64,000 bases of DNA from Picocystis sp. L7. Taxonomy: Eukaryota > Chlorophyta > Picocystophyceae > Picocystales > Picocystaceae. The notes under the pieces are model-generated. The model worked only from the letters and a program-made list of their open reading frames with translations, had not been told where the DNA came from and made no database searches. Every line of letters starts with the position of its first letter. Positions within the stretch are counted from its first letter, which is position 1. Position numbers and translations under genes: made by a program. The stretch is taken from the NCBI GenBank assembly GCA_020975725.1, contig QXJR01000006.1:744001-808000 (forward strand). Direction: 5' to 3'. Shown in pieces: positions 1-64,000 of this stretch.

Positions 1-3000
1 TTGCAATTTACTGTACCAGGTGATGAGACTTCCGTTTAAGAGAAACAGATACCCCGTTCTTGACCTTCTTGTGTCTTTGTCGGTAGCGTAGTCAGAGTCA
101 CAAAAACCAATCAACTCAAACTCTTCATCGCTTTCTTCATTGAGTTGTCCAAGACAAAGGCCATAGTCCCTCGTCTTCTTTAGATACCTTAACACTGCTT
201 TTGCAGCATTCCAATGTGTCTCACCAGGCTTACTCATATACCTTGATAATGTTGCCGCGGCATGGGCAATATCCGGCCTCACTGTTGTAGAAATGTACAA
301 GAGTTGTCCAACTAGTTGTTGATATTGTGTCACAACTATTTCATCGTCCTTGCACTTCATCTCTGAAAGAGGTACGCCCAGCGGCACTCTCGCTTCTTTT
401 GCTTGTTCCATTCCATAAGTATGAAGCAACTGGTCAATTTTCTGACTCTCTGATAAGTAGAGAACTCTCTTTTCTCTACGACGTGTGATGACCATGCCAC
501 AAAACAAACTAGCCAGTCCTAGATGCCTTGCATTGAACTTACCACTGAGCTCCTTGATCAGTTCCTTCAACAATTGTTGATCACTCGTGGCAAGAATGAT
601 GTCATCAACATAGACACAAATGTAGCATACCGAGTTGTTTCTCTTGCATGTGAGTACTGACTCATCGACCGATATACACTCACATCCAATGTCTTCGGTG
701 AGAACCCCAGTAAGTAACTTTTTCCACATTCTTGGAGCTTGCTTAAGCCCATAAAGACTCTTCTTGAGTCTCAACACCTTTCCGGGTGTTTCAACAACTC
801 CTTCCGGTACTGCCATATATCTCCTCCTCAATGCTTGCATTCAAGAAGGCAGTCTTCACGTTAAGCTGTTCTATTTCCAAATCCTGCACAGCAGCCACTG
901 TAAGGATCACCCTCATTGCGGACTTGCTAACCACGGGTGAAAAAACTTCTGAGTAATCCACACCCTTCCTTTGTTGGAAACCTTTGATGACTAGCCGAGC
1001 CTTGTACCTATCCACATTACCATTGCCGTCACGTTTCACTTTGAACACCCATTTACTTTGTAGTGCTTTGCGACCATTGGGTAAAGAAGATAGCGCCCAT
1101 GTCTCATTTTCGCACAATGAGCGTAGCTCCTCCTCAATTGCAAGTTTCCAGAGTTTTGCATCAGGTCTTTCCATAGCTTCTGTATATCCAGAAAATTCAT
1201 CAGGTAGATCTTCGATAGCTATCCCAACCTTCAGACCCATAGCCATTCTTTTGTAGTCTATTGTTTCCCTTTCTCTTAGGTTGTATGTTTGATTCATCTC
1301 AACTCCCGCTGACTCAACAACATGTGTACTGTCAAGTTCCACCATCTGATTCTTCTGGTTGTCTCCGAGTTGTGATTCCATAGCTTGACTTGTTGCGCCC
1401 AGCCCTCTCGAGACACCTGTCTTGCCGAGGTTGTCCTTCGACGATGAGGAATATGCACTCAATCGTGAGGCTTTTGAGAGGTTCTCAATTATATTCGGGC
1501 CATTCACTTGGGACTTGTTTGCCTCGCCAAACAATGCCCAATGTCCGGCCTTCTTTACACGGGAGACCAATGCTCTCACCCAAGAATGGGCTAGTCTTGG
1601 CAACCTATGGGCACACCCACCCTGTTGCCTCATTGACTCCGTGATAGGCAAGCTGGAGGCCGAACCTAGAGCCCTTGTGACCATGATCACTCCGCATTGG
1701 CCAAAGGCTCCCTGGTTCCCTCGCTTGCAGCATCTCGCTACCTACCAGGAGGTACTAGGGAGGCATGAGGGAATATTCTCGGATGCCCAAGGAAGGCCCT
1801 TGCCTTCCCCTCACTGGGACGTCCTCCTTAGCCATGTCCCTAGGCGGATGCAGGGCCAGGACTAACCCGAATAGGGACCGGTTTGTCCCCCTTTCTAATA
1901 AGGGCTCTGTGGCCGATGAACCGGATAAATACGTGGCTTAGCCACGGGCGGATTCCCCAATGGAGTTAAGATGTAATATTAATTGCGGCGGAGGGGAACG
2001 GGAACAACAACCACGTTCCTCAACGTTCCGCCCAACGGTCTCGAGCACCGCGGCGACACGAACGCACGAGCGAACGAGCGCGAACGCACGCCGACGCCAC
2101 CACCCTCGTCGTCTTCGCGCCACAGGAAAAGGAGGTGGGCGCGCAAGCGCCACAGACTTTCTCCTTCACAGATATCTGTCATTTGCTCCCTATCTACGTT
2201 ACCTCCCACTTGATCCACTTCATTCAGTGGAGCATCCTCCTCAGTATCGTGGTTTACCATGCCGGTTGTTTGGGCATAGGTCGCACCTCCATCGATGCTT
2301 GGGCTAGTGGGCTCTATATCCGCAATAGGATCAGTTTGTCCACTTAAATTTCCCTTGACGCCAGGCTCTACAAGGAGATCAAGGATAACCAAATCAATCT
2401 GTGATTCTGTTGGCATTTTTCCTTTCTCTTCTTCAAAGAATTGTGCTGTACTTGATAGCACCAGCTTTCCATTTACAAGGAATCTATAAGTTGCACTGTT
2501 TTCATACCCTATGAAAATTCCTTCAATAGCTCGTGGGGCGAGCTTTCCTGTCCGTTTGTCTTCTGGGACGCGAACCAAGGCTTTACATCCCCACATCTTC
2601 AAAAAATTCAAGTCAAAAACCTTTCCTGTCAAAAGCTCAGCGGGACTCTTGCCATTTGTGCCCTTCGCAGGTCTGAGATTCCTAACAAACGCGACCATTC
2701 GCATTGCTTCACCCCATAGAGTATTGGGCAACTCACTCCCAATCAACAATGCTCGAGTGCCCTCCATGAGCGTCTTGTTAAGTCGCTCCACCATGCCATT
2801 TTGTTGTGGCTCGTATGGTGCGGACAGCTCATGTACTACTCCACGCTCTCTTAGCCATGTGCAGAATTCTCTCTCCACAAACTCACTTCCGTTGTCAGTC
2901 CTAATTGCCTTTACCTTGCCACCAGCTCGTTGTTCAAACCAGCTTATTGCTTCCTTTGCGTAGCCGCTTGTTGCGTCCTTGCTTGGAAGCAGGTAAACCT

Positions 3001-4760
3001 TGCATGCCTTCGTACATGCATCAATTACTGACAACGCATACCTTTGGCCTCCTAGAGTTTCTGGTTGGATTGGTCCTATGAGATCCATTGATAGCCTGTC
3101 CAACGGTTGCCACTGTCTAAGATCAGGCTTGTGACTTGCCCTGTTTAGTTTCGCCTTTGGGCAAACCTCACATTCCTTCGTCATTTTCCAAGGCAGCCCC
3201 ATCTCTTTTAGAACATACACACTTGTGTGTCCTAGCCTGGCATGCCACTTCTCAGCACTGGTAAGTAATGCCAGGGTCCCATCATCTTGTGGAGTAGCTC
3301 GCATTTTTACATTACCTTTCTCAATCAAACAGTAGTTATCTTCAAAGGTTACACGAGCGCCTGCCGTCATTGCTCTCTGTACCGAGAACAGATTGTACTC
3401 CAAGCCAGGTACATACAACACATCCATTAAGACCATTCTCAGGCCTCCCTTTAATACGTAAACATGGCCATGGCCTTTGATTGGCAGACTGCCGCTTGCC
3501 GTATGTACTCTCCCTGTTTCCTGCCACTCTAACTCATCATCAAACCAACTCAGGTCTCCAGTTAGATGATCCGTGGCACCACTATCGACGATCCAGTCTC
3601 CACATGCAGACTGTACTTTTCCTTTGCTTGCCATGAATGCTGTAGGGGCATTTTGATGACCGCTTTCCGCTCGTTCGTGAGAGTTTCCTCTCCCTCTTTT
3701 TGGGCAGTTGGCCTTCACATGACCAACCTCATTGCACACCCAACACCTTGCCTTACTTTTATCAAACTTCTTCTTGGAACTCTTCTTTTTCTCACCTGTT
3801 GAACTGACCTTCAGTGCTTTAGGTTCCTGTTCTCTGTGTTGTACAAAACAAAGAAGTGTTGACCTCACCCTATCTACTGTCAATGGTAGATTTGAGGTCT
3901 GTAGAGCAAGTAAGACTTGTCGATACTCGCTTGTCAAGCCATTCAGAATTGTGATTGCCAAATCCTCTTCAGTTACCTCTCTATTGAGTTCTCTTAGTTC
4001 ACTAGAGAGTGACACAGCTCTGCTAATGTATGCCTTGACAGATTCGCCAGTAGCCATCCTAAGTGCCCTGTATCTCGAGTGCACTGCTATGGCATTAGCT
4101 TCCGTTTTGTCGGCATACGCTCGCAAGAGCCTGTCCCAAACACTTTTCCCATCTTGAAGATGTTTCACCAGTGAGAGATCGTCACTTCCCAACTTCTGGA
4201 ATATGGCCCCCTGGCTGCCCTTGATCTGCTCCTACTAGCATCATCGTGTGCACCGTTTGTAAGTGCATCCAAGAGTCCAGCTAGTTCCAAAGCAGCTTCC
4301 ATCCTGGTCTTCCACAAAGACCAATTAGATCCTGACAACTCAGGTACTGATGCTAAATCCAATCTCCACACCATAGTATTACCAGAAGAAAATCCACTTG
4401 TAGTGTTTATGGATGCTTCCAGCATCATTCCTGGGTTTTCTCCCTGTGGTTCCATGTTCTTTTCACGCTCAAGGCTCTTAACCTGTCGACCAAATAGCTC
4501 GAAAAACCCAGATCTTTTGAGAGTAGACGACTCAAACACGTACAATGAAAACGTCAGTCAACACACTGATCGTTCAACCCCTTTGTCCACGACTTCGGAA
4601 ACCCTCGTTGGTCGTTCTCGTGTTCGCTGCCTCCAGTTGCAAGGCTCTCGTTGAAGTGGGAACACGACACCTGCAACAAGCTCACGTCAATGTCACTCTA
4701 AATGTATTACACGATGTCAGCCCCCTTAAATACCCCGCGTCCCCCCTGTTCTAGAAGGAC
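1..4760 (-). mobile_element. Copia-type LTR retrotransposon (Copia-1), 3' end off the window
   Basis: Minus-strand Ty1/copia element. Reading leftwards the order is gag (about 4.55-3.8 kb) with a CCHC knuckle (CWVCNEVGHVKANCP), aspartic protease (DSGATDH), integrase with its HHCC finger (CEVCPKAK) and core (DNGSEF, then a QQNGMVERLNKT motif), then reverse transcriptase (WVFKVKRDGNGNVDRYKARL) and the start of RNase H at the window edge (NGSLITWYSKLQ). Protease-integrase-RT order defines Copia. The 3' LTR lies outside the window and I cannot fix the 5' LTR, so the right boundary is approximate. A solo LTR of another family sits inside it at 1391-2154. The element is broken: that insertion plus probably a few other lesions. 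Age cannot be set without its LTR pair. Confidence 0.85.
1391..2154 (+). repeat. Solo LTR of Gypsy-C inserted into Copia-1
   Basis: A 764-bp unit starting TGTTGCGCCC and ending GCGCCACA, flanked on both sides by GACT (1387-1390 and 2155-2158), the expected short target duplication. It interrupts the Copia-1 coding region, and no internal Gypsy-C sequence remains, so it is a solo LTR. The same unit occurs at 37120-37882 and, inverted, at 60960-61713 as the 3' LTR of Gypsy-C. It contains an open frame of about 150 codons (to 1865) whose translation has motifs such as FTWDLFASPNNAQC and LWAHPPCCLID. These resemble the tail that follows RT/RNase H in some retroelements. Confidence 0.88.
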
Positions 4761-5600
4761 CAGGCTGGCAGGTGCGTGACACAGGTTGCTGTCGTCGCGC
4801 CACGCACAGGCTGGCTGGATCGGCTGGCAAATCCCCCGACCGAGCCAGAGAATATTCTCCAAACGAATGAACAGTATGGTTGCCCCATATCACACAAAGT
4901 TGACACAAGGTTCCCTTTCGCGCCAAATCGCAGGATCCGTATTTTCGGTATTAACAGATCGCTATCTTACAATCCCCGCGGAGGACGAGACCCCCCTCTT
5001 TCGGGACGATTTTGGGAAAGAAAAGCCGAATCTCGATTTCGACCCGAAAAAATACGACCGCTACGACCGGGGCGAAACGGACCGGAAGTTTTTTTGGGGG
5101 GGCTTGCCGAATGCCTCTAGTGATGGATTCCTTCATTCCACTACAGTTGACCCTGCATCGAAGTTCGACCCTGGACCGAAACATAAGACAATTCCATCGA
5201 TTGAGGTTTTTGCAAGGTCACCAATCTGTTTCAGGCGAACCTTGCGCAGTTCGAGAGCGAGAACAAACGCTGCATGCACGTCGAATCCAACGAAGTTCCT
5301 GCTCACTCGTACGCGAATCTTACTCGTCGTCATGCGAATCGTGACTTGAAGGTCCGCGTGGGTAGTGTTTGCGGCAGGAAGAAGCGAGTCAGGACACGCA
5401 CACCTAACGTAACTGGTGGTGTTCGCATCGTTTGACCTAGCAGAGCTAAAATGTGCCATTGCACGAACAAGTAGAAGAGCCATTGAGTCTACCGTAGTAG
5501 AAGCTCATCGACCAGTAGAAGCTCTCACTCTCAGCATCGGGCAGTAGATGCCGACAGCTCCATGAGTGTATCAAGCTCGATTGCGGTGAAGCGCAGGGGA
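4761..5600. other. Region between Copia-1 and the kinase-like gene
   Basis: No gene can be supported here. Part is probably the 5' LTR or leader of Copia-1, and the rest is presumably upstream sequence of the kinase-like gene at 5.6 kb. Short overlapping open frames in several phases look like chance. An upstream exon of the neighbouring gene could be hidden here, because that gene's frame is closed by a stop at 5601-5603 and its first ATG gives no signal sequence. Confidence 0.4.
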
Positions 5601-5636
5601 TAGAGAGTACAAAACGCATTGGAAATAGAAGACCAC

Positions 5637-6680
5637 ATGAACCTGCCCGTCAGGTGGCGAATATGTGAGAGGTGCAACGATGCATTCCTCTCAGAATACG
5701 CACCGTGGGAGAGCAGAGTGTGTACGGGCTCGCCTGGAAAACTGGCATGGAATAGCACTTTGAGCAGACCAGGGTCAGAAAGGATACCCTGTCATTCATG
5801 CGAACATTGTTCGGCATGTGAGGCATGCAGTGTCAAAGCTAGCCCTTACGTCTTTGCTGAACAAGATGGTGCTCGCACAAAGCTGCTGCTCAAATTTCAA
5901 GATAGAGAGAATCAAAGCTTTCTTGCAAAGATTGCAAAGGTCTCATATGCAAAACATGTGAAGGTGATTCGAGAAATAACCCATCGTTGTGGATTGGAAG
6001 ACATCTTGCCAGCTGAACGGTACGGGCCGTTTCATGGATGGTGGAGCAAAGATGGCCAATTTCATGAGGTTGACGCAACAAGCGTTGTTTTTTCTGAACT
6101 GAGGGGAGGGGACTGGATAGGTCTCCCAAGTGGCAAAGCAAAGTTGAACAGAACACAAGTGTACATATCCGCAGTATTTGATTTCTTAATAGCTGCTAGT
6201 GATAGGAAACCTCGAAACGTTCTAATCGAAAGAGCTACACACTCTCTTTTGTTGATCGATAATAACCAAGGCAGTTTTCGTACTGCACCGCGGAGTATTT
6301 TCGTTCCAGGAACTGAAAAGTTCTTCCTTTGGTGGGATACTCACTCAAAATATTTAAACAGCATACTCAAGGCAGGTACATTCAAGTATCCTGACCAACT
6401 GCAATCATGTCTGGAGCAATATGCCTCCGGCATCTGGTCTAGAAGTGCTCAAACACTCAATCTTTCCCCTGAGGCTCTGCACATGCTGCAAAAGAGGAGT
6501 ATATTGCTGCTGAGGGGCTTTCGATACGCAGTTCTGCGCAACCATTGTACATATTTTGCTTGGAACTCGTCTGCTTATTTTAATTTCTTGCAACATGAAC
6601 ATCACACCAAGAAGCCAGAAAGAATTCAGAGACAGATTGAAGCAAAATGGAAAGCATTTTCCTCCAAGTGCAAATTGTAA
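5637..6680 (+). CDS. FAM20/PI-kinase-fold-like protein with Cys-rich N-terminus (paralogue 1)
   Basis: About 347 residues from the first in-frame ATG (5637). An in-frame stop lies at 5601, so a 5' exon may be missing. The N-terminal part is cysteine-rich (CERCNDAF, then CHSCEHCSACEACS). The C-terminal half carries a kinase-like catalytic signature: FDFLIAASDRKPRNVL (Asp-Arg followed by Asn, as in the catalytic loop of FAM20/VLK, PI-kinase and HipA-type folds), then LLLIDNN as the metal-binding Asp-Asn motif. A paralogue with the same architecture lies at 34712-35884. Known FAM20 proteins phosphorylate secreted proteins or proteoglycan xylose. Whether this one does is inference. Its gene is convergent with the GT10 gene. 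The fold assignment rests on motif reading and is moderate; the substrate is unknown. Confidence 0.68.
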   Translation: MNLPVRWRICERCNDAFLSEYAPWESRVCTGSPGKLAWNSTLSRPGSERIPCHSCEHCSACEACSVKASPYVFAEQDGARTKLLLKFQDRENQSFLAKIAKVSYAKHVKVIREITHRCGLEDILPAERYGPFHGWWSKDGQFHEVDATSVVFSELRGGDWIGLPSGKAKLNRTQVYISAVFDFLIAASDRKPRNVLIERATHSLLLIDNNQGSFRTAPRSIFVPGTEKFFLWWDTHSKYLNSILKAGTFKYPDQLQSCLEQYASGIWSRSAQTLNLSPEALHMLQKRSILLLRGFRYAVLRNHCTYFAWNSSAYFNFLQHEHHTKKPERIQRQIEAKWKAFSSKCKL

Positions 6681-8601
6681 GCAATAAAGAAGTAAGCTAA
6701 TGCTTGTGAACTCATCAGAGAGAAGTTGTTACACCAGATCAGATGGTAAAGAATGTTGCTATACTTTCTCTCCACATGCAAAAGTCGATTGATGCTTCAC
6801 GTAGCTTCCGATCCACGACTTACCCCAATGGTTAGCTTAAGGTGGCAGGATGGCTCAATTTCAATCCATTCTCTAAGCATTGCTCAATTTTCTGTTGCTA
6901 TACTGTCTAATTAAAGCTCTTCGTGGCACATGATTCAATTCAAAGGATAGTAGTTGCGTCTCATGCATGGGAACATCTGATGCTTAGAATCCAACGTTAA
7001 CGCTAACTTCACTTGGAGTACGATTTCTGAAAAACAATTCTGACAGTAGCATCCTGCCTGACAGCCACTTTCCTACCCTTCCAAATGAGAAGTCCATGCG
7101 CTTTCTTCATCCCTTCTAGCATACCATTCAATGACATGCAGCACTTCATGTGTTCTATATAAGTCCTGCTGCAATGCCAACCTTGACAGTAAGCTAGTCA
7201 ATGAACTTGTAATTCGGATTGCAAGCAACAGAGATCAAGGCCAGGGATACCGTAACTTCACTCATCACTGAAGAGTTATTGCAGAGATGCCTATGCTTTA
7301 GTGTTGAGATGCGAATCATGGCGAGAAAGAACTTTTCGGATTAGGAAGCTTCTATCGTTTTGTTCTCTCATATCTTGAACTCCAAGCTCAACCACATCGA
7401 GAAACACTGTCCTCAATAGAGTGGAGTTCAGACCGTGACCCAAGCATATTACTATTGAAACTTTCTACCACTGCATGTGTTTTCCGCAAGCCCCTTTCTA
7501 GATAGGTCCACTCGCATGCCCGCTGTAAACTGACCAAAAAATTTTACATGACGAACAACATTCTGCGCTTTCCCCATCTCATCGTATGCACCATTCAAGC
7601 AGACATGGCTTTTACACAACGTTCTCTGCTGAGTCAAGCAGATGCATGTAGGGTGTTCCAGATTCTTCAAAAAAAACCTCAAGTCCAGCATCAAAGGTTT
7701 CATGGTGTTCCCAGTCATCTACAGACTTTCACCGGCATACACTCTGCCTCCTTCAGATCTCTCAGCTAATCGGACATTCTGCTGCAAACAGTGATACCTA
7801 GTCGTGTTTTTACATTTATCATATTCGTTGTCCCTCGCACAAGTCAAAATACAGCGCCTTCCACTATGGTTGATTATGCGCGACTGCGGACACCATAATA
7901 CTAATTCAATTCATAGTATTCCCAATGGATATGTGGCAACAATCACTCTGCTTCTATGATTCTGCGGTTCTTCATCTGTGAAGGGCCCGACAGGCTTTCA
8001 AAAGACCATTGAGTTGTCTCCCGCCATTTCCCCTTGCCTCATGACAAGTTCTTCCTTCTTCAGAACTCATTTTTTCCTTCGAATGTTCCACAAGCAACTC
8101 AAGGATTTGGATGAAGTTTCCTGGCCGCTATCGACAATTTTTTTCAAAAGTAGATCCAAAATTTTACCACAGAGTATTCAAAGTATATCAAAGTCCTCAT
8201 TCAATCTGTCAATGTGGGGTAGATGCACGATATACAAAGGCACATTCACGTGATTGAACAAGCTAAGTTCAAACTTTCCAAATTCATAAGTTGCAGCTAA
8301 CTTAGGTACGCGCTCGTTAATAATCGGGACCTTTGCGCAACCTCGATGCAAAGACTTAGCCAGCTATGCTTTGCTAGCATAACCCTTTGCTCACGAGAAT
8401 CCAGGCTTACTGCTTTCCTATGCGTATCGGAGCAGCAGTGTGTCTTCTTCTGTACTTCTCCTCTACATGATGGCGATGGGCCTGCTAGGTAGATTACTTT
8501 GCCATCCTCCTGTCCAGTCTTTTGAGGTGAGGAGATGCCAACTACTTGACAGCAGTTTTGTTTGTCAGTAACACAAAAGAAGTCTTTCAGTAATTTGATA
8601 T
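6681..8601. other. Intergenic region between convergent genes; possible decayed coding remnant
   Basis: This lies downstream of both the kinase-like gene and the GT10 gene. No long open frame is present. On the minus strand short stretches read like protein (about 8253-8190, NVPLYIVHLPHIDRLNEDFD; and 7718-7452), which might be remnants of an old gene, but I cannot name a family and the link between the stretches is weak. Confidence 0.3.
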
Positions 8602-9663
8602 TTACTGCAGGCTTTTGCTCCTCTTCACGGAAATAATTCGCCCAACGACAGTGTTGAAATTAGATATGATATGTGACAGCGTTGCCGGAGCTTGCTTTGC
8701 AAAAACAGGCTGATTCCAGAAAGAGGAAAGGGCCTCCGTGTCATCAAGGAGTTGTCTAACACGAGCTGCCATCTCTTGAGCTGAGCTGCCAGGAGAAAAA
8801 GTGATGATGCGATCTAAGTTGATAATGCCACCAACACAGCTGGCATCCCCCCAATATATGGGAATCACTCCGGTAAGTACAGCTTGAAAGAGCTTTTCGC
8901 TAACATAGCATTTTCCGAAAGAATTCTCAGGGCACAAGTTGAACACATAGCGCTCTAGGAATTTCATCTTTGTCACATTTTGAACCTCAAGGGATACCAT
9001 GTTGTTCTGAAACTTTCCAGGTGAGTCAACAATGATTCCTTGTTTCTCCAAATTTTCGTACCCTTCAAGTCTTGCTCTGCCATCCAAACCGCCAACCATT
9101 TTTGCATGACTGTTGATAATGGTGACTGCATGCTTTCGCCCTTGCAACATTGGTTGGTCGTTCCAAGCTATTGCCTGACTTGCTGTGCTGAACGGGTTTG
9201 CAAGATCCATTGCAAAAAACCATGGCGGCACAGCCAAGCTAGAATTGCTGAAGTCTTGCTCAAGTGTCCATGGAACAATTTCGCCCTCTATCTGTGATCT
9301 GAGATAAGCGCTGAACTTTTGAAAACGTAGCAATTGCAGGTTTTCACCGCTGTAGAAAATCTTAAGCTTGCATCTATGGTATATATGCAACTCTCGCAAA
9401 GAGCCGAATACAGAGAAGAACAGGATATCAGCATCGGGGGAATTCGAAAGGCACAGCTCAAATCCACGACTTTCCAACGCACTCGATAAATATCCAATTG
9501 CACGATGGTTCGTCGAAAAGCGTTTCCAGAAGCATGCATAGGCCAGAGATATTTGTTTTCCCCGATGTTGGATTGCGTCACATATAGGCAGTTCGCCATT
9601 GATAATCCTCCAGCACAAGCAGAAGTGGAGGATCAGCACATTGCGGCTCCTCGCGCCACCCAT
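8602..9663 (-). CDS. GT10-type alpha-1,3-fucosyltransferase-like protein
   Basis: 353 residues from an ATG at 9663. The family signature is clear in the C-terminal half: KFLERYVFNLCPENS followed by GKCYVSEKLFQAVLTG and VIPIYWGD, matching the GDP-fucose-binding block of GT10 enzymes. An upstream FYSGEN (about residue 105) fits the N-terminal acceptor-side domain. GT10 enzymes transfer fucose from GDP-fucose to glycans, normally in the Golgi. No convincing transmembrane anchor is seen at the start, so the true N-terminus may lie in an upstream exon; the open frame at 9811-10254 on the same strand is one candidate. The gene is intronless as read. The acceptor is unknown; a cell-wall or glycoprotein glycan is an inference. 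Confidence 0.8.
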   Translation of the reverse strand: MGGARSRNVLILHFCLCWRIINGELPICDAIQHRGKQISLAYACFWKRFSTNHRAIGYLSSALESRGFELCLSNSPDADILFFSVFGSLRELHIYHRCKLKIFYSGENLQLLRFQKFSAYLRSQIEGEIVPWTLEQDFSNSSLAVPPWFFAMDLANPFSTASQAIAWNDQPMLQGRKHAVTIINSHAKMVGGLDGRARLEGYENLEKQGIIVDSPGKFQNNMVSLEVQNVTKMKFLERYVFNLCPENSFGKCYVSEKLFQAVLTGVIPIYWGDASCVGGIINLDRIITFSPGSSAQEMAARVRQLLDDTEALSSFWNQPVFAKQAPATLSHIISNFNTVVGRIISVKRSKSLQ

Positions 9664-9810
9664 ACAGATGCAACGCTTTTCCGTACAGGTAACACCTGCT
9701 CGATGACGCTACCCAAATCAACCCCTCCAGAGCAGCTCTTCCCGATGCGCGCGTCAAGCAAGAGTCAAGGCGAGCATTGTCCGAAAGCAGTCCAATCCGT
9801 GAAGGAGTCG

Positions 9811-10254
9811 TCAGTACATCGGAACGAAGTTCAATAGTTTACCTTTGACTTCTTTCATGCATGGGGGTACACTTGATGGATCGAAGACGGAGCATTGGGG
9901 GCAAGTGCCACCGTGGACGTTTCTAAGTTCCTGGTGGTTCGTAACAAGGCACGGGGTCGAGTACCAAGAAGATGGAAAGTTTGTCGTTTCTATGTGAGAG
10001 ACATTACTCGATAGATTCGGGTCGGCGAAAGCACATACACGTGGCGTTCTGGAATGTGCGTGTGATCCATAATCCACATCAAAGGTGTGAACGCCTTCAT
10101 CGCAAGGAAGAATCTCTACAAGGCGTCCATTCGGGATGGTAGTAAGACATTTGGTAAAATTTTGCAATGGCAGATCCTTCAAACGCAAAAGGCACGACGC
10201 CTTCCATTCGACATGTGATGTTGTTTGAAGGTTGAAGCTTCGACGCTCTTTCAT
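9811..10254 (-). CDS. Hypothetical protein or 5' exon of the GT10 gene
   Basis: 147 residues from an ATG at 10254. I do not recognise a family. It has several cysteines (GGTCPQCSVFDPSSVPPC) and no clear hydrophobic segment. It lies 147 bp upstream of the GT10 frame on the same strand. A donor-like CAAAG/GTAAAC occurs near its end (junction at 9843/9842) and AG-ending sites occur before 9663, so it could be an N-terminal stem exon of the fucosyltransferase. It could equally be a chance open frame. Transcript data would decide. Confidence 0.3.
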   Translation of the reverse strand: MKERRSFNLQTTSHVEWKASCLLRLKDLPLQNFTKCLTTIPNGRLVEILPCDEGVHTFDVDYGSHAHSRTPRVCAFADPNLSSNVSHIETTNFPSSWYSTPCLVTNHQELRNVHGGTCPQCSVFDPSSVPPCMKEVKGKLLNFVPMY

Positions 10255-10287
10255 GCAATCAAATTGTGCAAAGCGAAAGAGATGCAC

Positions 10288-13200
10288 AACTTTTCAAATA
10301 GTGTTTTACCAACGGATGAATTTTCTAGAACCTAGTGAAACATACGGCAAAGGAAGCTCTGTTGGTGAGAACCAAATGAAGCGGTACTTCGCATGGTAAG
10401 CACCGACTAGGGAGTTGTAGTACGACTGAAAGACGTACCGCGAATCCAACGATCTACCCTTCAAGAAGTGTAAGTCTATATACACTAGCGAAGGGCACCA
10501 AGCAAGTGAGACTCCTTTGCCGAGGTAGGGACTAATCCCATATGAAAGGCGAAGGCGACCGTTTTAGTACAGTGAATTTGCTAGAAAGATGATAGCTCGG
10601 GCGAGTTTCTCCGTGTCCTCGACTCACGTTTTGTGGGAAGCGGAATTGTCTTGCGGACTCGCTCGCACATTCGTTCGTTTACATTTTTACAATGGTTGAA
10701 GTTGTTGCGGGGGGACTCCAAAAACGCCGCTATCTTTTTCGTGGTCCCATTGTAGCAGTTTTAAGGACATGTTACGATGTTGGGTAATCCGATCGTGGTT
10801 TGGCCACGTCGTCATCCAACGTATTAACCAAAGAGCCCCCACTAGCATGGAGGACATGCTCATCCCTACACGGGTTTGTTCGATACATCCATTGGCCGAG
10901 GGACATGCCTAACGATGATGTCTAAGTGAGGAGCTAGGAAGATTCACTCTTTGGAAGTGGGTTATGAAGGAATGCACGTGCGCGTACCCGTAGTAACGTG
11001 CTGGGCATGAATCCTACCTCTACCATTCAATGAATTTCTTGCATGACTTCCGCTTTGTCTTGATGATCGAACGACTTTACCATGATGCATACATCCTCGT
11101 CATATTGTAGTAATCTTATCTATGTTGCTACGGGATCTATTAGTGCTCCCCTTTCTATTGATAGGTAGGTGGAGTCTTCCTCTTGTTGCCCCTTTGAAGC
11201 AAGCTCGATTAATATGCACACTACTCCATTCGAAGGACTTCGATGTGCATCATGAAATGATACCATCTCCACCTTCCAAAATGGCAAACATGCGCGATTT
11301 TGCCGACCAAAAACGTCAAGCACCTCGACGAGTCGACAAGTTCTCGCTACACACGTACATTTAGCATGGTAGTTCCAAAAGAGGATCACATACGTCCTCA
11401 ACGATATCCTTGTTGCGACCTTGATCGGAACATCCTCAAGAAAAGAGCAAGAGGTAGAGACACGGAACAAAACGAAAAATAAAGGCAAATGTATTGTTGA
11501 TCTCCTACCGTGATTTTCAATCGACCTATCAAAATGAACGAGTGAGCTTGTTTTCAAAAGGTGAGATCTTTCACCAATCGAATCGTAGGCACATGTCATG
11601 ATGCTCCTCGTTCAAACGAATCCACCACGCGAAGGAGTGATCAAAAACTGATATAAGATTGCCTATACCCCTTGCATTGGATGTCATGCTAGCATGGTAG
11701 TATCAAGCAGCTATTTGCATAGAAACTAGCTCTATGGTGGAGTAATTCGCCCCCTTTCATATAAATATTTGTTAGTAGATGAGCTTGATCGGTTCGGGGC
11801 TTGGCTAGGGATGGATTTCGCACTGAAATTGACATTGAGGATAAAACGCCTTTGCGGGACACAACAACAAGTCAACAAGTGTCTGAGACGAGCTACCACC
11901 GGTTTTGCCTTCCCTTGTAACATGATTAAGCGAACAGCGAGTACTCTTGCGTGAAAACGTGGTCATCCACGTTGTAACTCTAATGAAGAACCGGATAGGC
12001 GTTCCAAACGTCAAATTTTCTTCCATCTAGTTTTTTTGTGTTTGGGTTACTACGCTTGCAAAAAGAATAGTCCGCAAGGGGATGAAATGACTTGCATAGC
12101 TATATACTTCAACATCCATTGTGCTAAACTTTACTTAGAGCACCATGCTTACATTTGTTGATAACGAGGCTAGATTTGAAGGTTTTTCAATATCTCCATT
12201 TAACTCTTTGTACATAAAATACGAAAACGCACTGAAGAGGCAAGGTCTCTTTACATAGCCTCTTCTTCCAGCGTAGGCAAAAACAATCCGAGTTTCTTCT
12301 CTCCAGACAATCGGATTCGCGTAAGTGTCGTAGGCACTTCCTTGACAACAACCGCATTTTGAGGATGGAGGGAGGGGGCTATTGGATTGTCAAATAAGTT
12401 TTCCTTTCATCGCTGCGAGCCATCCTACAATCTTCTTGTTCTTGTATATTTATCACAGTAAAGAAGTATCAAGTAGCACAATCTAGATGGCCGAATCTTT
12501 GAACTCTTCTAGGTTTCGCGGGATGCGCTTGGTTTCTAGTTAATTCAGTCACTTTTAACTTTGCTCTCGTAATCCGGCGTCTCAAACATTCTCATGGTTT
12601 GAAAACAGGCGTCTTGAGTAGACCGAGATGAATTGGAAGAGGTACCTTCCTAAGCTCAATCGAACTTGTGATAATCGTGATCAATTTGGGGAATGAATGA
12701 GAATTGCTTAAACATATGGTTTGAAATACTTTTTCAGCCGTAGCGTGTTCATCATCTCAATTAACGAGCCTATTTACTCCGATCAACTAAAGAGGTTTGG
12801 TATGATGATGCTATATTGGTCACTTTGTAATAGAAAGCCGCAACTCTGATCAATCTGCTCTCTGGACTTTCCCACATATTTTCTACGTTCCCTCAAGTTG
12901 TAGCCTCCTTATTCTTGTCTCGTCATATTTCGTTCCCGACCACATCCACCCAACGTTCAATACGAAGGAAGCCTCGACAAATATAAGTTTACTTTCTATC
13001 CTTGCATTGTGCTTGTAACATTACTTCCAAAGCCTGCGCCACTCGTGAAGTAGAAGGTAGGCCAAATCACACGAACACCAAGGTCAAGCTATTGTGCACA
13101 TTTACCAACACTGCATGTTTGAGTATGTATCCTTACAATGATATATACTTCCGACAATTTCTTAGCGGACGTTTTCAACCTATGATTTGCCAATGTGAAG

Positions 13201-13619
13201 AGACACCATCTCAACGAGACGACTTATATTCGTGAGAGGCTATCCTCGTAGATATGGACGAGAAGGAAAATCAATAAATTGGAGAATAAATTTTATGTGG
13301 CCAGTTTTCAACCTTAGTTGAAGAGTCCTAGAGTGCCTGTGGAGAGGCCGTTGCGCCATCATGCCATTGATGGGCACATTTGATACAATGAATAAGTCCA
13401 TATCCAAAGACATGTTCAACAAGGGTATGAGAGAAGTACGAGACTCGTTATCTCTAAACGAGTTTTGAACATGTCGGCTTTCGCTTGTTCGTTGAAAGGT
13501 CTATGCAAGCCACGACAGTAATTAGAATTGAAGCACTTCTTAGTGTAGATTACCACAAAAATAAGAAGGGTGAAAGTATTGTGGAGAATATGCGAAAGAT
13601 GGGTACACCCTCGTGCAGC
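10288..13619. other. 3.3-kb stretch without a supportable gene
   Basis: Only short open frames occur, on both strands, none with recognisable motifs. Composition is more AT-rich than in the retroelements. It is probably old intergenic or heavily decayed repeat sequence. No tandem repeat or structural RNA was recognised. Confidence 0.5.
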
Positions 13620-13841
13620 TGTTAGGAACCAAGGTCCCCCTTTAATTCCTCACCCATTGAACCCCTTCAATGGATGGCTAAGCCTCGATGGGGAGGAGTA
13701 CTTATCTCCTCCCCCACACACCTTGTAATTAAGTTGATCTTGACCTCGAAGGCGGAGCCGTCTCCCAAGCGCCTCCTCGACCTCCGAAGCAACTTCCTCC
13801 GCACCGGCGGAGTTCAAGAACAAGGAGCTTCGCTCCTTACA
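13620..13841 (+). repeat. Solo LTR of the Gypsy-D family
   Basis: A 222-bp unit starting TGTTAGGAACC and ending CTCCTTACA, collinear with both LTRs of Gypsy-D (52993-53207 and 60134-60357). Shared blocks include CACCTTGTAATTAAGTTGAT and the end block GGAGCTTCGCTC. Flanks GCAGC (13615-13619) and GCAAC (13842-13846) look like a target duplication with one mismatch. No internal sequence remains. Confidence 0.82.
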
Positions 13842-14463
13842 GCAACTTTTCGGGCGGAGGAGTCCTTAATCTTCCCTTGCCCCACGACATGCTTTGCCAA
13901 TCAGTGGCACCGATACTCATCGTCATAATTAGAGCTCTTTCTTGAGCACTAGCCTCGTGTGTCATGATCCGTTCTGCCTCGGTGGGGGGCGTGACGTTTG
14001 GAAACCAAGCTTCTTTGGCATGTTTGAGCAGCTAATTGCCAAGTGGTATCCTAGGGATAAGCAATGCACTGTGGATCATGTTTTTGTGTTCGTCGTAGCA
14101 TTTGCTATCATAAGTCCTTTGAAGGTCTTGTTTGTCGCCGTAGGGTTCGTGTTTGGGGAGCTTTCTTTTCTAACGTGTCAATCTCAGAGGATGAGACATC
14201 GGGTTTGAGATTCGTGTGATTGTGATCCTCTAAATTCGTATAGAGGATGCCTTCGACACCACTCTTAGTACAATTCAATAGTATACGTCAAGAGCTATCG
14301 AATGACCGGTCGTACGTGTCAATCCAACCCGCACTATGAATGATACGTTGGCTCAAAGATCGACTACCGCACTAGCAAGAAGGGGAACACCAACGGACCC
14401 CGGCAATGAACCGGATAGAATCGCTTCATCACGGACAGGAAACCGACTTTAAGGGTATGGTCT
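13842..14463. other. Spacer between the solo LTR and Copia-2
   Basis: No supportable gene. An open frame on the plus strand (13942-14208) has no recognisable motif and I treat it as chance. Confidence 0.4.
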
Positions 14464-17440
14464 GTTGAAAGGATCCGCTGTTTAACCGCAAGGTTAACAG
14501 GCAGCGTTGGAGGACCTGGGTTCGTGAAGGTCCTTGGGAGTTCGGAGCACGGAGGTGCACGGAGGAGCGAGGTTGGAAAGAGTGTAGTACATGCATTCAA
14601 GGCGTGGTCCCTTAGGCCCTACTAACCGCCACAGTGCCTACGTGGCATTGTGGATCGGGTATTCTATGCACAGCCATGGTCGAACTTGCGGCTGTCCTAG
14701 TCGGAGGGGACGACCTGCACGAGCAGTCCCTCCGAGAATAAACTCCGTTGAACGGGTCCTCCACTTCACTTTTCCATGCTCTCCCTTAGGACCTATTTCA
14801 TTGCTTGTTAACTTTAGGTAACTGCACAAGTCCAATCTGCTTGACACTGGCACCAAATTTCTAAACACTGGTGGGTTTTGTGGGGAAATCTGCCAACATT
14901 TCCGTCGTTGGGCAGTATTTGAACTACACCTCACGTCTCATAATCCTCTCACGGACGAAGTGGTGAGCAATGTCAATATGTTTTGTCCGCTGGATGGACT
15001 TCACATCATTCAGCATCTTGATGCAGGCTTGGTTATCACACTTCATGTTAACAGTGTGAATTTTGCCCCCGGAGTTAAGTCCATTAATTAACCTCTTCAG
15101 CCAGAGGGCTTCTTTGACTGCTGCTGCTGCTGCCTTGTACTCTGCCTCTGCTGTGGAGGTAGACATGGTCTTCTGCATCTTGCTCTGCCAAGAGATTAAA
15201 CTCCCATTCAGGAAGAATAGGTAACCTGTCCTGGATTTCCTTGTTAACTTGTCTGCTCCATAGTCTGCATCACAGTAACCAGTGGGGTTAAAGATATCAA
15301 TATCTGCATCGAGATCTTCTGAACTCTCATCGATACGATTTCCAAGAGTGAGGCCTAAATCCACTGTGCCTCTCAAGTGCTTGAGTAGTGACTCTGCTGC
15401 ATTCATGTGCTCCACAGTTGGCTTGTCCATGAGTCTTGACAAATGTGACACTGCATAGCACAGATCTGGCTAGGTGGTGGTGGCCAAGTAGAGTAGTGAG
15501 CCCATGAGCACTTGGTAGGATTGTTGAGGGGCTGCAGGTTCATTCTCTAGTGCAGTAAAGTGGTATTCCAGAGGTACCTGCTTCACCCTGCAGTTTTCCA
15601 TGTTGAACTGCTTAATTAACTGCCTTATCTTCTCAGGCTCACTGAGTGTGAGGGTCCTGTTTTTTCTGCCCCTGTGAACCACCATGCCACAGAAGAAACT
15701 CACAGTTCCTAGGTCTCTGGCCTGGAATCTCTTGCAGATGCTCTCAATGACTTCTTCAATCATATGGATATCTTCTGCTGCAAGGAGTATGTCATCCACA
15801 TAGATGCACAGGATGCACTCCTTGCCTGTTTCTTCGTTAACTTTCTGTAAAATAGTGTCCTCCACTAGGTTAACTACGAATCCCAGCTCTGTAGTTAACA
15901 TGTTGATGGGGTGGAGGAACCAGAGTCTTGGAGCCTATTTCAGGCCATACAAACCCTTGTTGAGTTTGAGAGCCAGATGGCTGTTGCCATCTAACTCTTT
16001 CCCTTTGAGTCCATCAGGTATCTGGATGTAGATAGGTTCATCCAATCCTGCATTTAAGAAGGCAGTTTTGATGTCCACCTGCCTGATTTCATAGTCCTTC
16101 AAGGCTGCATAAGTTAAGTAAACTCGTTGGGTTACCTTACCAGAGGTGGTGGCAAACACCTCCTGGTAGTCCAAACCATCACGTTGCTCGAAGCCACGCA
16201 CGCACAGGCGGGCTTTGTAGCGCTCCACGTCTCCACCACCGTCGCGTTTCACCTTGAAGACCCACGTGGTGGTGAGGGCCTTGCGTGCTGGAGGAAGTTC
16301 GGTGAGCGTCCAGGTCTCGTTGGCCACCAGCGAGGTAAGGTCCTCGTGGATGGCCTCTTTCCAGAGGTCGGCGTCCGATCTACGCATTGCGTTGGCATAG
16401 CCTGAGAATTCGTCGCTGACCATCCAATCGTCCTTGCAGGTGGTCTTCAACGCTTTGCTGGAGCGAGGACGCAGGTTGTACCCATGCGTTGGGTTTGCTG
16501 GAGGTGCTGGACTGGCTGCTGGATTGGATGCTGGAGGTGAGGCTGGAGCCTGCAGCTGCATTGCTTGCTGGATGCCATGTGGAAATGGTGAAGAAGGTGC
16601 TTGAACATGCTGAGCACCTTCTCCATCATCTAGGATGCCTGCTGGATTGTCGTTTTCGCTGCTGCTGAGCTGCTGAGGGCGTTGCAAGATTGCCGGAGTA
16701 GATTTTGGATTGCCCGTAGTTTGGGCAATGGCCTGGTTGGGTGGTGAAGAAGGTACTTGGCTTCGCTGAGCTCCTCCTTCATCACCTACATAACCAGGTG
16801 GAACAGGTGGAACCTGCTGGAGGGTTGCTGGTGGTTGCTGGCGAATGGACTGCTCGCTGCCGAAAGTTTGTGGAAATTCTGCACCTGCCGAATACACGGG
16901 ACTCCTCTCCCCGTTTGGTGATCCCATAAGGTCCAAAGCGCTTGGATCCTGTGGAATCACTGAACCATCTAGACCGTAACTGGAGCGGAGTTCGGAGAGC
17001 TGAAGCTGCGGAGGCTCAGGGAAGAGTTCAGGGAGGACCTGACCTTCGAAATATTGCTGACTTTGATTTGGTGCAGGTCCAGGAGTGCTCTCCACAAACT
17101 CCACATTTCTGCTGAGCACAATTTGGTCCTTTACAAGGACACAGTAAGTTGAGCTGTTTTCATAGCCCTAAAATGTTCCCTCGACTGACTTTGGTCCGAA
17201 CTTTCCAATGCGTTTTTCTGCAGGTACGAGCACCCAAGCCTGACAACCGAATGTTCGCAGGTTGTCTAGGCTTGGCTGCTTGTTGGTCAGCAATTCAATT
17301 GGGCATTTTCCTTCTACTGATGCCTTCACGGGCAGTCGGTTTCGAAGGTAGTTGGCACATCGGATGGCCTCTCCCCAGAAGGTACGAGGCAACTTGGAGG
17401 ACAGCAGCAACGCACCCGCACTTTCGTTGAGTGTGCGGTG
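14464..17440 (-). mobile_element. Truncated Copia element (Copia-2)
   Basis: Minus-strand Ty1/copia remnant. The left end (TGTTGAAAGGATCC) is the outer edge of its 3' LTR. The RNase H region lies at about 14.9-15.4 kb (CDADYGADKLTRKSRTGYLF, then QACIKMLND). RT lies at about 15.5-16.5 kb (WVFKVKRDGGGDVERYKARL; IYVDDILLA), preceded by a proline/glutamine-rich linker. The far end of integrase is near 17.2-17.45 kb (HRTLNESAGALL). Its 5' half is absent: the sequence passes directly into the Gypsy-A LTR at 17441. It is broken, with several lesions besides the truncation. A near-identical copy of its 3' end occurs at 36487-37119. Confidence 0.83.
14471..14524 (+). repeat. Hairpin-containing 55-bp block (copy 1, in the Copia-2 LTR)
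   Basis: Contains CTGTTTAACC and GGTTAACAG around a GCAA loop, a short hairpin, followed by GCAGCGTTGGAGGACCTGGG. The same block recurs at 36493-36546 and, inverted, at 29818-29878 and 33760-33817. Here it forms the outer edge of the Copia-2 LTR. Confidence 0.75.
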
Positions 17441-17798
17441 TGTTCCACTCTCGACCTTTGGAGGACAAGAAAAGTGGTCGTATACACTTGGTCCCACGAG
17501 GCGAGGTGGGATAAACTCGGATGCTTGGTGAAAAACGGCTCCTTGAGTACTCCCATGATGCCCGGACGCGGATGACGTGAGGACGGCGCGTGGCTCGGAG
17601 GCCTTGAGTAGGGCTTGTTCATTAAAAAGACCGGTGGCTCCTCTCTATGGTGCATCAAGGTCATCCTCTGCGGTACGTGTCCAAAAAGGTACAGTTAGTA
17701 CTCTCATATGAGGACTATATGTCTCCATTTATACATGTACGGTCGAGGAAGGAAGAAAACACTCCTCCATGGGGAGGGTGACCTAGGAAAGTGTAACA
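17441..17798 (-). repeat. Gypsy-A 3' LTR
   Basis: 358 bp, TGTTCC to GTAACA, paired with 24453-24808 in the same orientation. It abuts Copia-2 integrase sequence on its left. Confidence 0.9.
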
Positions 17799-18045
17799 CT
17801 CTCCCTGCTCCCAGACACAGCTATTGTGGCTGAAAATCATACACTGCAGAAACAGGGTCATAGAGCATGGCCTGGATATCTGCGTGGGAGTGAATTGTAC
17901 GACCACCATCTGTCCAGAGGACTGTATATCGCTTGTCTATAAGTGAAGTGACTTTGCCTTGATAATATATGTCACTATTGTCCACTGTGAAGTGGGTTTG
18001 GACAACTGCATCCAGCAATGTTGCAGGTGGGAAATGCCGAGGTCT

Positions 18046-21000
18046 TCATCTGGTTTGATAAGGGAGAAAACGGAATGGCCAAGTGTTTTCCAAAATTGGC
18101 GATGGAAACTGCAAATATACCGATTCTTTATGCTGCTGTACTTGCGTAATATTCTGGGGCGTGATACCCTGTTCCGGTAAGGACCCGTTCGTCTCTTCGA
18201 AAGTTAGAATGTCATCCAGTAATGCAGGGGTTTCATCAATGAAGAAGTAGTGATTCGTAGTAGAGTCTGATTCAACCCAATAGCGAACAGTAGGAAAGTT
18301 ACTGAAATCGCGTAGTAAATACCTGCGTATGGGGTATTCCGCGTCAGTTGTTGGGACCGGTAGCAGCTCTGCCGATGGCAAGGTAGCCGAGGGAAACAAT
18401 GACAAATCAGAGTCGTGCCATATGGCTAGCCGATGAGCATTGAATCGATCGCTATAGGTGGATCCTGGAGGAAGTTTCAACCGGTATGCTCCATTCCCCA
18501 AATCTGTAGCAACGGTGAATGGGCCAACCCAGCAGGGATCCAAGTTGTCCTTGTCTGTAGGGGACTTTAATCCAAATTGAACTTTGACTTGCTGGCCAAC
18601 TTGAAAGGTACGTTGTTGGTTGCCCCGACGTTGATGCATTAATGCGCGTTGTTTATCGAGCATTTGCAGTACTTTCTGATACGTTTGCTTCTGTCTTTCC
18701 AAGAATGTTGTAACACGGGCATCCAGTGAAGGGACAAGGTCTGTGACAGGGGCGACATCGCCCACGGATGGCAACTGCAAGTGCCAAGGTAGTCTGGATC
18801 TGCATCCATATAGTAGCTCAAAGGGGGCGAAGCCAAGAACGGCATGTATGCTGTCATTGTAGCCGTGAGCTGCTGCTTGTAAAATATCATCCCAATCTCT
18901 TTTATCATTGCACATAGTGCGTATTGAAGTGAGAAGAGTTCGATGTTGTCTTTCGGCACCTCCTTGAGATTGTGAATGGTAGGGCGTTCCCGTAATGTGT
19001 TGAATTCCCAGGGCAGTACAAAATGCATCGAACAGTTTACGATACATTGGTCCATTATCTGTATGGATGTGTGTTGGACAGTGGTAACGATAAACCACAT
19101 GATCCAATAATAGCGTTGCTTGTCGAAAGGCACTCCAGCAAGTGTGTATAGGAATATACACAGCAAATTTGGTAAATTTATCCACGATCGTGATAACGGC
19201 GTTGTGGCCTTGCCTAGAAAGAGGGAAACCTTCCACAAGATCAAGTACCACAATATGAAATGGGTGTGGATAAAAACGAGCTTCTGGAAACATGACCTGG
19301 TGTCGGGATTGCGTGCTTGGTTTCTGCAATTGACATGTAGGACATTGCTGAACAAAGGAGGTGCACTGTTTCTTGTACCCATGCCAGTAAAAGTGACGAC
19401 GAAGCTCGGCCCATGTGCGGGCCTGTCCAAAGTGAAATTTGTCATGGACCTCATGATGAAGGTCTTGTCGGAGAGACAGATCTGCAGGTATAACTAATAC
19501 AGCCGGGCCATGGTTAGCCTCCATGGGTTGCGGCTGAAGAAAGAGTAAATCTAAATGCTTGACATATTCAGTCGGTGGTTGCTTCAAGTTCCGAACATAC
19601 TCCGGATCGGCCTGAGCTGCTGTTCTTATGCGTTCAATAAGTGGCACTACGGTAGTGTCGGAGACAGCAGCAAGCTGATGTTCTAGTGAGGCAGTCCCTA
19701 CGGTGGGGCTAGCTTCGGCCAAAGCGTGTTCAGGCGTTGTTGAATTGGGAATTGTATCATCAACGTCAGCTGTCAAGGACATGGAATCCTGCACATGCAA
19801 ACTGTGGCGCGCTAGCAGTCTAGATGCTTGTGTATACAGGTGGATTCCTTTGCGTTGATGAACCAGCCCCAGTAGTATAGGAGGGGGAGGTTTCCGTAAC
19901 ACCGCGCTGAGCATTGGGGCAATCCAACCCACAGGGAAGGCATTGCCACACATATGATGGCGAGCTCCATCGCAGACCCCGTACGCTTGCGTATCATTGG
20001 GCTTCATACCCGTCAGGGGTTCCTTTTCGCGAATCGTTAGTGGTCTTAATTCATGGTCTGAATTATAGACCCAGGTGGATTTTGATCGATCCGAATGTGA
20101 GTTCTTTGAGGCCATAAGAGTGGGGCATTTACTGATAAGTATGCCATAATCATCAATAGGTGGGGATGATTCTGCATCCAAACATTCTTGCCAAGTATAG
20201 GGGACCCCTCGATACCGATATTGAGCGGTGTGGCTGTCCAGGCTTACAGTGGTCCAAACCAAGCGTTGGCGTGCCTGGGCCGAGAAATTGCTCATATCAT
20301 GGTGTTCTGGTGCACCAAACCATTCTTGTACCTGTTGCAGGTGGGTATCCAGGTGTCGAGCGAACGGGGTGCATTCAATGATGTAATTGGCACCAGGCAA
20401 CCTATCCAGCAGGGCTCGTACTGCGCTAAAGAGTTCTGGTGCGTCCAACAGTCCCAGGGGTGATGCTTCTGTATTAGTGTTAGCCCTGGAAAATGGTTGG
20501 CAGGGTGCACCGGCGATAACCAGATCTACGCGGGGAAGGCGGCGGCGTCCCTTTAATATCTGAACATCATTCCCAAGACGAAACATGTCTGTGCGTACAA
20601 ACATGGTTGGGGCTGCGAGCCGCACATAGTTAAAAACCCGTTGTATAACCAATCTGCATAACGGGTCGCGTTCGACTGCGATGTAATCAATGCGATGGTT
20701 TGAGTTGCAGGTTAATTCTAAAGCCCGTAGAACAGTGCCCATTCCACCGCACAAGTCCAATATGCAGAAGGTTGGAATTTCTTCACCCTGGATTGGAGGG
20801 TGTCTTGAAAGATAGTCTGCCGGCACATTTTCTTTGCCTGGGCGGTACAGAATCTCAAACGGTGCAAAGAACTGTAATTTTTCCATCCATCGTATGACGC
20901 GTTGGCTAAGCTGCTCTGTTCCCTTGGTCTGCAAGTAATGTGCAACCTTGCTATCAGTCAGAATCGTAAAGGGCTGACCAAATAATAGATGCTGCCAATG

Positions 21001-22479
21001 CTGCAGGGCATAGATGATGGCACAGGTCTCCTTCTCAGCGGGGTGGTAACTCCTCTGAGATGAGTTCCACCGCCGGGAGTAATATTCAACTGGTTTCCAA
21101 TCGTGGTTCTCTGCAGATTCTCGGTGAGGACATTGGGATAATACTGCACCCATACCAGCATCCGATGCATCTGTTTCTACCCGAGTCGGTAGGTCTGGAT
21201 CATACAAAGCAAGGACAGGATTGGACATGAGTGCTTGGCGTAACTGCACAAAGGCTCGGTCACATTCTGAGTTCCAATAATCTGCAAAGTCCAGCTTGTA
21301 TGTCTTCTTGTTTAATTCCACCAGCGGCGCGGCTAATTCCACATATCGGTCGAGAAATCGACGGTAAAAGTTGCATAGCCCCAAGAAGGCTAAGTTCTGC
21401 TTCTGCGTATGTAGTTTTGGAAAGCGTCTGATTTTATCGGTCAAAGTTTCAGTTGGGGTAATCTGTCCATTCCCTATTTTGAAGCCTATCCACTCCAAGT
21501 TGGTGTAGAAGAAGTGGCATTTGCTTGCTTTTAAGCGAATGTCATTTGCAGCACAAACTGAGAGGAATTCCTCCAGGTGCTGAAAGCGGGACTCTACTGT
21601 GGATGAATGTACCAATATATCATCCATATATACTTTGGCATACATCAGGTGTCCAAAGATGCGGTTCATCATACGTTGGAAAGCCGCAGGAGCGTTGGCC
21701 AACCCCATTGGCATCACTTTCCAAACATAGGAGCCTAACGGTGTGTTGACTGCAGTTTTTTCTATACTATCAGGACTCATGGGTAGTTGATGAAAGCCAT
21801 CGAGAGCATCGAACGCTGAAAATAGCGAGGCTGCTGTAAGTTGTTGCAGGTAATCATCAATACAGGGCAAGGGATATCGGTCCTTGATAGTGACACTGTT
21901 GAGGTGCCTGTAATCGAAGACGATACGCCAGCCCTTGTCCTTCTTGGGGACCAGAATTACTGGTGCTCCCCAACTTGACCCTGAGCATAAGTCCATCTTG
22001 CCTGAGTCTACGTACTCAGCAAGCATCTCACGCAAAATATCCAGCTGCTTTGGGGATATGCGATAATAATTCCTGTAAATAGGAGTTGTTCCGGGTTGTA
22101 CCGCAATTTTAAAGCTCTCTCCTAGTATGCGTTCTGTCGGAGGGCTCATTCTGGGCTCGAAACAAATTGTATATTTCTCCTTCAATTCTGTAAGTCTTAG
22201 CTGTTGGGACGGGGTCAGCGGATACTGTCCACTGAGCCTGGAGCGCTTTAACGCAAAGTCTTCTGCTTCTGCCTGTAGCTCCTTTGATGGGTCCAAGGGC
22301 TGTATCATTAAATACAGGCACCCTGGTGTTTGTATAACCTTCGGTACCTCTCCAGGAGGCACAATAAGATCCAGTTTTCGTTTCGTTATAAAATCCCCAT
22401 CACCACTAACCGTGTGCAACTGTCCATGCTGATCACGCAAGTGCAATTGTCGGTTTGCGAAGTCAGGTATGCGAACCAA
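18046..22479 (-). CDS. Gypsy-A pol: RT, RNase H, DNMT3-like methyltransferase, integrase
   Basis: A pol frame of 1477 codons of a Gypsy fossil. RT is at about residues 120-300 (VYMDDILVH) and RNase H at about 390-520 (VETDASDAGMGAV; VPADYLSRHPP). The methyltransferase domain spans about residues 571-860 (about 19.9-20.77 kb): motif I LDLCGGMGTVLRAL, motif IV APCQPFSRANT, motif VI IIECTPF, a late block LTIREKEPLTGM, motif X MCGNAFPVGW. An integrase zinc-binding segment (CPTCQLQKPS) and core (HTDNGPMYRKLF; YHSQSQGGAERQHR) follow, then a GPF-type C-terminal region (WVGPFTVATDLGNGAYRLKL). The gene order RT-RNase H-methyltransferase-integrase is not a standard Gypsy layout. Confidence 0.9.
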   Translation of the reverse strand: MVRIPDFANRQLHLRDQHGQLHTVSGDGDFITKRKLDLIVPPGEVPKVIQTPGCLYLMIQPLDPSKELQAEAEDFALKRSRLSGQYPLTPSQQLRLTELKEKYTICFEPRMSPPTERILGESFKIAVQPGTTPIYRNYYRISPKQLDILREMLAEYVDSGKMDLCSGSSWGAPVILVPKKDKGWRIVFDYRHLNSVTIKDRYPLPCIDDYLQQLTAASLFSAFDALDGFHQLPMSPDSIEKTAVNTPLGSYVWKVMPMGLANAPAAFQRMMNRIFGHLMYAKVYMDDILVHSSTVESRFQHLEEFLSVCAANDIRLKASKCHFFYTNLEWIGFKIGNGQITPTETLTDKIRRFPKLHTQKQNLAFLGLCNFYRRFLDRYVELAAPLVELNKKTYKLDFADYWNSECDRAFVQLRQALMSNPVLALYDPDLPTRVETDASDAGMGAVLSQCPHRESAENHDWKPVEYYSRRWNSSQRSYHPAEKETCAIIYALQHWQHLLFGQPFTILTDSKVAHYLQTKGTEQLSQRVIRWMEKLQFFAPFEILYRPGKENVPADYLSRHPPIQGEEIPTFCILDLCGGMGTVLRALELTCNSNHRIDYIAVERDPLCRLVIQRVFNYVRLAAPTMFVRTDMFRLGNDVQILKGRRRLPRVDLVIAGAPCQPFSRANTNTEASPLGLLDAPELFSAVRALLDRLPGANYIIECTPFARHLDTHLQQVQEWFGAPEHHDMSNFSAQARQRLVWTTVSLDSHTAQYRYRGVPYTWQECLDAESSPPIDDYGILISKCPTLMASKNSHSDRSKSTWVYNSDHELRPLTIREKEPLTGMKPNDTQAYGVCDGARHHMCGNAFPVGWIAPMLSAVLRKPPPPILLGLVHQRKGIHLYTQASRLLARHSLHVQDSMSLTADVDDTIPNSTTPEHALAEASPTVGTASLEHQLAAVSDTTVVPLIERIRTAAQADPEYVRNLKQPPTEYVKHLDLLFLQPQPMEANHGPAVLVIPADLSLRQDLHHEVHDKFHFGQARTWAELRRHFYWHGYKKQCTSFVQQCPTCQLQKPSTQSRHQVMFPEARFYPHPFHIVVLDLVEGFPLSRQGHNAVITIVDKFTKFAVYIPIHTCWSAFRQATLLLDHVVYRYHCPTHIHTDNGPMYRKLFDAFCTALGIQHITGTPYHSQSQGGAERQHRTLLTSIRTMCNDKRDWDDILQAAAHGYNDSIHAVLGFAPFELLYGCRSRLPWHLQLPSVGDVAPVTDLVPSLDARVTTFLERQKQTYQKVLQMLDKQRALMHQRRGNQQRTFQVGQQVKVQFGLKSPTDKDNLDPCWVGPFTVATDLGNGAYRLKLPPGSTYSDRFNAHRLAIWHDSDLSLFPSATLPSAELLPVPTTDAEYPIRRYLLRDFSNFPTVRYWVESDSTTNHYFFIDETPALLDDILTFEETNGSLPEQGITPQNITQVQQHKESVYLQFPSPILENTWPFRFLPYQTR

Positions 22480-22919
22480 ATGGGCGGCGCAGAAGTCATA
22501 GCCCAGAATACAATCAACGGAGTTCAGGAGGGTGATGCCAAAAGGGGACCCAGGCTACAAATGTATCTAACTGGATCCTGGCATTTATGATCTGTGCTTG
22601 GTGGGTGTTTTCTCCCACTGCACATTCAAAATCAAAGTATTCTGTGGTATATTGCCAGGTCTCACCATTGGTGTCTCTAGTCCGTAGTTTGTCAAATATT
22701 GGAACACTTAAAAAGCTGAAGGAAGCGAAAGTGTCAAAGTAGGCTTTGGTACTGACCAAAGAGTCACTTGTACCAGAGAAAGCCGCTGCTGTGAGGAATT
22801 CTAGGCGAGGACCTGAACGGGTCGCACGCAGGCTCACTGTTTTTCCACGAAATCTGTTCTGGAGAGGTCCTTCCTCTCCCGCTCCATACTAGCAGCCTGG
22901 TCTGTTGGTTGGAGCTTAC

Positions 22920-24158
22920 TTAGTTTTTTGGCTTGAAAATGGTAGATGCTGTGCACCTTGTGGTATCATGGCCGTAAGAGTGACACTTTTGGCAAAGACC
23001 ATTCTGCATGCACAGTTGCTGGAGCTCTGGACTTAAAAGATCCGTGACCGCGGAACGGTTTGCTGCCAGATGTTTTTGGGTATTGATTATATCACCCTGT
23101 TGCTGCTTGGTGAGCTGCCTAAACGGCTTACGCTGGCGATTGGAAGGCTCAAACCCCTTCTCAACTCTGTTGGAAGGTTTACTTTTCGGCTTTGTAGGTA
23201 GGGAAGCTACCTGCCCTGGACTATCGGCCATTTTTTCTCGCTTGGTGCGGAGGAGCTGTTGAGCTTTGAAATCAGCATCAAGCTTCATGGCAAGTGCTGC
23301 CATTCCATCCAGTGACAAATCAGGAGTCTTCCCAAGTTCAATCAGCAACTCATGATGTTTACTGATGCTTCTTTGGATAGGTATTTTCAGGGCCATACGA
23401 AATCGTTCGGCCAGGGTCTGTCCATCAATATGAAAGCATTGTGGATCCTTCGAGTCATTAATGACGAAGGTCAGCCTTCGAATACGGTTGAGCAACTGGA
23501 TCGGTGTCTCGTCCATTCTTTGTCGTGCCAAGCGAAACTCATTCAAAGCTTGGGGACCAGGGTCACGGGTGTGATATGCTTTCTTGAGGAGGCCATAGAG
23601 ATCATCAATGGTCCTCAAAGCATCCCGATCCTCCTTAATCCTATGACGAACCATCGAAGCCGCTGATCCTGTCAAAGTATCAATGGCGAACACAAGTTGT
23701 GCCCCGGGGTCCTTTGTAAAGGAGACAACCCAGCAAAGCACTTCATCCCACCAGTATGTTAATGCATATGGATTCTCGATGCAATCGTCACCTGAGAACT
23801 CAATGGGCCGTTTGATGGAGGTGCGAGCGAGACTCACTCTTTCTCCAAGCTCCCTATAGAGCGCCACTTGCGGATCGTTTTTCGATCGTGGCTCGTCGGG
23901 TTCAACCTCCGAGTGAACTTCCCGATGCGGCGTTGGGATTCCGTCAAGCACCACTGAAGGTGGGGCTTGTTCCAAGCGTCCAAGCCTTTCGAAAACTTGA
24001 GGCAATGAACTCAATTGTCTTGTGAGTCCTTGGACTTGTGCCATGAGAGTTTCCATGTTGTTTTCTTGGGGTGTAGCTTCTTGCACGGGTTCATTAGGCT
24101 GATCCATTGTGTTGAGGTGGCAACTTTCACTAATGCTTTGTCCTAAACAAAAGTCCAC
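22920..24158 (-). CDS. Gypsy-A gag-like protein
   Basis: About 400 residues, running up to the protease/pol region. It has an N-terminal coiled-coil-prone part, a central capsid-like segment (DDLYGLLKKAYHTRDPGPQA) typical of the Gypsy retrotransposon gag fold, a basic linker, and a C-terminal zinc-knuckle-like motif (CQKCHSYGHDTTRC). Fossil element part. A poly-T run (about 24247-24262, plus strand) lies in its leader. Confidence 0.75.
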   Translation of the reverse strand: MDFCLGQSISESCHLNTMDQPNEPVQEATPQENNMETLMAQVQGLTRQLSSLPQVFERLGRLEQAPPSVVLDGIPTPHREVHSEVEPDEPRSKNDPQVALYRELGERVSLARTSIKRPIEFSGDDCIENPYALTYWWDEVLCWVVSFTKDPGAQLVFAIDTLTGSAASMVRHRIKEDRDALRTIDDLYGLLKKAYHTRDPGPQALNEFRLARQRMDETPIQLLNRIRRLTFVINDSKDPQCFHIDGQTLAERFRMALKIPIQRSISKHHELLIELGKTPDLSLDGMAALAMKLDADFKAQQLLRTKREKMADSPGQVASLPTKPKSKPSNRVEKGFEPSNRQRKPFRQLTKQQQGDIINTQKHLAANRSAVTDLLSPELQQLCMQNGLCQKCHSYGHDTTRCTASTIFKPKN

Positions 24159-24452
24159 GTGAAAGAACCAGCCACTTAACTGTTAAAAGTTAAGCAGAAT
24201 CAAAGAGTCAGATCTCAATCGAGTTCTAGGAGGTATCTAGATCTGATTTTTTTTTTTTTTTTGAGTGCTTGCGGTTTGTTGAACGCGAGTTCTTCCAACT
24301 CAAAGCGCACTGCAACAAGGTGGTGAAGTCAAACTACCCTCTTTATCAAGGTAGAAGACCTTGGAAATTAGGCGATTCGCTTTCTTCAAGTCTTCGAAAC
24401 TCCGAGAGCCAATGGTCACGAAACCCTAGCTTCGTGGTCCTCTTCTAGACTT

Positions 24453-24808
24453 TGTTCCACTCTCGACCTTTGGAGGACAAGAAAAGTGGTCGTATACACT
24501 TGGTCCCACGAGGCGAGGTGGGATAAACTCGGATGCTTGGTGAAAAACGGCTCCTTGAGTACTCCAATGATGCCCGGACGCGGATGACGTGAGGACGGCA
24601 CGTGGCTCGGAGGCCTTGAGTAGGACTTGTTCGTTAAAAAGACCTGTGGCTCCTCTCTATGGTGCATCAAGGTCATTCTCTGCGGTACGTGTCCAAAAGG
24701 TACAATTAGTACTCTTATATGAGGACTATATGTCTGCATTTATACATGTACTGTCGAGGAAGGAAAAAACACTCCTCCATGGGGAGGGTGACCTAGGAAA
24801 GTGTAACA
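24453..24808 (-). repeat. Gypsy-A 5' LTR
   Basis: 356 bp, the partner of 17441-17798, followed on the right by unrelated sequence starting CTATCTTGG. Confidence 0.9.
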
Positions 24809-26032
24809 CTATCTTGGATAGGCAAGTGCCATTTTTGTATTGCTCTAGAGAACACGTACCTATAAGTTGTTGTGAAATCCAAGGCTTATCTTCAAACACA
24901 AAACAAAACATGAATGGTCTCTCTAGGAACATTGATTTGAGGTGGCGGTATCCTTTGTGCGAAGAATATTATTACAAAGGCACACTTGACGCAAAGGACG
25001 GTAGTTGGTTGCATTGTTCCTATCTTGGGCGTGGTAGGAAAGTGCCCGAAGGAACTAAAGACGCTATCTATTTTACAAGTGGCACTTGCTTCTAGCCCCC
25101 TCCAAGCATTTGGTCGAAACCTACAAGCATTTTTCAATTAAAGTTTCAAGCTCTCCTTGCCGCTTCAAAATAGAATACCATATCCAAGGTTGAGTCAATA
25201 TCTCCGTTGGAGAAGGGACTACGAGCAAAATTTTGTTGCAATAGTGGCACTTGATACTCAAGTCGTATTCTAGATACTTCGAAGGATGTGTAGATGGCGG
25301 CAAGTTCCGCAAACAACCATTCCATCCACGGAAGGAAGGTGCCGAAAATTTCACCATAGCTCGTGAACGCTGATCGTTGCGCAAAAACGTTGTTGATGCC
25401 TACGACAAACGAAATAAGGCGAGATTGATAGCAACAACGGATAGTTCATTAAGTAACAAATATTACATGCGCATAAGGCATGCTAGTGCATACCTTGAAT
25501 TGTGAAAGAGTAGTATGAAGCATAAGGCAACGCAACTTCACCTTTTGTAATTTGAGGGCTTGGCGAAAACCGTTGTAAACGTGAACGAGTAATCAACCAA
25601 GTGTATATCAGCCAACCAAATTGGCAGGTGGTTGTCATATAAAAATGGTGATACATTTTCTATTCCCTGGTCCATTTCGCGACGAGAGGCTGGAGGAGGG
25701 TTCATGGGAGGAACCATGGGATTCAATCTCTTCTACACCTCAACCGAGTGCATGCCAACATTTTTGATAGCGTCGATTTTGACCGTTTTCGACCAAATAC
25801 GGTATATGCTTGCAAGTCTGAGCATACTTACAACTTTTTTCTTTCACTACGGAGGATAATTCACACGATGTACGAAGCGTGGACGCACGTGCTTCATGAG
25901 CATGGACGTGGTGGAAAAAGGCATCCGATGTGTAAGCGGCATTTGGGTTGTTTTTTTTACGACGTGACCCGCAATGTACGACTGGAAAGATCATCCATTG
26001 CATGAGTTCCGAGTGTGGTTTTTCGGCGATCG
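24809..26032. other. Upstream region of the HPPK-DHPS gene; no supportable gene
   Basis: Short open frames only. It does not continue Copia-2 even though Copia-2 lies on the other side of Gypsy-A. The last few hundred bases presumably hold the promoter and 5' UTR of the HPPK-DHPS gene. Confidence 0.45.
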
Positions 26033-27859
26033 ATGTCGCTCTCCACACGGTCGTGTGAATTCAACTCGCATGCATCTTCGCATGCACTGCAAGGAGCTCG
26101 TTTCCAAGCACATCAACCAAATGGACGAAGAAGCAGGCCCAGCAAAATGCACCTGCAACTCGTGGTTCGTCACGTTTCGCATTCCCCTCCCTCGAGAAGA
26201 AACTCTTCTCAGCTGCATGTGTCTTGGCTCTCTTTGTGCATCCATCGTACTGGAAATTGGTGTGGTGGCATGGCATGGCGCAATCCGACGCTTGTGGAGG
26301 TGGCCATCGCGTTGGGCGGCAACGTAGGATCTCCTCTCGTTGCATTCGAATCTGCACTGGCAGGATTGGAACGCAAGGGGGTGCTGCACGTGTCCCACAC
26401 GTCCTCGTTGTACCGTTCCAAACCTGTAGGACAAGTGCTGGACCAACCGATCTTCCTCAATGCTGCAGTGAGAGCCACCACGTCGTTGGATCCGCATGCG
26501 CTGATGCGAGAGCTGCAAGCGGAAGAAGATGAAGCCAGGAGGACGAGAGACGGACCCATCGGAGGTCCAAGAACCCTGGATCTCGACCTGGTCTTCTATG
26601 GGAACCACAACCTGGTGCAAGGAGAACCGAAGGATGGACCAGGAAAATGGATCCATGTGCCACATCCCAGATGGAAAGAGAGAGAATTCGTGCTTGCACC
26701 ACTCGCAGAACTTCTTGAAAAAGGAGAAGACGGATCAGAAAGATGTCAGGAAAGCCAGGAAAGGACTTGTGCGAAGATGTTGGGCAGGGCCAAGAGGCGA
26801 TGGATGGAGCTCGGAGGAGAGAAGCTTTTGCGAGAAAAAGATGCCCCCTTGCGCCGCGTGTGTGCCATGAAGACCCCCAGATGTGGAGATGGCTACGGAG
26901 ATGTGCACCCGGTGCAGAATTCCAGCATCGGAGGAGATGCACACACCCTCTACGCACCAGGAGCACGCACGATGGTCATGGGCATACTGAACCTGACTCC
27001 GGATTCTTTTAGCGATGGTTCGTCAAGAGCCATGGAACCACAACATGTTCTAGACAATGCGAGACGTATGGTGGAAGCCGGAGCAGATATTCTGGACCTA
27101 GGCGCACAATCCACCCGACCAGGATCACAACCAATCGATGCAGAAGAGGAACTCCAAAGGTTGATGCCTGCGCTTGACAGGGTTCTGCACGACGAAGAAT
27201 TGAAAGGAGTGCCTATATCTGTAGATACCTTCCTAGCACAGGTGGCCAGGACGGCCTGCGATGCAGGCGCACACATTATCAACGATGTTGGTGGGGGTGC
27301 ACTAGACCCACTGGACCCCCTGCTAGCAACCGATTTGCGCAATCAAGACCAGGATGCGCCTTTGCCATCATCAATGTGGGAAGCAGTAGCACAAGCGGAG
27401 AATTGCCCTGCTTACGTGATGACTCATTCACGTAGCTATCCATCTCGCATGATGCAGGACCAGCGTGCCCTTCACTACGAGATGAAGGCCGAAGGGCCAA
27501 CACCAGTGGTGGGAGAGGCACTGGTACGCAAGGTGCACTCAGCTCTCAAAGGAAAGCTGTATCCCTGGCGTATGCTTTGGGATCCTGGTTTCGGTTTTGC
27601 GAAAGATTCCGACACCAACCTTGCCCTCCTCAGGAACCTAGGCCACATACGGAAGCACATGGAAGGTAGCAAGCCCTTGCAAAATGCACCAATGCTGGTG
27701 GGAGTATCAAGGAAGGCCTTCCTTGGGAAAATAACAGGCTTGACCAATCCTAAAGATCGCGACTTGGCTTCGCATGCAGCACTAGTTGCTTGCGTAGCAG
27801 GGGGGCAGATATTGTGCGCGTTCATGATGTGCGGGGGGCTTGGGCCGCTTCTAGGGTAG
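26033..27859 (+). CDS. HPPK-DHPS: Bifunctional HPPK-DHPS folate enzyme, reading frame shifted near its end
   Basis: The first ATG is at 26033; a second at 26147 opens a basic, Ser/His-rich leader that could be a mitochondrial targeting peptide, as in plants. HPPK (6-hydroxymethyl-dihydropterin pyrophosphokinase) starts near VAIALGGNVGSP and carries GGPRTLDLDLVFYG and HPRWKEREFVLAPLAEL. DHPS (dihydropteroate synthase) follows from about 26.97 kb: VMGILNLTPDSFSDGSS, GAQSTRPGSQPI, ISVDTF, GAHIINDVGGG, WDPGFGFAKD, VGVSRKAFLG. Together they make dihydropteroate for folate. After a run of six G at 27799-27804 the annotated frame ends in an atypical tail. The other frame continues to a stop at 27898-27900 and encodes the conserved DHPS end (GADIVRVHDV, then SRVADAVWKG). 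The gene therefore has a one-base deficit in the G run, through real mutation or consensus error. No introns. Confidence 0.93.
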   Translation: MSLSTRSCEFNSHASSHALQGARFQAHQPNGRRSRPSKMHLQLVVRHVSHSPPSRRNSSQLHVSWLSLCIHRTGNWCGGMAWRNPTLVEVAIALGGNVGSPLVAFESALAGLERKGVLHVSHTSSLYRSKPVGQVLDQPIFLNAAVRATTSLDPHALMRELQAEEDEARRTRDGPIGGPRTLDLDLVFYGNHNLVQGEPKDGPGKWIHVPHPRWKEREFVLAPLAELLEKGEDGSERCQESQERTCAKMLGRAKRRWMELGGEKLLREKDAPLRRVCAMKTPRCGDGYGDVHPVQNSSIGGDAHTLYAPGARTMVMGILNLTPDSFSDGSSRAMEPQHVLDNARRMVEAGADILDLGAQSTRPGSQPIDAEEELQRLMPALDRVLHDEELKGVPISVDTFLAQVARTACDAGAHIINDVGGGALDPLDPLLATDLRNQDQDAPLPSSMWEAVAQAENCPAYVMTHSRSYPSRMMQDQRALHYEMKAEGPTPVVGEALVRKVHSALKGKLYPWRMLWDPGFGFAKDSDTNLALLRNLGHIRKHMEGSKPLQNAPMLVGVSRKAFLGKITGLTNPKDRDLASHAALVACVAGGQILCAFMMCGGLGPLLG

Positions 27860-27900
27860 CTGACGCAGTGTGGAAAGGAGAAACCAATATCTTAAAATGA

Positions 27901-28382
27901 AACGTCGAAATGATAACTCAATAACCTGGAAGAATTCTTGCCATGATTGGCTCTATCTAGGCTTCTTTATCCAGCATTGCATCTTGCAAACACTATCTTT
28001 GCAGCCTGCAAGCATGCAAGGAGGATTTCACACCAAATATTGCATGCAATGTAACAAGCCTCAAATTTTGCACATGGTAGAAATTGGCTACGGGGCATCG
28101 TGCTACATCATGCTCAGGACTTTTTCAACGTGAAACTTGTTGACTTAACAACTTGAGGAATCAGCTGTTTAACATTAGCAAAAACACTCGAGTCGAAAAA
28201 GGCAACTCCTTGGGGTACCCCTTGGTTGTATGAAGCAGTGCAGAACTGCAGATGAGACCTGAACCTTCCTCTGAAAAGGGAGAGCTGGGACGATCTTGGG
28301 CCTAAGGAGACAGCGGCAGAAGGCAGATACACCCATTCGCGGGGCAATCCATGGCTACACCTGTCGTCCGCATGGTGCCTTG
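27901..28382. other. Spacer between two convergent genes
   Basis: 3' flanks of the HPPK-DHPS gene (plus) and the Alfin-like gene (minus). Nothing further recognised. Confidence 0.5.
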
Positions 28383-29547
28383 TCATTGATTCAGCAGCGA
28401 CATGTGCCCGTTGTCAATGATTTCCATTAGATCTAAATCTTCTATTTCTCCAGAGGTATACTGTATGGTGGCGTTTCTTTCTTTGACGTCTAGCCTGGCA
28501 ATCTCCACCAGGTACCACAGGTTGTCATCTGGCCAGTACAATTCGGCTTGTCTTCCCACCAGCTGCGGTGTAATGTCAGAGACTCTCAACAACCTACCCG
28601 ATGCCAAAGGGGTGTCTGCAGCCTGTGCAGGTGGTGGTTCTGGCGCGCCAGCAGTTGCATTGGTTTGTTTCCTCTTCTTTCCGGTTCCTGATTTGTTGGG
28701 CACGTGTCCAGTAACAGTTTCGTAGAGTGTGGGGTATTGATTCAGCATTCTGAACAGTTTCTCTCGTCCCTGTCGGTCCATCTTGGCCCCGTAGAAGAAA
28801 GCCACGGAGAGCAGCCAGCAATCGCTGTGTACAGCTACCAGAGCCAGCCAATCCTTGCGATGCATTCCATCTCTGGCAAAATTGATGCCAAGCACTGGTT
28901 TTGGCAGCTCAAGCGGGACCTGTTTCGCATTTCCACGCGTCAGTTGTTTTCTTTTCTATCCCATCTTATTCCTTCCATCGCTTCCCGAGTCGAGATGTTT
29001 GCGTCGTTTTCGTTTCCCTCCTTTTCCTTCCTCGTAGGTCGGCTCACCTCTTCGGCTGGCAAGCCCACTTCCCAGCTACCGTCTGGATGTCCATATAGGC
29101 ACAAGTTTTCTTTCTCTGGATCGCATGCGTTGTACAACTTGTCGCTTTCTGTCGTATGCGTCGTACGTCGTATGGTTTTTCGTTCCGATTCGTCCGGTCA
29201 GCGTCTTTCCTTGGTTTCGTCTTTCGTCGCAAGTGTACGCTTGCATGCAAACGCCGTATGTGTCTCACACGGATCTTTCATCTTCCAAGCACGACGAAGT
29301 CCACAGGTCACGCTTCCTCGTCGATCTTCCTTTCCGCTTCGAGCCTTTCCACGCTTCTCTCGAACGTTCCTCCAAACGTCCCAGCATCTGTGTGGTCTTC
29401 TTCTCGTTTCCACCGTTCTCACGCGACGTTACGTAGGCTTCGAGGCGCACCTTTGGTGATGGCACGCATCAACCCTTCCCTTCTCTTGCTGCAATCGTCG
29501 AAGATCTCGTCCAACGTGCGCGGATGTTCCGCCATGGCCACGTCCAT
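28383..29547 (-). CDS. Alfin-like chromatin protein with C-terminal Tudor-like domain, three exons
   Basis: Exons on the minus strand: 29547-29451, 29148-29048 and 28919-28383. Introns of 302 nt (GTGCGC to CAG) and 128 nt (GTGAGC to CAG) give a 735-nt coding sequence, 244 residues, fully in frame. Exon 1 encodes [19 protein letters not shown], exon 2 [20 protein letters not shown], exon 3 [20 protein letters not shown] and later LYETVTG. These are the successive blocks of the Alfin N-terminal domain of plant Alfin-like proteins. Plant members end in a PHD finger that reads H3K4 methylation. Here no PHD is seen; instead a segment ([16 protein letters not shown], then [13 protein letters not shown]) resembles a Tudor domain. 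Predicted nuclear. The start could be 29547 or 29535 (both ATG). A CT/GA tandem repeat lies just upstream. Confidence 0.85.
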
Positions 29548-29604
29548 GCAACCGAACCACACCCTTCCAAACACACCCACAGGCACTCGTCCACCCCCTC
29601 CCTC

Positions 29605-29821
29605 CCTCTCTCTCTCTCCCAGTCGCAGTCCCTCAGAACCTCTCTCTCTGTCCCACTCGCAGTCCCTCAGAACCTCCCTCCCTCTCTCTCCCACTGGCAG
29701 TCCCTCAGAACCTCTCTCTCTCTCTCCCACTCGCAGTCCCTCAGAACCTCTCTCTCTCTCTCCCACTCGCAGTCCCTCAGAACCTCCCTCTCTCTCTCTC
29801 CCACTCGCAGTCCCTCAGAAC
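29605..29821. repeat. Tandem repeat of about 36 bp, six units
   Basis: Units consist of a CT-rich run followed by CCCACTCGCAGTCCCTCAGAAC, repeated about six times with small length changes in the CT run. It lies 60-275 bp upstream of the Alfin-like ATG, so probably in its promoter or 5' UTR, where it reads as GA-rich on the coding strand. Confidence 0.85.
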
Positions 29822-29878
29822 CCAGTTCCTCCAACGCCGCCTGTTAACCTTGCGGTTAAACAGCAGATCCTTTCAACA
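29818..29878 (-). repeat. Hairpin-containing 55-bp block (copy 2, upstream of the Alfin-like gene)
   Basis: Plus strand reads CCTCCAACGCCGCCTGTTAA then CCTTGCGGTTAAACAGCAGA and ends CCTTTCAACA: the inverted copy of the outer edge of the Copia-2 LTR, without the rest of that LTR. It sits about 270 bp upstream of the Alfin-like start. Confidence 0.75.
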
Positions 29879-30804
29879 TTCTTGCCCGGCTTACGTTCCC
29901 ACGAATGGCGGAGAGATAAGAAGCATAGGATGTACAACGAAAGACGAGCCACCAAGTTTATCGGAGAATGTCCTAGATCGGATACCAGTTAACATTCAAG
30001 AAGCAAGGGATATCTATAGGCGAAACGACTTAGACGAACATTCCAATATATTTGAATTAGAAATTCGTGTGCAGCATGGTTTACTCTTCCCTTCGATCGA
30101 TAGTTGCCACTGAAACCGGCGGTGTTGGTAGGAAAAGCATTTCATTTAGCACGTCAACAAGGGGCTTGCTACGTAAGACATTCAAATGTTTTTTAGAGAT
30201 TGCACACAGGGTGCATATCATGCAACAAGAACTTTCCGGCAGGAGTAAACTTCGGTCGTGTGTCTGTTGATGTTCTCTTCTGAAGATTGAAGGACTCTGA
30301 GTGAACATATCTGGTATCGAAAGGAAGTTTGGCAAAGTACCTTAGGGTAGTGCATCAACATCCTAGAATCGGCGAAGCCCTAGTTTCTAAGTGGTATAGT
30401 TCCCGCACAATTTTCAATCTCTACTCAAGGAAATCTCTATCATGAACGGGCCTTGTCTACAATAATCAGAAGCCAAGTTTCTACGTGAACTTAGTATTGG
30501 GAAAGATTTTGCTTCTTTTCCCTGGAGTAAAAGAGATGACACTTCAAATCGTTACCAATTCCTGCTCCGAAAATAGTATTGTGCACACTTCTTATCTGAA
30601 GTCGGATGCTTTTGCCTAGCAAACATTTAAACCTGGTGGTGCATGAGGTTTAGAGGACCAGACAATTGTGCAAGGTTCACTAGGATGCTACTTGTTCAAG
30701 GGGCTGCATCATGGCTGTAGGATTTTACAGCACATAGAGTAAATTTTGGTCAAGTGCTCCTTGATCAAATTCATAATACATGATGCCACTTTTAGTAAAG
30801 AATC
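29879..30804. other. Intergenic region, no supportable gene
   Basis: Upstream of the Alfin-like gene and downstream of the fusion gene. Short open frames show no recognisable motifs. Confidence 0.45.
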
Positions 30805-33525
30805 CTAACATTGCTTCAATACTTCTTCAACGTGGACATCAAAGTGACCTTTCTGATTGACACATTGTCTAGGAAAATCAAAGCCTAGCAAAAGATACTC
30901 TTCCCTTAGTACATAGCATAAGGAACGTGCTTCTACCCTTGGCATGCTGTTTATCCTAGAATATAATCCCAGAGAATCCCTCCCATCAGTTGCACTCGTT
31001 GTCCGCAGCAATGTCTTGGGCTTTGTCACATTAATAAGCTTGTGAATCTGCATCCAGTCTGTTCGAAAAGTGTTTTGGGTCAGTTTTCCTATAAATTTGA
31101 GAGGATACTTCCAAGACACTGACTTGTAAACAGATTGCACAAGACCGAGTTCTGTACGTGCATTTTCCAAAAAAAAGATTTGTGAAGCAGAACGGATATC
31201 GCATATCTGCCCATCAGGATTTTGCACCTCGATGCCAAGGCTTGCACATGTCCAGGTTCTCCAATAAACTTGAAAGTCACGAGACAAATTTCTGTTGTGT
31301 GGGGATGAGAATTCGTGTGTCTCTAGGAACCCCTGGATAAAGTGCTCTACAGGTTCATGGACAAACGTGAAAGGAAAATAGCTGAATTTGCTAGGGTCTC
31401 TTAAGAAGTCTAGTGTGGTGATGTAGCCTGTACCAGCTAAGTCAGCTTCCAACATTGAGGATCCACAGTTATTTTCTTGTCGACAAGTGATCTCCAGAAG
31501 AGATTTCCAAATTTTCAAACAGTCCGTCCTTGGGATGTATAAATACCGGAAATTGTAATTTTGGAAAACTGCCCACTTAGTAGATGAAGTCCATCCTCTC
31601 CAATTATTAAAGCAATGAACAGTGCTGTTTTCAACACTTGAAGGGGGAGAATTGCTTGACGATGTCCAAAAGGTGCCAGGTGCAAATAGAGGCCAAAAGT
31701 GTTTCCTCTCCAGAAAAAAGTTTTCAATGTTCCTAAAACCATCCGCAAGACAGGACTCTGCAGACCTGTTGCAGTCGAGATGCCTGTCCAACTTGTAGTA
31801 ATGAAGATTATCCAACAATACCGAAGATTTGCAACCTGTGGATAGTCTGGCAGAACTGCGTATTGACTTTTTCTCAGCCTTTGTTAGCTTCAAAAATATC
31901 TCCAATGCTGGGACAACCGCATCCCATCTACACTTGACTGTTTCGTACGGAAGAAGTAAAGTCTGTTGTCCAAGAGTGCTTGCAAGAACATGCTGAAGGT
32001 ACAGTAACTCATCTTCGATTGTATGAGCAGCAAAATTCAGGTTTTCTCGAACTTCATTGTTGTAAGCTTGGGACCCTTTGAAAGCCCGGGAAAATCGTCT
32101 TGAAGAAGACAGCAAGCACTCTATTGGATCTCGAATCAAAACTATCACTCTAAGCGAGACCATATGTGATACTTTCGTAAGGATGTGAGCCAAATCGGGA
32201 CGCCTGACCGCGCTAAATTGTCCCATTGGAAATGAATTTTGAGTATCAAACACTCTGACAAACCCTGGTGGTTTTTTTTTTGAGATAGTGTTGCAATGCT
32301 GGAGAAGATTGTGGAAACTGAAAGATGTTAAGTTGTTTCCCATGGAAAACTGTAGATGCAATAGGGGATCATAGCGTATCGGCTCGATCATGAGCTGTTG
32401 CAACCTCTGCCTCAACAAGTGATGACCACTTCCTTCGAGACCAACAAAAAGAACATACATACACTTATCCAATACTCCCCTTTCTGTGAACTGTAATTTA
32501 CTTTGATCCCCTAACGTTGATGTGGCGCCTAGCTGTAAAGTCGCCATTGGTAGGCGTTCTACATCTGGACCGTAAAATAACTGAAGTTCACGGAAGTACG
32601 GTTGACGAGCCAACCCCCATGTTTCACAGCCATTTGACATATGCAAATGCAAGGCTTCCTGGACATGCAAAAAGCCAAACTCCACACAAGTAGAAGCTTG
32701 GCATGTAAAGGACTTTCTTTTCAGGAAAAGCATGAACCCTGCTGCACGAACTCTCTTCATCAAGAGCTGAAGTTTCAAGCCATCGACTTCACGAATCAAA
32801 ACTTGGATCTGCCCTATGTTCAGAATTCCATCCTGAACCATCTTCGATAAGCGTGGAAGCAATTCGTTCTCACACCCAAAGCAATCAATCCGAATTAGAC
32901 GGAAAGTCTTGTGCAAAAGGAACAGGCCCTGTGCGCGCTCCTCCCATGTCTGAACAACACCTGCAGTGTGTTCTCTAAGCCGATAATCCCATGTCCAGTT
33001 GTGGAGATGAAAATTATGTGATTTTGCAGTGGATCTAAGGGACTCATTTGAGAAGGCAGAGTCCTCGATAAAAGCATGCAGCTCGCACTGTGGGAGGAGC
33101 ACTTTCACACTTTGTTCAAATTCTAGCTTGTCAGTGCTTCCAATGGAGTAAATTAGACAGTCCTCTTGTCTCTTTAGAGCTTCTACACCACATATAGGGT
33201 TGGATTCACCCTGCTCTGTAAGCATTCCAGACATGCCACTCTTACCAGTGTCACACAACCAGGTTGGGTTATACATGTCAAAGACTTGCGTGCTATTCCA
33301 GGAGGTGACCGATTCGGTCAGAGCTTTCTCCTGCTGTACTGTTACTTCACTGTTAATCACATGTGTATTCCATTTGCGGTTCCAATCACCCCCACATGCA
33401 TCATTCCAAGGAGGAGGTCGCATCTTCGTGTCAGCCTTCTTATAGCAATCCACCAAAGTGACTAGATAACAGAAAAAAAAAGCAACCATGGGCCACGAAA
33501 GGGCCTCAAATCTTCTCCCAACCAT
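30805..33525 (-). CDS. Methyltransferase-sulfotransferase-sulfotransferase fusion, type II membrane protein
   Basis: 906 residues from the ATG at 33525, intronless. An N-terminal signal anchor (MVAFFFCYLVTLVD, about residues 13-27) predicts a Golgi type II protein. Residues about 110-290 resemble the Methyltransf_22/FkbM-like fold: DCLIYSIGS, ECELHAF-like PQCELHAFIED, and IRIDCFGCENELLP. Residues about 355-560 are a sulfotransferase domain, with a P-loop-like 5' phosphosulfate block (YVLFVGLEGSGHHLLRQRL) and a 3' phosphate block (VIVLIRDPIECLLSSSRRF). The last third reads as a second, more divergent sulfotransferase (NFRYLYIPRTDCLKIWKSLL; FPFTFVHEPVEHFIQGF). The combination suggests one protein that O-methylates and sulfates a polysaccharide; this is inference. 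The first domain's DCFGC differs from the common DCEGC, so its activity is uncertain. Confidence 0.78.
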   Translation of the reverse strand: MVGRRFEALSWPMVAFFFCYLVTLVDCYKKADTKMRPPPWNDACGGDWNRKWNTHVINSEVTVQQEKALTESVTSWNSTQVFDMYNPTWLCDTGKSGMSGMLTEQGESNPICGVEALKRQEDCLIYSIGSTDKLEFEQSVKVLLPQCELHAFIEDSAFSNESLRSTAKSHNFHLHNWTWDYRLREHTAGVVQTWEERAQGLFLLHKTFRLIRIDCFGCENELLPRLSKMVQDGILNIGQIQVLIREVDGLKLQLLMKRVRAAGFMLFLKRKSFTCQASTCVEFGFLHVQEALHLHMSNGCETWGLARQPYFRELQLFYGPDVERLPMATLQLGATSTLGDQSKLQFTERGVLDKCMYVLFVGLEGSGHHLLRQRLQQLMIEPIRYDPLLHLQFSMGNNLTSFSFHNLLQHCNTISKKKPPGFVRVFDTQNSFPMGQFSAVRRPDLAHILTKVSHMVSLRVIVLIRDPIECLLSSSRRFSRAFKGSQAYNNEVRENLNFAAHTIEDELLYLQHVLASTLGQQTLLLPYETVKCRWDAVVPALEIFLKLTKAEKKSIRSSARLSTGCKSSVLLDNLHYYKLDRHLDCNRSAESCLADGFRNIENFFLERKHFWPLFAPGTFWTSSSNSPPSSVENSTVHCFNNWRGWTSSTKWAVFQNYNFRYLYIPRTDCLKIWKSLLEITCRQENNCGSSMLEADLAGTGYITTLDFLRDPSKFSYFPFTFVHEPVEHFIQGFLETHEFSSPHNRNLSRDFQVYWRTWTCASLGIEVQNPDGQICDIRSASQIFFLENARTELGLVQSVYKSVSWKYPLKFIGKLTQNTFRTDWMQIHKLINVTKPKTLLRTTSATDGRDSLGLYSRINSMPRVEARSLCYVLREEYLLLGFDFPRQCVNQKGHFDVHVEEVLKQC

Positions 33526-33585
33526 GTAAACGTGTCCTGATTCTGCTTTGACAAAACCCTCATTCGCCGCAGAGGAAGAAATCAC

Positions 33586-34711
33586 TAAAATGTGTCAAAT
33601 AAGCCCGTATAGTCGAACTTCGATCTAGTTCACACAACCATTCGGGTCTTTAACATGGCGAACTCTTCGTACATAAACCTTTGATTGTTACTTGTACGAC
33701 GACTTCTGTCGTCGTAGCGTATCTCAAGGAGGGGTCGATCTGGGGTGACGAAATGCCTAGAACCCAGGTCCTCCAACGCTGCCTGTTAACCTTGCGCTTA
33801 ACAGTAGATCCTTTCAATAAAGATCCCCAACTTAGATATCGATCTGGGCCACGTAGCCACTTTATAGCGATGACATAATTTACAAGCGCTTAAGAGACCA
33901 AAAAACATATATTCAAATGCTCTTCGCTAGTAAAGTTGGCAAGGAAGTCTCAAAAGGAATACATGTCTTTCTTTGCAGAAACTTCCTAGACGGGGTTGTT
34001 AAAATAAAGTGCTTACCCAATGGAGCTTAGGGAGTAGCAACAACTCCCTTCCTGCCTAAACCATAGAGAGGTTTTGAACTCTTCCTTTCATCATTCAATG
34101 TTCTTTCGTGGAAGTAGTCGGATAAGCAAAGCTGAAATTGCCATGGGCACAATTTTATCGATTTCCTTTACTCGTTCAAGAGGGTTTCATTGCAGAATTC
34201 AAAGCGAGCTCTTGTGCGTGAGTGATCTGCATGCAGGCTCTGTACTGGTACTTTTGTGAGGGATAATAATCTGCAATGGCAGAATACACAGTAGAGTACA
34301 CTTCTGCGTTGCTTCAATTGAATTGGTAGGCTGCAACCTTCTCTGACCATCCTTGGAGCCGTAACTTCACCTTGCAAAGAAATGGCATCCCACATTCCTC
34401 TTACATGAAATTTGCTTCCCTTCACTTCAATAGAGGGACCGATGGTTGGCGATCGAGCTACAGATTAGCAACACGATTCCCAAGAAGTACGTCAGAGGAG
34501 ATTAACAATGCTATCAGTATCTCCTCATGAAGGTACAGCATTGTACAACTATCTTGTAAATGCTGTCATCTTCATTCTGTCGAGCAAGGAGTTATCCTTG
34601 TCCCATGAGAACTGCAGAATATTGGCTGGAAAGTGTATTGCCTACCTCAACTAGGACTGATGGACTTTCAACTCCTATTTGCAAAGACAAACCAGAACAT
34701 GAAATAGAATC
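33586..34711. other. Intergenic region containing one hairpin block
   Basis: Apart from the 58-bp block at 33760-33817 nothing is recognised. It separates the fusion gene's 5' end from the 3' end of the kinase-like paralogue. Confidence 0.45.
33760..33817 (-). repeat. Hairpin-containing 55-bp block (copy 3, upstream of the fusion gene)
   Basis: Plus strand GAACCCAGGTCCTCCAACGC then CTGTTAACCTTGCGCTTAAC and CCTTTCAA. It matches the Copia-2 LTR edge from GAACCCAG to CTTTCAA and nothing beyond. It lies about 235 bp upstream of the fusion gene's ATG. Confidence 0.75.
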
Positions 34712-35884
34712 TTAGTTTCCCAAGGATTTACAATATTCGCTAAACATCTGCCACTCCTTTTCGACTATTGCAGTTACTGCTGCAAATCGCTGTTTGTGAC
34801 GGGGATTTTTCTGCACAAATGAATGGAATACAGATCCATTCCATCTGTATAAAGTACAGTGCTTTTGAATTATAGCATCACGAAAGTCTACTAGCAATCT
34901 CTTTGCACGCTCGCGGAGCGCGCAAGCCTCTTTGAAATCTAGTTTGTACACTTCTTCAATCTCACTACAACTGGTTGATACTATTTGTTGAAGGCATTCC
35001 CTCTGTGGTAGTGGTAATGGCTGACTCGACAACCTTAGCAAGCGATCATTCCACCCTACTGGTAGCGTCTCCCACCAACTGTATCCCATGGGGGAACCGG
35101 GGACAAAAATACTCTGGACTTCTCCACGGAAAACACTTGCATCGTTATCTATCAGAATCATTTTCTTTTTTTTAGTCTCTAGCAGAACATTATGCGGATG
35201 ACGGGCACTATGACTGACTAAAAAGTCGAAAAACATTGCAGAAACCAAGTCTTCATCTTCGAGGCCCACTTCTGGAGAAAAAGGAACCCAAACCCCATGC
35301 CGTAGCTCAGAAAAAGCTACACTTGATGCATCAATCGTAAGCGGCTTGGTTGAGAATGCTGTTGATCCACGCAGTGTGCCATACCACCCTTGTGGTATAA
35401 TATGGGTAATCATACAGTCATGGACAATTTGCCGCACTCCGTGGATTCCGAGAGGTCTTCTCCTTGATATCTTGGCCAGAAAAGACACGCCTTGACTGTC
35501 GACGACTTGAAAGAGCAAGTTGCGATTCTCCTTACCACGGTGATCGCGAAACATAGCTAGCGAGATATTACAACTCTCGCAGCCTTCACAATCCAAGCAA
35601 GAGTTACATGGCATTGATCGCGTTTCGTAATCGGAAAAGGTATCCATCCACGAAAGGTGCCTTCTCTCACCAACACACACCCTTGATCGCCAAGGTAGTG
35701 GCTCCATGAACTTGTCATTGCACTTTTCACATGCTCTCCAACTAAGCGCATTGACTTCTAGCCATCGGAACTCGCTGTGCCTTAGAGTTGTCATGAAGTA
35801 GGAAATGATCACTGTAGGCCACGAATGAGAGACCACGAATTTCCAATGGAGCCGTGGTCTACCATTGCCTTGATGCTGCGGCAT
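34712..35884 (-). CDS. FAM20/PI-kinase-fold-like protein, probable pseudokinase (paralogue 2)
   Basis: 390 residues from an ATG at 35884. The N-terminus has a hydrophobic stretch (FVVSHSWPTVIISYFM, about residues 16-31) that could be a signal anchor. It shares the Cys-rich block (CEKCNDKF; CNSCLDCEGCESCN) and overall order with the gene at 5.6 kb. The catalytic-loop equivalent reads FDFLVSHSARHPHNVLL: the Asp present in paralogue 1 (ASDRKPRN) is Ala here, while the downstream metal-binding motif (MILIDND) is kept. By analogy with FAM20A/FAM20C this could be a pseudokinase partner; that is inference. No introns are evident. It is transcribed in the same direction as the fusion gene. Confidence 0.72.
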   Translation of the reverse strand: MPQHQGNGRPRLHWKFVVSHSWPTVIISYFMTTLRHSEFRWLEVNALSWRACEKCNDKFMEPLPWRSRVCVGERRHLSWMDTFSDYETRSMPCNSCLDCEGCESCNISLAMFRDHRGKENRNLLFQVVDSQGVSFLAKISRRRPLGIHGVRQIVHDCMITHIIPQGWYGTLRGSTAFSTKPLTIDASSVAFSELRHGVWVPFSPEVGLEDEDLVSAMFFDFLVSHSARHPHNVLLETKKKKMILIDNDASVFRGEVQSIFVPGSPMGYSWWETLPVGWNDRLLRLSSQPLPLPQRECLQQIVSTSCSEIEEVYKLDFKEACALRERAKRLLVDFRDAIIQKHCTLYRWNGSVFHSFVQKNPRHKQRFAAVTAIVEKEWQMFSEYCKSLGN

Positions 35885-36486
35885 TTCGAACTTGCCGACG
35901 CTTTCGAGCTCCGGCTACCCTCCGCATCAAAGTCCAATTCAATTTCGATTCGCTTTCGACACATTTCCGTCAGTTTAAGGGCGGAAGATTGTTGAAACGA
36001 ATGCTAATTCATCTAGGGTTTACAGCTCTACTTCCAAGACCGAGTCCTTTGACCGAGGGGAAAGAACAATCGACGGCTCGCCACGTGGATTGTCGACGAC
36101 ATGACCAGCGACGAACAAAGTTCGTGCAAGACCAAACCATTGAATTCAACGTTGATCTGTCGAATACACTCAAGTACATCAATGTGAATACATTGGACGG
36201 AATCGAACACCTGCGACTATTTAAGAGCGCAGTGCATGCCTTGTATTACAGCACTTTGACGAAGTCACCACCTCCACACTAGAATTCTCTTGTCATCGAG
36301 CAAACACATCGAAACTCGTTGTCGAAGGACAATGAACACATTGAAAAAGCAGAGAGGGGCATCAACTACCCACGCACTAGCGAAAGAAATACTGTATAGT
36401 GGTTCGGGACCACGTCACAACAGTGCGTGGAAAACAGAATTTAAACTCAGAGAAGTTTGATAATTTTCAACAACGATTCCCTAATT
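35885..36486 (-). repeat. SINE-like dispersed repeat (copy 1, about 36030-36430) and flanks
   Basis: About 400 bp matches the repeat at 49545-49945 in inverted orientation. The shared core (CACTCAAGTACATCAATGTG) translates to nearly the same peptide in both copies (LKYINVNTLDGIE). On the minus strand the end near 36430-36360 aligns with the tRNA-like head of the other copy, but its B-box-like sequence is degraded. The rest of the interval is upstream sequence of the kinase-like gene. Confidence 0.5.
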
Positions 36487-37119
36487 GTTGAATGGATCCG
36501 CTGTTTAACCGCAAGGTTAACAGGCAGCGTTGGAGGACCTGGGTTCGTGAAGGTCCTTGGGAGTTCGGAGCACGGAGGTGCACGGAGGAGCGAGGTTGGA
36601 AAGAGTGTAGTACATGCATTCAAGGCGTGGTCCCTTAGGCCCTACTAACCGCCACAGTGCCTACGTGGCATTGTGGATCGGGTATTCTATGCACAGCCAT
36701 GGTCGAACTTGCGGCTGTCCTGGTCGGAGGGGACGACCTGCACGAGCAGTCCCTCCGAGAATAAACTCCGTTGAACGGGTCCTCCACTTCACTTTTCCAT
36801 GCTCTCCCTTAGGACCTATTTCATTGCTTGTTAACTTTAGGTAACTGCACAAGTCCAATCTGCTTGACACTGGCACCAAATTTCTAAACACTGGTGGGTT
36901 TTGTGGGGAAATCTGCCAACATTTCCGTCGTTGGGCAGTATTTGAACTACACCTCACGTCTCATAATCCTCTCACGGACGAAGTGGTGAGCAATGTCAAT
37001 ATGTTTTGTCCGCTGGATGGACTTCACATCATTCAGCATCTTGATGCAGGCCTGGTTATCACACTTCATGTTACCAGTGTGAATTTGGCCCCTGGAGTTA
37101 AGTCCATTAATTGACCTCT
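36487..37119 (-). mobile_element. Copia-2 family 3'-end fragment
   Basis: Near-identical, base for base, to 14464-15088: LTR edge with the hairpin block (36493-36546), the rest of the LTR, and the end of RNase H up to CCATTAATTGACCTCT. It stops abruptly at the Gypsy-C LTR at 37120. The high identity implies recent duplication or transposition. Broken fragment. Confidence 0.85.
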
Positions 37120-37882
37120 TGTTGCGCCCAGCCCTCTCGAGACACCTATCTTGCCGAGGTTCTCCTTCGACGATGAGGAGTACTCCCCCAATTGCGAGGC
37201 TCTTGAGAGGTTCTCAACCATGTTCGGGCAATTTACTTGGGACTTGTTTGCATCCGCGCACAATGCCCAATGTCCGACCTTCTTCACATGGGCGACCAAT
37301 GCTCTCGCCCAAGAATGGGCTAGTCTCGGCAACTTGTGGGCACACCCACCTTGTTGCCTCATAGATTCCATGGTGGGCAAGCTCGAGGCCGAACCAAGAG
37401 CCCTTGTGACCATGATTACTCCGCATTGTCCAAAGGCTCGTTGGTTCCCTCGCTTGCAGCATCTCGCTACCTATTAGGTGGTACTAAGGAGGCATGAGGG
37501 AATAATCTCGGATGCCCGAGGAAGGCCCTTGCCTTCCCCTCACTAGGATGTCCTCCTCACCCATGTCCCTAGGCGGATGCAGGGCCAGGACTAACCCCGA
37601 AAAGGGACCGGTTTGTCCCCCTATCTAATAACGCTATGTGGCCGATGAACCGGATAAATGCGTGGCTCAGCCACGGGCGGATTCCCGAATGGAGCTAAGA
37701 TGTAATATCAATTGCGGCGGAGGGGAATGAGAACACGACAACGTTCCTCGACGTTCCGCCTAGCGGTCCCGAGCACCGCGGTGACACGAACGCACGAGCG
37801 AACAAATGCGAACACACGTCGACGCCACTACCATCGTCGTCTTTGCGCCACAGGAGAAGGAGGTGGCCGCGCAAGCGCCACA
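37120..37882 (+). repeat. Solo LTR of Gypsy-C (second copy)
   Basis: 763 bp, TGTTGCGCCC to GCGCCACA, more diverged than the copy at 1391. The flanks CCTCT and ATCCA do not match, so this is a rearranged junction rather than a clean insertion: the left neighbour is Copia-2, the right neighbour is the Harbinger remnant. Confidence 0.85.
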
Positions 37883-37965
37883 ATCCAAGTCAGGGTTGAT
37901 CGCTCGCAAGCGCTTGTGCAGGTTCGACTGTCTCAGATGTTCGCATCTCCCACAGATCTGCGTAT
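37883..37965 (-). pseudogene. PIF/Harbinger transposase remnant, part beyond Gypsy-B
   Basis: 83 bp between the Gypsy-C LTR and the Gypsy-B LTR. It is the continuation, on the other side of Gypsy-B, of the Harbinger-type transposase at 45.45-46.15 kb: the minus-strand reading picks up with ADLWEMRTSE after the GTAT duplication. Confidence 0.55.
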
Positions 37966-38547
37966 TGTAGCGTCCAAGTAGGGTCGCGGACAGGGGACAC
38001 TTGTACAAGGAGCGAGTTGCGGCTCTCAGCAGTCGTTGAGGTCCTGGAAGAGGCTGATGAGGCGAGGAGGTCGTCTCGGAGGACAAGTAGAAAAGTGAAT
38101 TGCAAGGCAAAGAGAGGGACTGGAGGTCCGTCTCTCAAAACCACTCAGTGGCGGTTGAGATGAGGGCAAGTGGGGCACAAGGAGGGTCCACGTGCTGCTG
38201 ACGGTCAAATCTGACCGTCCGTGCAGCTAGCCGTGGGGCGTCCGCCAGCTGTCCGAGTCATCGACACCGTCCAGCCTCCCCAGCCCTACCTTCTAGAAGT
38301 ACACGGGGAAAGGGAATCCTTTCGACTCAACTCTACCGGTCAAGGGTTCCCTTCATCCCTTACTGAAACATGTCCATTGACCCGGGGCGTTCTGCATCTA
38401 TTCCCGGGCTCTGTTGACCCACATTCAATCCAGACCCGGATCTATGGTATAACGGTAGTAGGGAACAGTAAGGCAATGACTGCCCTTTCACTCCCCAAAG
38501 TCTCGGGGTCTTCACGCAGGGTCTCGTAGGGTCCCTGCTAGGCTACA
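37966..38547 (-). repeat. Gypsy-B 3' LTR
   Basis: 582 bp, almost identical to 44870-45451, with a GTAT duplication on its outer side. Confidence 0.93.
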
Positions 38548-38578
38548 TTCTCCTGGCTCCTGTCAGGTCACTGACACA

Positions 38579-39514
38579 TCAGACGTGAAGAAAGTCATAC
38601 ACATAACTGATGGGGTCATATAGCATCGCACGTATCTCAGCAGCTGTATAACTTTGCTCGATCCCATCAGTCCAGCGCACGCAATAGTTTTCACCCGATG
38701 TGCCAATCACAATGCCTTGAAAGTATGCTTGTGTGCCATCGGAGGCATGAAACAACTGTTGCACCACTGCCTGTTGCAGGTTATGGGGTGACTTGTAAGT
38801 CGGTCTTCGTCGGGTCTGGAATGGTAGCTTTGAAGAAGTCCAGGTGTTCACTAATATAGGTGCTGGATACTGTAAATATACTTGGTGTTTATGCTGTTCC
38901 ACTTTCTCAAGGTTAGAGGCAGTAATGCCCTGTTCGGGAATGCAGCCATTGTTTTCCTCCAGCACCAAAAACTCATCTAGTAGTTCACTAGTTTCATTGA
39001 CCCACATGTAGGGTTCTGTAGTTGAAGTTGTCTTGACCCAATAACGAACAGGCTGTTGGGGGAAGAGGTGATAGTCTCTCAATAGATAGCGCTGTATGAT
39101 TACGGCGGGTTCCACGTTGGCATCCACGGGAAGGGAGGTGGATGCACCAGTAGGTTCTTGTGAAGGGAAGAGCGTTAAATCCGAATCAAACCACGGTGCC
39201 AAACGGTCAGCATTGAAGCGGTCAGAATAGGGCGAATCAGGGGGCAGTTGTAGCCTGTAAGCCCCTTTTCCCAAGTCTTCAGTAACGGTGAATGGACCGA
39301 CGTAGTATGGGTCCAGTTTGCGTTTATCAGTTGGCCCCTTCAGGCCATACTGGACTTTCACTTGATCACCAACCTTGAAAGAGCGAGTCGGTAGTTGTGA
39401 ACGCAGAGCCTGGAATTTCTCAGCTTGTTTATGCAAATGTTCCAGCATGGTTCTGTACAATTGTCGCTGTTTGTCTAGTAGGACAGTAACCCGTTGGTCT
39501 ACTGTGGATATCAT
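38579..39514 (-). CDS. Gypsy-B pol C-terminal part with GPF/Y and Tudor-like segments
   Basis: 311 codons of a fossil element. The GPF/Y region of chromoviral-type integrases is visible (YYVGPFTVTEDLGKGAYRLQ). The final part (AYFQGIVIGTSG, then YCVRWTDGIEQSYTAAEIRA) resembles a Tudor or chromo barrel. The same module closes Gypsy-A, C and D. Confidence 0.75.
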   Translation of the reverse strand: MISTVDQRVTVLLDKQRQLYRTMLEHLHKQAEKFQALRSQLPTRSFKVGDQVKVQYGLKGPTDKRKLDPYYVGPFTVTEDLGKGAYRLQLPPDSPYSDRFNADRLAPWFDSDLTLFPSQEPTGASTSLPVDANVEPAVIIQRYLLRDYHLFPQQPVRYWVKTTSTTEPYMWVNETSELLDEFLVLEENNGCIPEQGITASNLEKVEQHKHQVYLQYPAPILVNTWTSSKLPFQTRRRPTYKSPHNLQQAVVQQLFHASDGTQAYFQGIVIGTSGENYCVRWTDGIEQSYTAAEIRAMLYDPISYVYDFLHV

Positions 39515-39538
39515 ATCTGTGAGACTCTCTGTATTGTC

Positions 39539-42500
39539 CTATAAGGTTAGGAACTGCAAGTGCCAGGCCAACCTTGAAGGGCATCCGAACAAAGCGACAA
39601 ACGGCGCAACTTTTGTAACAGGATGTACGCTGTCATTATAAGCATGGGCAGCTGCCTGTAAATAGTCATCCCAGTTTAAACGGTCATCGCACGTTAAGCG
39701 CAGCTGCTGTAAAAGAGCGCGATGCTGTCGCTCTGCACCTCCTTGGGATTGTGAATGATACGGTGTTCCAGTGGAATGCTGAACTCCCATTGCAGCGCAG
39801 AATGCCTGGAAAAGGTCGCGATACGCTGGCCCATTGTCAGTGTGAATGCGCTGCGGCGTATGGAAGCGGTACACGAGCGCATCTAGCAAGCATTGCGCTT
39901 GTCGGAAAGAACTCCAGGAAGTGTGTATAGCAATGTAGATCGCATACTTCGTAAAACGATCGACAACGGTAAGCACCCCATTATGCCCCTTGGCTGTAAG
40001 GGGCAATCCTTCGACCACATCCATTACCACTGTGTGAAATGGATAGGGATAAAACTTAGTCTCGGCAAAGAGGGGCTGGTGCCTAGATGTTGTTCCTGGT
40101 TTTTGCATCTGACAAGTTGGACAGCGCGCGACAAAGTGATTTATATGCTGTTTCATTCCTTTCCAAGTGAAGTGGCGCTTGGCGTTTGCGAAGGTACGCT
40201 CTGCACCGAAGTGCGCCTGGTCATGTACTAGGTGTAATAAGTCCTGACGTAAGGCGTCATTTGCGGGAACCAGTACCACAGCAGGGCCGTCGAAGACATC
40301 GATCTGATTTGGAGGGCTGACTTCAAAAAGCAGTCCATTGGTGGCACGCAAATGTGGGGGCGGCGATCGCAGCCATGCCTCATACTGAGGGTCAGATAGA
40401 GCGGCGGACCGTAGGCGCTGCAGAAAAGAGGGAATGCCCGGATCGGCTAACGCGGACAGGATTCTGGACTGTTTGCCTTGAACACACACAGCCTCGGTAA
40501 GACTGCGGCTAGCTAGCGGTCGAAGCGTCCCTGTGGGTGTTTTAAAGTAAAGGTCCAGAAGGTTGGCTATCCACGCTACGGGGAATGCATTGCCGCACAA
40601 CCGATGTCGCATGCTTGTTGAGACATTCTCGGCAGCTGTGTCTCCAATTTCCATCCCAACCAAGCGCTCTTTTTCTGCAACTGTCAGCGCTCTTTCAGTT
40701 CCATCTGAGTTACGTACCCATGTTGTCCGATTGCGGTCACTATGCGAGTTACTCGTGGCCATCAAAGTGGGGCATTTAAGAACGGGCTGGTTCATTGCCC
40801 CAGTAGGAACCGTAGCTCCATCGGTCAAACAATCTTGCCAGGTAAGGGGCAGACCGGGTACATGCCATATACGTGAATTGGACGGAAGCGAAGTCCAGCA
40901 GTACCTGCTCCTTTTCTGGGGGCAGTACTGGGACATGTCATGTAAGGCGGGCTCTCCAAACATTTCCGCAACCTGCTGAAAATCTTTGTAAAGGTGGCCT
41001 GCAAAAGGAGTACATTCGATGATATAATCTGGTCGACCAAGTCGGTTGTAAAGGGTATGTACCGTTGTAAAAAGTTCTCTTTCATCCCGCAGCCCATAAC
41101 TGGGGTAGTCTGGCGAGGTATTGGCTTTGGAGAACGGCTGGCATGGTACCCCCGCGATAAGCAGGTGGACAGGTGGTAGCTTTCTTCGATGCGCCAATAC
41201 TCGTACATCATTGCCATAACGGAAAATATCTGTGCGGTGAAAGAGTCTAGGTCGATCGAGGTTCACCTCAGCAAACACCCTCTGTATTACCTTTCGGGCA
41301 TGCTCTTCTATTTCGACTGCTATGTAATCAACTTGTATTGGATAGCCAGTTGGTATGAGATGCCACAGAGCTCGAAGGACTGTGCCCATACCTGCACATA
41401 AGTCTAAAATCCGGATGATGGGAGGACCTGTGCTAGGGGGGTTGCGCGATAAGTAATCTGCAGTGATATTTTGAGATCCTGGGCGGTACTCGACAGCGAA
41501 AGGTGCAAAGTATGCCAACTTCGCCGTCCAGCGCTGATCCCGGGGACTGAGTTGTTCTGCGGACTTGCTTTGCAAGTACATGCTGGCTTTGTTGTCTGTA
41601 AGGACAGTGAATCTCTGTCCAAAGAGAAGGTGCCGCCAATGCTGGAGAGCGTAGACGATAGCACAAGTCTCCTTCTCTGCTGGATGATAGTTCCTTTGTG
41701 CTGAATTGAACTTTTTAGAGTAATACTCAACTGGTTCCCAGATGTTGGGGGAGGTTTCTTGTAGTAGTACAGCCCCCATACCCAAATCCGAAGCGTCAGT
41801 CTCAACGCGTATAGGCCGGTCTTCATCAAATAACTGTAAAATAGGTCCAGTAGTGAGCATACGCACAAGGTGTTCAAAGGCCTGGTCATGTTGAGCCTTC
41901 CAGAAACGACAGAAGTCGTGGCGGTACTGTTTGCGAGTGAGCTCTGTAAGAGGTGAAGCAATCTCTGCATAATTGCGTACAAAACGCATGTAGAATTGAC
42001 AAAGTCCCAGGAATGCTAAGTTTTGTTTGTGAGTGACAGGTTTAGGGAACTTTTGTATGCGCTCCACCAAATGGTCTGCACAACTGAGCTGGCCAGCATG
42101 TATGCGAAAACCAACCCATTCCAGCGTTCGGTGGAAGAAGTGACATTTTGACTCTTTCAGTCGTATGTCGTTACGCTGGCATACCTCGAGGAAGTCTTCC
42201 AAATGTTCAAAGTGTTTCTCTTGATCTACAGAGTGTATCAATATGTCATCCATATAGACCTTTAAAAAGGGCAATGCCCCAAAAATTCGATTCATCATTC
42301 TCTGGAACATTGCAGGGGCATTGGCCAGACCCATTGGCATAACCCTCCATACATAGCTGCCGAAAGGAGTAACAACTGCTGTCTTGTCAACATCTTCTCC
42401 ATTCATGGGAAGCTGGTGAAAGCCGTCTAGGGCGTCTACTGATGAGAAGATACTTGACCCTCTCAAGTTCTGCAGGTGGTCATCTATTCGCGGCAGCGGG

Positions 42501-43612
42501 TAGCGGTCCTTAATTGTGGCTGCATTTAGCATTCGATAGTCGAACACGACCCTCCACCCCCCATCCTTCTTTGGGATGAGGAGGACAGGTGCCCCCCAAC
42601 TCGATCCCGCACAGACATCCATTTTCCCAGCGTCCACGTATTCGGTCAGCAGTTCGCGTAGAGCATCCTGCTGTTGTGGGGACAACCGATGATAGTTGCG
42701 ATGCACCGGCTGAGTACCAGGTTCCAGCTGAATCTTGAATGACTCACCGGGTACGCGTTCGCAAGGTAAGGTGGTACGCTTTTCAAAGCAGAGCGCGTAC
42801 TTGCTGAGCAGCTTCTGCAGTCTCTCTTGTTCGTTGGGTGACAGCGTGCAGGCATCACTGAGCTTACTGCGGAAGGTCGAAGTTTCTAGTTCTTCCGATG
42901 CTAGCTCACAGGTGACATCAAGAGGTTGCACCATTAGTAATAAACATCCTTCTGTTTGCATGGCCTCTTTGATTTCAGAGGGGGGCACTATAAGGTCAAG
43001 TTTACGGGCTTTTAAAAATGCTGTGTCGCCCTGTACTTTATGAACTGTCCCATTAGGATGTTTAAGTTCCATGTACTGATGCTGCCAATTTATGTGCAGC
43101 AAGAAGAGGTGGCAGAAGTCGACACCTAGTATGCATTCAAAGGTCTCAATGGGGGCCACAACAAAATAATGACTCACCTGAAAGGTATCGATTGTAATCT
43201 GTGCTTGAATAACTTGGGCCTGGTGCACTTCTGTCCCTATTGCTAAGCTGAAATCAAAGTATTGGCCAGTAGGCCTCCAATTCTGCTGTGTTGGGTCATG
43301 CTTCTTCAGTTTTTCAAAGTAATGAATGCTTAAGAAGAAGTTGCTGGCAAGCGTGTCCACGTACGCCTGTGTGGACAGGTCAGTAGGACCTGTAGGTCCA
43401 ATAGTACTACTGGCTGTGAGGAACTCACAACGGGGACGAGGGTTTGGCGACGCTCGTAAGGCTACCACCTGATCTGGGTATAAGTTGTTGAGAGTCAACG
43501 GATCAGACCTCGCGCTTGCGGGTGGCACCTCTCCTGGCTCCATCCCGACGGCCTCTTCCGTCGGGAGGAGCCTGTTCAGTTTTTTGGCATCATTGGCTGG
43601 GTGTGACGGCAA
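39539..43612 (-). CDS. Gypsy-B pol: protease, RT, RNase H, DNMT3-like methyltransferase, integrase
   Basis: A 1357-codon frame of a fossil element. The protease region is near its start (AYVDTLASNFFLS), RT has VYMDDILIHS, RNase H has VETDASDLGMGAVL and ADYLSRNPPS. The methyltransferase domain (about 41.42-40.56 kb) has motif I LDLCAGMGTVLRAL, then VDYIAVE, motif IV VPCQPFSKANTS, IIECTPF, KRSRYCW, KCPTLMATSNSHSDRN, LTVAEKERLVGM and CGNAFPVAW. This spacing and these motifs fit the DNMT3/DRM-like group (compare the IASE, SPCND and NPARKGL blocks of DNMT3). Integrase follows (CPTCQMQKPG; HTDNGPAYRDLF; YHSQSQGGAERQHR). Confidence 0.92.
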   Translation of the reverse strand: MPSHPANDAKKLNRLLPTEEAVGMEPGEVPPASARSDPLTLNNLYPDQVVALRASPNPRPRCEFLTASSTIGPTGPTDLSTQAYVDTLASNFFLSIHYFEKLKKHDPTQQNWRPTGQYFDFSLAIGTEVHQAQVIQAQITIDTFQVSHYFVVAPIETFECILGVDFCHLFLLHINWQHQYMELKHPNGTVHKVQGDTAFLKARKLDLIVPPSEIKEAMQTEGCLLLMVQPLDVTCELASEELETSTFRSKLSDACTLSPNEQERLQKLLSKYALCFEKRTTLPCERVPGESFKIQLEPGTQPVHRNYHRLSPQQQDALRELLTEYVDAGKMDVCAGSSWGAPVLLIPKKDGGWRVVFDYRMLNAATIKDRYPLPRIDDHLQNLRGSSIFSSVDALDGFHQLPMNGEDVDKTAVVTPFGSYVWRVMPMGLANAPAMFQRMMNRIFGALPFLKVYMDDILIHSVDQEKHFEHLEDFLEVCQRNDIRLKESKCHFFHRTLEWVGFRIHAGQLSCADHLVERIQKFPKPVTHKQNLAFLGLCQFYMRFVRNYAEIASPLTELTRKQYRHDFCRFWKAQHDQAFEHLVRMLTTGPILQLFDEDRPIRVETDASDLGMGAVLLQETSPNIWEPVEYYSKKFNSAQRNYHPAEKETCAIVYALQHWRHLLFGQRFTVLTDNKASMYLQSKSAEQLSPRDQRWTAKLAYFAPFAVEYRPGSQNITADYLSRNPPSTGPPIIRILDLCAGMGTVLRALWHLIPTGYPIQVDYIAVEIEEHARKVIQRVFAEVNLDRPRLFHRTDIFRYGNDVRVLAHRRKLPPVHLLIAGVPCQPFSKANTSPDYPSYGLRDERELFTTVHTLYNRLGRPDYIIECTPFAGHLYKDFQQVAEMFGEPALHDMSQYCPQKRSRYCWTSLPSNSRIWHVPGLPLTWQDCLTDGATVPTGAMNQPVLKCPTLMATSNSHSDRNRTTWVRNSDGTERALTVAEKERLVGMEIGDTAAENVSTSMRHRLCGNAFPVAWIANLLDLYFKTPTGTLRPLASRSLTEAVCVQGKQSRILSALADPGIPSFLQRLRSAALSDPQYEAWLRSPPPHLRATNGLLFEVSPPNQIDVFDGPAVVLVPANDALRQDLLHLVHDQAHFGAERTFANAKRHFTWKGMKQHINHFVARCPTCQMQKPGTTSRHQPLFAETKFYPYPFHTVVMDVVEGLPLTAKGHNGVLTVVDRFTKYAIYIAIHTSWSSFRQAQCLLDALVYRFHTPQRIHTDNGPAYRDLFQAFCAAMGVQHSTGTPYHSQSQGGAERQHRALLQQLRLTCDDRLNWDDYLQAAAHAYNDSVHPVTKVAPFVALFGCPSRLAWHLQFLTL

Positions 43613-44881
43613 TGTTTTGCGTCATGCCCGTAGCGTCTACACTTGATGCACAAGGAATTACTCTGACAGAGTTGAAGTTGGTCTTGAGAAAGACTGGCTC
43701 CCAAAGGCAGACTTTTCATCTGTGTCTGCGCAGCCACTATCTTTTTTTGAAGTTCCTCCGATAAATCTCTGAATCGCTTGGCGGCCCGTCCTTCGATCGA
43801 TCGTACATTGGGGCTGTAGCTCCCTTCCTTGTGAGGTAAGGCATGGACCGTGGCCACAGATTTGGCTCCATGACTATTTTGATTGAGCGGCCTGGCCGTG
43901 CGTGAAACGCGCCGAGCTTTCTCTCTGTCCTGGGCTTCCACCTTCAATGCGATGGCTGCTAGGCCCCATGGGGACACATCTGGCTTGCGTTCCAAATCAA
44001 CCATCAGTTGCATGTGTTGCTCCACCTTATTGCCAATGTCATATGGCAGGCCGATGCGTAACCTGGTGGCGATGTCATTCTCCTCAACCCTTGGACAGGT
44101 GGGGTCATCACTCATATTTATCACAAAACTCAGAAGAAGGAGTCGGTTCAAGTAAGTGATCACATTCTCCCTGTTTTGACGAAACCGAGCTCGCTGAAAC
44201 TCTTTCCAAGCATCAGGCCTTGGGTCTCTCCTTTGAAAGGTCTCCTTGAGTAGACTGAAGGGACGGTAAGTTTGGAACGCGCTCCCGATCAGCCATGATA
44301 ATATTATCGACCATGATGCGGGCTGTGCCTGTCAAGGTCTGGAGAGCTAGTACTACCTGCTGAGTTGGATCGCTCGCGTAACCTTCAACCCAACAGGCAA
44401 CCTCCCTATACCAGTGGGTGAGTGCATATGGGTCATCTATCACTTCCGTTCCAGAGAAGCTTTTTGGCTTGGACAATGCCACTCCTTGCAACCGGTGGGA
44501 GCCTTCCATAGATTGGTACATCTTGGTGAGTGAATGAAGTCCTTGTTGGCTCAATGGTTGCATAGCCCGGTGGGAAGCATTCCCAGCTGCCTTCTCATTG
44601 GGTTCAACTGATGGTGGAGTAGGTCCATTGTCCTCGCGAGGGAAATCCTCTTCCCCAAGCGGTTCTTCTTCTTGCACTTGCGGGTCTTGAGCGGGGGTGT
44701 CGTTACGCAAACGACGTAGTTGACTTTCCAACTCCTCCACTTGCTGAGCAAGGGCGGATCGAGCTTGTTGCTCACGTTCCAACTCACCTCTCAACCGTTG
44801 CATTCGTGTGGCGGTTCCGGAGAGGAATTCTTCCTCCGAGTCGCTCATCGCCAAGCGAGGCTTCGACAATGTAGCGTCCAA
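43576..44881 (-). CDS. Gypsy-B gag region
   Basis: Gag region of a fossil element. An N-terminal coiled-coil-like stretch (QARSALAQQVEELESQLRRL), an acidic linker, a capsid-like part and a C-terminal CCHC knuckle (CIKCRRYGHDAKHC) are visible. The likely ATG (MSDSEEEF) lies about 25 bp inside the 5' LTR boundary, an unusually short leader. Confidence 0.7.
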
Positions 44882-45451
44882 GTAGGGTCGCGGACAGGGG
44901 ACACTTGTACAACGAGCGAGTTGCGGCTCTCAGCAGTCGTTGAGGTCCTGGAAGAGGCTGATGAGGCGAGGAGGTCGTCTCGGAGGACAAGTAGAAAAGT
45001 GAATTGCAAGGCAAAGAGAGGGACTGGAGGTCCGTCTCTCAAAACCACTCAGTGGCGGTTGAGATGAGGGCAAGTGGGGCACAAGGAGGGTCCACGTGCT
45101 GCTGACGGTCAAATCTGACCGTCCGTGCAGCCAGCCGTGGGGCGTCCGCCACCTGTCCGAGTCATCGACACCGTCCAGCCTCCCCAGCCCTACCTTCTAG
45201 AAGTACACGGGGAAAGGGAATCCTTTCGACTCAACTCTACCGGTCAAGGGTTCCCTTCATCCCTTACTGAAACATGTCCATTGACCCGGGGCGTTCTGCA
45301 TCTATTCCCGGGCTCTGTTGACCCACATTCAATCCAGACCCGGATCTATGGTATAACGGTAGTAGGGAGCAGTAAGGCAATGACTGCCCTTTCACTCCCC
45401 AAAGTCTCGGGGTCTTCACGCAGGGTCTCGTAGGGTCCCTGCTAGGCTACA
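44870..45451 (-). repeat. Gypsy-B 5' LTR
   Basis: 582 bp, the partner of 37966-38547. The outer flank GTAT matches the other side. Confidence 0.93.
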
Positions 45452-46152
45452 GTATGGACCGTCAAAGTCCGCGATCATGAAGTTAGAGAGTACCACCGCT
45501 TGGTACTTCGTTACATGCATGCGTTTCCACCAGTTATACGCCGTGTCCTCGCCGTCCGTCGGCCTTCGAATCTTGAACAACGTCCCATCGACGAATCCAC
45601 AATATGAGGGTATCCGGCATCCTTTGCTCGGTAGTGCTTGTGCCAGCCGAGGGAGCTCGCTGCCCACACTTCCAAACGCAGCGCTCATTTTGCGCAGGGA
45701 TAGATGTGATGAAGCATCGCGTTGTGGAGCTCCGATAGGGCACTAGAGCTCTAGTCGAAGGTACGGGAGAGGTGATCCAAGTTCTCGAGACCTCCCAAGC
45801 GCCTCAATAGCACCAAAATCCCTTCTTCTCCTGTGAAGACGCGTTCGGTCCCACGGACACGTATGGTACCTCGCATGCGGCGAATACGCATGAGCTCGCG
45901 TATCTCCGGGCCAACAAAGCATCGATAATCCTGCAACCAAACGCCCGAGAACCCCTCGATCATTCGCGGCACGTTTGTTATCGTACTTCTACACGTCCAA
46001 AACTGCGTCGCCCTCTCGAGAGCGTCCCAACATTGCTCGATCGCAACAAGCAAGAGGCGTAGAACCCCAATCCACACGTCTACGCGCAGCCGATGTGCCG
46101 CCAAGAAGCCCACGAAGAGCTCCACAAGCACGTCGAATTGCTTTCGTAGCAT
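45452..46152 (-). pseudogene. PIF/Harbinger-type transposase, decayed and split by Gypsy-B
   Basis: Minus-strand coding remnant of a DDE transposase (DDE_Tnp_4 type). The upstream part (about 46.15-45.75 kb) ends with LRRLGGLENLDHLSRTFD, then a stop (TAG near 45749) and a frame change. The DDE core follows at 45688-45456: YCGFVDGTLFKIRRPTDGED, then WWKRMHVTKYQAVV and IADFDGPY. After GPY it is cut by Gypsy-B and resumes at 37965. No terminal inverted repeats were identified. It is inactive as read. Confidence 0.72.
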
Positions 46153-46816
46153 CCTTCGCTACAACGCGCACCCCACTCGCGATGGCATGGCCCTCCCTCC
46201 ATTCCCGCGAAATGTCGGCCCTCTCGTGCGCGTTCGACGGCCAAAACCACACCGCGGGTAGAGGAACGAGCTCCACTTGATCCAAAAGTCCTCCACGGAA
46301 GATGGCGAATGAAATAATTTTCGCTTGGAACCTCGTGACTAACCGCCCCCCGTTTTTACAGTCAGTGAAGTGCCCAAAATGAGAAAGGATCAAGCTGCGG
46401 GCCCTTCACTTGCTCCTTTTTTGAGAAAGGATCTACACTAAACCCTATTTTACGAGGATAAACTCTCACTTGATCCGAACATTTGTCTTGGTCCTAAATC
46501 TAAACTCCTCTCACGCTACAAACAGATAAACCGTTTTCGTCGATGTAAGGACGTCCAACAACCGAGCTATGGATTAACATTGCCATAAATATTATCCATC
46601 GTATGAGATTGTCACAGCAAGCTGGTGGCACCTTGGTTGCGTAAACTTATTCAACACCAACATCCTCCACTACCAAGCCGGAATTGAACAAACTCCAGGA
46701 AATTGGAGAGGCAATCCCCAGTAGCGCTACGTTTGACGCATTGAGCAACATTGGTAGTCAAAATCGAGGACGCATGCTGTGGAGTACACTTAAGTAGCGT
46801 CCGTGACACCTTTTAA
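46153..46816. other. Region upstream of the sulfotransferase gene
   Basis: The left part may be the 5' portion of the Harbinger element, though the minus-strand frame 46393-45989 gives no clear motif. The rest has no supportable gene and presumably contains the sulfotransferase promoter. Confidence 0.4.
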
Positions 46817-46852
46817 AACTGTCGTAGGACAAATTCGTGCGGAAGCTTTTCC

Positions 46853-47987
46853 ATGCGGAGGGCCCCACCTTCCGAAGTACGCGCTAGCAAACATTCTGTA
46901 GATTTACTCACTCCTGACAGCTTCGGCAGTTTCACAGGCAACTGTGCTAACTTTGCTTGCACTGCGCAATATCCGAGTTCACACTTGCGTAAAGCATCTC
47001 TACTGACACTTGCTCCGGGTAATGGTCTGAAGGATGGTCCCCCCCTTCCATGACAAACCAATTTTTTACTTGAGGGAGACAGGGCTAGTTTCAGTCGAGC
47101 TTACCAGCTCTGAACCTAAAACGGGAACCACGGTGTTGGCATGGTTGGTTGCCGCGCTCTTCAAAAGGATATGCAAACAAGTTTCAAATGATGTGAATGT
47201 TCCTTGTCGGGCTGAGGTGGATGGTAGACCCAAATTCGACTATGTACTGAAGATTGCAGGACGTACAGTCCACTTCTTTGGTAAAGGGAAGCATGATGTT
47301 TACGCCTGTGGGCATAAGCTCACAACAAGGAGCACAATAGAGAGAACTGCAAATGCATGTGTTCAAAATAGCATCCCTGCATGGAGTGTAGAATGTTTGC
47401 AGCGCCTAAATTTGTCCATGCCCCATCGAATTCAGCTTTGTAAAGGGAAGCAATCAGTCAATGTGATGACTTTCAGGCATCCAGTTGCTACGACACTTTC
47501 CTGGGTACACTACAAATATGGTTACTCCTTATCAAGGGCTGGCTTAAACGAGCAGGTGAAATCTAATTGTGAGCAAATAGCTGCAAGAATTGGCTTGCGG
47601 TACCACTTATTTCTGTTTCTGTTTTCAGAAAAGGGTTACAATATGCACACGTTTGCGTATGCAGATTTGCATGACCATCCGCTTATCTATGCGAGCCGTT
47701 TGGCACGAGTGCTAGGATTCGCACTGCACCAGAAAATGTTGGAAGAAGTCTTGGAAGATACTGCACCTGATCGGATGCGTTCCATCCAAGAAGACATGAA
47801 AAATGGGAAGTATGGAAGCACGATGTACCATGGCCTCTCAGGATATGGCGAGAATTCTAGAAAAGTAGGCAATGCCACAAACAAACTCTATTTGCAATTG
47901 ATTGACCCTTCTGTTGTAGATTGGTGTAGAAGCGTAGGAAATTTTCATCTTCCACAAGAACTTGCACTCTACTTTGGTTTCAATTAA
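46853..47987 (+). CDS. Sulfotransferase, frame change at a C run near the N-terminus
   Basis: The main frame starts at an ATG at 47034 (317 residues) and carries the sulfotransferase signatures: SSEPKTGTTVLAWLVAAL (5' phosphosulfate loop, compare PKSGTT) and VNVMTFRHPVATTLSW (3' phosphate-binding block). It therefore uses PAPS to sulfate an acceptor, probably a carbohydrate in the Golgi. An in-frame stop sits just before 47034. A second frame (46853 to 47053, starting MRRAPPSEVRASKHSVDLL) enters the same run of seven C at 47039-47045, and leaving out one C would make the two continuous (NGLKDGPPFHDKPIFYL). So the 5' end is probably at 46853 with a one-base excess in the run, by mutation or consensus error. 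No signal anchor is evident in either version. No introns. Confidence 0.78.
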
Positions 47988-49544
47988 TGATGATGGAATG
48001 GCCAGGTTTCAATGTATACTGATGATGGCCATGTAGGAAGTTGATTGCAGGCAGGATAACCTGGCTTCAGAACGAGATGTATAGTCATAGGGGATTCAAT
48101 TGAGAAAGTCACTGACAGTCTTTGCACATCTTCCAACTTCCAACAAGTGACAGCAAGAAGCTGAAGTACCAGCAAGAGTTTCCGTTAGTGCAGACTTTGT
48201 ACGAGGTGTGCACCACTTGTGTTTTTTCCAATCTCCACGATCCGAAACCAGGTCGTCATTTTCAAAAATCTGTTTGTAGCAAAGTTGTACAATTCTAGCT
48301 TTATTGCCCCCTGCCAAACCTCCTCAGAATATATGTGGAGGTGGAAGCACTATATGCTAGGGCAGGCATATGACATGTTCGTTTCATTGTACTAGAGTAG
48401 TATACATGCAGAGATCAATCAAATGTAGGCTTCTTGCGGGTTTGGGAAGCAGGGCTATTGTGGAGCATATATGGAATTGCGTGAAATACTTGATGCCGAA
48501 TTCAATATCAGCTTGCCTCGAGAGTAATATATTGCTGCCAAACGTGCAAGCACTGCACTATTTCATTTAAGCCCTCCAGAATTTTCGTAGTAGTAGCCAT
48601 GGTGAGCACTTCCTTGGGACAGTTTGTGTGGTAGTAATATTATCACCTAAGGGCACTGCTAGTAGGGTGTAGTTAACTGAATTCCTGTGCAGATTTTCTA
48701 CCTCGGGATACTTTGCTCCTATCTCGAGAGGCTGATGTGACATACCATTTCATTTCAGCGATTATGGAATGGCTGGTCCGTGTTTTTGAGGGGGCTGTAA
48801 TCAGAGAGTTGTTGATGAGGTGCAGCAGCGTGAAGAATGGCGGTAAGGGGGGGGAACAACTTGAAGACAGATAAGGGAAAACGAAAAAGGAGCAAGAAGA
48901 GGAGTGTCCATGCACGGAATCGGGTCCTCTTGCAGGAACACGCATGCGTTCCTGTACGTATTCTTCATCTTAAATGACGGGGGTGGACAGCTTTGCATCA
49001 ATATGGGGACCAATTCCTACTTTGCAACACTAGTTACGCTTAATATTGCTAGCTTGCTCTACCCTCTGATATTGAGCAGTATCCAATGATGGAGATTTTA
49101 CAATTTCTAGAAGCTAGGCCGGTGTGGTTCTCTTGCTTGTGAAGGGATATTGAGCTTGCCGCTGTGCGCCTTCACTTTCCAAAACTGCATGTAAGCATTC
49201 ATGTCCAACAAGACATTGCAAGTGCAGCCCATAATTCTGGAAGTGTGGTAGAAATACTGATGCTCTTGCATGCCGTCTTGTAGTAGAATAATACTCCAGG
49301 TTTTGCAAGACTTATTTGCCTCCTTTAAAAGCAGATTTGCAATTGAGAAATCTTCTCTTTGATTTAATCTCTGCATTTTTGCAATAAGTCATGAATAGTC
49401 GGGATGTTGTTGGAAATTTTTCTTTGTCCTTGGCTTTAGAAGGGTGGGTGAACGTCTAGCAAGCGTAGCAACTCAAATTCTCATTTCCTATTACAAGCTT
49501 CAATGTATTGAAATGGGATTTCACTAAGTTTTAACTTCTGCTTC
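47988..49544. other. Intergenic region, no supportable gene
   Basis: Short open frames only. A minus-strand frame (48317-48096) contains KQIFENDDLVSDRGDWKKHK, which looks protein-like but has no family I recognise. Confidence 0.4.
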
Positions 49545-49945
49545 CCGCGCACTAGTTGTGACGTCGTTGTGACCAAGTGTGTAGTACGTCTTTCACTACT
49601 GCGTAGGGGGTTCGAGTCCCTATTCTCCTTCTTCAGGCTTTCTTTTGTCCATCGACAACGAAGTTTGATGGGTTTGGTCGATGGTAGGAGGATTCTGGTG
49701 TGAAGGTGGTGACTTCGTCAAAGTTCTGTGTTGCATGTCATGCATTGCGCTCTTAGATAGAAGCACGTCTTCGATTCCGTCCAATGTATTCACATTGATG
49801 TACTTGAGTGCATTCGATAGATGAATGTCGAATTCAATTGTTCGGTCTTGCACGACGTTGTTTATCGGTGGTCATGTCGTCGGCGATCCACTTGCTCGGT
49901 GGTTGATCGTCCCTTCTCCCTCGACGGAGCACTCAGTCTTGGAGG
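49545..49945 (+). repeat. SINE-like dispersed repeat (copy 2) with tRNA-like head
   Basis: The left end (about 49555-49620) contains an A-box-like TGACCAAGTGTG and a good B-box (GGTTCGAGTCC, about 49610-49620), the internal RNA polymerase III promoter arrangement of tRNA-derived SINEs. The body up to about 49945 matches 36030-36360 in inverted orientation. It is not a functional tRNA gene, because the arms do not pair well. The boundaries and a target duplication were not fixed. Confidence 0.5.
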
Positions 49946-52900
49946 GAGAGTTGTAGCCTCAAAATGAATTAATGTTCATTTCAACACAATGTGTGCACTT
50001 CATAGTTTAGTAGTCCTCATGTCGCATTGAGACGACAAGCCTACTCTTGACGATGGTGGACTATTGTATTTTTTTGCCCTTATCACGACTCTTATGGAAA
50101 TAGCTATAGATAGATCTCTCCGAGTTCTAGCAAGTCAAATCTTTGCTAACTTGACCAAGTACACATGTTAAGTATCGAGATGGCGTTCATGTGTAAATTC
50201 CCGGCTCATTGTCCTATACAGAGGACAACCGGGGACAATGATGTTTGCCACCCTTTTGCAACCATGACCATAGACAACTTTTTTGCGCCTTTCAAGACAT
50301 GCAGCAAACTCTGTCAAGGTCCTAAGTCCAAGCGCATGTATGGAGAGACGCCCTCTTCCGTCATCTAGCGCCCCGTATGTCCGGCCCTTTGTCAACTCAT
50401 ACGGCAATAGCGCCCGACTTCCCGTGGGCCGTGTACATGCATCGCGAAATCACACGTCATTTCGCACGGTATATTTGAAAAATTTAGAAGTGAATGTTTC
50501 AATCTATCACTCTATGGAGCCGCGCCTCCGAGGTTGCATCAGACGGGCCGGTGGAGGTGTGTGCACGTCCCCCCGTTGCCACCTCCATCGTCGCTTCGAG
50601 GGCACCCGTGTTAGGTGCTGTGCGGCGCAATCACTGTCCTTGCAGAGTGCACAAAGATAGGCAACGATGCCGTCCCATGGCTCGTGGCATGCTTGGCATG
50701 GTGCCAATTATTTCTTGACACACATACCGTGGTGCCATTGCGTCACATTTCTCACCTTGATGTCTTTGCCATTCGTCCTTTTCACTTTCTCAAGTGCCAC
50801 CGAACGGTTTGCACTCCCTCCACCCAAAGCACCCATCACAACAATCAATGGACGCAGACGGAGAGCTTCTCGCCTCTCCGTCTCTAACTCTGCCATTATC
50901 CATGGATTCTCTAGCAAATCCTTTGCAAGGAGCGACCTGCAATGCTTCTGTCGCACTTGCCCTATTCCATTTGCACGCATGAGCAGGAAGGTGTTCACTT
51001 CCGCCAACCCCATGAGCTCGTTAAACTCACGAATTTGAAAGCGGTGCGTTTTCCAAAGGTCGTGCATTGCAATGCTGCCTCTTTACAACCAGTCCTACAA
51101 GGCGACAATGTTGTACTTCGACTTGTAGATTTGCGTAGTTCCATCTAATGGAAATTCGTTTGCCAGTAGATGAGTAGTATCCGTGGGATGCTTCATCGTG
51201 TATTCCATAGTGCTTGCTCGGTGCGTGCTAAAGAAGGAAGACACCAAGCACATTGGTACGCCTGCATGTCCACGATCGGCAGTTGCCTCGATCCTAGTCC
51301 CTGTCTTGCGCATACGGGCTTCACTTGGAATACAAACAGCCAATCTAGGTGGGTCGGGCTCACTGGCAAGTAAATGCTGAAGTAGAGCTTTTGGGGTACA
51401 CTAACTATGTTGATTTCACATTCAACACAAAGTACAAACAGTGCTCCAGCAGTGTACAACACGTTTGCACTAATCCAAACCGTTTGTCATCGAGGCATGC
51501 ACGCCCACTACTATTGCAACAGCGTCCGTGAGTGTAAAACGCTCACACACGTGCCTTGGAGGAAAGCGTGTTAACGGAAAAGGGGGCGGTCCACCGGTCT
51601 CGGATGAGGGTCTTCTCATTTTCGGATGAGGTCCTCCTTTTGCCGACTCGACGCTTGTTGCCTAGCGAGGTCGGTCTCCTTGTGGTTGGGCAAGCGCGTG
51701 GGCCTCCACAAGTCGTGGAGAGGGCGGAGCGAGGCACGCTTGTGGTAGGCAAAGTCAAGAAGTCTATCACAAAACAAAGAGGGACGATAAGTCTACCCCT
51801 CTCACCGCCTCTTACTGGCGGTTGGAATTGGAGCAAAAAGGGTGTCTTAGCCGCCTTTGTCCTCCTCTAATTCACACCTAACCGTCCATTTCGCTCGCCC
51901 CGGGGCGACTATGTGGTGTCACTTGTTCGACACCGTGCAGCCCCTCTGGCCCAACCCTCACGGTTGTGGATTGTGACGGGGTCGGCTGGCCCCCTTCGGT
52001 CTGTCTCGACCAAAGTCCCCGGTTCTCTATGCAAGAAGTCCGTTTTGATTGGGGTGACCGTGCTTCCATACGACTCCGGGGAAACTGATTGTGATCCCGG
52101 AATGATGTGATCGATGTATTTCGAAGGGTTATCATATCCCTTACTTGGTGGGTAGCCCAGTGGTTCTGACCCGTAAATATGGTCCCATGCGGAGCTTTGC
52201 GGGCCTTGTTCATAGGAGGAGGCCACTGCTTTATGTAGCCCTACCTAAGAAAGGCTTCATGAGCCTGAGGATGGTTACCGTGGTTGTTCCACATTCTATG
52301 TAAATTTCCTTCCCTTTCATCAATGCTGTATTCCCCAAATGTTCCATGCGGAAACACACACCAGTTAGCCAATCTCGTGCGGTTTTGTACTTGCATCGTA
52401 GGGGATTTGGCTTGCTACGCATGAACACTTGGGAGGGCAAATACCTGCCTATCCATTTCAACGTGGACTCATCAACGATCAGGAGCCAACTCAGAGTACA
52501 ATGCTTGGATGCATGTGCATTCCATGCATCCTAGTACCTGCATACTTTCGATATGAGGATCACCTTGTAGTGTATGCATCGTGCCTCTAGGTTCCTTCCA
52601 ATCACCACCTTTCTAGCGCCCGTCCTCTCTCGTTTGTCAAACCGCCATGTACACTGGGACACCGTCAACCAAGAATTTAAAGATGCGGTGAAAGTCCTTC
52701 CCGCGGAGGTACTTCCTCAAGCTAAAGTGCACGGTCAATGGATCTTTGTCCACGTCAATGACCTACTAAAAGGATTTGCAGTGTGCTGAGAGTGCGATGA
52801 CATGTAGATGAAGCCAAACACCCTCAACAACATACCTAGTGCACAATCTCTGTCATAAGACAAGAAGGTGTTACCCGGCCTATTATAATTGCTTCGGCCA

Positions 52901-52992
52901 CGCTTGGTGATCTCAGCACTTCAATCAGGCAACAATTTGTACGGGAAGGCTTGTAACAAGTACTACAACGCCTCCGTCTCACAGAACAATTC
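49946..52992. other. Old unassigned sequence, possible diverged LTR at 51640-52100
   Basis: Minus-strand frames at 51067-50708 and 51343-51095 look like fragments of one decayed protein (LLANEFPLDGTTQIYKSKYN), perhaps a transposase, but no catalytic motif is visible. At about 51640-52100 the order of blocks (GGCGGTTG, AACCGTCC, GACACCGTGCAGCC, CCAACCCTCACGG) parallels the Gypsy-B LTR (GGCGGTTG, GACCGTCC, GACACCGTCCAGCC), suggesting an old solo LTR of a related family. The rest is unassigned. Confidence 0.35.
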
Positions 52993-53207
52993 TGTTAGGA
53001 ACCTGGGCATCCCCACTTGATTCCTCAGCCATTGAACCCCTTCAATGGATAGTTACTCCTCTATGGAGAGGAGTACTTAACCTCTCTCACACACACTTTG
53101 TAATTAAGTTGATCTTGACCCCGAAGGTAGAGTCGCCTCCCAATCCCCTCCGAGGCAACTTCCTCCGCACCGATGGAGTTCAAGAGCAAGGAGCTTCGCT
53201 CTTAACA
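52993..53207 (+). repeat. Gypsy-D 5' LTR
   Basis: 215 bp, the partner of 60134-60357, with an AATTC duplication outside. Confidence 0.9.
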
Positions 53208-53473
53208 GTAAAAAGGACTACCACGCACGGAGAGAGAACGTACGCGTGCGTTTTAAGCTTTGCGGACGCGTCCGTGGTTGTTGTGTCACGTCCGGTCACC
53301 TAGGTTTTCGTGGAAATTTCATTGGGGCATAACTTTGCCGTTACTGGCTCAAATTGAACGTTTGACGTGTCGTTGGAAAGTGCGTCAAAAGACGCATCGA
53401 AAGACATAAGGAACGTGTTCTGGAATGGTCTGTGTCAAAAGATAGAATTTGAGTGGTAGAAAAAAAAAAGAGA

Positions 53474-54562
53474 ATGAGAAGGATGGAAGAATTGAAAGAA
53501 GAGTTGGAGGCATTGAAAGTGCAACTCATCCAACAAGGTGAAGAGTTGGAGAAGTTAAGAAGTAATCCATCTTCTTCCGTTCAAGATGGAACTTCCACTC
53601 AAGCCATTACGATGCCGTCCATCCCTCGTGGACCCATGGAGACGATCGTGCGGCCCAAGGGCTTTTCCTTCCATAACATGGGGGAAGACGCGTTGTCCGA
53701 GGCTTTTGAGGCTTGGTGGGGTAGTGTTACAAGGTGGTTTGGAAGGCGCAAGGCCCGCCAACCGGATTTGGAGGAATCGGAGTGCGTGGTGGACCTCCTT
53801 GACATGATCCAAGGACCCAAGTGCGCCGTCCTCGATTCTCTTTACGAGAAGGGGACACTTCCCCTAGATTTGGGAGCATTCAAAACATTATTGGTTCAGC
53901 TTCACCGTATCCGTCCTTCATCCGAGGCCGCATACAAAGAATTCGAGAGGGCTTACCAAAAGAGGGACATGACGGTCCGCCACTTCCTACTCCACCTTGA
54001 GGAGTTACAAAGGAAGGTGAATTTGGGAGATGGTAAACTCATTCCCCATGTGAGTGAGGAGATGGTGTTATTGAAGTTGCGCAGTAGCGTATGGATTGGA
54101 ATCCGTGACCAACTTCGTGCGAAGTTGGAGGTGGACAAGCTCGATGGAAATGAGCGGCCGTTGGAAACTACGGAGGAGTGGTTGGAGCTTTTGGAGTATT
54201 GTGAGGAGCGTTACGCGCGCGAAAAGGAAGCGCGGGAACGCGACGATCAGCGTCAACTGCGTAAAGCGAAGGCCGTCCCCCAGAAAATGGAGCGACCGTC
54301 GATGGTAGCGGTTGTGCCGGCGTTGTCGCACCGTCTCACGGACGAACAAGAAAAGTTCCAGGCTGAATGGAAAGGAAAAAAACCAACGCCAAAGGCGATC
54401 GAGCGGTGTAAGCAGTTGGGATTGTGCCTTATCTTCCGTTGCTTAAGCCCCGATCATGTTGCGAACAACTGTCCCAACAAGGGAAAGAGTTGGGAAACGG
54501 GAAACGGCCAGGCCCCCGGCAACGGGATACCCCGGCGGGCACAGAAACAGATTCCCCTTTGA
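53474..54562 (+). CDS. Gypsy-D gag-like protein
   Basis: About 360 residues, fossil element part. It has an N-terminal coiled-coil (MRRMEELKEELEALKVQLIQ), a capsid-like centre (RAYQKRDMTVRHFLLHLEEL) and a C-terminal knuckle-like CPDHVANNC-type motif (RCLSPDHVANNCPNKG). The long A run just before the first ATG gave a spurious earlier start. Confidence 0.72.
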   Translation: MRRMEELKEELEALKVQLIQQGEELEKLRSNPSSSVQDGTSTQAITMPSIPRGPMETIVRPKGFSFHNMGEDALSEAFEAWWGSVTRWFGRRKARQPDLEESECVVDLLDMIQGPKCAVLDSLYEKGTLPLDLGAFKTLLVQLHRIRPSSEAAYKEFERAYQKRDMTVRHFLLHLEELQRKVNLGDGKLIPHVSEEMVLLKLRSSVWIGIRDQLRAKLEVDKLDGNERPLETTEEWLELLEYCEERYAREKEARERDDQRQLRKAKAVPQKMERPSMVAVVPALSHRLTDEQEKFQAEWKGKKPTPKAIERCKQLGLCLIFRCLSPDHVANNCPNKGKSWETGNGQAPGNGIPRRAQKQIPL

Positions 54563-54599
54563 GCAAGTGTGAGGGCGAGGATCCTGTTCCTGCCTCCAC

Positions 54600-57500
54600 C
54601 ATCCAGGTGAGTCCTGCTGGGTCTCACTTCTTTGAGGAAACTGGAAATTGGGCTGAAGATATACCCCTTAATGCAGCCGTGCATGGCGCACGTTCCGATG
54701 AAACAGTCTCAGATATGAGTAATTACCATGTGGACTATGCGAGGGAGCGGTCCGCGTTTGAGTTGAGTGATTTGACAATTGGGGCTGGGGAGAACCCCCC
54801 AACATCCTCCTATCCACGGATTGTGGTGAATTTGGCACAATTTGGAGGGTTGACCTTTATCAGGCCTTCCTATGTTGAAGGTACAGAGTTGAGAACATTG
54901 TGGGACACCGGTGCAGGGTGCTCCTATATTCACAGAGAATTCAGTGCTTTAGGTACCATTGCCAGCAAAGCGCACTTTGTGCGAAGCGTGTTCGCCAACG
55001 GCCAGGCGCACACGTCCAACGAACTTTTGCAGATTTCAGTTTCTCTTGGTCCGTTTGATCTGCCGTTGGAAAAACATATTCCGATAAATATAAAAGTAAT
55101 ACCTATGGATCTACCAAAGAACTTTGATATGATCCTGGCTTGTGATGTTATGAAACAACTTCAGGCTTCGCTGGACATCGAGCGAAACACCATTCAGTTG
55201 AGTCATCGCGGACGGATCGTAACCCTGGTCATGGACAAACACAAGAAAGTAGAGACGACCTCCGTCAACAGTCTGTCATCAGTAAGCGTAACGACTGCAG
55301 AGCTGACTGCTCAACACCCAACTTCTTTCAGCACTTTGGGCCATTCAGTAACACCTTGTTTGTCTCCGCAACAGCGGGGCTGGCAACCCTCAATTATGAG
55401 GAGCCTGTTGAGGCTTTGGAACAAAACTGGACAGAATTGCCTGGACCGATACTCTGCGTTCCGCCGTTAAGACTACCGCCCCAGGTTACGCAGAAATTAC
55501 GAGCTTCGACACCTATGGATCTGGTCCTGTTGACGCCGTATCTACCCCGGAGTCCATGGTTTAGGGAACTACAGCCCCTGGTGCAAAAGGGTAGGGTGGT
55601 TCCATCAGCAGACAGGGCTTGTATGCAACAGATAGAAACTTATGGACACAGTATCCGTGCCTGTGAAATGGTAGCTTTGCAGATCAATCGCAACAGCAGT
55701 GTAGAGGTAAGGACGCTAGGAACGATCCAAGTGAACCGTCCAACAGTCACTCGGGAGGCCGTCGAGGGACTTCAACTGCCCGAGTCGCTGGACGCAATAC
55801 AGCAACAGCAATCAAGACACCTGCTGCTCAAATATTTGCACCTCATGCAACCACCAGGTGACGATGAACCACCGCCGCCGCCATCGGAATTCGACCATCG
55901 TATCGTCCTCACGGAGGGAGGGTCACGGCGAGTACAAACCCGACCGATACGCTTGGCCGCTGACCAAATTATTGAGTTACAGAAGCGATTTGAACATCGA
56001 TGCAAGCGTGGGATTATGCAACGGGCGGCCAGCGACAGCGAGACCTGCAGATCTGCAGTTTTCATGGTGAAGCGTAAGGATGGACCTGATCGTGACGTCG
56101 TGGACTTTCGAGCGTTAAACGATGTTACAGTTAAGGATCATTTCCCTCTACCTCTCATTGAGGAACTACTGGATCGATTAAGTCTGGCTCGCTTCTTCAT
56201 AAGCCTAAACCTGAAAGAAGCCTATTACAACATACGCATGCATCCGGACAGTGTGAGGTACACTGGCACCATCACTCACTTTGGTCTATTTGAATGGTTG
56301 GTGTTGGTTATGGGCATGTGCAACGCCGTTGCTACATTCCAGCGTATGATGGATGCTAGATTTCATCACCTCATATATGACAAGCGCACAGTCGCTTGCT
56401 ACCTCGACGACCTGCTGATCTACGCGGATAGTTTCCAGGTCATCTTCGACACACTTGAGCAGGTGCTTCAGATTTGCGATCGGTACCGGTTCCGACTGAA
56501 TATGCAAAAAAACACCTGATTTCAGACTCAACTTACATACCTGGGGCATGTAATTGGGGAGGGACAGCTACGACCGGACCCCAGACTGATAGGGGCAGTG
56601 AGAGAATTTCCTCAACCCAAGACGCCAACGCAGTTGCGATCTTTCTTGGGGCTGGCAGGTTATTACAGAAAATTCATTTCTCGCTTCTAGGAAAAGGCGG
56701 CTCCGCTTTACGAACTAACTAGGCCGATAGAACCTTTGGCTGCTCGTTGGGATGAGCGAGCAGAATCGTTGTTTGTTGAGTTGAAGTTAGCGTTAACTTC
56801 AGAACCTGTTCTTAGGCTCCGGACTCCAGGGTACCCAATTGAGCTTCACACCGATGCGTCTAATGTTGGCCTGGGAGCTGTGTTGCTCCAACAACACAGC
56901 CGTGGTTGGCACCCCGTGGCTAATTGGAGTAAATCGCTTCAGGGTGCGCAGAAAAACTATACTACCACTGAACTGGAAATGCTAGCTATTGTCCTAGCAT
57001 TGCAGACATGGCGGCATTACTTGCTGGGAATCCCCTTCGTTGTTCGCACGGACCATCAGGCACTGGTGCATTATCTGAACAAGCAGCCAGCAAAGCTTCA
57101 GCAGCGCGAGTTATCGTGGTTACCCCGGCTCGCCGATTTCCAGCTCACCATAGTGTACAAGCCTGGAAAATTCAAGTTGCCGCCCGATGCGCTGAGCCGC
57201 GGACGTTCTGCGCTTCACCTCACTGTGCTCGATTTATGTGCAGGGACAGGAACAGTAATCCGCAGCCTGGTCCATGCAGTACCAAACCATGTTCGCATCA
57301 ATTATATTGCAGTTGAAAACAATGCAGATTGTCGCACTGTTATTCAGAGAATCTTCAGTTCAGTTCAGCGCGACCGTCCAGGTCTCTTTCTACGCAAGGA
57401 CATATTCCGCCTGGGTCATGATGTTAAGGACCTGGTAAACAAGAAACTGCCTGCAGTGGACCTCATCATAGGAGGGGTGGCATGCCAACCTTTCAGTAGA

Positions 57501-60032
57501 GCGAATCCTGCTCGCAAGGGATTGTAGGATGACCGCTCGGTATTTCAAGTTGTGCAGAAACTACTTATGCACAGCTGAGCTACCTTTTGTGCAGTTGACT
57601 GCACCCCGTTTGCCCAGCACTTGCGAAAAGATCTGGAAGTGGTGCAGCAATGGTTGGGGCAACCTATCCAGCATGACTTAAGTCAGTGGTCAGTAGAGCA
57701 GCGCACGAGGCTGCTTTGGAGTAATCTCGACACTGAAAATATGAAGCCGCTGTTGAAGGAAATTGTCTAGCCGCTTACTTGGCAGGCCTGTCTCCAATCA
57801 GGTTGGACAGCGCCGTCCGAAAAAGCCCCGACGCTGATGGCCAGCTGGGACAACACCCATAATGTCCGAAATGGTCAGTCTATGATTCAACAACAGGGTA
57901 CCACTATCACCAAGCAGATGGCTCCCGAAGAATGAGAATTATTCGTTGGGCTCCAGCCAGGAGACACACCAACACCAGGGTTGGATAAATCCACCAGGAA
58001 CCGTATGCTCGGCAACGCGTTCCCTGTCTCCTGGATAAACTCCATCATTCGTATCTGGATCAACACCGTCGACATCGATGATGTACAAGCAGCAGCATGC
58101 TATCCTCTTCCCTCACCCGGGGCACAGGATAGTCCTTTTTACCAAGCTGAGAATACTACTTTGCAACCTCTGCAATCAGTACTCACAGCAGTCGACATTG
58201 GTAAGATTAGCCGACTGGATGCGCTACTTGCGAAAGCGGCATCGATGGACGCAGACTATCAGAAACTTCAGGAGACAGATACCCTGCAGAAACAAGATGG
58301 AATGATGTATAAGGTCAGCAAGGGGCAGAAAAGGTTGTATGTTCCTAACAACCGCACAATTAAGAACCTCATCCTGATGACCACTCATGATTTGCCGTAC
58401 GCAGGCCACCCAGGAGTTCATAAAACCACTGAACTGCTAACGCGACGATATTACTGGCCTGGAATGCACGAGGACGTCAAATCCTACTGCAAACAATGTT
58501 ATGCTTGCCAACTGGGCAAAATCAGCCGGCAGCGCAGCAAGACCATTCTCCATCCTACAGACCATGGGTCGTACCCAAACCGCTGGGTAACACTGGACAT
58601 AGCGATGGGATTGCCGCCCAGTCACAGTTACAATGCAGTTCTGGTTGTCGTAGATCGGTTTACCAAATACACCGTCTACATTCCTATCACCACCAGCATC
58701 ACTGCGTCCGAATTAGCCTTTCAGTTTGAGCGTCACTGGGTTGCTAAACGCGGATGCCCCAGCAACTTGATCATGGACCGAGACACAAAATTCACCTGCG
58801 CGTACTGGCGCGATTTCATGGAGACCTTGGGTGTCACGGCCATGCTTACAACTGCTTACCATCAGCAGTCTGATGGTCAGACGGAACGTCAAATCGCAAC
58901 GCTAGCAGACCAACTGCGGGTCGCGCTTATAGATACTTTCAGTGCTGATGACGATTGGTATCGATGCCTGCACATCGCAGAATTTGCGACCAACAACACT
59001 GTGCGAGCAACAACAGGGGTCACCCCTTTTCAGGCAGAGTTGGGTCGCCATCCAACCATGCCCTTCTATTTGCTGCCCGGACCCAGCAACCTTACCATCG
59101 ACAAGCATGTAGCTGAATTGTGCAAATACAGCAGGACGATATATCGTCTTATGGCGATCAATCTCGCCAAGGCTGAGGAACGCATGCAGTATTTCAGTAA
59201 CCGTACGCGAACCAGTAAGACATTTGCAAAGGGAGAAATCGCTAAGCTGCAGGGAGGACGTGCGACACGCAGTGATCAGCATAAATTACAGCCACGCTTC
59301 CGGGTTACCGAAATTGTCCGCTCTCTGGGCAAAAATAATTATGAGATCCGCTTGCCGGAGGGCAGCAACATACACCCCGTCGTGCATGCTGACAAACTGG
59401 AAAAATTTTGGACAACAGACCCTACAAAGTTTCCGTTGGCTCAGCAACCTGGACCGGCAGTGCTACCGCCAGATACGTCACCGCAACCAACCGACCAAGC
59501 GCAGAAATACCCTGTCAGAAAATACCTCCTGCGCAACTGGAATTCAGTGCCACCCAGATACTATGTTCAATGGGATACCCCTGCCAAAGAATTGGGGTGG
59601 GCATATGAAGACGATGCGCTGATCAGCGACGTCGCTGTCTACGAAAAAGTGAATGGAATCCTGCCAGAAATTGGTATCACTGCTGCCAACAAGGCTGCAG
59701 TTCTCAAGCACAAACGCGTCAAACTTCAGCAAAAATCACCCATCGTTCAGAACACGTGGACTGGCAAAGCTCCATGGGCAGCAGCTATTGGACGTGCGTC
59801 CACCGTGAAACTTCCAGGTTTGCAAACATTGCCTGCAGCTAATCTGCACAGAATAGTGCAGAAACGCTTTGAGGAACAGGGACTTCTCATGTATTACGCT
59901 GGACAGGTCGTCGCCACCCCCAAAACTGGTACTGGACGATACACCATCCGTTACACCGACGGATACGAAGAAGCTGTCACACATCAAGAATTGGACAGGC
60001 TCCTTTATCGAGCCTCCGCTAGGATAGATTAA
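54600..60032 (+). CDS. Gypsy-D pol region: protease, RT, RNase H, methyltransferase, integrase, Tudor-like tail
   Basis: Fossil pol region, described by parts. Protease near 54.9 kb. RT about 55.9-56.5 kb (FPLPLIEELLDRLSLARFF). RNase H about 56.8-57.2 kb. The methyltransferase begins LTVLDLCAGTGTVIRSLVH, then NYIAVENNADC and VDLIIGGVACQPFSRANPAR, strongly recalling DNMT3 (IGGSPC, NPARKGL), and its last block RMLGNAFPVSW lies near 58.0 kb. Integrase has its zinc finger (CKQCYACQLGK) and core (MDRDTKFTCAYW; YHQQSDGQTERQ). The end has YYAGQVVATP and YTIRYTDGYEEA, the Tudor-like module. Confidence 0.85.
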
Positions 60033-60133
60033 ATTTTCAGAAGGAGTTTTTGACCTGACGGCAGGTTTTCTCCTACCACCTATTTGTTTAGTGTACAAGA
60101 ACCGTCGAGGACGCCGGTGTTGGGGCTGGGGAG

Positions 60134-60357
60134 TGTTAGGAACCTGGGCATCCCCCCTTGATTCCTCACCCATTGAATCCCTTCAATGGATAGTTACTCC
60201 TCTATGGAGAGGAGTACTTAACCTCTCTTTCTCACACCTTGTAATTAAGTTGATCTTGACCTCGAAGGTAGAGCCGCCTCCCAAGCGCCTTCTCAACCTC
60301 CGAGGCAACTTCCTCCGCACCGACGGAGTTCAAGAGCAAGGAGCTTCGCTCCTAACA
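60134..60357 (+). repeat. Gypsy-D 3' LTR
   Basis: 224 bp, the partner of 52993-53207, with AATTC outside. Confidence 0.9.
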
Positions 60358-60959
60358 AATTCGAGCAAGTACGAGCAAGGCGAGACATAGCCTTGTTGTA
60401 GGTCCATGATGACATTGCCAACACGTGAGTCGACCATCACGTGTGCCACTTCCTCCTCCCACATTGCTCAAAAGTCATCCCTGCCGCTTTCCTTGACGTC
60501 CACGCCGTGTTCAAGCCTTGCGCTCTCTTGGACGTTGAGGAAGGCCTCCTCCAATCGTACCTCTGTAGGTGGAAGTACCAAGTCGTCGTCCCCACCGGCA
60601 TCAATTGTAGTGGCTCTATCTCCCTCGGTGGCTCCGCACTACGCTTCTTCTTCCAATGGTTGCTCCACAACCCTTTGATGCTTCACCGTTCTGTCGGCGA
60701 CCAACCATTCCTCCGTCGACATGCGCGATGCGTGGCAACAAACGATGGCCTCCTGCTCTCCCGTACGTAAACGTACAAGGCGGAGCACCACGTCGTCATA
60801 ACACCTGACGCTCCACGCCTCCCCATGCGCTTCACGGGCCCAATCTTCGCCAAAATCGGCTGCTAGAATATCAACGTGCGTTCCGAGGAGAGGATCGAGC
60901 GGCCGTTGTAGGCGTTGCTTCCGCCCCTACGCCATGTGCGATCCCGTCTGAAAAGTCGT
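60358..60959. other. Spacer between Gypsy-D and Gypsy-C
   Basis: No gene supported. Overlapping frames around 60.4-60.77 kb show no motif. It may be remnants of the sequence into which Gypsy-D inserted. Confidence 0.4.
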
Positions 60960-61713
60960 TGTGGAGCATGGGCGCCCATCTCCTTCTCCCGTGACGAGCC
61001 GGCGGCGCTTGTAATGGCATTGGCGTGCCTTTGCGCTCGTTCGCTCGTGCATTCGTGTCGCCGCAGCGCTCGGGAACGTTGAGGAACGTTGTTGTTGTGT
61101 TCTCGTTCCCCTCCGCCGCAATTAATATTACATCTTAACTCCATTGGGGAATCCGCCCGTGGCTAAGCCACGTATTTATCCGGTTCATCGGCCACAGAGC
61201 CCTTATTAGAAAGGGGGACAAACCGGTCCCTATTCGGGTTAGTCCTGGCCCTGGATCCGCCTAGGGACATGGCTAAGGAGGACGTCCCAGTGAGGGGAAG
61301 GCAAGGGCCTTCCTTGGGCATCCGAGAATATTCCCTCATGCCTCCCTAGTACCTCCTAGTAGGTAGCGAGATGCTGCAAGCGAGGGAACCAAGGAGCCTT
61401 TGGCCAATGCGGAGTAATCATGGTCACAAGGGCTCTAGGTTCGGCCTCCAGCTTGCCTATCACGGAGTCAATGAGGCAACAGGGTGGGTGTGCCCATAGG
61501 TTGCCAAGACTAGCCCATTCTTGGGCGAGAGCATTGGTCTCCCGTGTAAAGAAGGCCGGACATTGGGCATTGTTTGGCGAGGCAAACAAGTCCCAAGTGA
61601 ATGGCCCGAATATAATTGAGAACCTCTCAAAAGCCTCACGATTGAGTGCTTATTCCTCATCGTCGAAGGACAACCTCGGCAAGACAGGTGTCTCGAGAGG
61701 GCTGGGCGCAACA
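60960..61713 (-). repeat. Gypsy-C 3' LTR
   Basis: 754 bp, inverted relative to 1391-2154. It contains the same conserved coding-like block (LFASPNNAQC-type, LWAHPPCCLID) on its coding strand. GTCGT lies just outside but the partner flank is out of the window. Confidence 0.87.
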
Positions 61714-63365
61714 CCCTCCCGGACCACCATTAAGCGCAACTCAGCCCGATCGTCGAGTGGCTCTGGCGAGACGAGGGAAGCTTGGCCGTACACAGCCACC
61801 ACAGGATCGAATAGGATCGTGTGTGTGTCATCGGGACGGTAGGAGGAAGTAGTCCCGTCCGTCCACCGGATGACGTAAGCAGCGGGAGAAGATGTCGCCG
61901 CTTTTCGAAAGCGTTCCACAAGGCCAGTCCAAAACTCCAGGCGAGTTGAGCCGTCCATGAGCTCGAGCAAGAACCTTGCTTGCACGACTTGCCCAACCAA
62001 GTTCGTACTTGGCGGTTTCGCAAAGCGCGGTTTCCTTAGGCTAGTGTATGGCAGAGCGTACGGCCACGTATCCTTTAGGATGGGCCTCTTCTGGTGATAA
62101 AATTTGGACTTGTAGCGAGACACGCGACTCTTGTTACGTGCGGTGATGCCTTGCTCGGGGAAATCCCCGAGGAGTTCCTCGATCTCACAAACGTGGTCGA
62201 TGAGATCCGACGTTTCCTCTACGAACCCGCGATGTTCGTGAAGAGGGGCATCGGCGCTACAAGCAAATTGGACATAGTACCTAGGTGGAAAAGTGGTCCA
62301 ATCACGTATGTAGAAGCGCTCTACCTGGAAACGAGTTTCCTCTGATCCATTTGGGAGAGGAACCGTTTGAGGTTCAGGAGTAAGTTCGCGATGGGGGAAC
62401 TTTGAATGGTCGCTCTCATGCCAGGGATGCAGTCGTTCGATATTGACTGTGGCGGAATGTCGAGTGCCGTCGGGTAGAACCAAGTGGTAAGCTCCCTTTG
62501 GTAACACCTCCCCAATGGTGTACGGCCCTACAAAGTAGCTCTCGAGCTTTCCTTTGTCCCTCGAGGACTTCAGACCACGTTGCAGTTTGACTTTATCCCC
62601 GACGCGAAAGCGTCGAACCTGCCTTTGGCGGTTCAATCTATCTTCAACTTGTTTTTGATAGAGGGCGTGTCGTTTTTGCACTTGAGCATAAAGCTCTCGG
62701 CGAGCATCAAATAGCGAATGGAGTCGCTTGCACGCAGGGTCTGCATTCTCTCTTAGGAGGGAATATGTCCACGGCAAACTGGCGTTTGTACCGAAGAGAA
62801 CGTAATGAGGAGAGTAGCCAGTGACTCTATGCACCGATGTATTGTAGGAGAAGGACGCTGTTTGAAGCAGCTCATCCCACTCTACATCTGGCCGTGATGT
62901 TGCCAATGCCCGAAGGGTGGATAAAAGGGTGCGGTGCTGCACCTCCACTCCTCCTTGTGTCTGGCTATGGTAAGGCGCGCCGCTTTTATGCTTGGCCCCG
63001 AGCTCGATCAGGAATGGATCAAAGAGCTCGCGAAATCGGGGCCCGTTGTCGGTGAGGACAACTCGCGGACTTCCGAACTGATGGATTACTCGGTCCATGA
63101 GCACCTTGGCAACGTCGTGCGTTGTCCAATCAGTGTGCATCGGGAAGTAGAGAGCGTACTTGGAAAACCGGCATGTGACGGTTGGTACCGCGTTGTGACC
63201 TCTCGAAGTGGCGGGAAGCCCGACAACTTCGTCTACCGCAATTGTGTGGAAAGGGTAGGGGAAGATCTCTTGCATGTGGACGAGATGCTTCGCGGGTCGA
63301 TTGCTCGGCTTGAGGAGCTGGCAACGAGGACAAGTACGGACAAAGTCGATAATGTATGACTTCAT
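61650..63365 (-). CDS. Gypsy-C pol: integrase and Tudor-like C-terminus, entering the LTR
   Basis: 571 codons of a fossil element. Integrase zinc finger end (CPRCQLLKPSNRP), core (LTDNGPRFRELF; YHSQTQGGVEVQHR), GPY region (YFVGPYTIGEVLPKGAYHL), then a Tudor-like segment (YVIRWTDGTTSSYRPDD). The frame crosses the 3' LTR boundary (VAPSPLETPVLPRLSFDDEE), joining the conserved block found inside all three Gypsy-C LTR copies. Confidence 0.85.
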   Translation of the reverse strand: MKSYIIDFVRTCPRCQLLKPSNRPAKHLVHMQEIFPYPFHTIAVDEVVGLPATSRGHNAVPTVTCRFSKYALYFPMHTDWTTHDVAKVLMDRVIHQFGSPRVVLTDNGPRFRELFDPFLIELGAKHKSGAPYHSQTQGGVEVQHRTLLSTLRALATSRPDVEWDELLQTASFSYNTSVHRVTGYSPHYVLFGTNASLPWTYSLLRENADPACKRLHSLFDARRELYAQVQKRHALYQKQVEDRLNRQRQVRRFRVGDKVKLQRGLKSSRDKGKLESYFVGPYTIGEVLPKGAYHLVLPDGTRHSATVNIERLHPWHESDHSKFPHRELTPEPQTVPLPNGSEETRFQVERFYIRDWTTFPPRYYVQFACSADAPLHEHRGFVEETSDLIDHVCEIEELLGDFPEQGITARNKSRVSRYKSKFYHQKRPILKDTWPYALPYTSLRKPRFAKPPSTNLVGQVVQARFLLELMDGSTRLEFWTGLVERFRKAATSSPAAYVIRWTDGTTSSYRPDDTHTILFDPVVAVYGQASLVSPEPLDDRAELRLMVVREGVAPSPLETPVLPRLSFDDEE

Positions 63366-64000
63366 ACCTTGCCAAACAAAATGTTGTCAGCATTGCTCAT
63401 AGGTGCGTTGAGCGCCAAAGTGGGCATCCGCGTGGACACGGTCCACAAGTCGTTGTCGCACGGCAACATCATTCGGCACCACCAGGCAAACACGATCTAT
63501 CTCGGGATCGATGCGCCACACGAGGTTGTCACAAACTTCGTCCTTCGTCGGTGGTGACGCTACAAGGGCCTGATAAGCTTTGTCTTTCTCACCCGCTCGT
63601 TGCACCAATGTATAAAAATCTTCCTCCTGGGGGTCAACCGATGGAATCTCAAGGGAACCACCCATAGCTCGAAAAGCTGGCCCGGGAGGCGGCTGAACGA
63701 GTGCTGGGATGGTGAGCAAAGGCATCGACCGCCGGAGGAGGTTTGCTAAGGTGATCAGCCTGAGATCAGTACCTGGGTTGACTTGCAACGTGGTGCGCAC
63801 GGTGAGACCGGACGCAAGCCTATAGGACTTGGTAGCACGGGCGCACGTTCCATTATACGTGGCCGAATGAATCACATGGGTAGAGGCAGGCATCCTACTA
63901 AGGAGTCGGTCGCAAGCGGGAAGGTCAAGGTGCTTGTCATCGGCGAGCAGCACTACGTGAGCCTGCGGGAGCCGCTTGCGGTTGGCTACCTCCGCGAGGG

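What the first reader, a model, noticed from the sequence alone, without database searches (positions are those of the whole stretch)
39539..43612. DNMT3-like cytosine methyltransferase inside a young Gypsy pol, between RNase H and integrase
Seen: motif I LDLCAGMGTVLRAL, VDYIAVE, VPCQPFS, IIECTPF and CGNAFPVAW in one frame with RT and integrase, in an element whose LTRs differ by under 1%. Known: capture of cytosine methyltransferases by retrotransposons has been reported in some algae and dinoflagellates, so the principle is not new. The DNMT3-like type, this position in pol and this host may be. Inference: the element may methylate its own cDNA or insertion site, to evade or to recruit host silencing.
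Basis: partly seen in the sequence, partly recalled or inferred. Interest (0 to 1): 0.92.

Follow-up and report, generated by a model that had tools for sequence, protein, structure and literature searches.

The report
Jumping gene carrying DNA-methylating enzyme
A copy-and-paste mobile element in a small green-alga genome carries its own DNA-methylating enzyme, and most of its many relatives there do too, so the element may chemically mark its own DNA; elements of this kind were already known from a few other organisms.

The parts
37966..45451 (-). whole Ty3/Gypsy LTR retrotransposon, 4-bp target duplication ATAC
   Evidence: LTR pair; ends and duplication
44870..45451 (-). 5' LTR (582 bp)
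   Evidence: 99.3% identical to the 3' LTR, 4 mismatches, no gap
37966..38547 (-). 3' LTR (582 bp), preceded by a purine-rich tract
44213..44881 (-). Gag-like ORF, first part (222 aa)
   Evidence: position only; Pfam gives just sub-threshold Mis12 and ZapB matches
43576..44163 (-). Gag-like ORF, second part, with CIKCRRYGHDAKHC (CCHC knuckle pattern)
   Evidence: sequence directly; no Pfam hit; motif type recalled
39539..43612 (-). pol ORF, 1357 aa
   Evidence: domains
42101..42577 (-). reverse transcriptase (RVT_1)
   Evidence: Pfam E 5.5e-35, coordinates
41507..41827 (-). RNase H (RT_RNaseH)
   Evidence: Pfam E 2.4e-33, coordinates
40532..41422 (-). DNMT3-type C5-cytosine methyltransferase domain
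   Evidence: coordinates
40097..40258 (-). integrase zinc-binding H2C2
   Evidence: Pfam E 7.2e-18, coordinates
39752..40042 (-). integrase core (rve)
   Evidence: Pfam E 1.5e-15, coordinates
38579..39514 (-). ORF with SH3_Tf2-1 domain downstream of integrase, a separate ORF in this copy
   Evidence: Pfam E 7.4e-10
19885..20775 (-). same domain in a second element of the window (open frame 18049-22554, 1502 codons)
57213..58073 (+). same domain in pieces in different frames, in a third element (pol match 55914-59045)

Best explanation
An old Ty3/Gypsy lineage in a green alga carries a catalytically complete-looking DNMT3-type cytosine methyltransferase as a fixed module of Pol, between RNase H and integrase (shown by sequence). 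Most likely Pol is packaged in the virus-like particle, RT and RNase H make the cDNA, the methyltransferase adds 5-methylcytosine to that cDNA, and integrase inserts a pre-methylated copy (inferred). The benefit would be that incoming DNA looks like host DNA to whatever attacks unmodified extrachromosomal DNA, and that host maintenance enzymes keep the mark, tempering damage to the host (inferred).
Against: No enzymatic or methylome data. Motif VI reads ECT in 42, ECV in 7, ECM in 1 and the usual ENV in only 2 of 52 rows, which could weaken activity. KnitGypsy DNMT gave no activity in the published yeast assay (called inconclusive there). Private C-to-T/G-to-A changes among nine near-identical copies are not enriched at CpG: 4 of 376 sites against 33 of 1591 elsewhere, p 0.29. 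CpG observed/expected of the elements sampled, 0.62-0.92, lies in the range of the four host genes measured, 0.61-0.90. A sister Gypsy family has many copies without a recognisable C5 domain.
Confidence: 0.5

Rival explanations
1. The domain acts during or after integration on the target site: it methylates flanking chromatin or helps integrase settle in already silent regions, so insertions do little harm and persist.
For: It sits next to integrase in Pol. 68 of 158 domain places lie on C3 and C4, which hold 11.6% of the genome.
Against: Clustering may come from weaker purging there. The Dam-type family, without a recognisable C5 domain, clusters too: of its 25 RNase H places, 17 are on C3 or C4. 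SymbioDIRS-Dnmt3 was active in yeast with no preference beyond CG.
Confidence: 0.25
2. The domain is a non-catalytic structural or nucleic-acid-binding spacer whose fold is kept for Pol processing or DNA binding.
For: EC(T/V/M) in place of ENV in 50 of 52 rows. In the Dam-type family the same slot holds an insert with at most weak similarity to the domain (8 of 200 shuffles score as high).
Against: The catalytic Cys, Glu and Arg residues are in 52 of 52 rows, not expected of a mere scaffold.
Confidence: 0.15
3. The substrate is RNA, for example element RNA or the tRNA primer.
For: DNMT2 shows that this enzyme fold can methylate RNA (recalled); the authors of PMC5890265 raise it for SymbioLINE.
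Against: Nearest solved relatives are the DNA enzymes DNMT3A/3B; the host DNMT2-like row falls on the other side of the tree.
Confidence: 0.07

Closest known systems
KnitGypsy-Dnmt3 of Klebsormidium nitens (de Mendoza et al. 2018, PMC5890265; passages read)
   Same: LTR Gypsy element with a non-rearranged Dnmt3-related domain in the Pol ORF, intronless, under purifying selection.
   Different: Its figure legend gives a DIRS-like repeat structure, here two plain LTRs with target duplication; it is said to have fewer copies than Symbiodinium, here 158 places in 20.5 Mb.
SymbioDIRS-Dnmt3 and SymbioLINE-Dnmt of Symbiodinium (PMC5890265; passages read)
   Same: Retrotransposon-borne DNMTs; SymbioDIRS is Dnmt3 and in Pol.
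   Different: Other retrotransposon classes (tyrosine recombinase or LINE).
Dam- and Dcm-encoding Ty3/Gypsy and DIRS elements of algae, as mentioned in PMC6338049 (passages read)
   Same: Methylase-bearing retrotransposons, green algae named.
   Different: One summary sentence without sequences or domain type; whether it covers elements like this cannot be told.
Animal DNMT3A/DNMT3B catalytic domain
   Same: Fold and motif order.
   Different: About 27% identical in the structure alignment; PCQ not PCN, ECT not ENV.
Plant DRM (host copy L033:3437-4642)
   Same: DNMT3 branch.
   Different: DRM is permuted; the element domain is not.

Membership tests
Ty3/Gypsy LTR retrotransposon | LTRs with TG...CA ends and target duplication | tested here: met
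Ty3/Gypsy LTR retrotransposon | pol order RT, RNase H, integrase | tested here: met
Ty3/Gypsy LTR retrotransposon | primer-binding site complementary to a tRNA 3' end next to the 5' LTR | not tested
   sequence after the LTR starts TTGTCGAAGCC; not compared with host tRNAs
DNMT3 family | C5-methyltransferase motifs I, IV (PC), VI (E), VIII (RxR), X (GN) in the usual order | tested here: met
   motif names recalled
DNMT3 family | nearest to DNMT3 rather than DNMT1, DNMT2, CMT or other C5 enzymes | tested here: met
   DRM left out of the tree because permuted; DNMT5 and DNMT6 not included
DNMT3 family | de novo methylation of DNA | not testable with these tools
   needs enzyme assay
DRM | permuted order, motifs of the C-terminal part first | tested here: not met
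   element match continuous over profile 1-295; host DRM split 244-293 then 3-129
KnitGypsy-Dnmt3 | Gypsy Pol ORF with Dnmt3 domain | tested here: met
KnitGypsy-Dnmt3 | same clade of element and domain by sequence | not tested
   KnitGypsy sequence not available; searches list no hit named Klebsormidium, but most hits there are unnamed
SymbioDIRS-Dnmt3 | tyrosine recombinase, DIRS repeats | tested here: not met
   rve integrase and plain LTRs

The most novel reading that the evidence does not exclude
In this algal lineage a DNA-modifying enzyme is a standard part of Gypsy reproduction: of 150 scored RNase H places, 119 have a C5 methyltransferase in Pol and 25 of the other 31 a Dam-like domain in the LTR, and none of the 119 has a Dam match at that distance. 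That pattern would fit a host system that attacks unmodified cDNA, a eukaryotic analogue of restriction and counter-modification, with the elements switching the modified base.
Probability: 0.17. Interest if true: 0.88.

Novelty: new variant of a known kind. Interest (0 to 1): 0.55.

Why it matters
Why a mobile element should carry the enzyme that makes a mark used to silence such elements is unsolved. A compact genome with about 158 such places, several deep subfamilies, near-identical young copies and a sister family that lacks the enzyme gives a clean comparison: methylomes of C5-type and Dam-type copies in the same cell would tell whether the enzyme marks the element's own DNA. Among the host methyltransferase genes I found there is no unpermuted DNMT3 (introns could hide one), so activity of that type might come from the elements alone.

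Tried and rejected
Viral or phage origin: best phage match 30.6% over 68%, six IMG/VR loci at 28-31%, PHROG 116 (E 9.6e-16) and 363 show only general C5 kinship; no recent source there. Recent capture from the host: the domain profile scores 22.5 bits on the permuted host DRM and 8 bits or less on the other four host genes; rejected. Free-standing donor: the third protein search gave 27 hits; P0110-P0113 (E 7.1e-7 to 4.8e-4) are free-standing C5 enzymes of unstated origin, the other 23 score E 7.7e-14 or better, several with RNase H or integrase domains, and the two I read (P0092, P0106) are element pieces; no donor found.

Pairwise dN/dS was uninformative: only 1 of 253 pairs had synonymous distances in range, and in that pair the domain stood at 0.375. 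I used a codon model instead (searches printed no omega; a first pass printed 0.029, 0.046, 0.083). One search was invalid because I had not turned minus-strand loci; redone. Decayed methyltransferase in the Dam-type family: the model of the insert is unusable (pLDDT 34.7), hhalign gives P 0.028-0.036 with 8 of 200 shuffles as high: unproven. Host name: EukProt calls the identical DNMT1 Pavlova lutheri, but the gene set is green; species not settled. Literature on C5 enzymes in retrotransposons: in the open PMC library (two found nothing; 42 and 82 listed 20 of 26 and 20 of 70). Judged from titles and abstract starts, only PMC5890265, works citing it and PMC6338049 bear on it. Subscription papers and Repbase reports were not searched.

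Full report
What is there. The minus strand at 37966-45451 is an LTR retrotransposon: 582-bp LTRs with 4 mismatches and no gap, ends TGTAGC...GCTACA, a 4-bp ATAC duplication and a purine-rich tract before the 3' LTR, Gag-like coding with a CCHC pattern in two ORFs, and a 1357-aa pol ORF with RVT_1, RNase H, DNA_methylase, Integrase_H2C2 and rve in that order. A Tf2-1-like SH3 domain follows in a separate ORF. Of the eight other copies at 97-99% identity, six lie in 1680-codon frames (one with a stop inside the match), two in shorter ones; the window copy has about 1360 codons. So this copy is interrupted while longer open frames exist elsewhere.

Catalytic state. Of 66 sequences with a profile hit, 52 full-length ones were aligned, 32 of this genome and 20 external; choosing full-length rows favours intact ones. 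The catalytic Cys of PCQ, the motif VI Glu, both Arg of RxR, the Gly-Asn of motif X and a motif I Gly are in 52 of 52. Motif VI reads ECT in 42, ECV in 7, ECM in 1 and ENV in 2 rows. Roles of these residues are recalled knowledge. The codon model gives final omega 0.084 for the domain, 0.024 for RT, 0.031 for RNase H over 22 sequences: strong constraint, looser than RT. Synonymous sites are saturated, so these values are rough.

How widespread. The domain search scored 127 places in the 20.5-Mb genome at 49-100% identity, 111 without a stop inside the match (the tool scores only its best candidates, so counts are lower bounds). Joining these with 47 of the 121 rows (the other rows were host genes or, judged by eye, the same places) gives 158 distinct places, 68 on C3 and C4, which make up 11.6% of the genome (binomial 2.5e-23, treating places as independent). 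Of 150 scored RT_RNaseH places, taken as Gypsy, 119 have the domain within 1.1 kb downstream on the same strand. Of the other 31, 25 have a Dam-like domain (PF05869) 2.67-2.99 kb downstream. None of the 119 has a Dam match within 4 kb downstream; three have one at 4.1-5.1 kb, beyond the element's expected end. One further domain copy, C18:155214, shares an open frame with a Dam match that by its 8.1-kb spacing looks like the LTR of a neighbouring Dam-type element (not inspected). Six places have neither domain; I did not inspect them.

The sister family. Its longest pol frames have about 2670 codons and end in a Dam-like domain. That domain lies inside the LTR: in one element the 764-bp repeats C3:606458-607221 and C3:614581-615344 differ at 1 of 764 positions, have GAGT at both outer sides, and the first holds a Dam match. 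23 pairs among 101 Dam matches are about 8.1 kb apart, the LTR spacing. Whether the domain is active is unknown. At the RNase H/integrase slot these elements carry an insert that might be a decayed methyltransferase, but the evidence is weak.

Age and origin. 10 of the 11 starred groups of the domain tree (30 rows) recur in the tree of RT+RNase H (32 rows); the eleventh is unresolved there, and the RT group L044+L045 is not recovered by the domain. The tool flags long branches and an unsettled bootstrap. Metagenome relatives fall inside the subfamilies of this genome, for example P0002 beside the window element in both trees. The domain was therefore on board before the subfamilies split and, I infer, before related hosts did; the deepest groups are 33-37% identical in the domain. 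Relatives come from metagenomes and one EukProt set. Host genes found with PF00145 are DNMT1 with RFD and BAH, a CMT-like enzyme with a chromodomain and a BAH match just under its cut-off, a PWWP-bearing enzyme, a short one that I call DNMT2-like by its PPCQPYT motif (recalled), and a permuted DRM. No unpermuted host DNMT3 turned up among the rows I looked at.

Host. The DNMT1 is 100% identical to a protein labelled Pavlova lutheri in EukProt, but the other named relatives listed are green algae and land plants. The tree, which holds no haptophyte, places it outside the sampled trebouxiophytes, ulvophytes and chlorophyceans. Chromodomain CMT and DRM are green-plant enzymes. I read the label as a wrong or mixed culture (inference). 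PMC12344493 (passages) restricts DRM to streptophytes; this host has one, so it is a streptophyte or an exception.

How it may work. Shown: an intact-looking DNMT3 module fused in Pol, long co-inherited and constrained. Inferred: it is packaged with RT and integrase, methylates the cDNA, and the copy integrates already marked. Published support is activity of SymbioDIRS-Dnmt3 in yeast and the same proposal by its authors. Against it, nine near-identical copies show private C-to-T or G-to-A changes at 4 of 376 CpG positions, 14 of 457 CHG and 19 of 1134 CHH; CpG is not enriched (p 0.29), CHG only slightly (p 0.08). Element CpG ratios are like those of four host genes; one Dam-type polyprotein stands at 1.01. 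These tests are weak because the copies are young and few.

Novelty. De Mendoza et al. 2018 report Dnmt3 in the Pol ORF of a Gypsy element and in DIRS elements (abstract, passages, discussion); PMC12344493 repeats that DNMT3 members sit in retrotransposons of streptophytes and dinoflagellates. PMC6338049 mentions Dam- and Dcm-encoding Ty3/Gypsy and DIRS elements in green algae among others (passages). PMC9998398 found no DNMT3 in green algae of MMETSP (passages). I found no report of such dominance among Gypsy elements, of the ECT variant or of an LTR-encoded Dam-like domain, which aimed at C5 enzymes; I made no search on Dam-like domains in LTRs as such. Hence a new variant of a known kind.

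Noticed in passing
window 1391-2154, 37120-37882, 60957-61713; G000:C3:606458-607221 and 614581-615344: 764-bp LTRs of another Gypsy family encode a Dam-like (PF05869) domain, and a 2672-codon pol frame ends inside one. 101 matches in the genome, 23 pairs about 8.1 kb apart, the rest possibly solo LTRs.
   Followed up: partly
window 18049-22554 (-) and about 55914-59045 (+): Two further methyltransferase-bearing Gypsy copies; the second has its domain in pieces in different frames.
   Followed up: partly
L034:3519-4262 (-): Insert of about 210-250 aa between RNase H and integrase of the Dam-type family, possibly a decayed methyltransferase; statistics weak.
   Followed up: partly
L033:3437-4642 (-): Permuted DRM methyltransferase in this algal host, matching solved plant DRM chains at E 7.5e-38 and 9.1e-29, although PMC12344493 restricts DRM to streptophytes.
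   Followed up: partly
L024:3938-7009 (+): Host C5 methyltransferase with a PWWP domain, probably the ChloroDNMT class named in PMC12344493.
   Followed up: no
P0034 (EukProt record): A EukProt set labelled Pavlova lutheri holds a DNMT1 100% identical to that of this green-alga genome.
   Followed up: partly
G000:C4:1048782, 1055931, 1063080: Three domain matches exactly 7149 bp apart on one strand, suggesting a tandem array of elements.
   Followed up: no
G000 contigs C3 and C4: Both contigs carry far more than their share of Gypsy copies, as in outlier or sex-linked chromosomes of some picoalgae (recalled comparison).
   Followed up: no
window 14463-15097 and 36486-37120: 635-bp repeat, 98.9% identical, part of it matching sequence next to a Dam-type LTR.
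   Followed up: no
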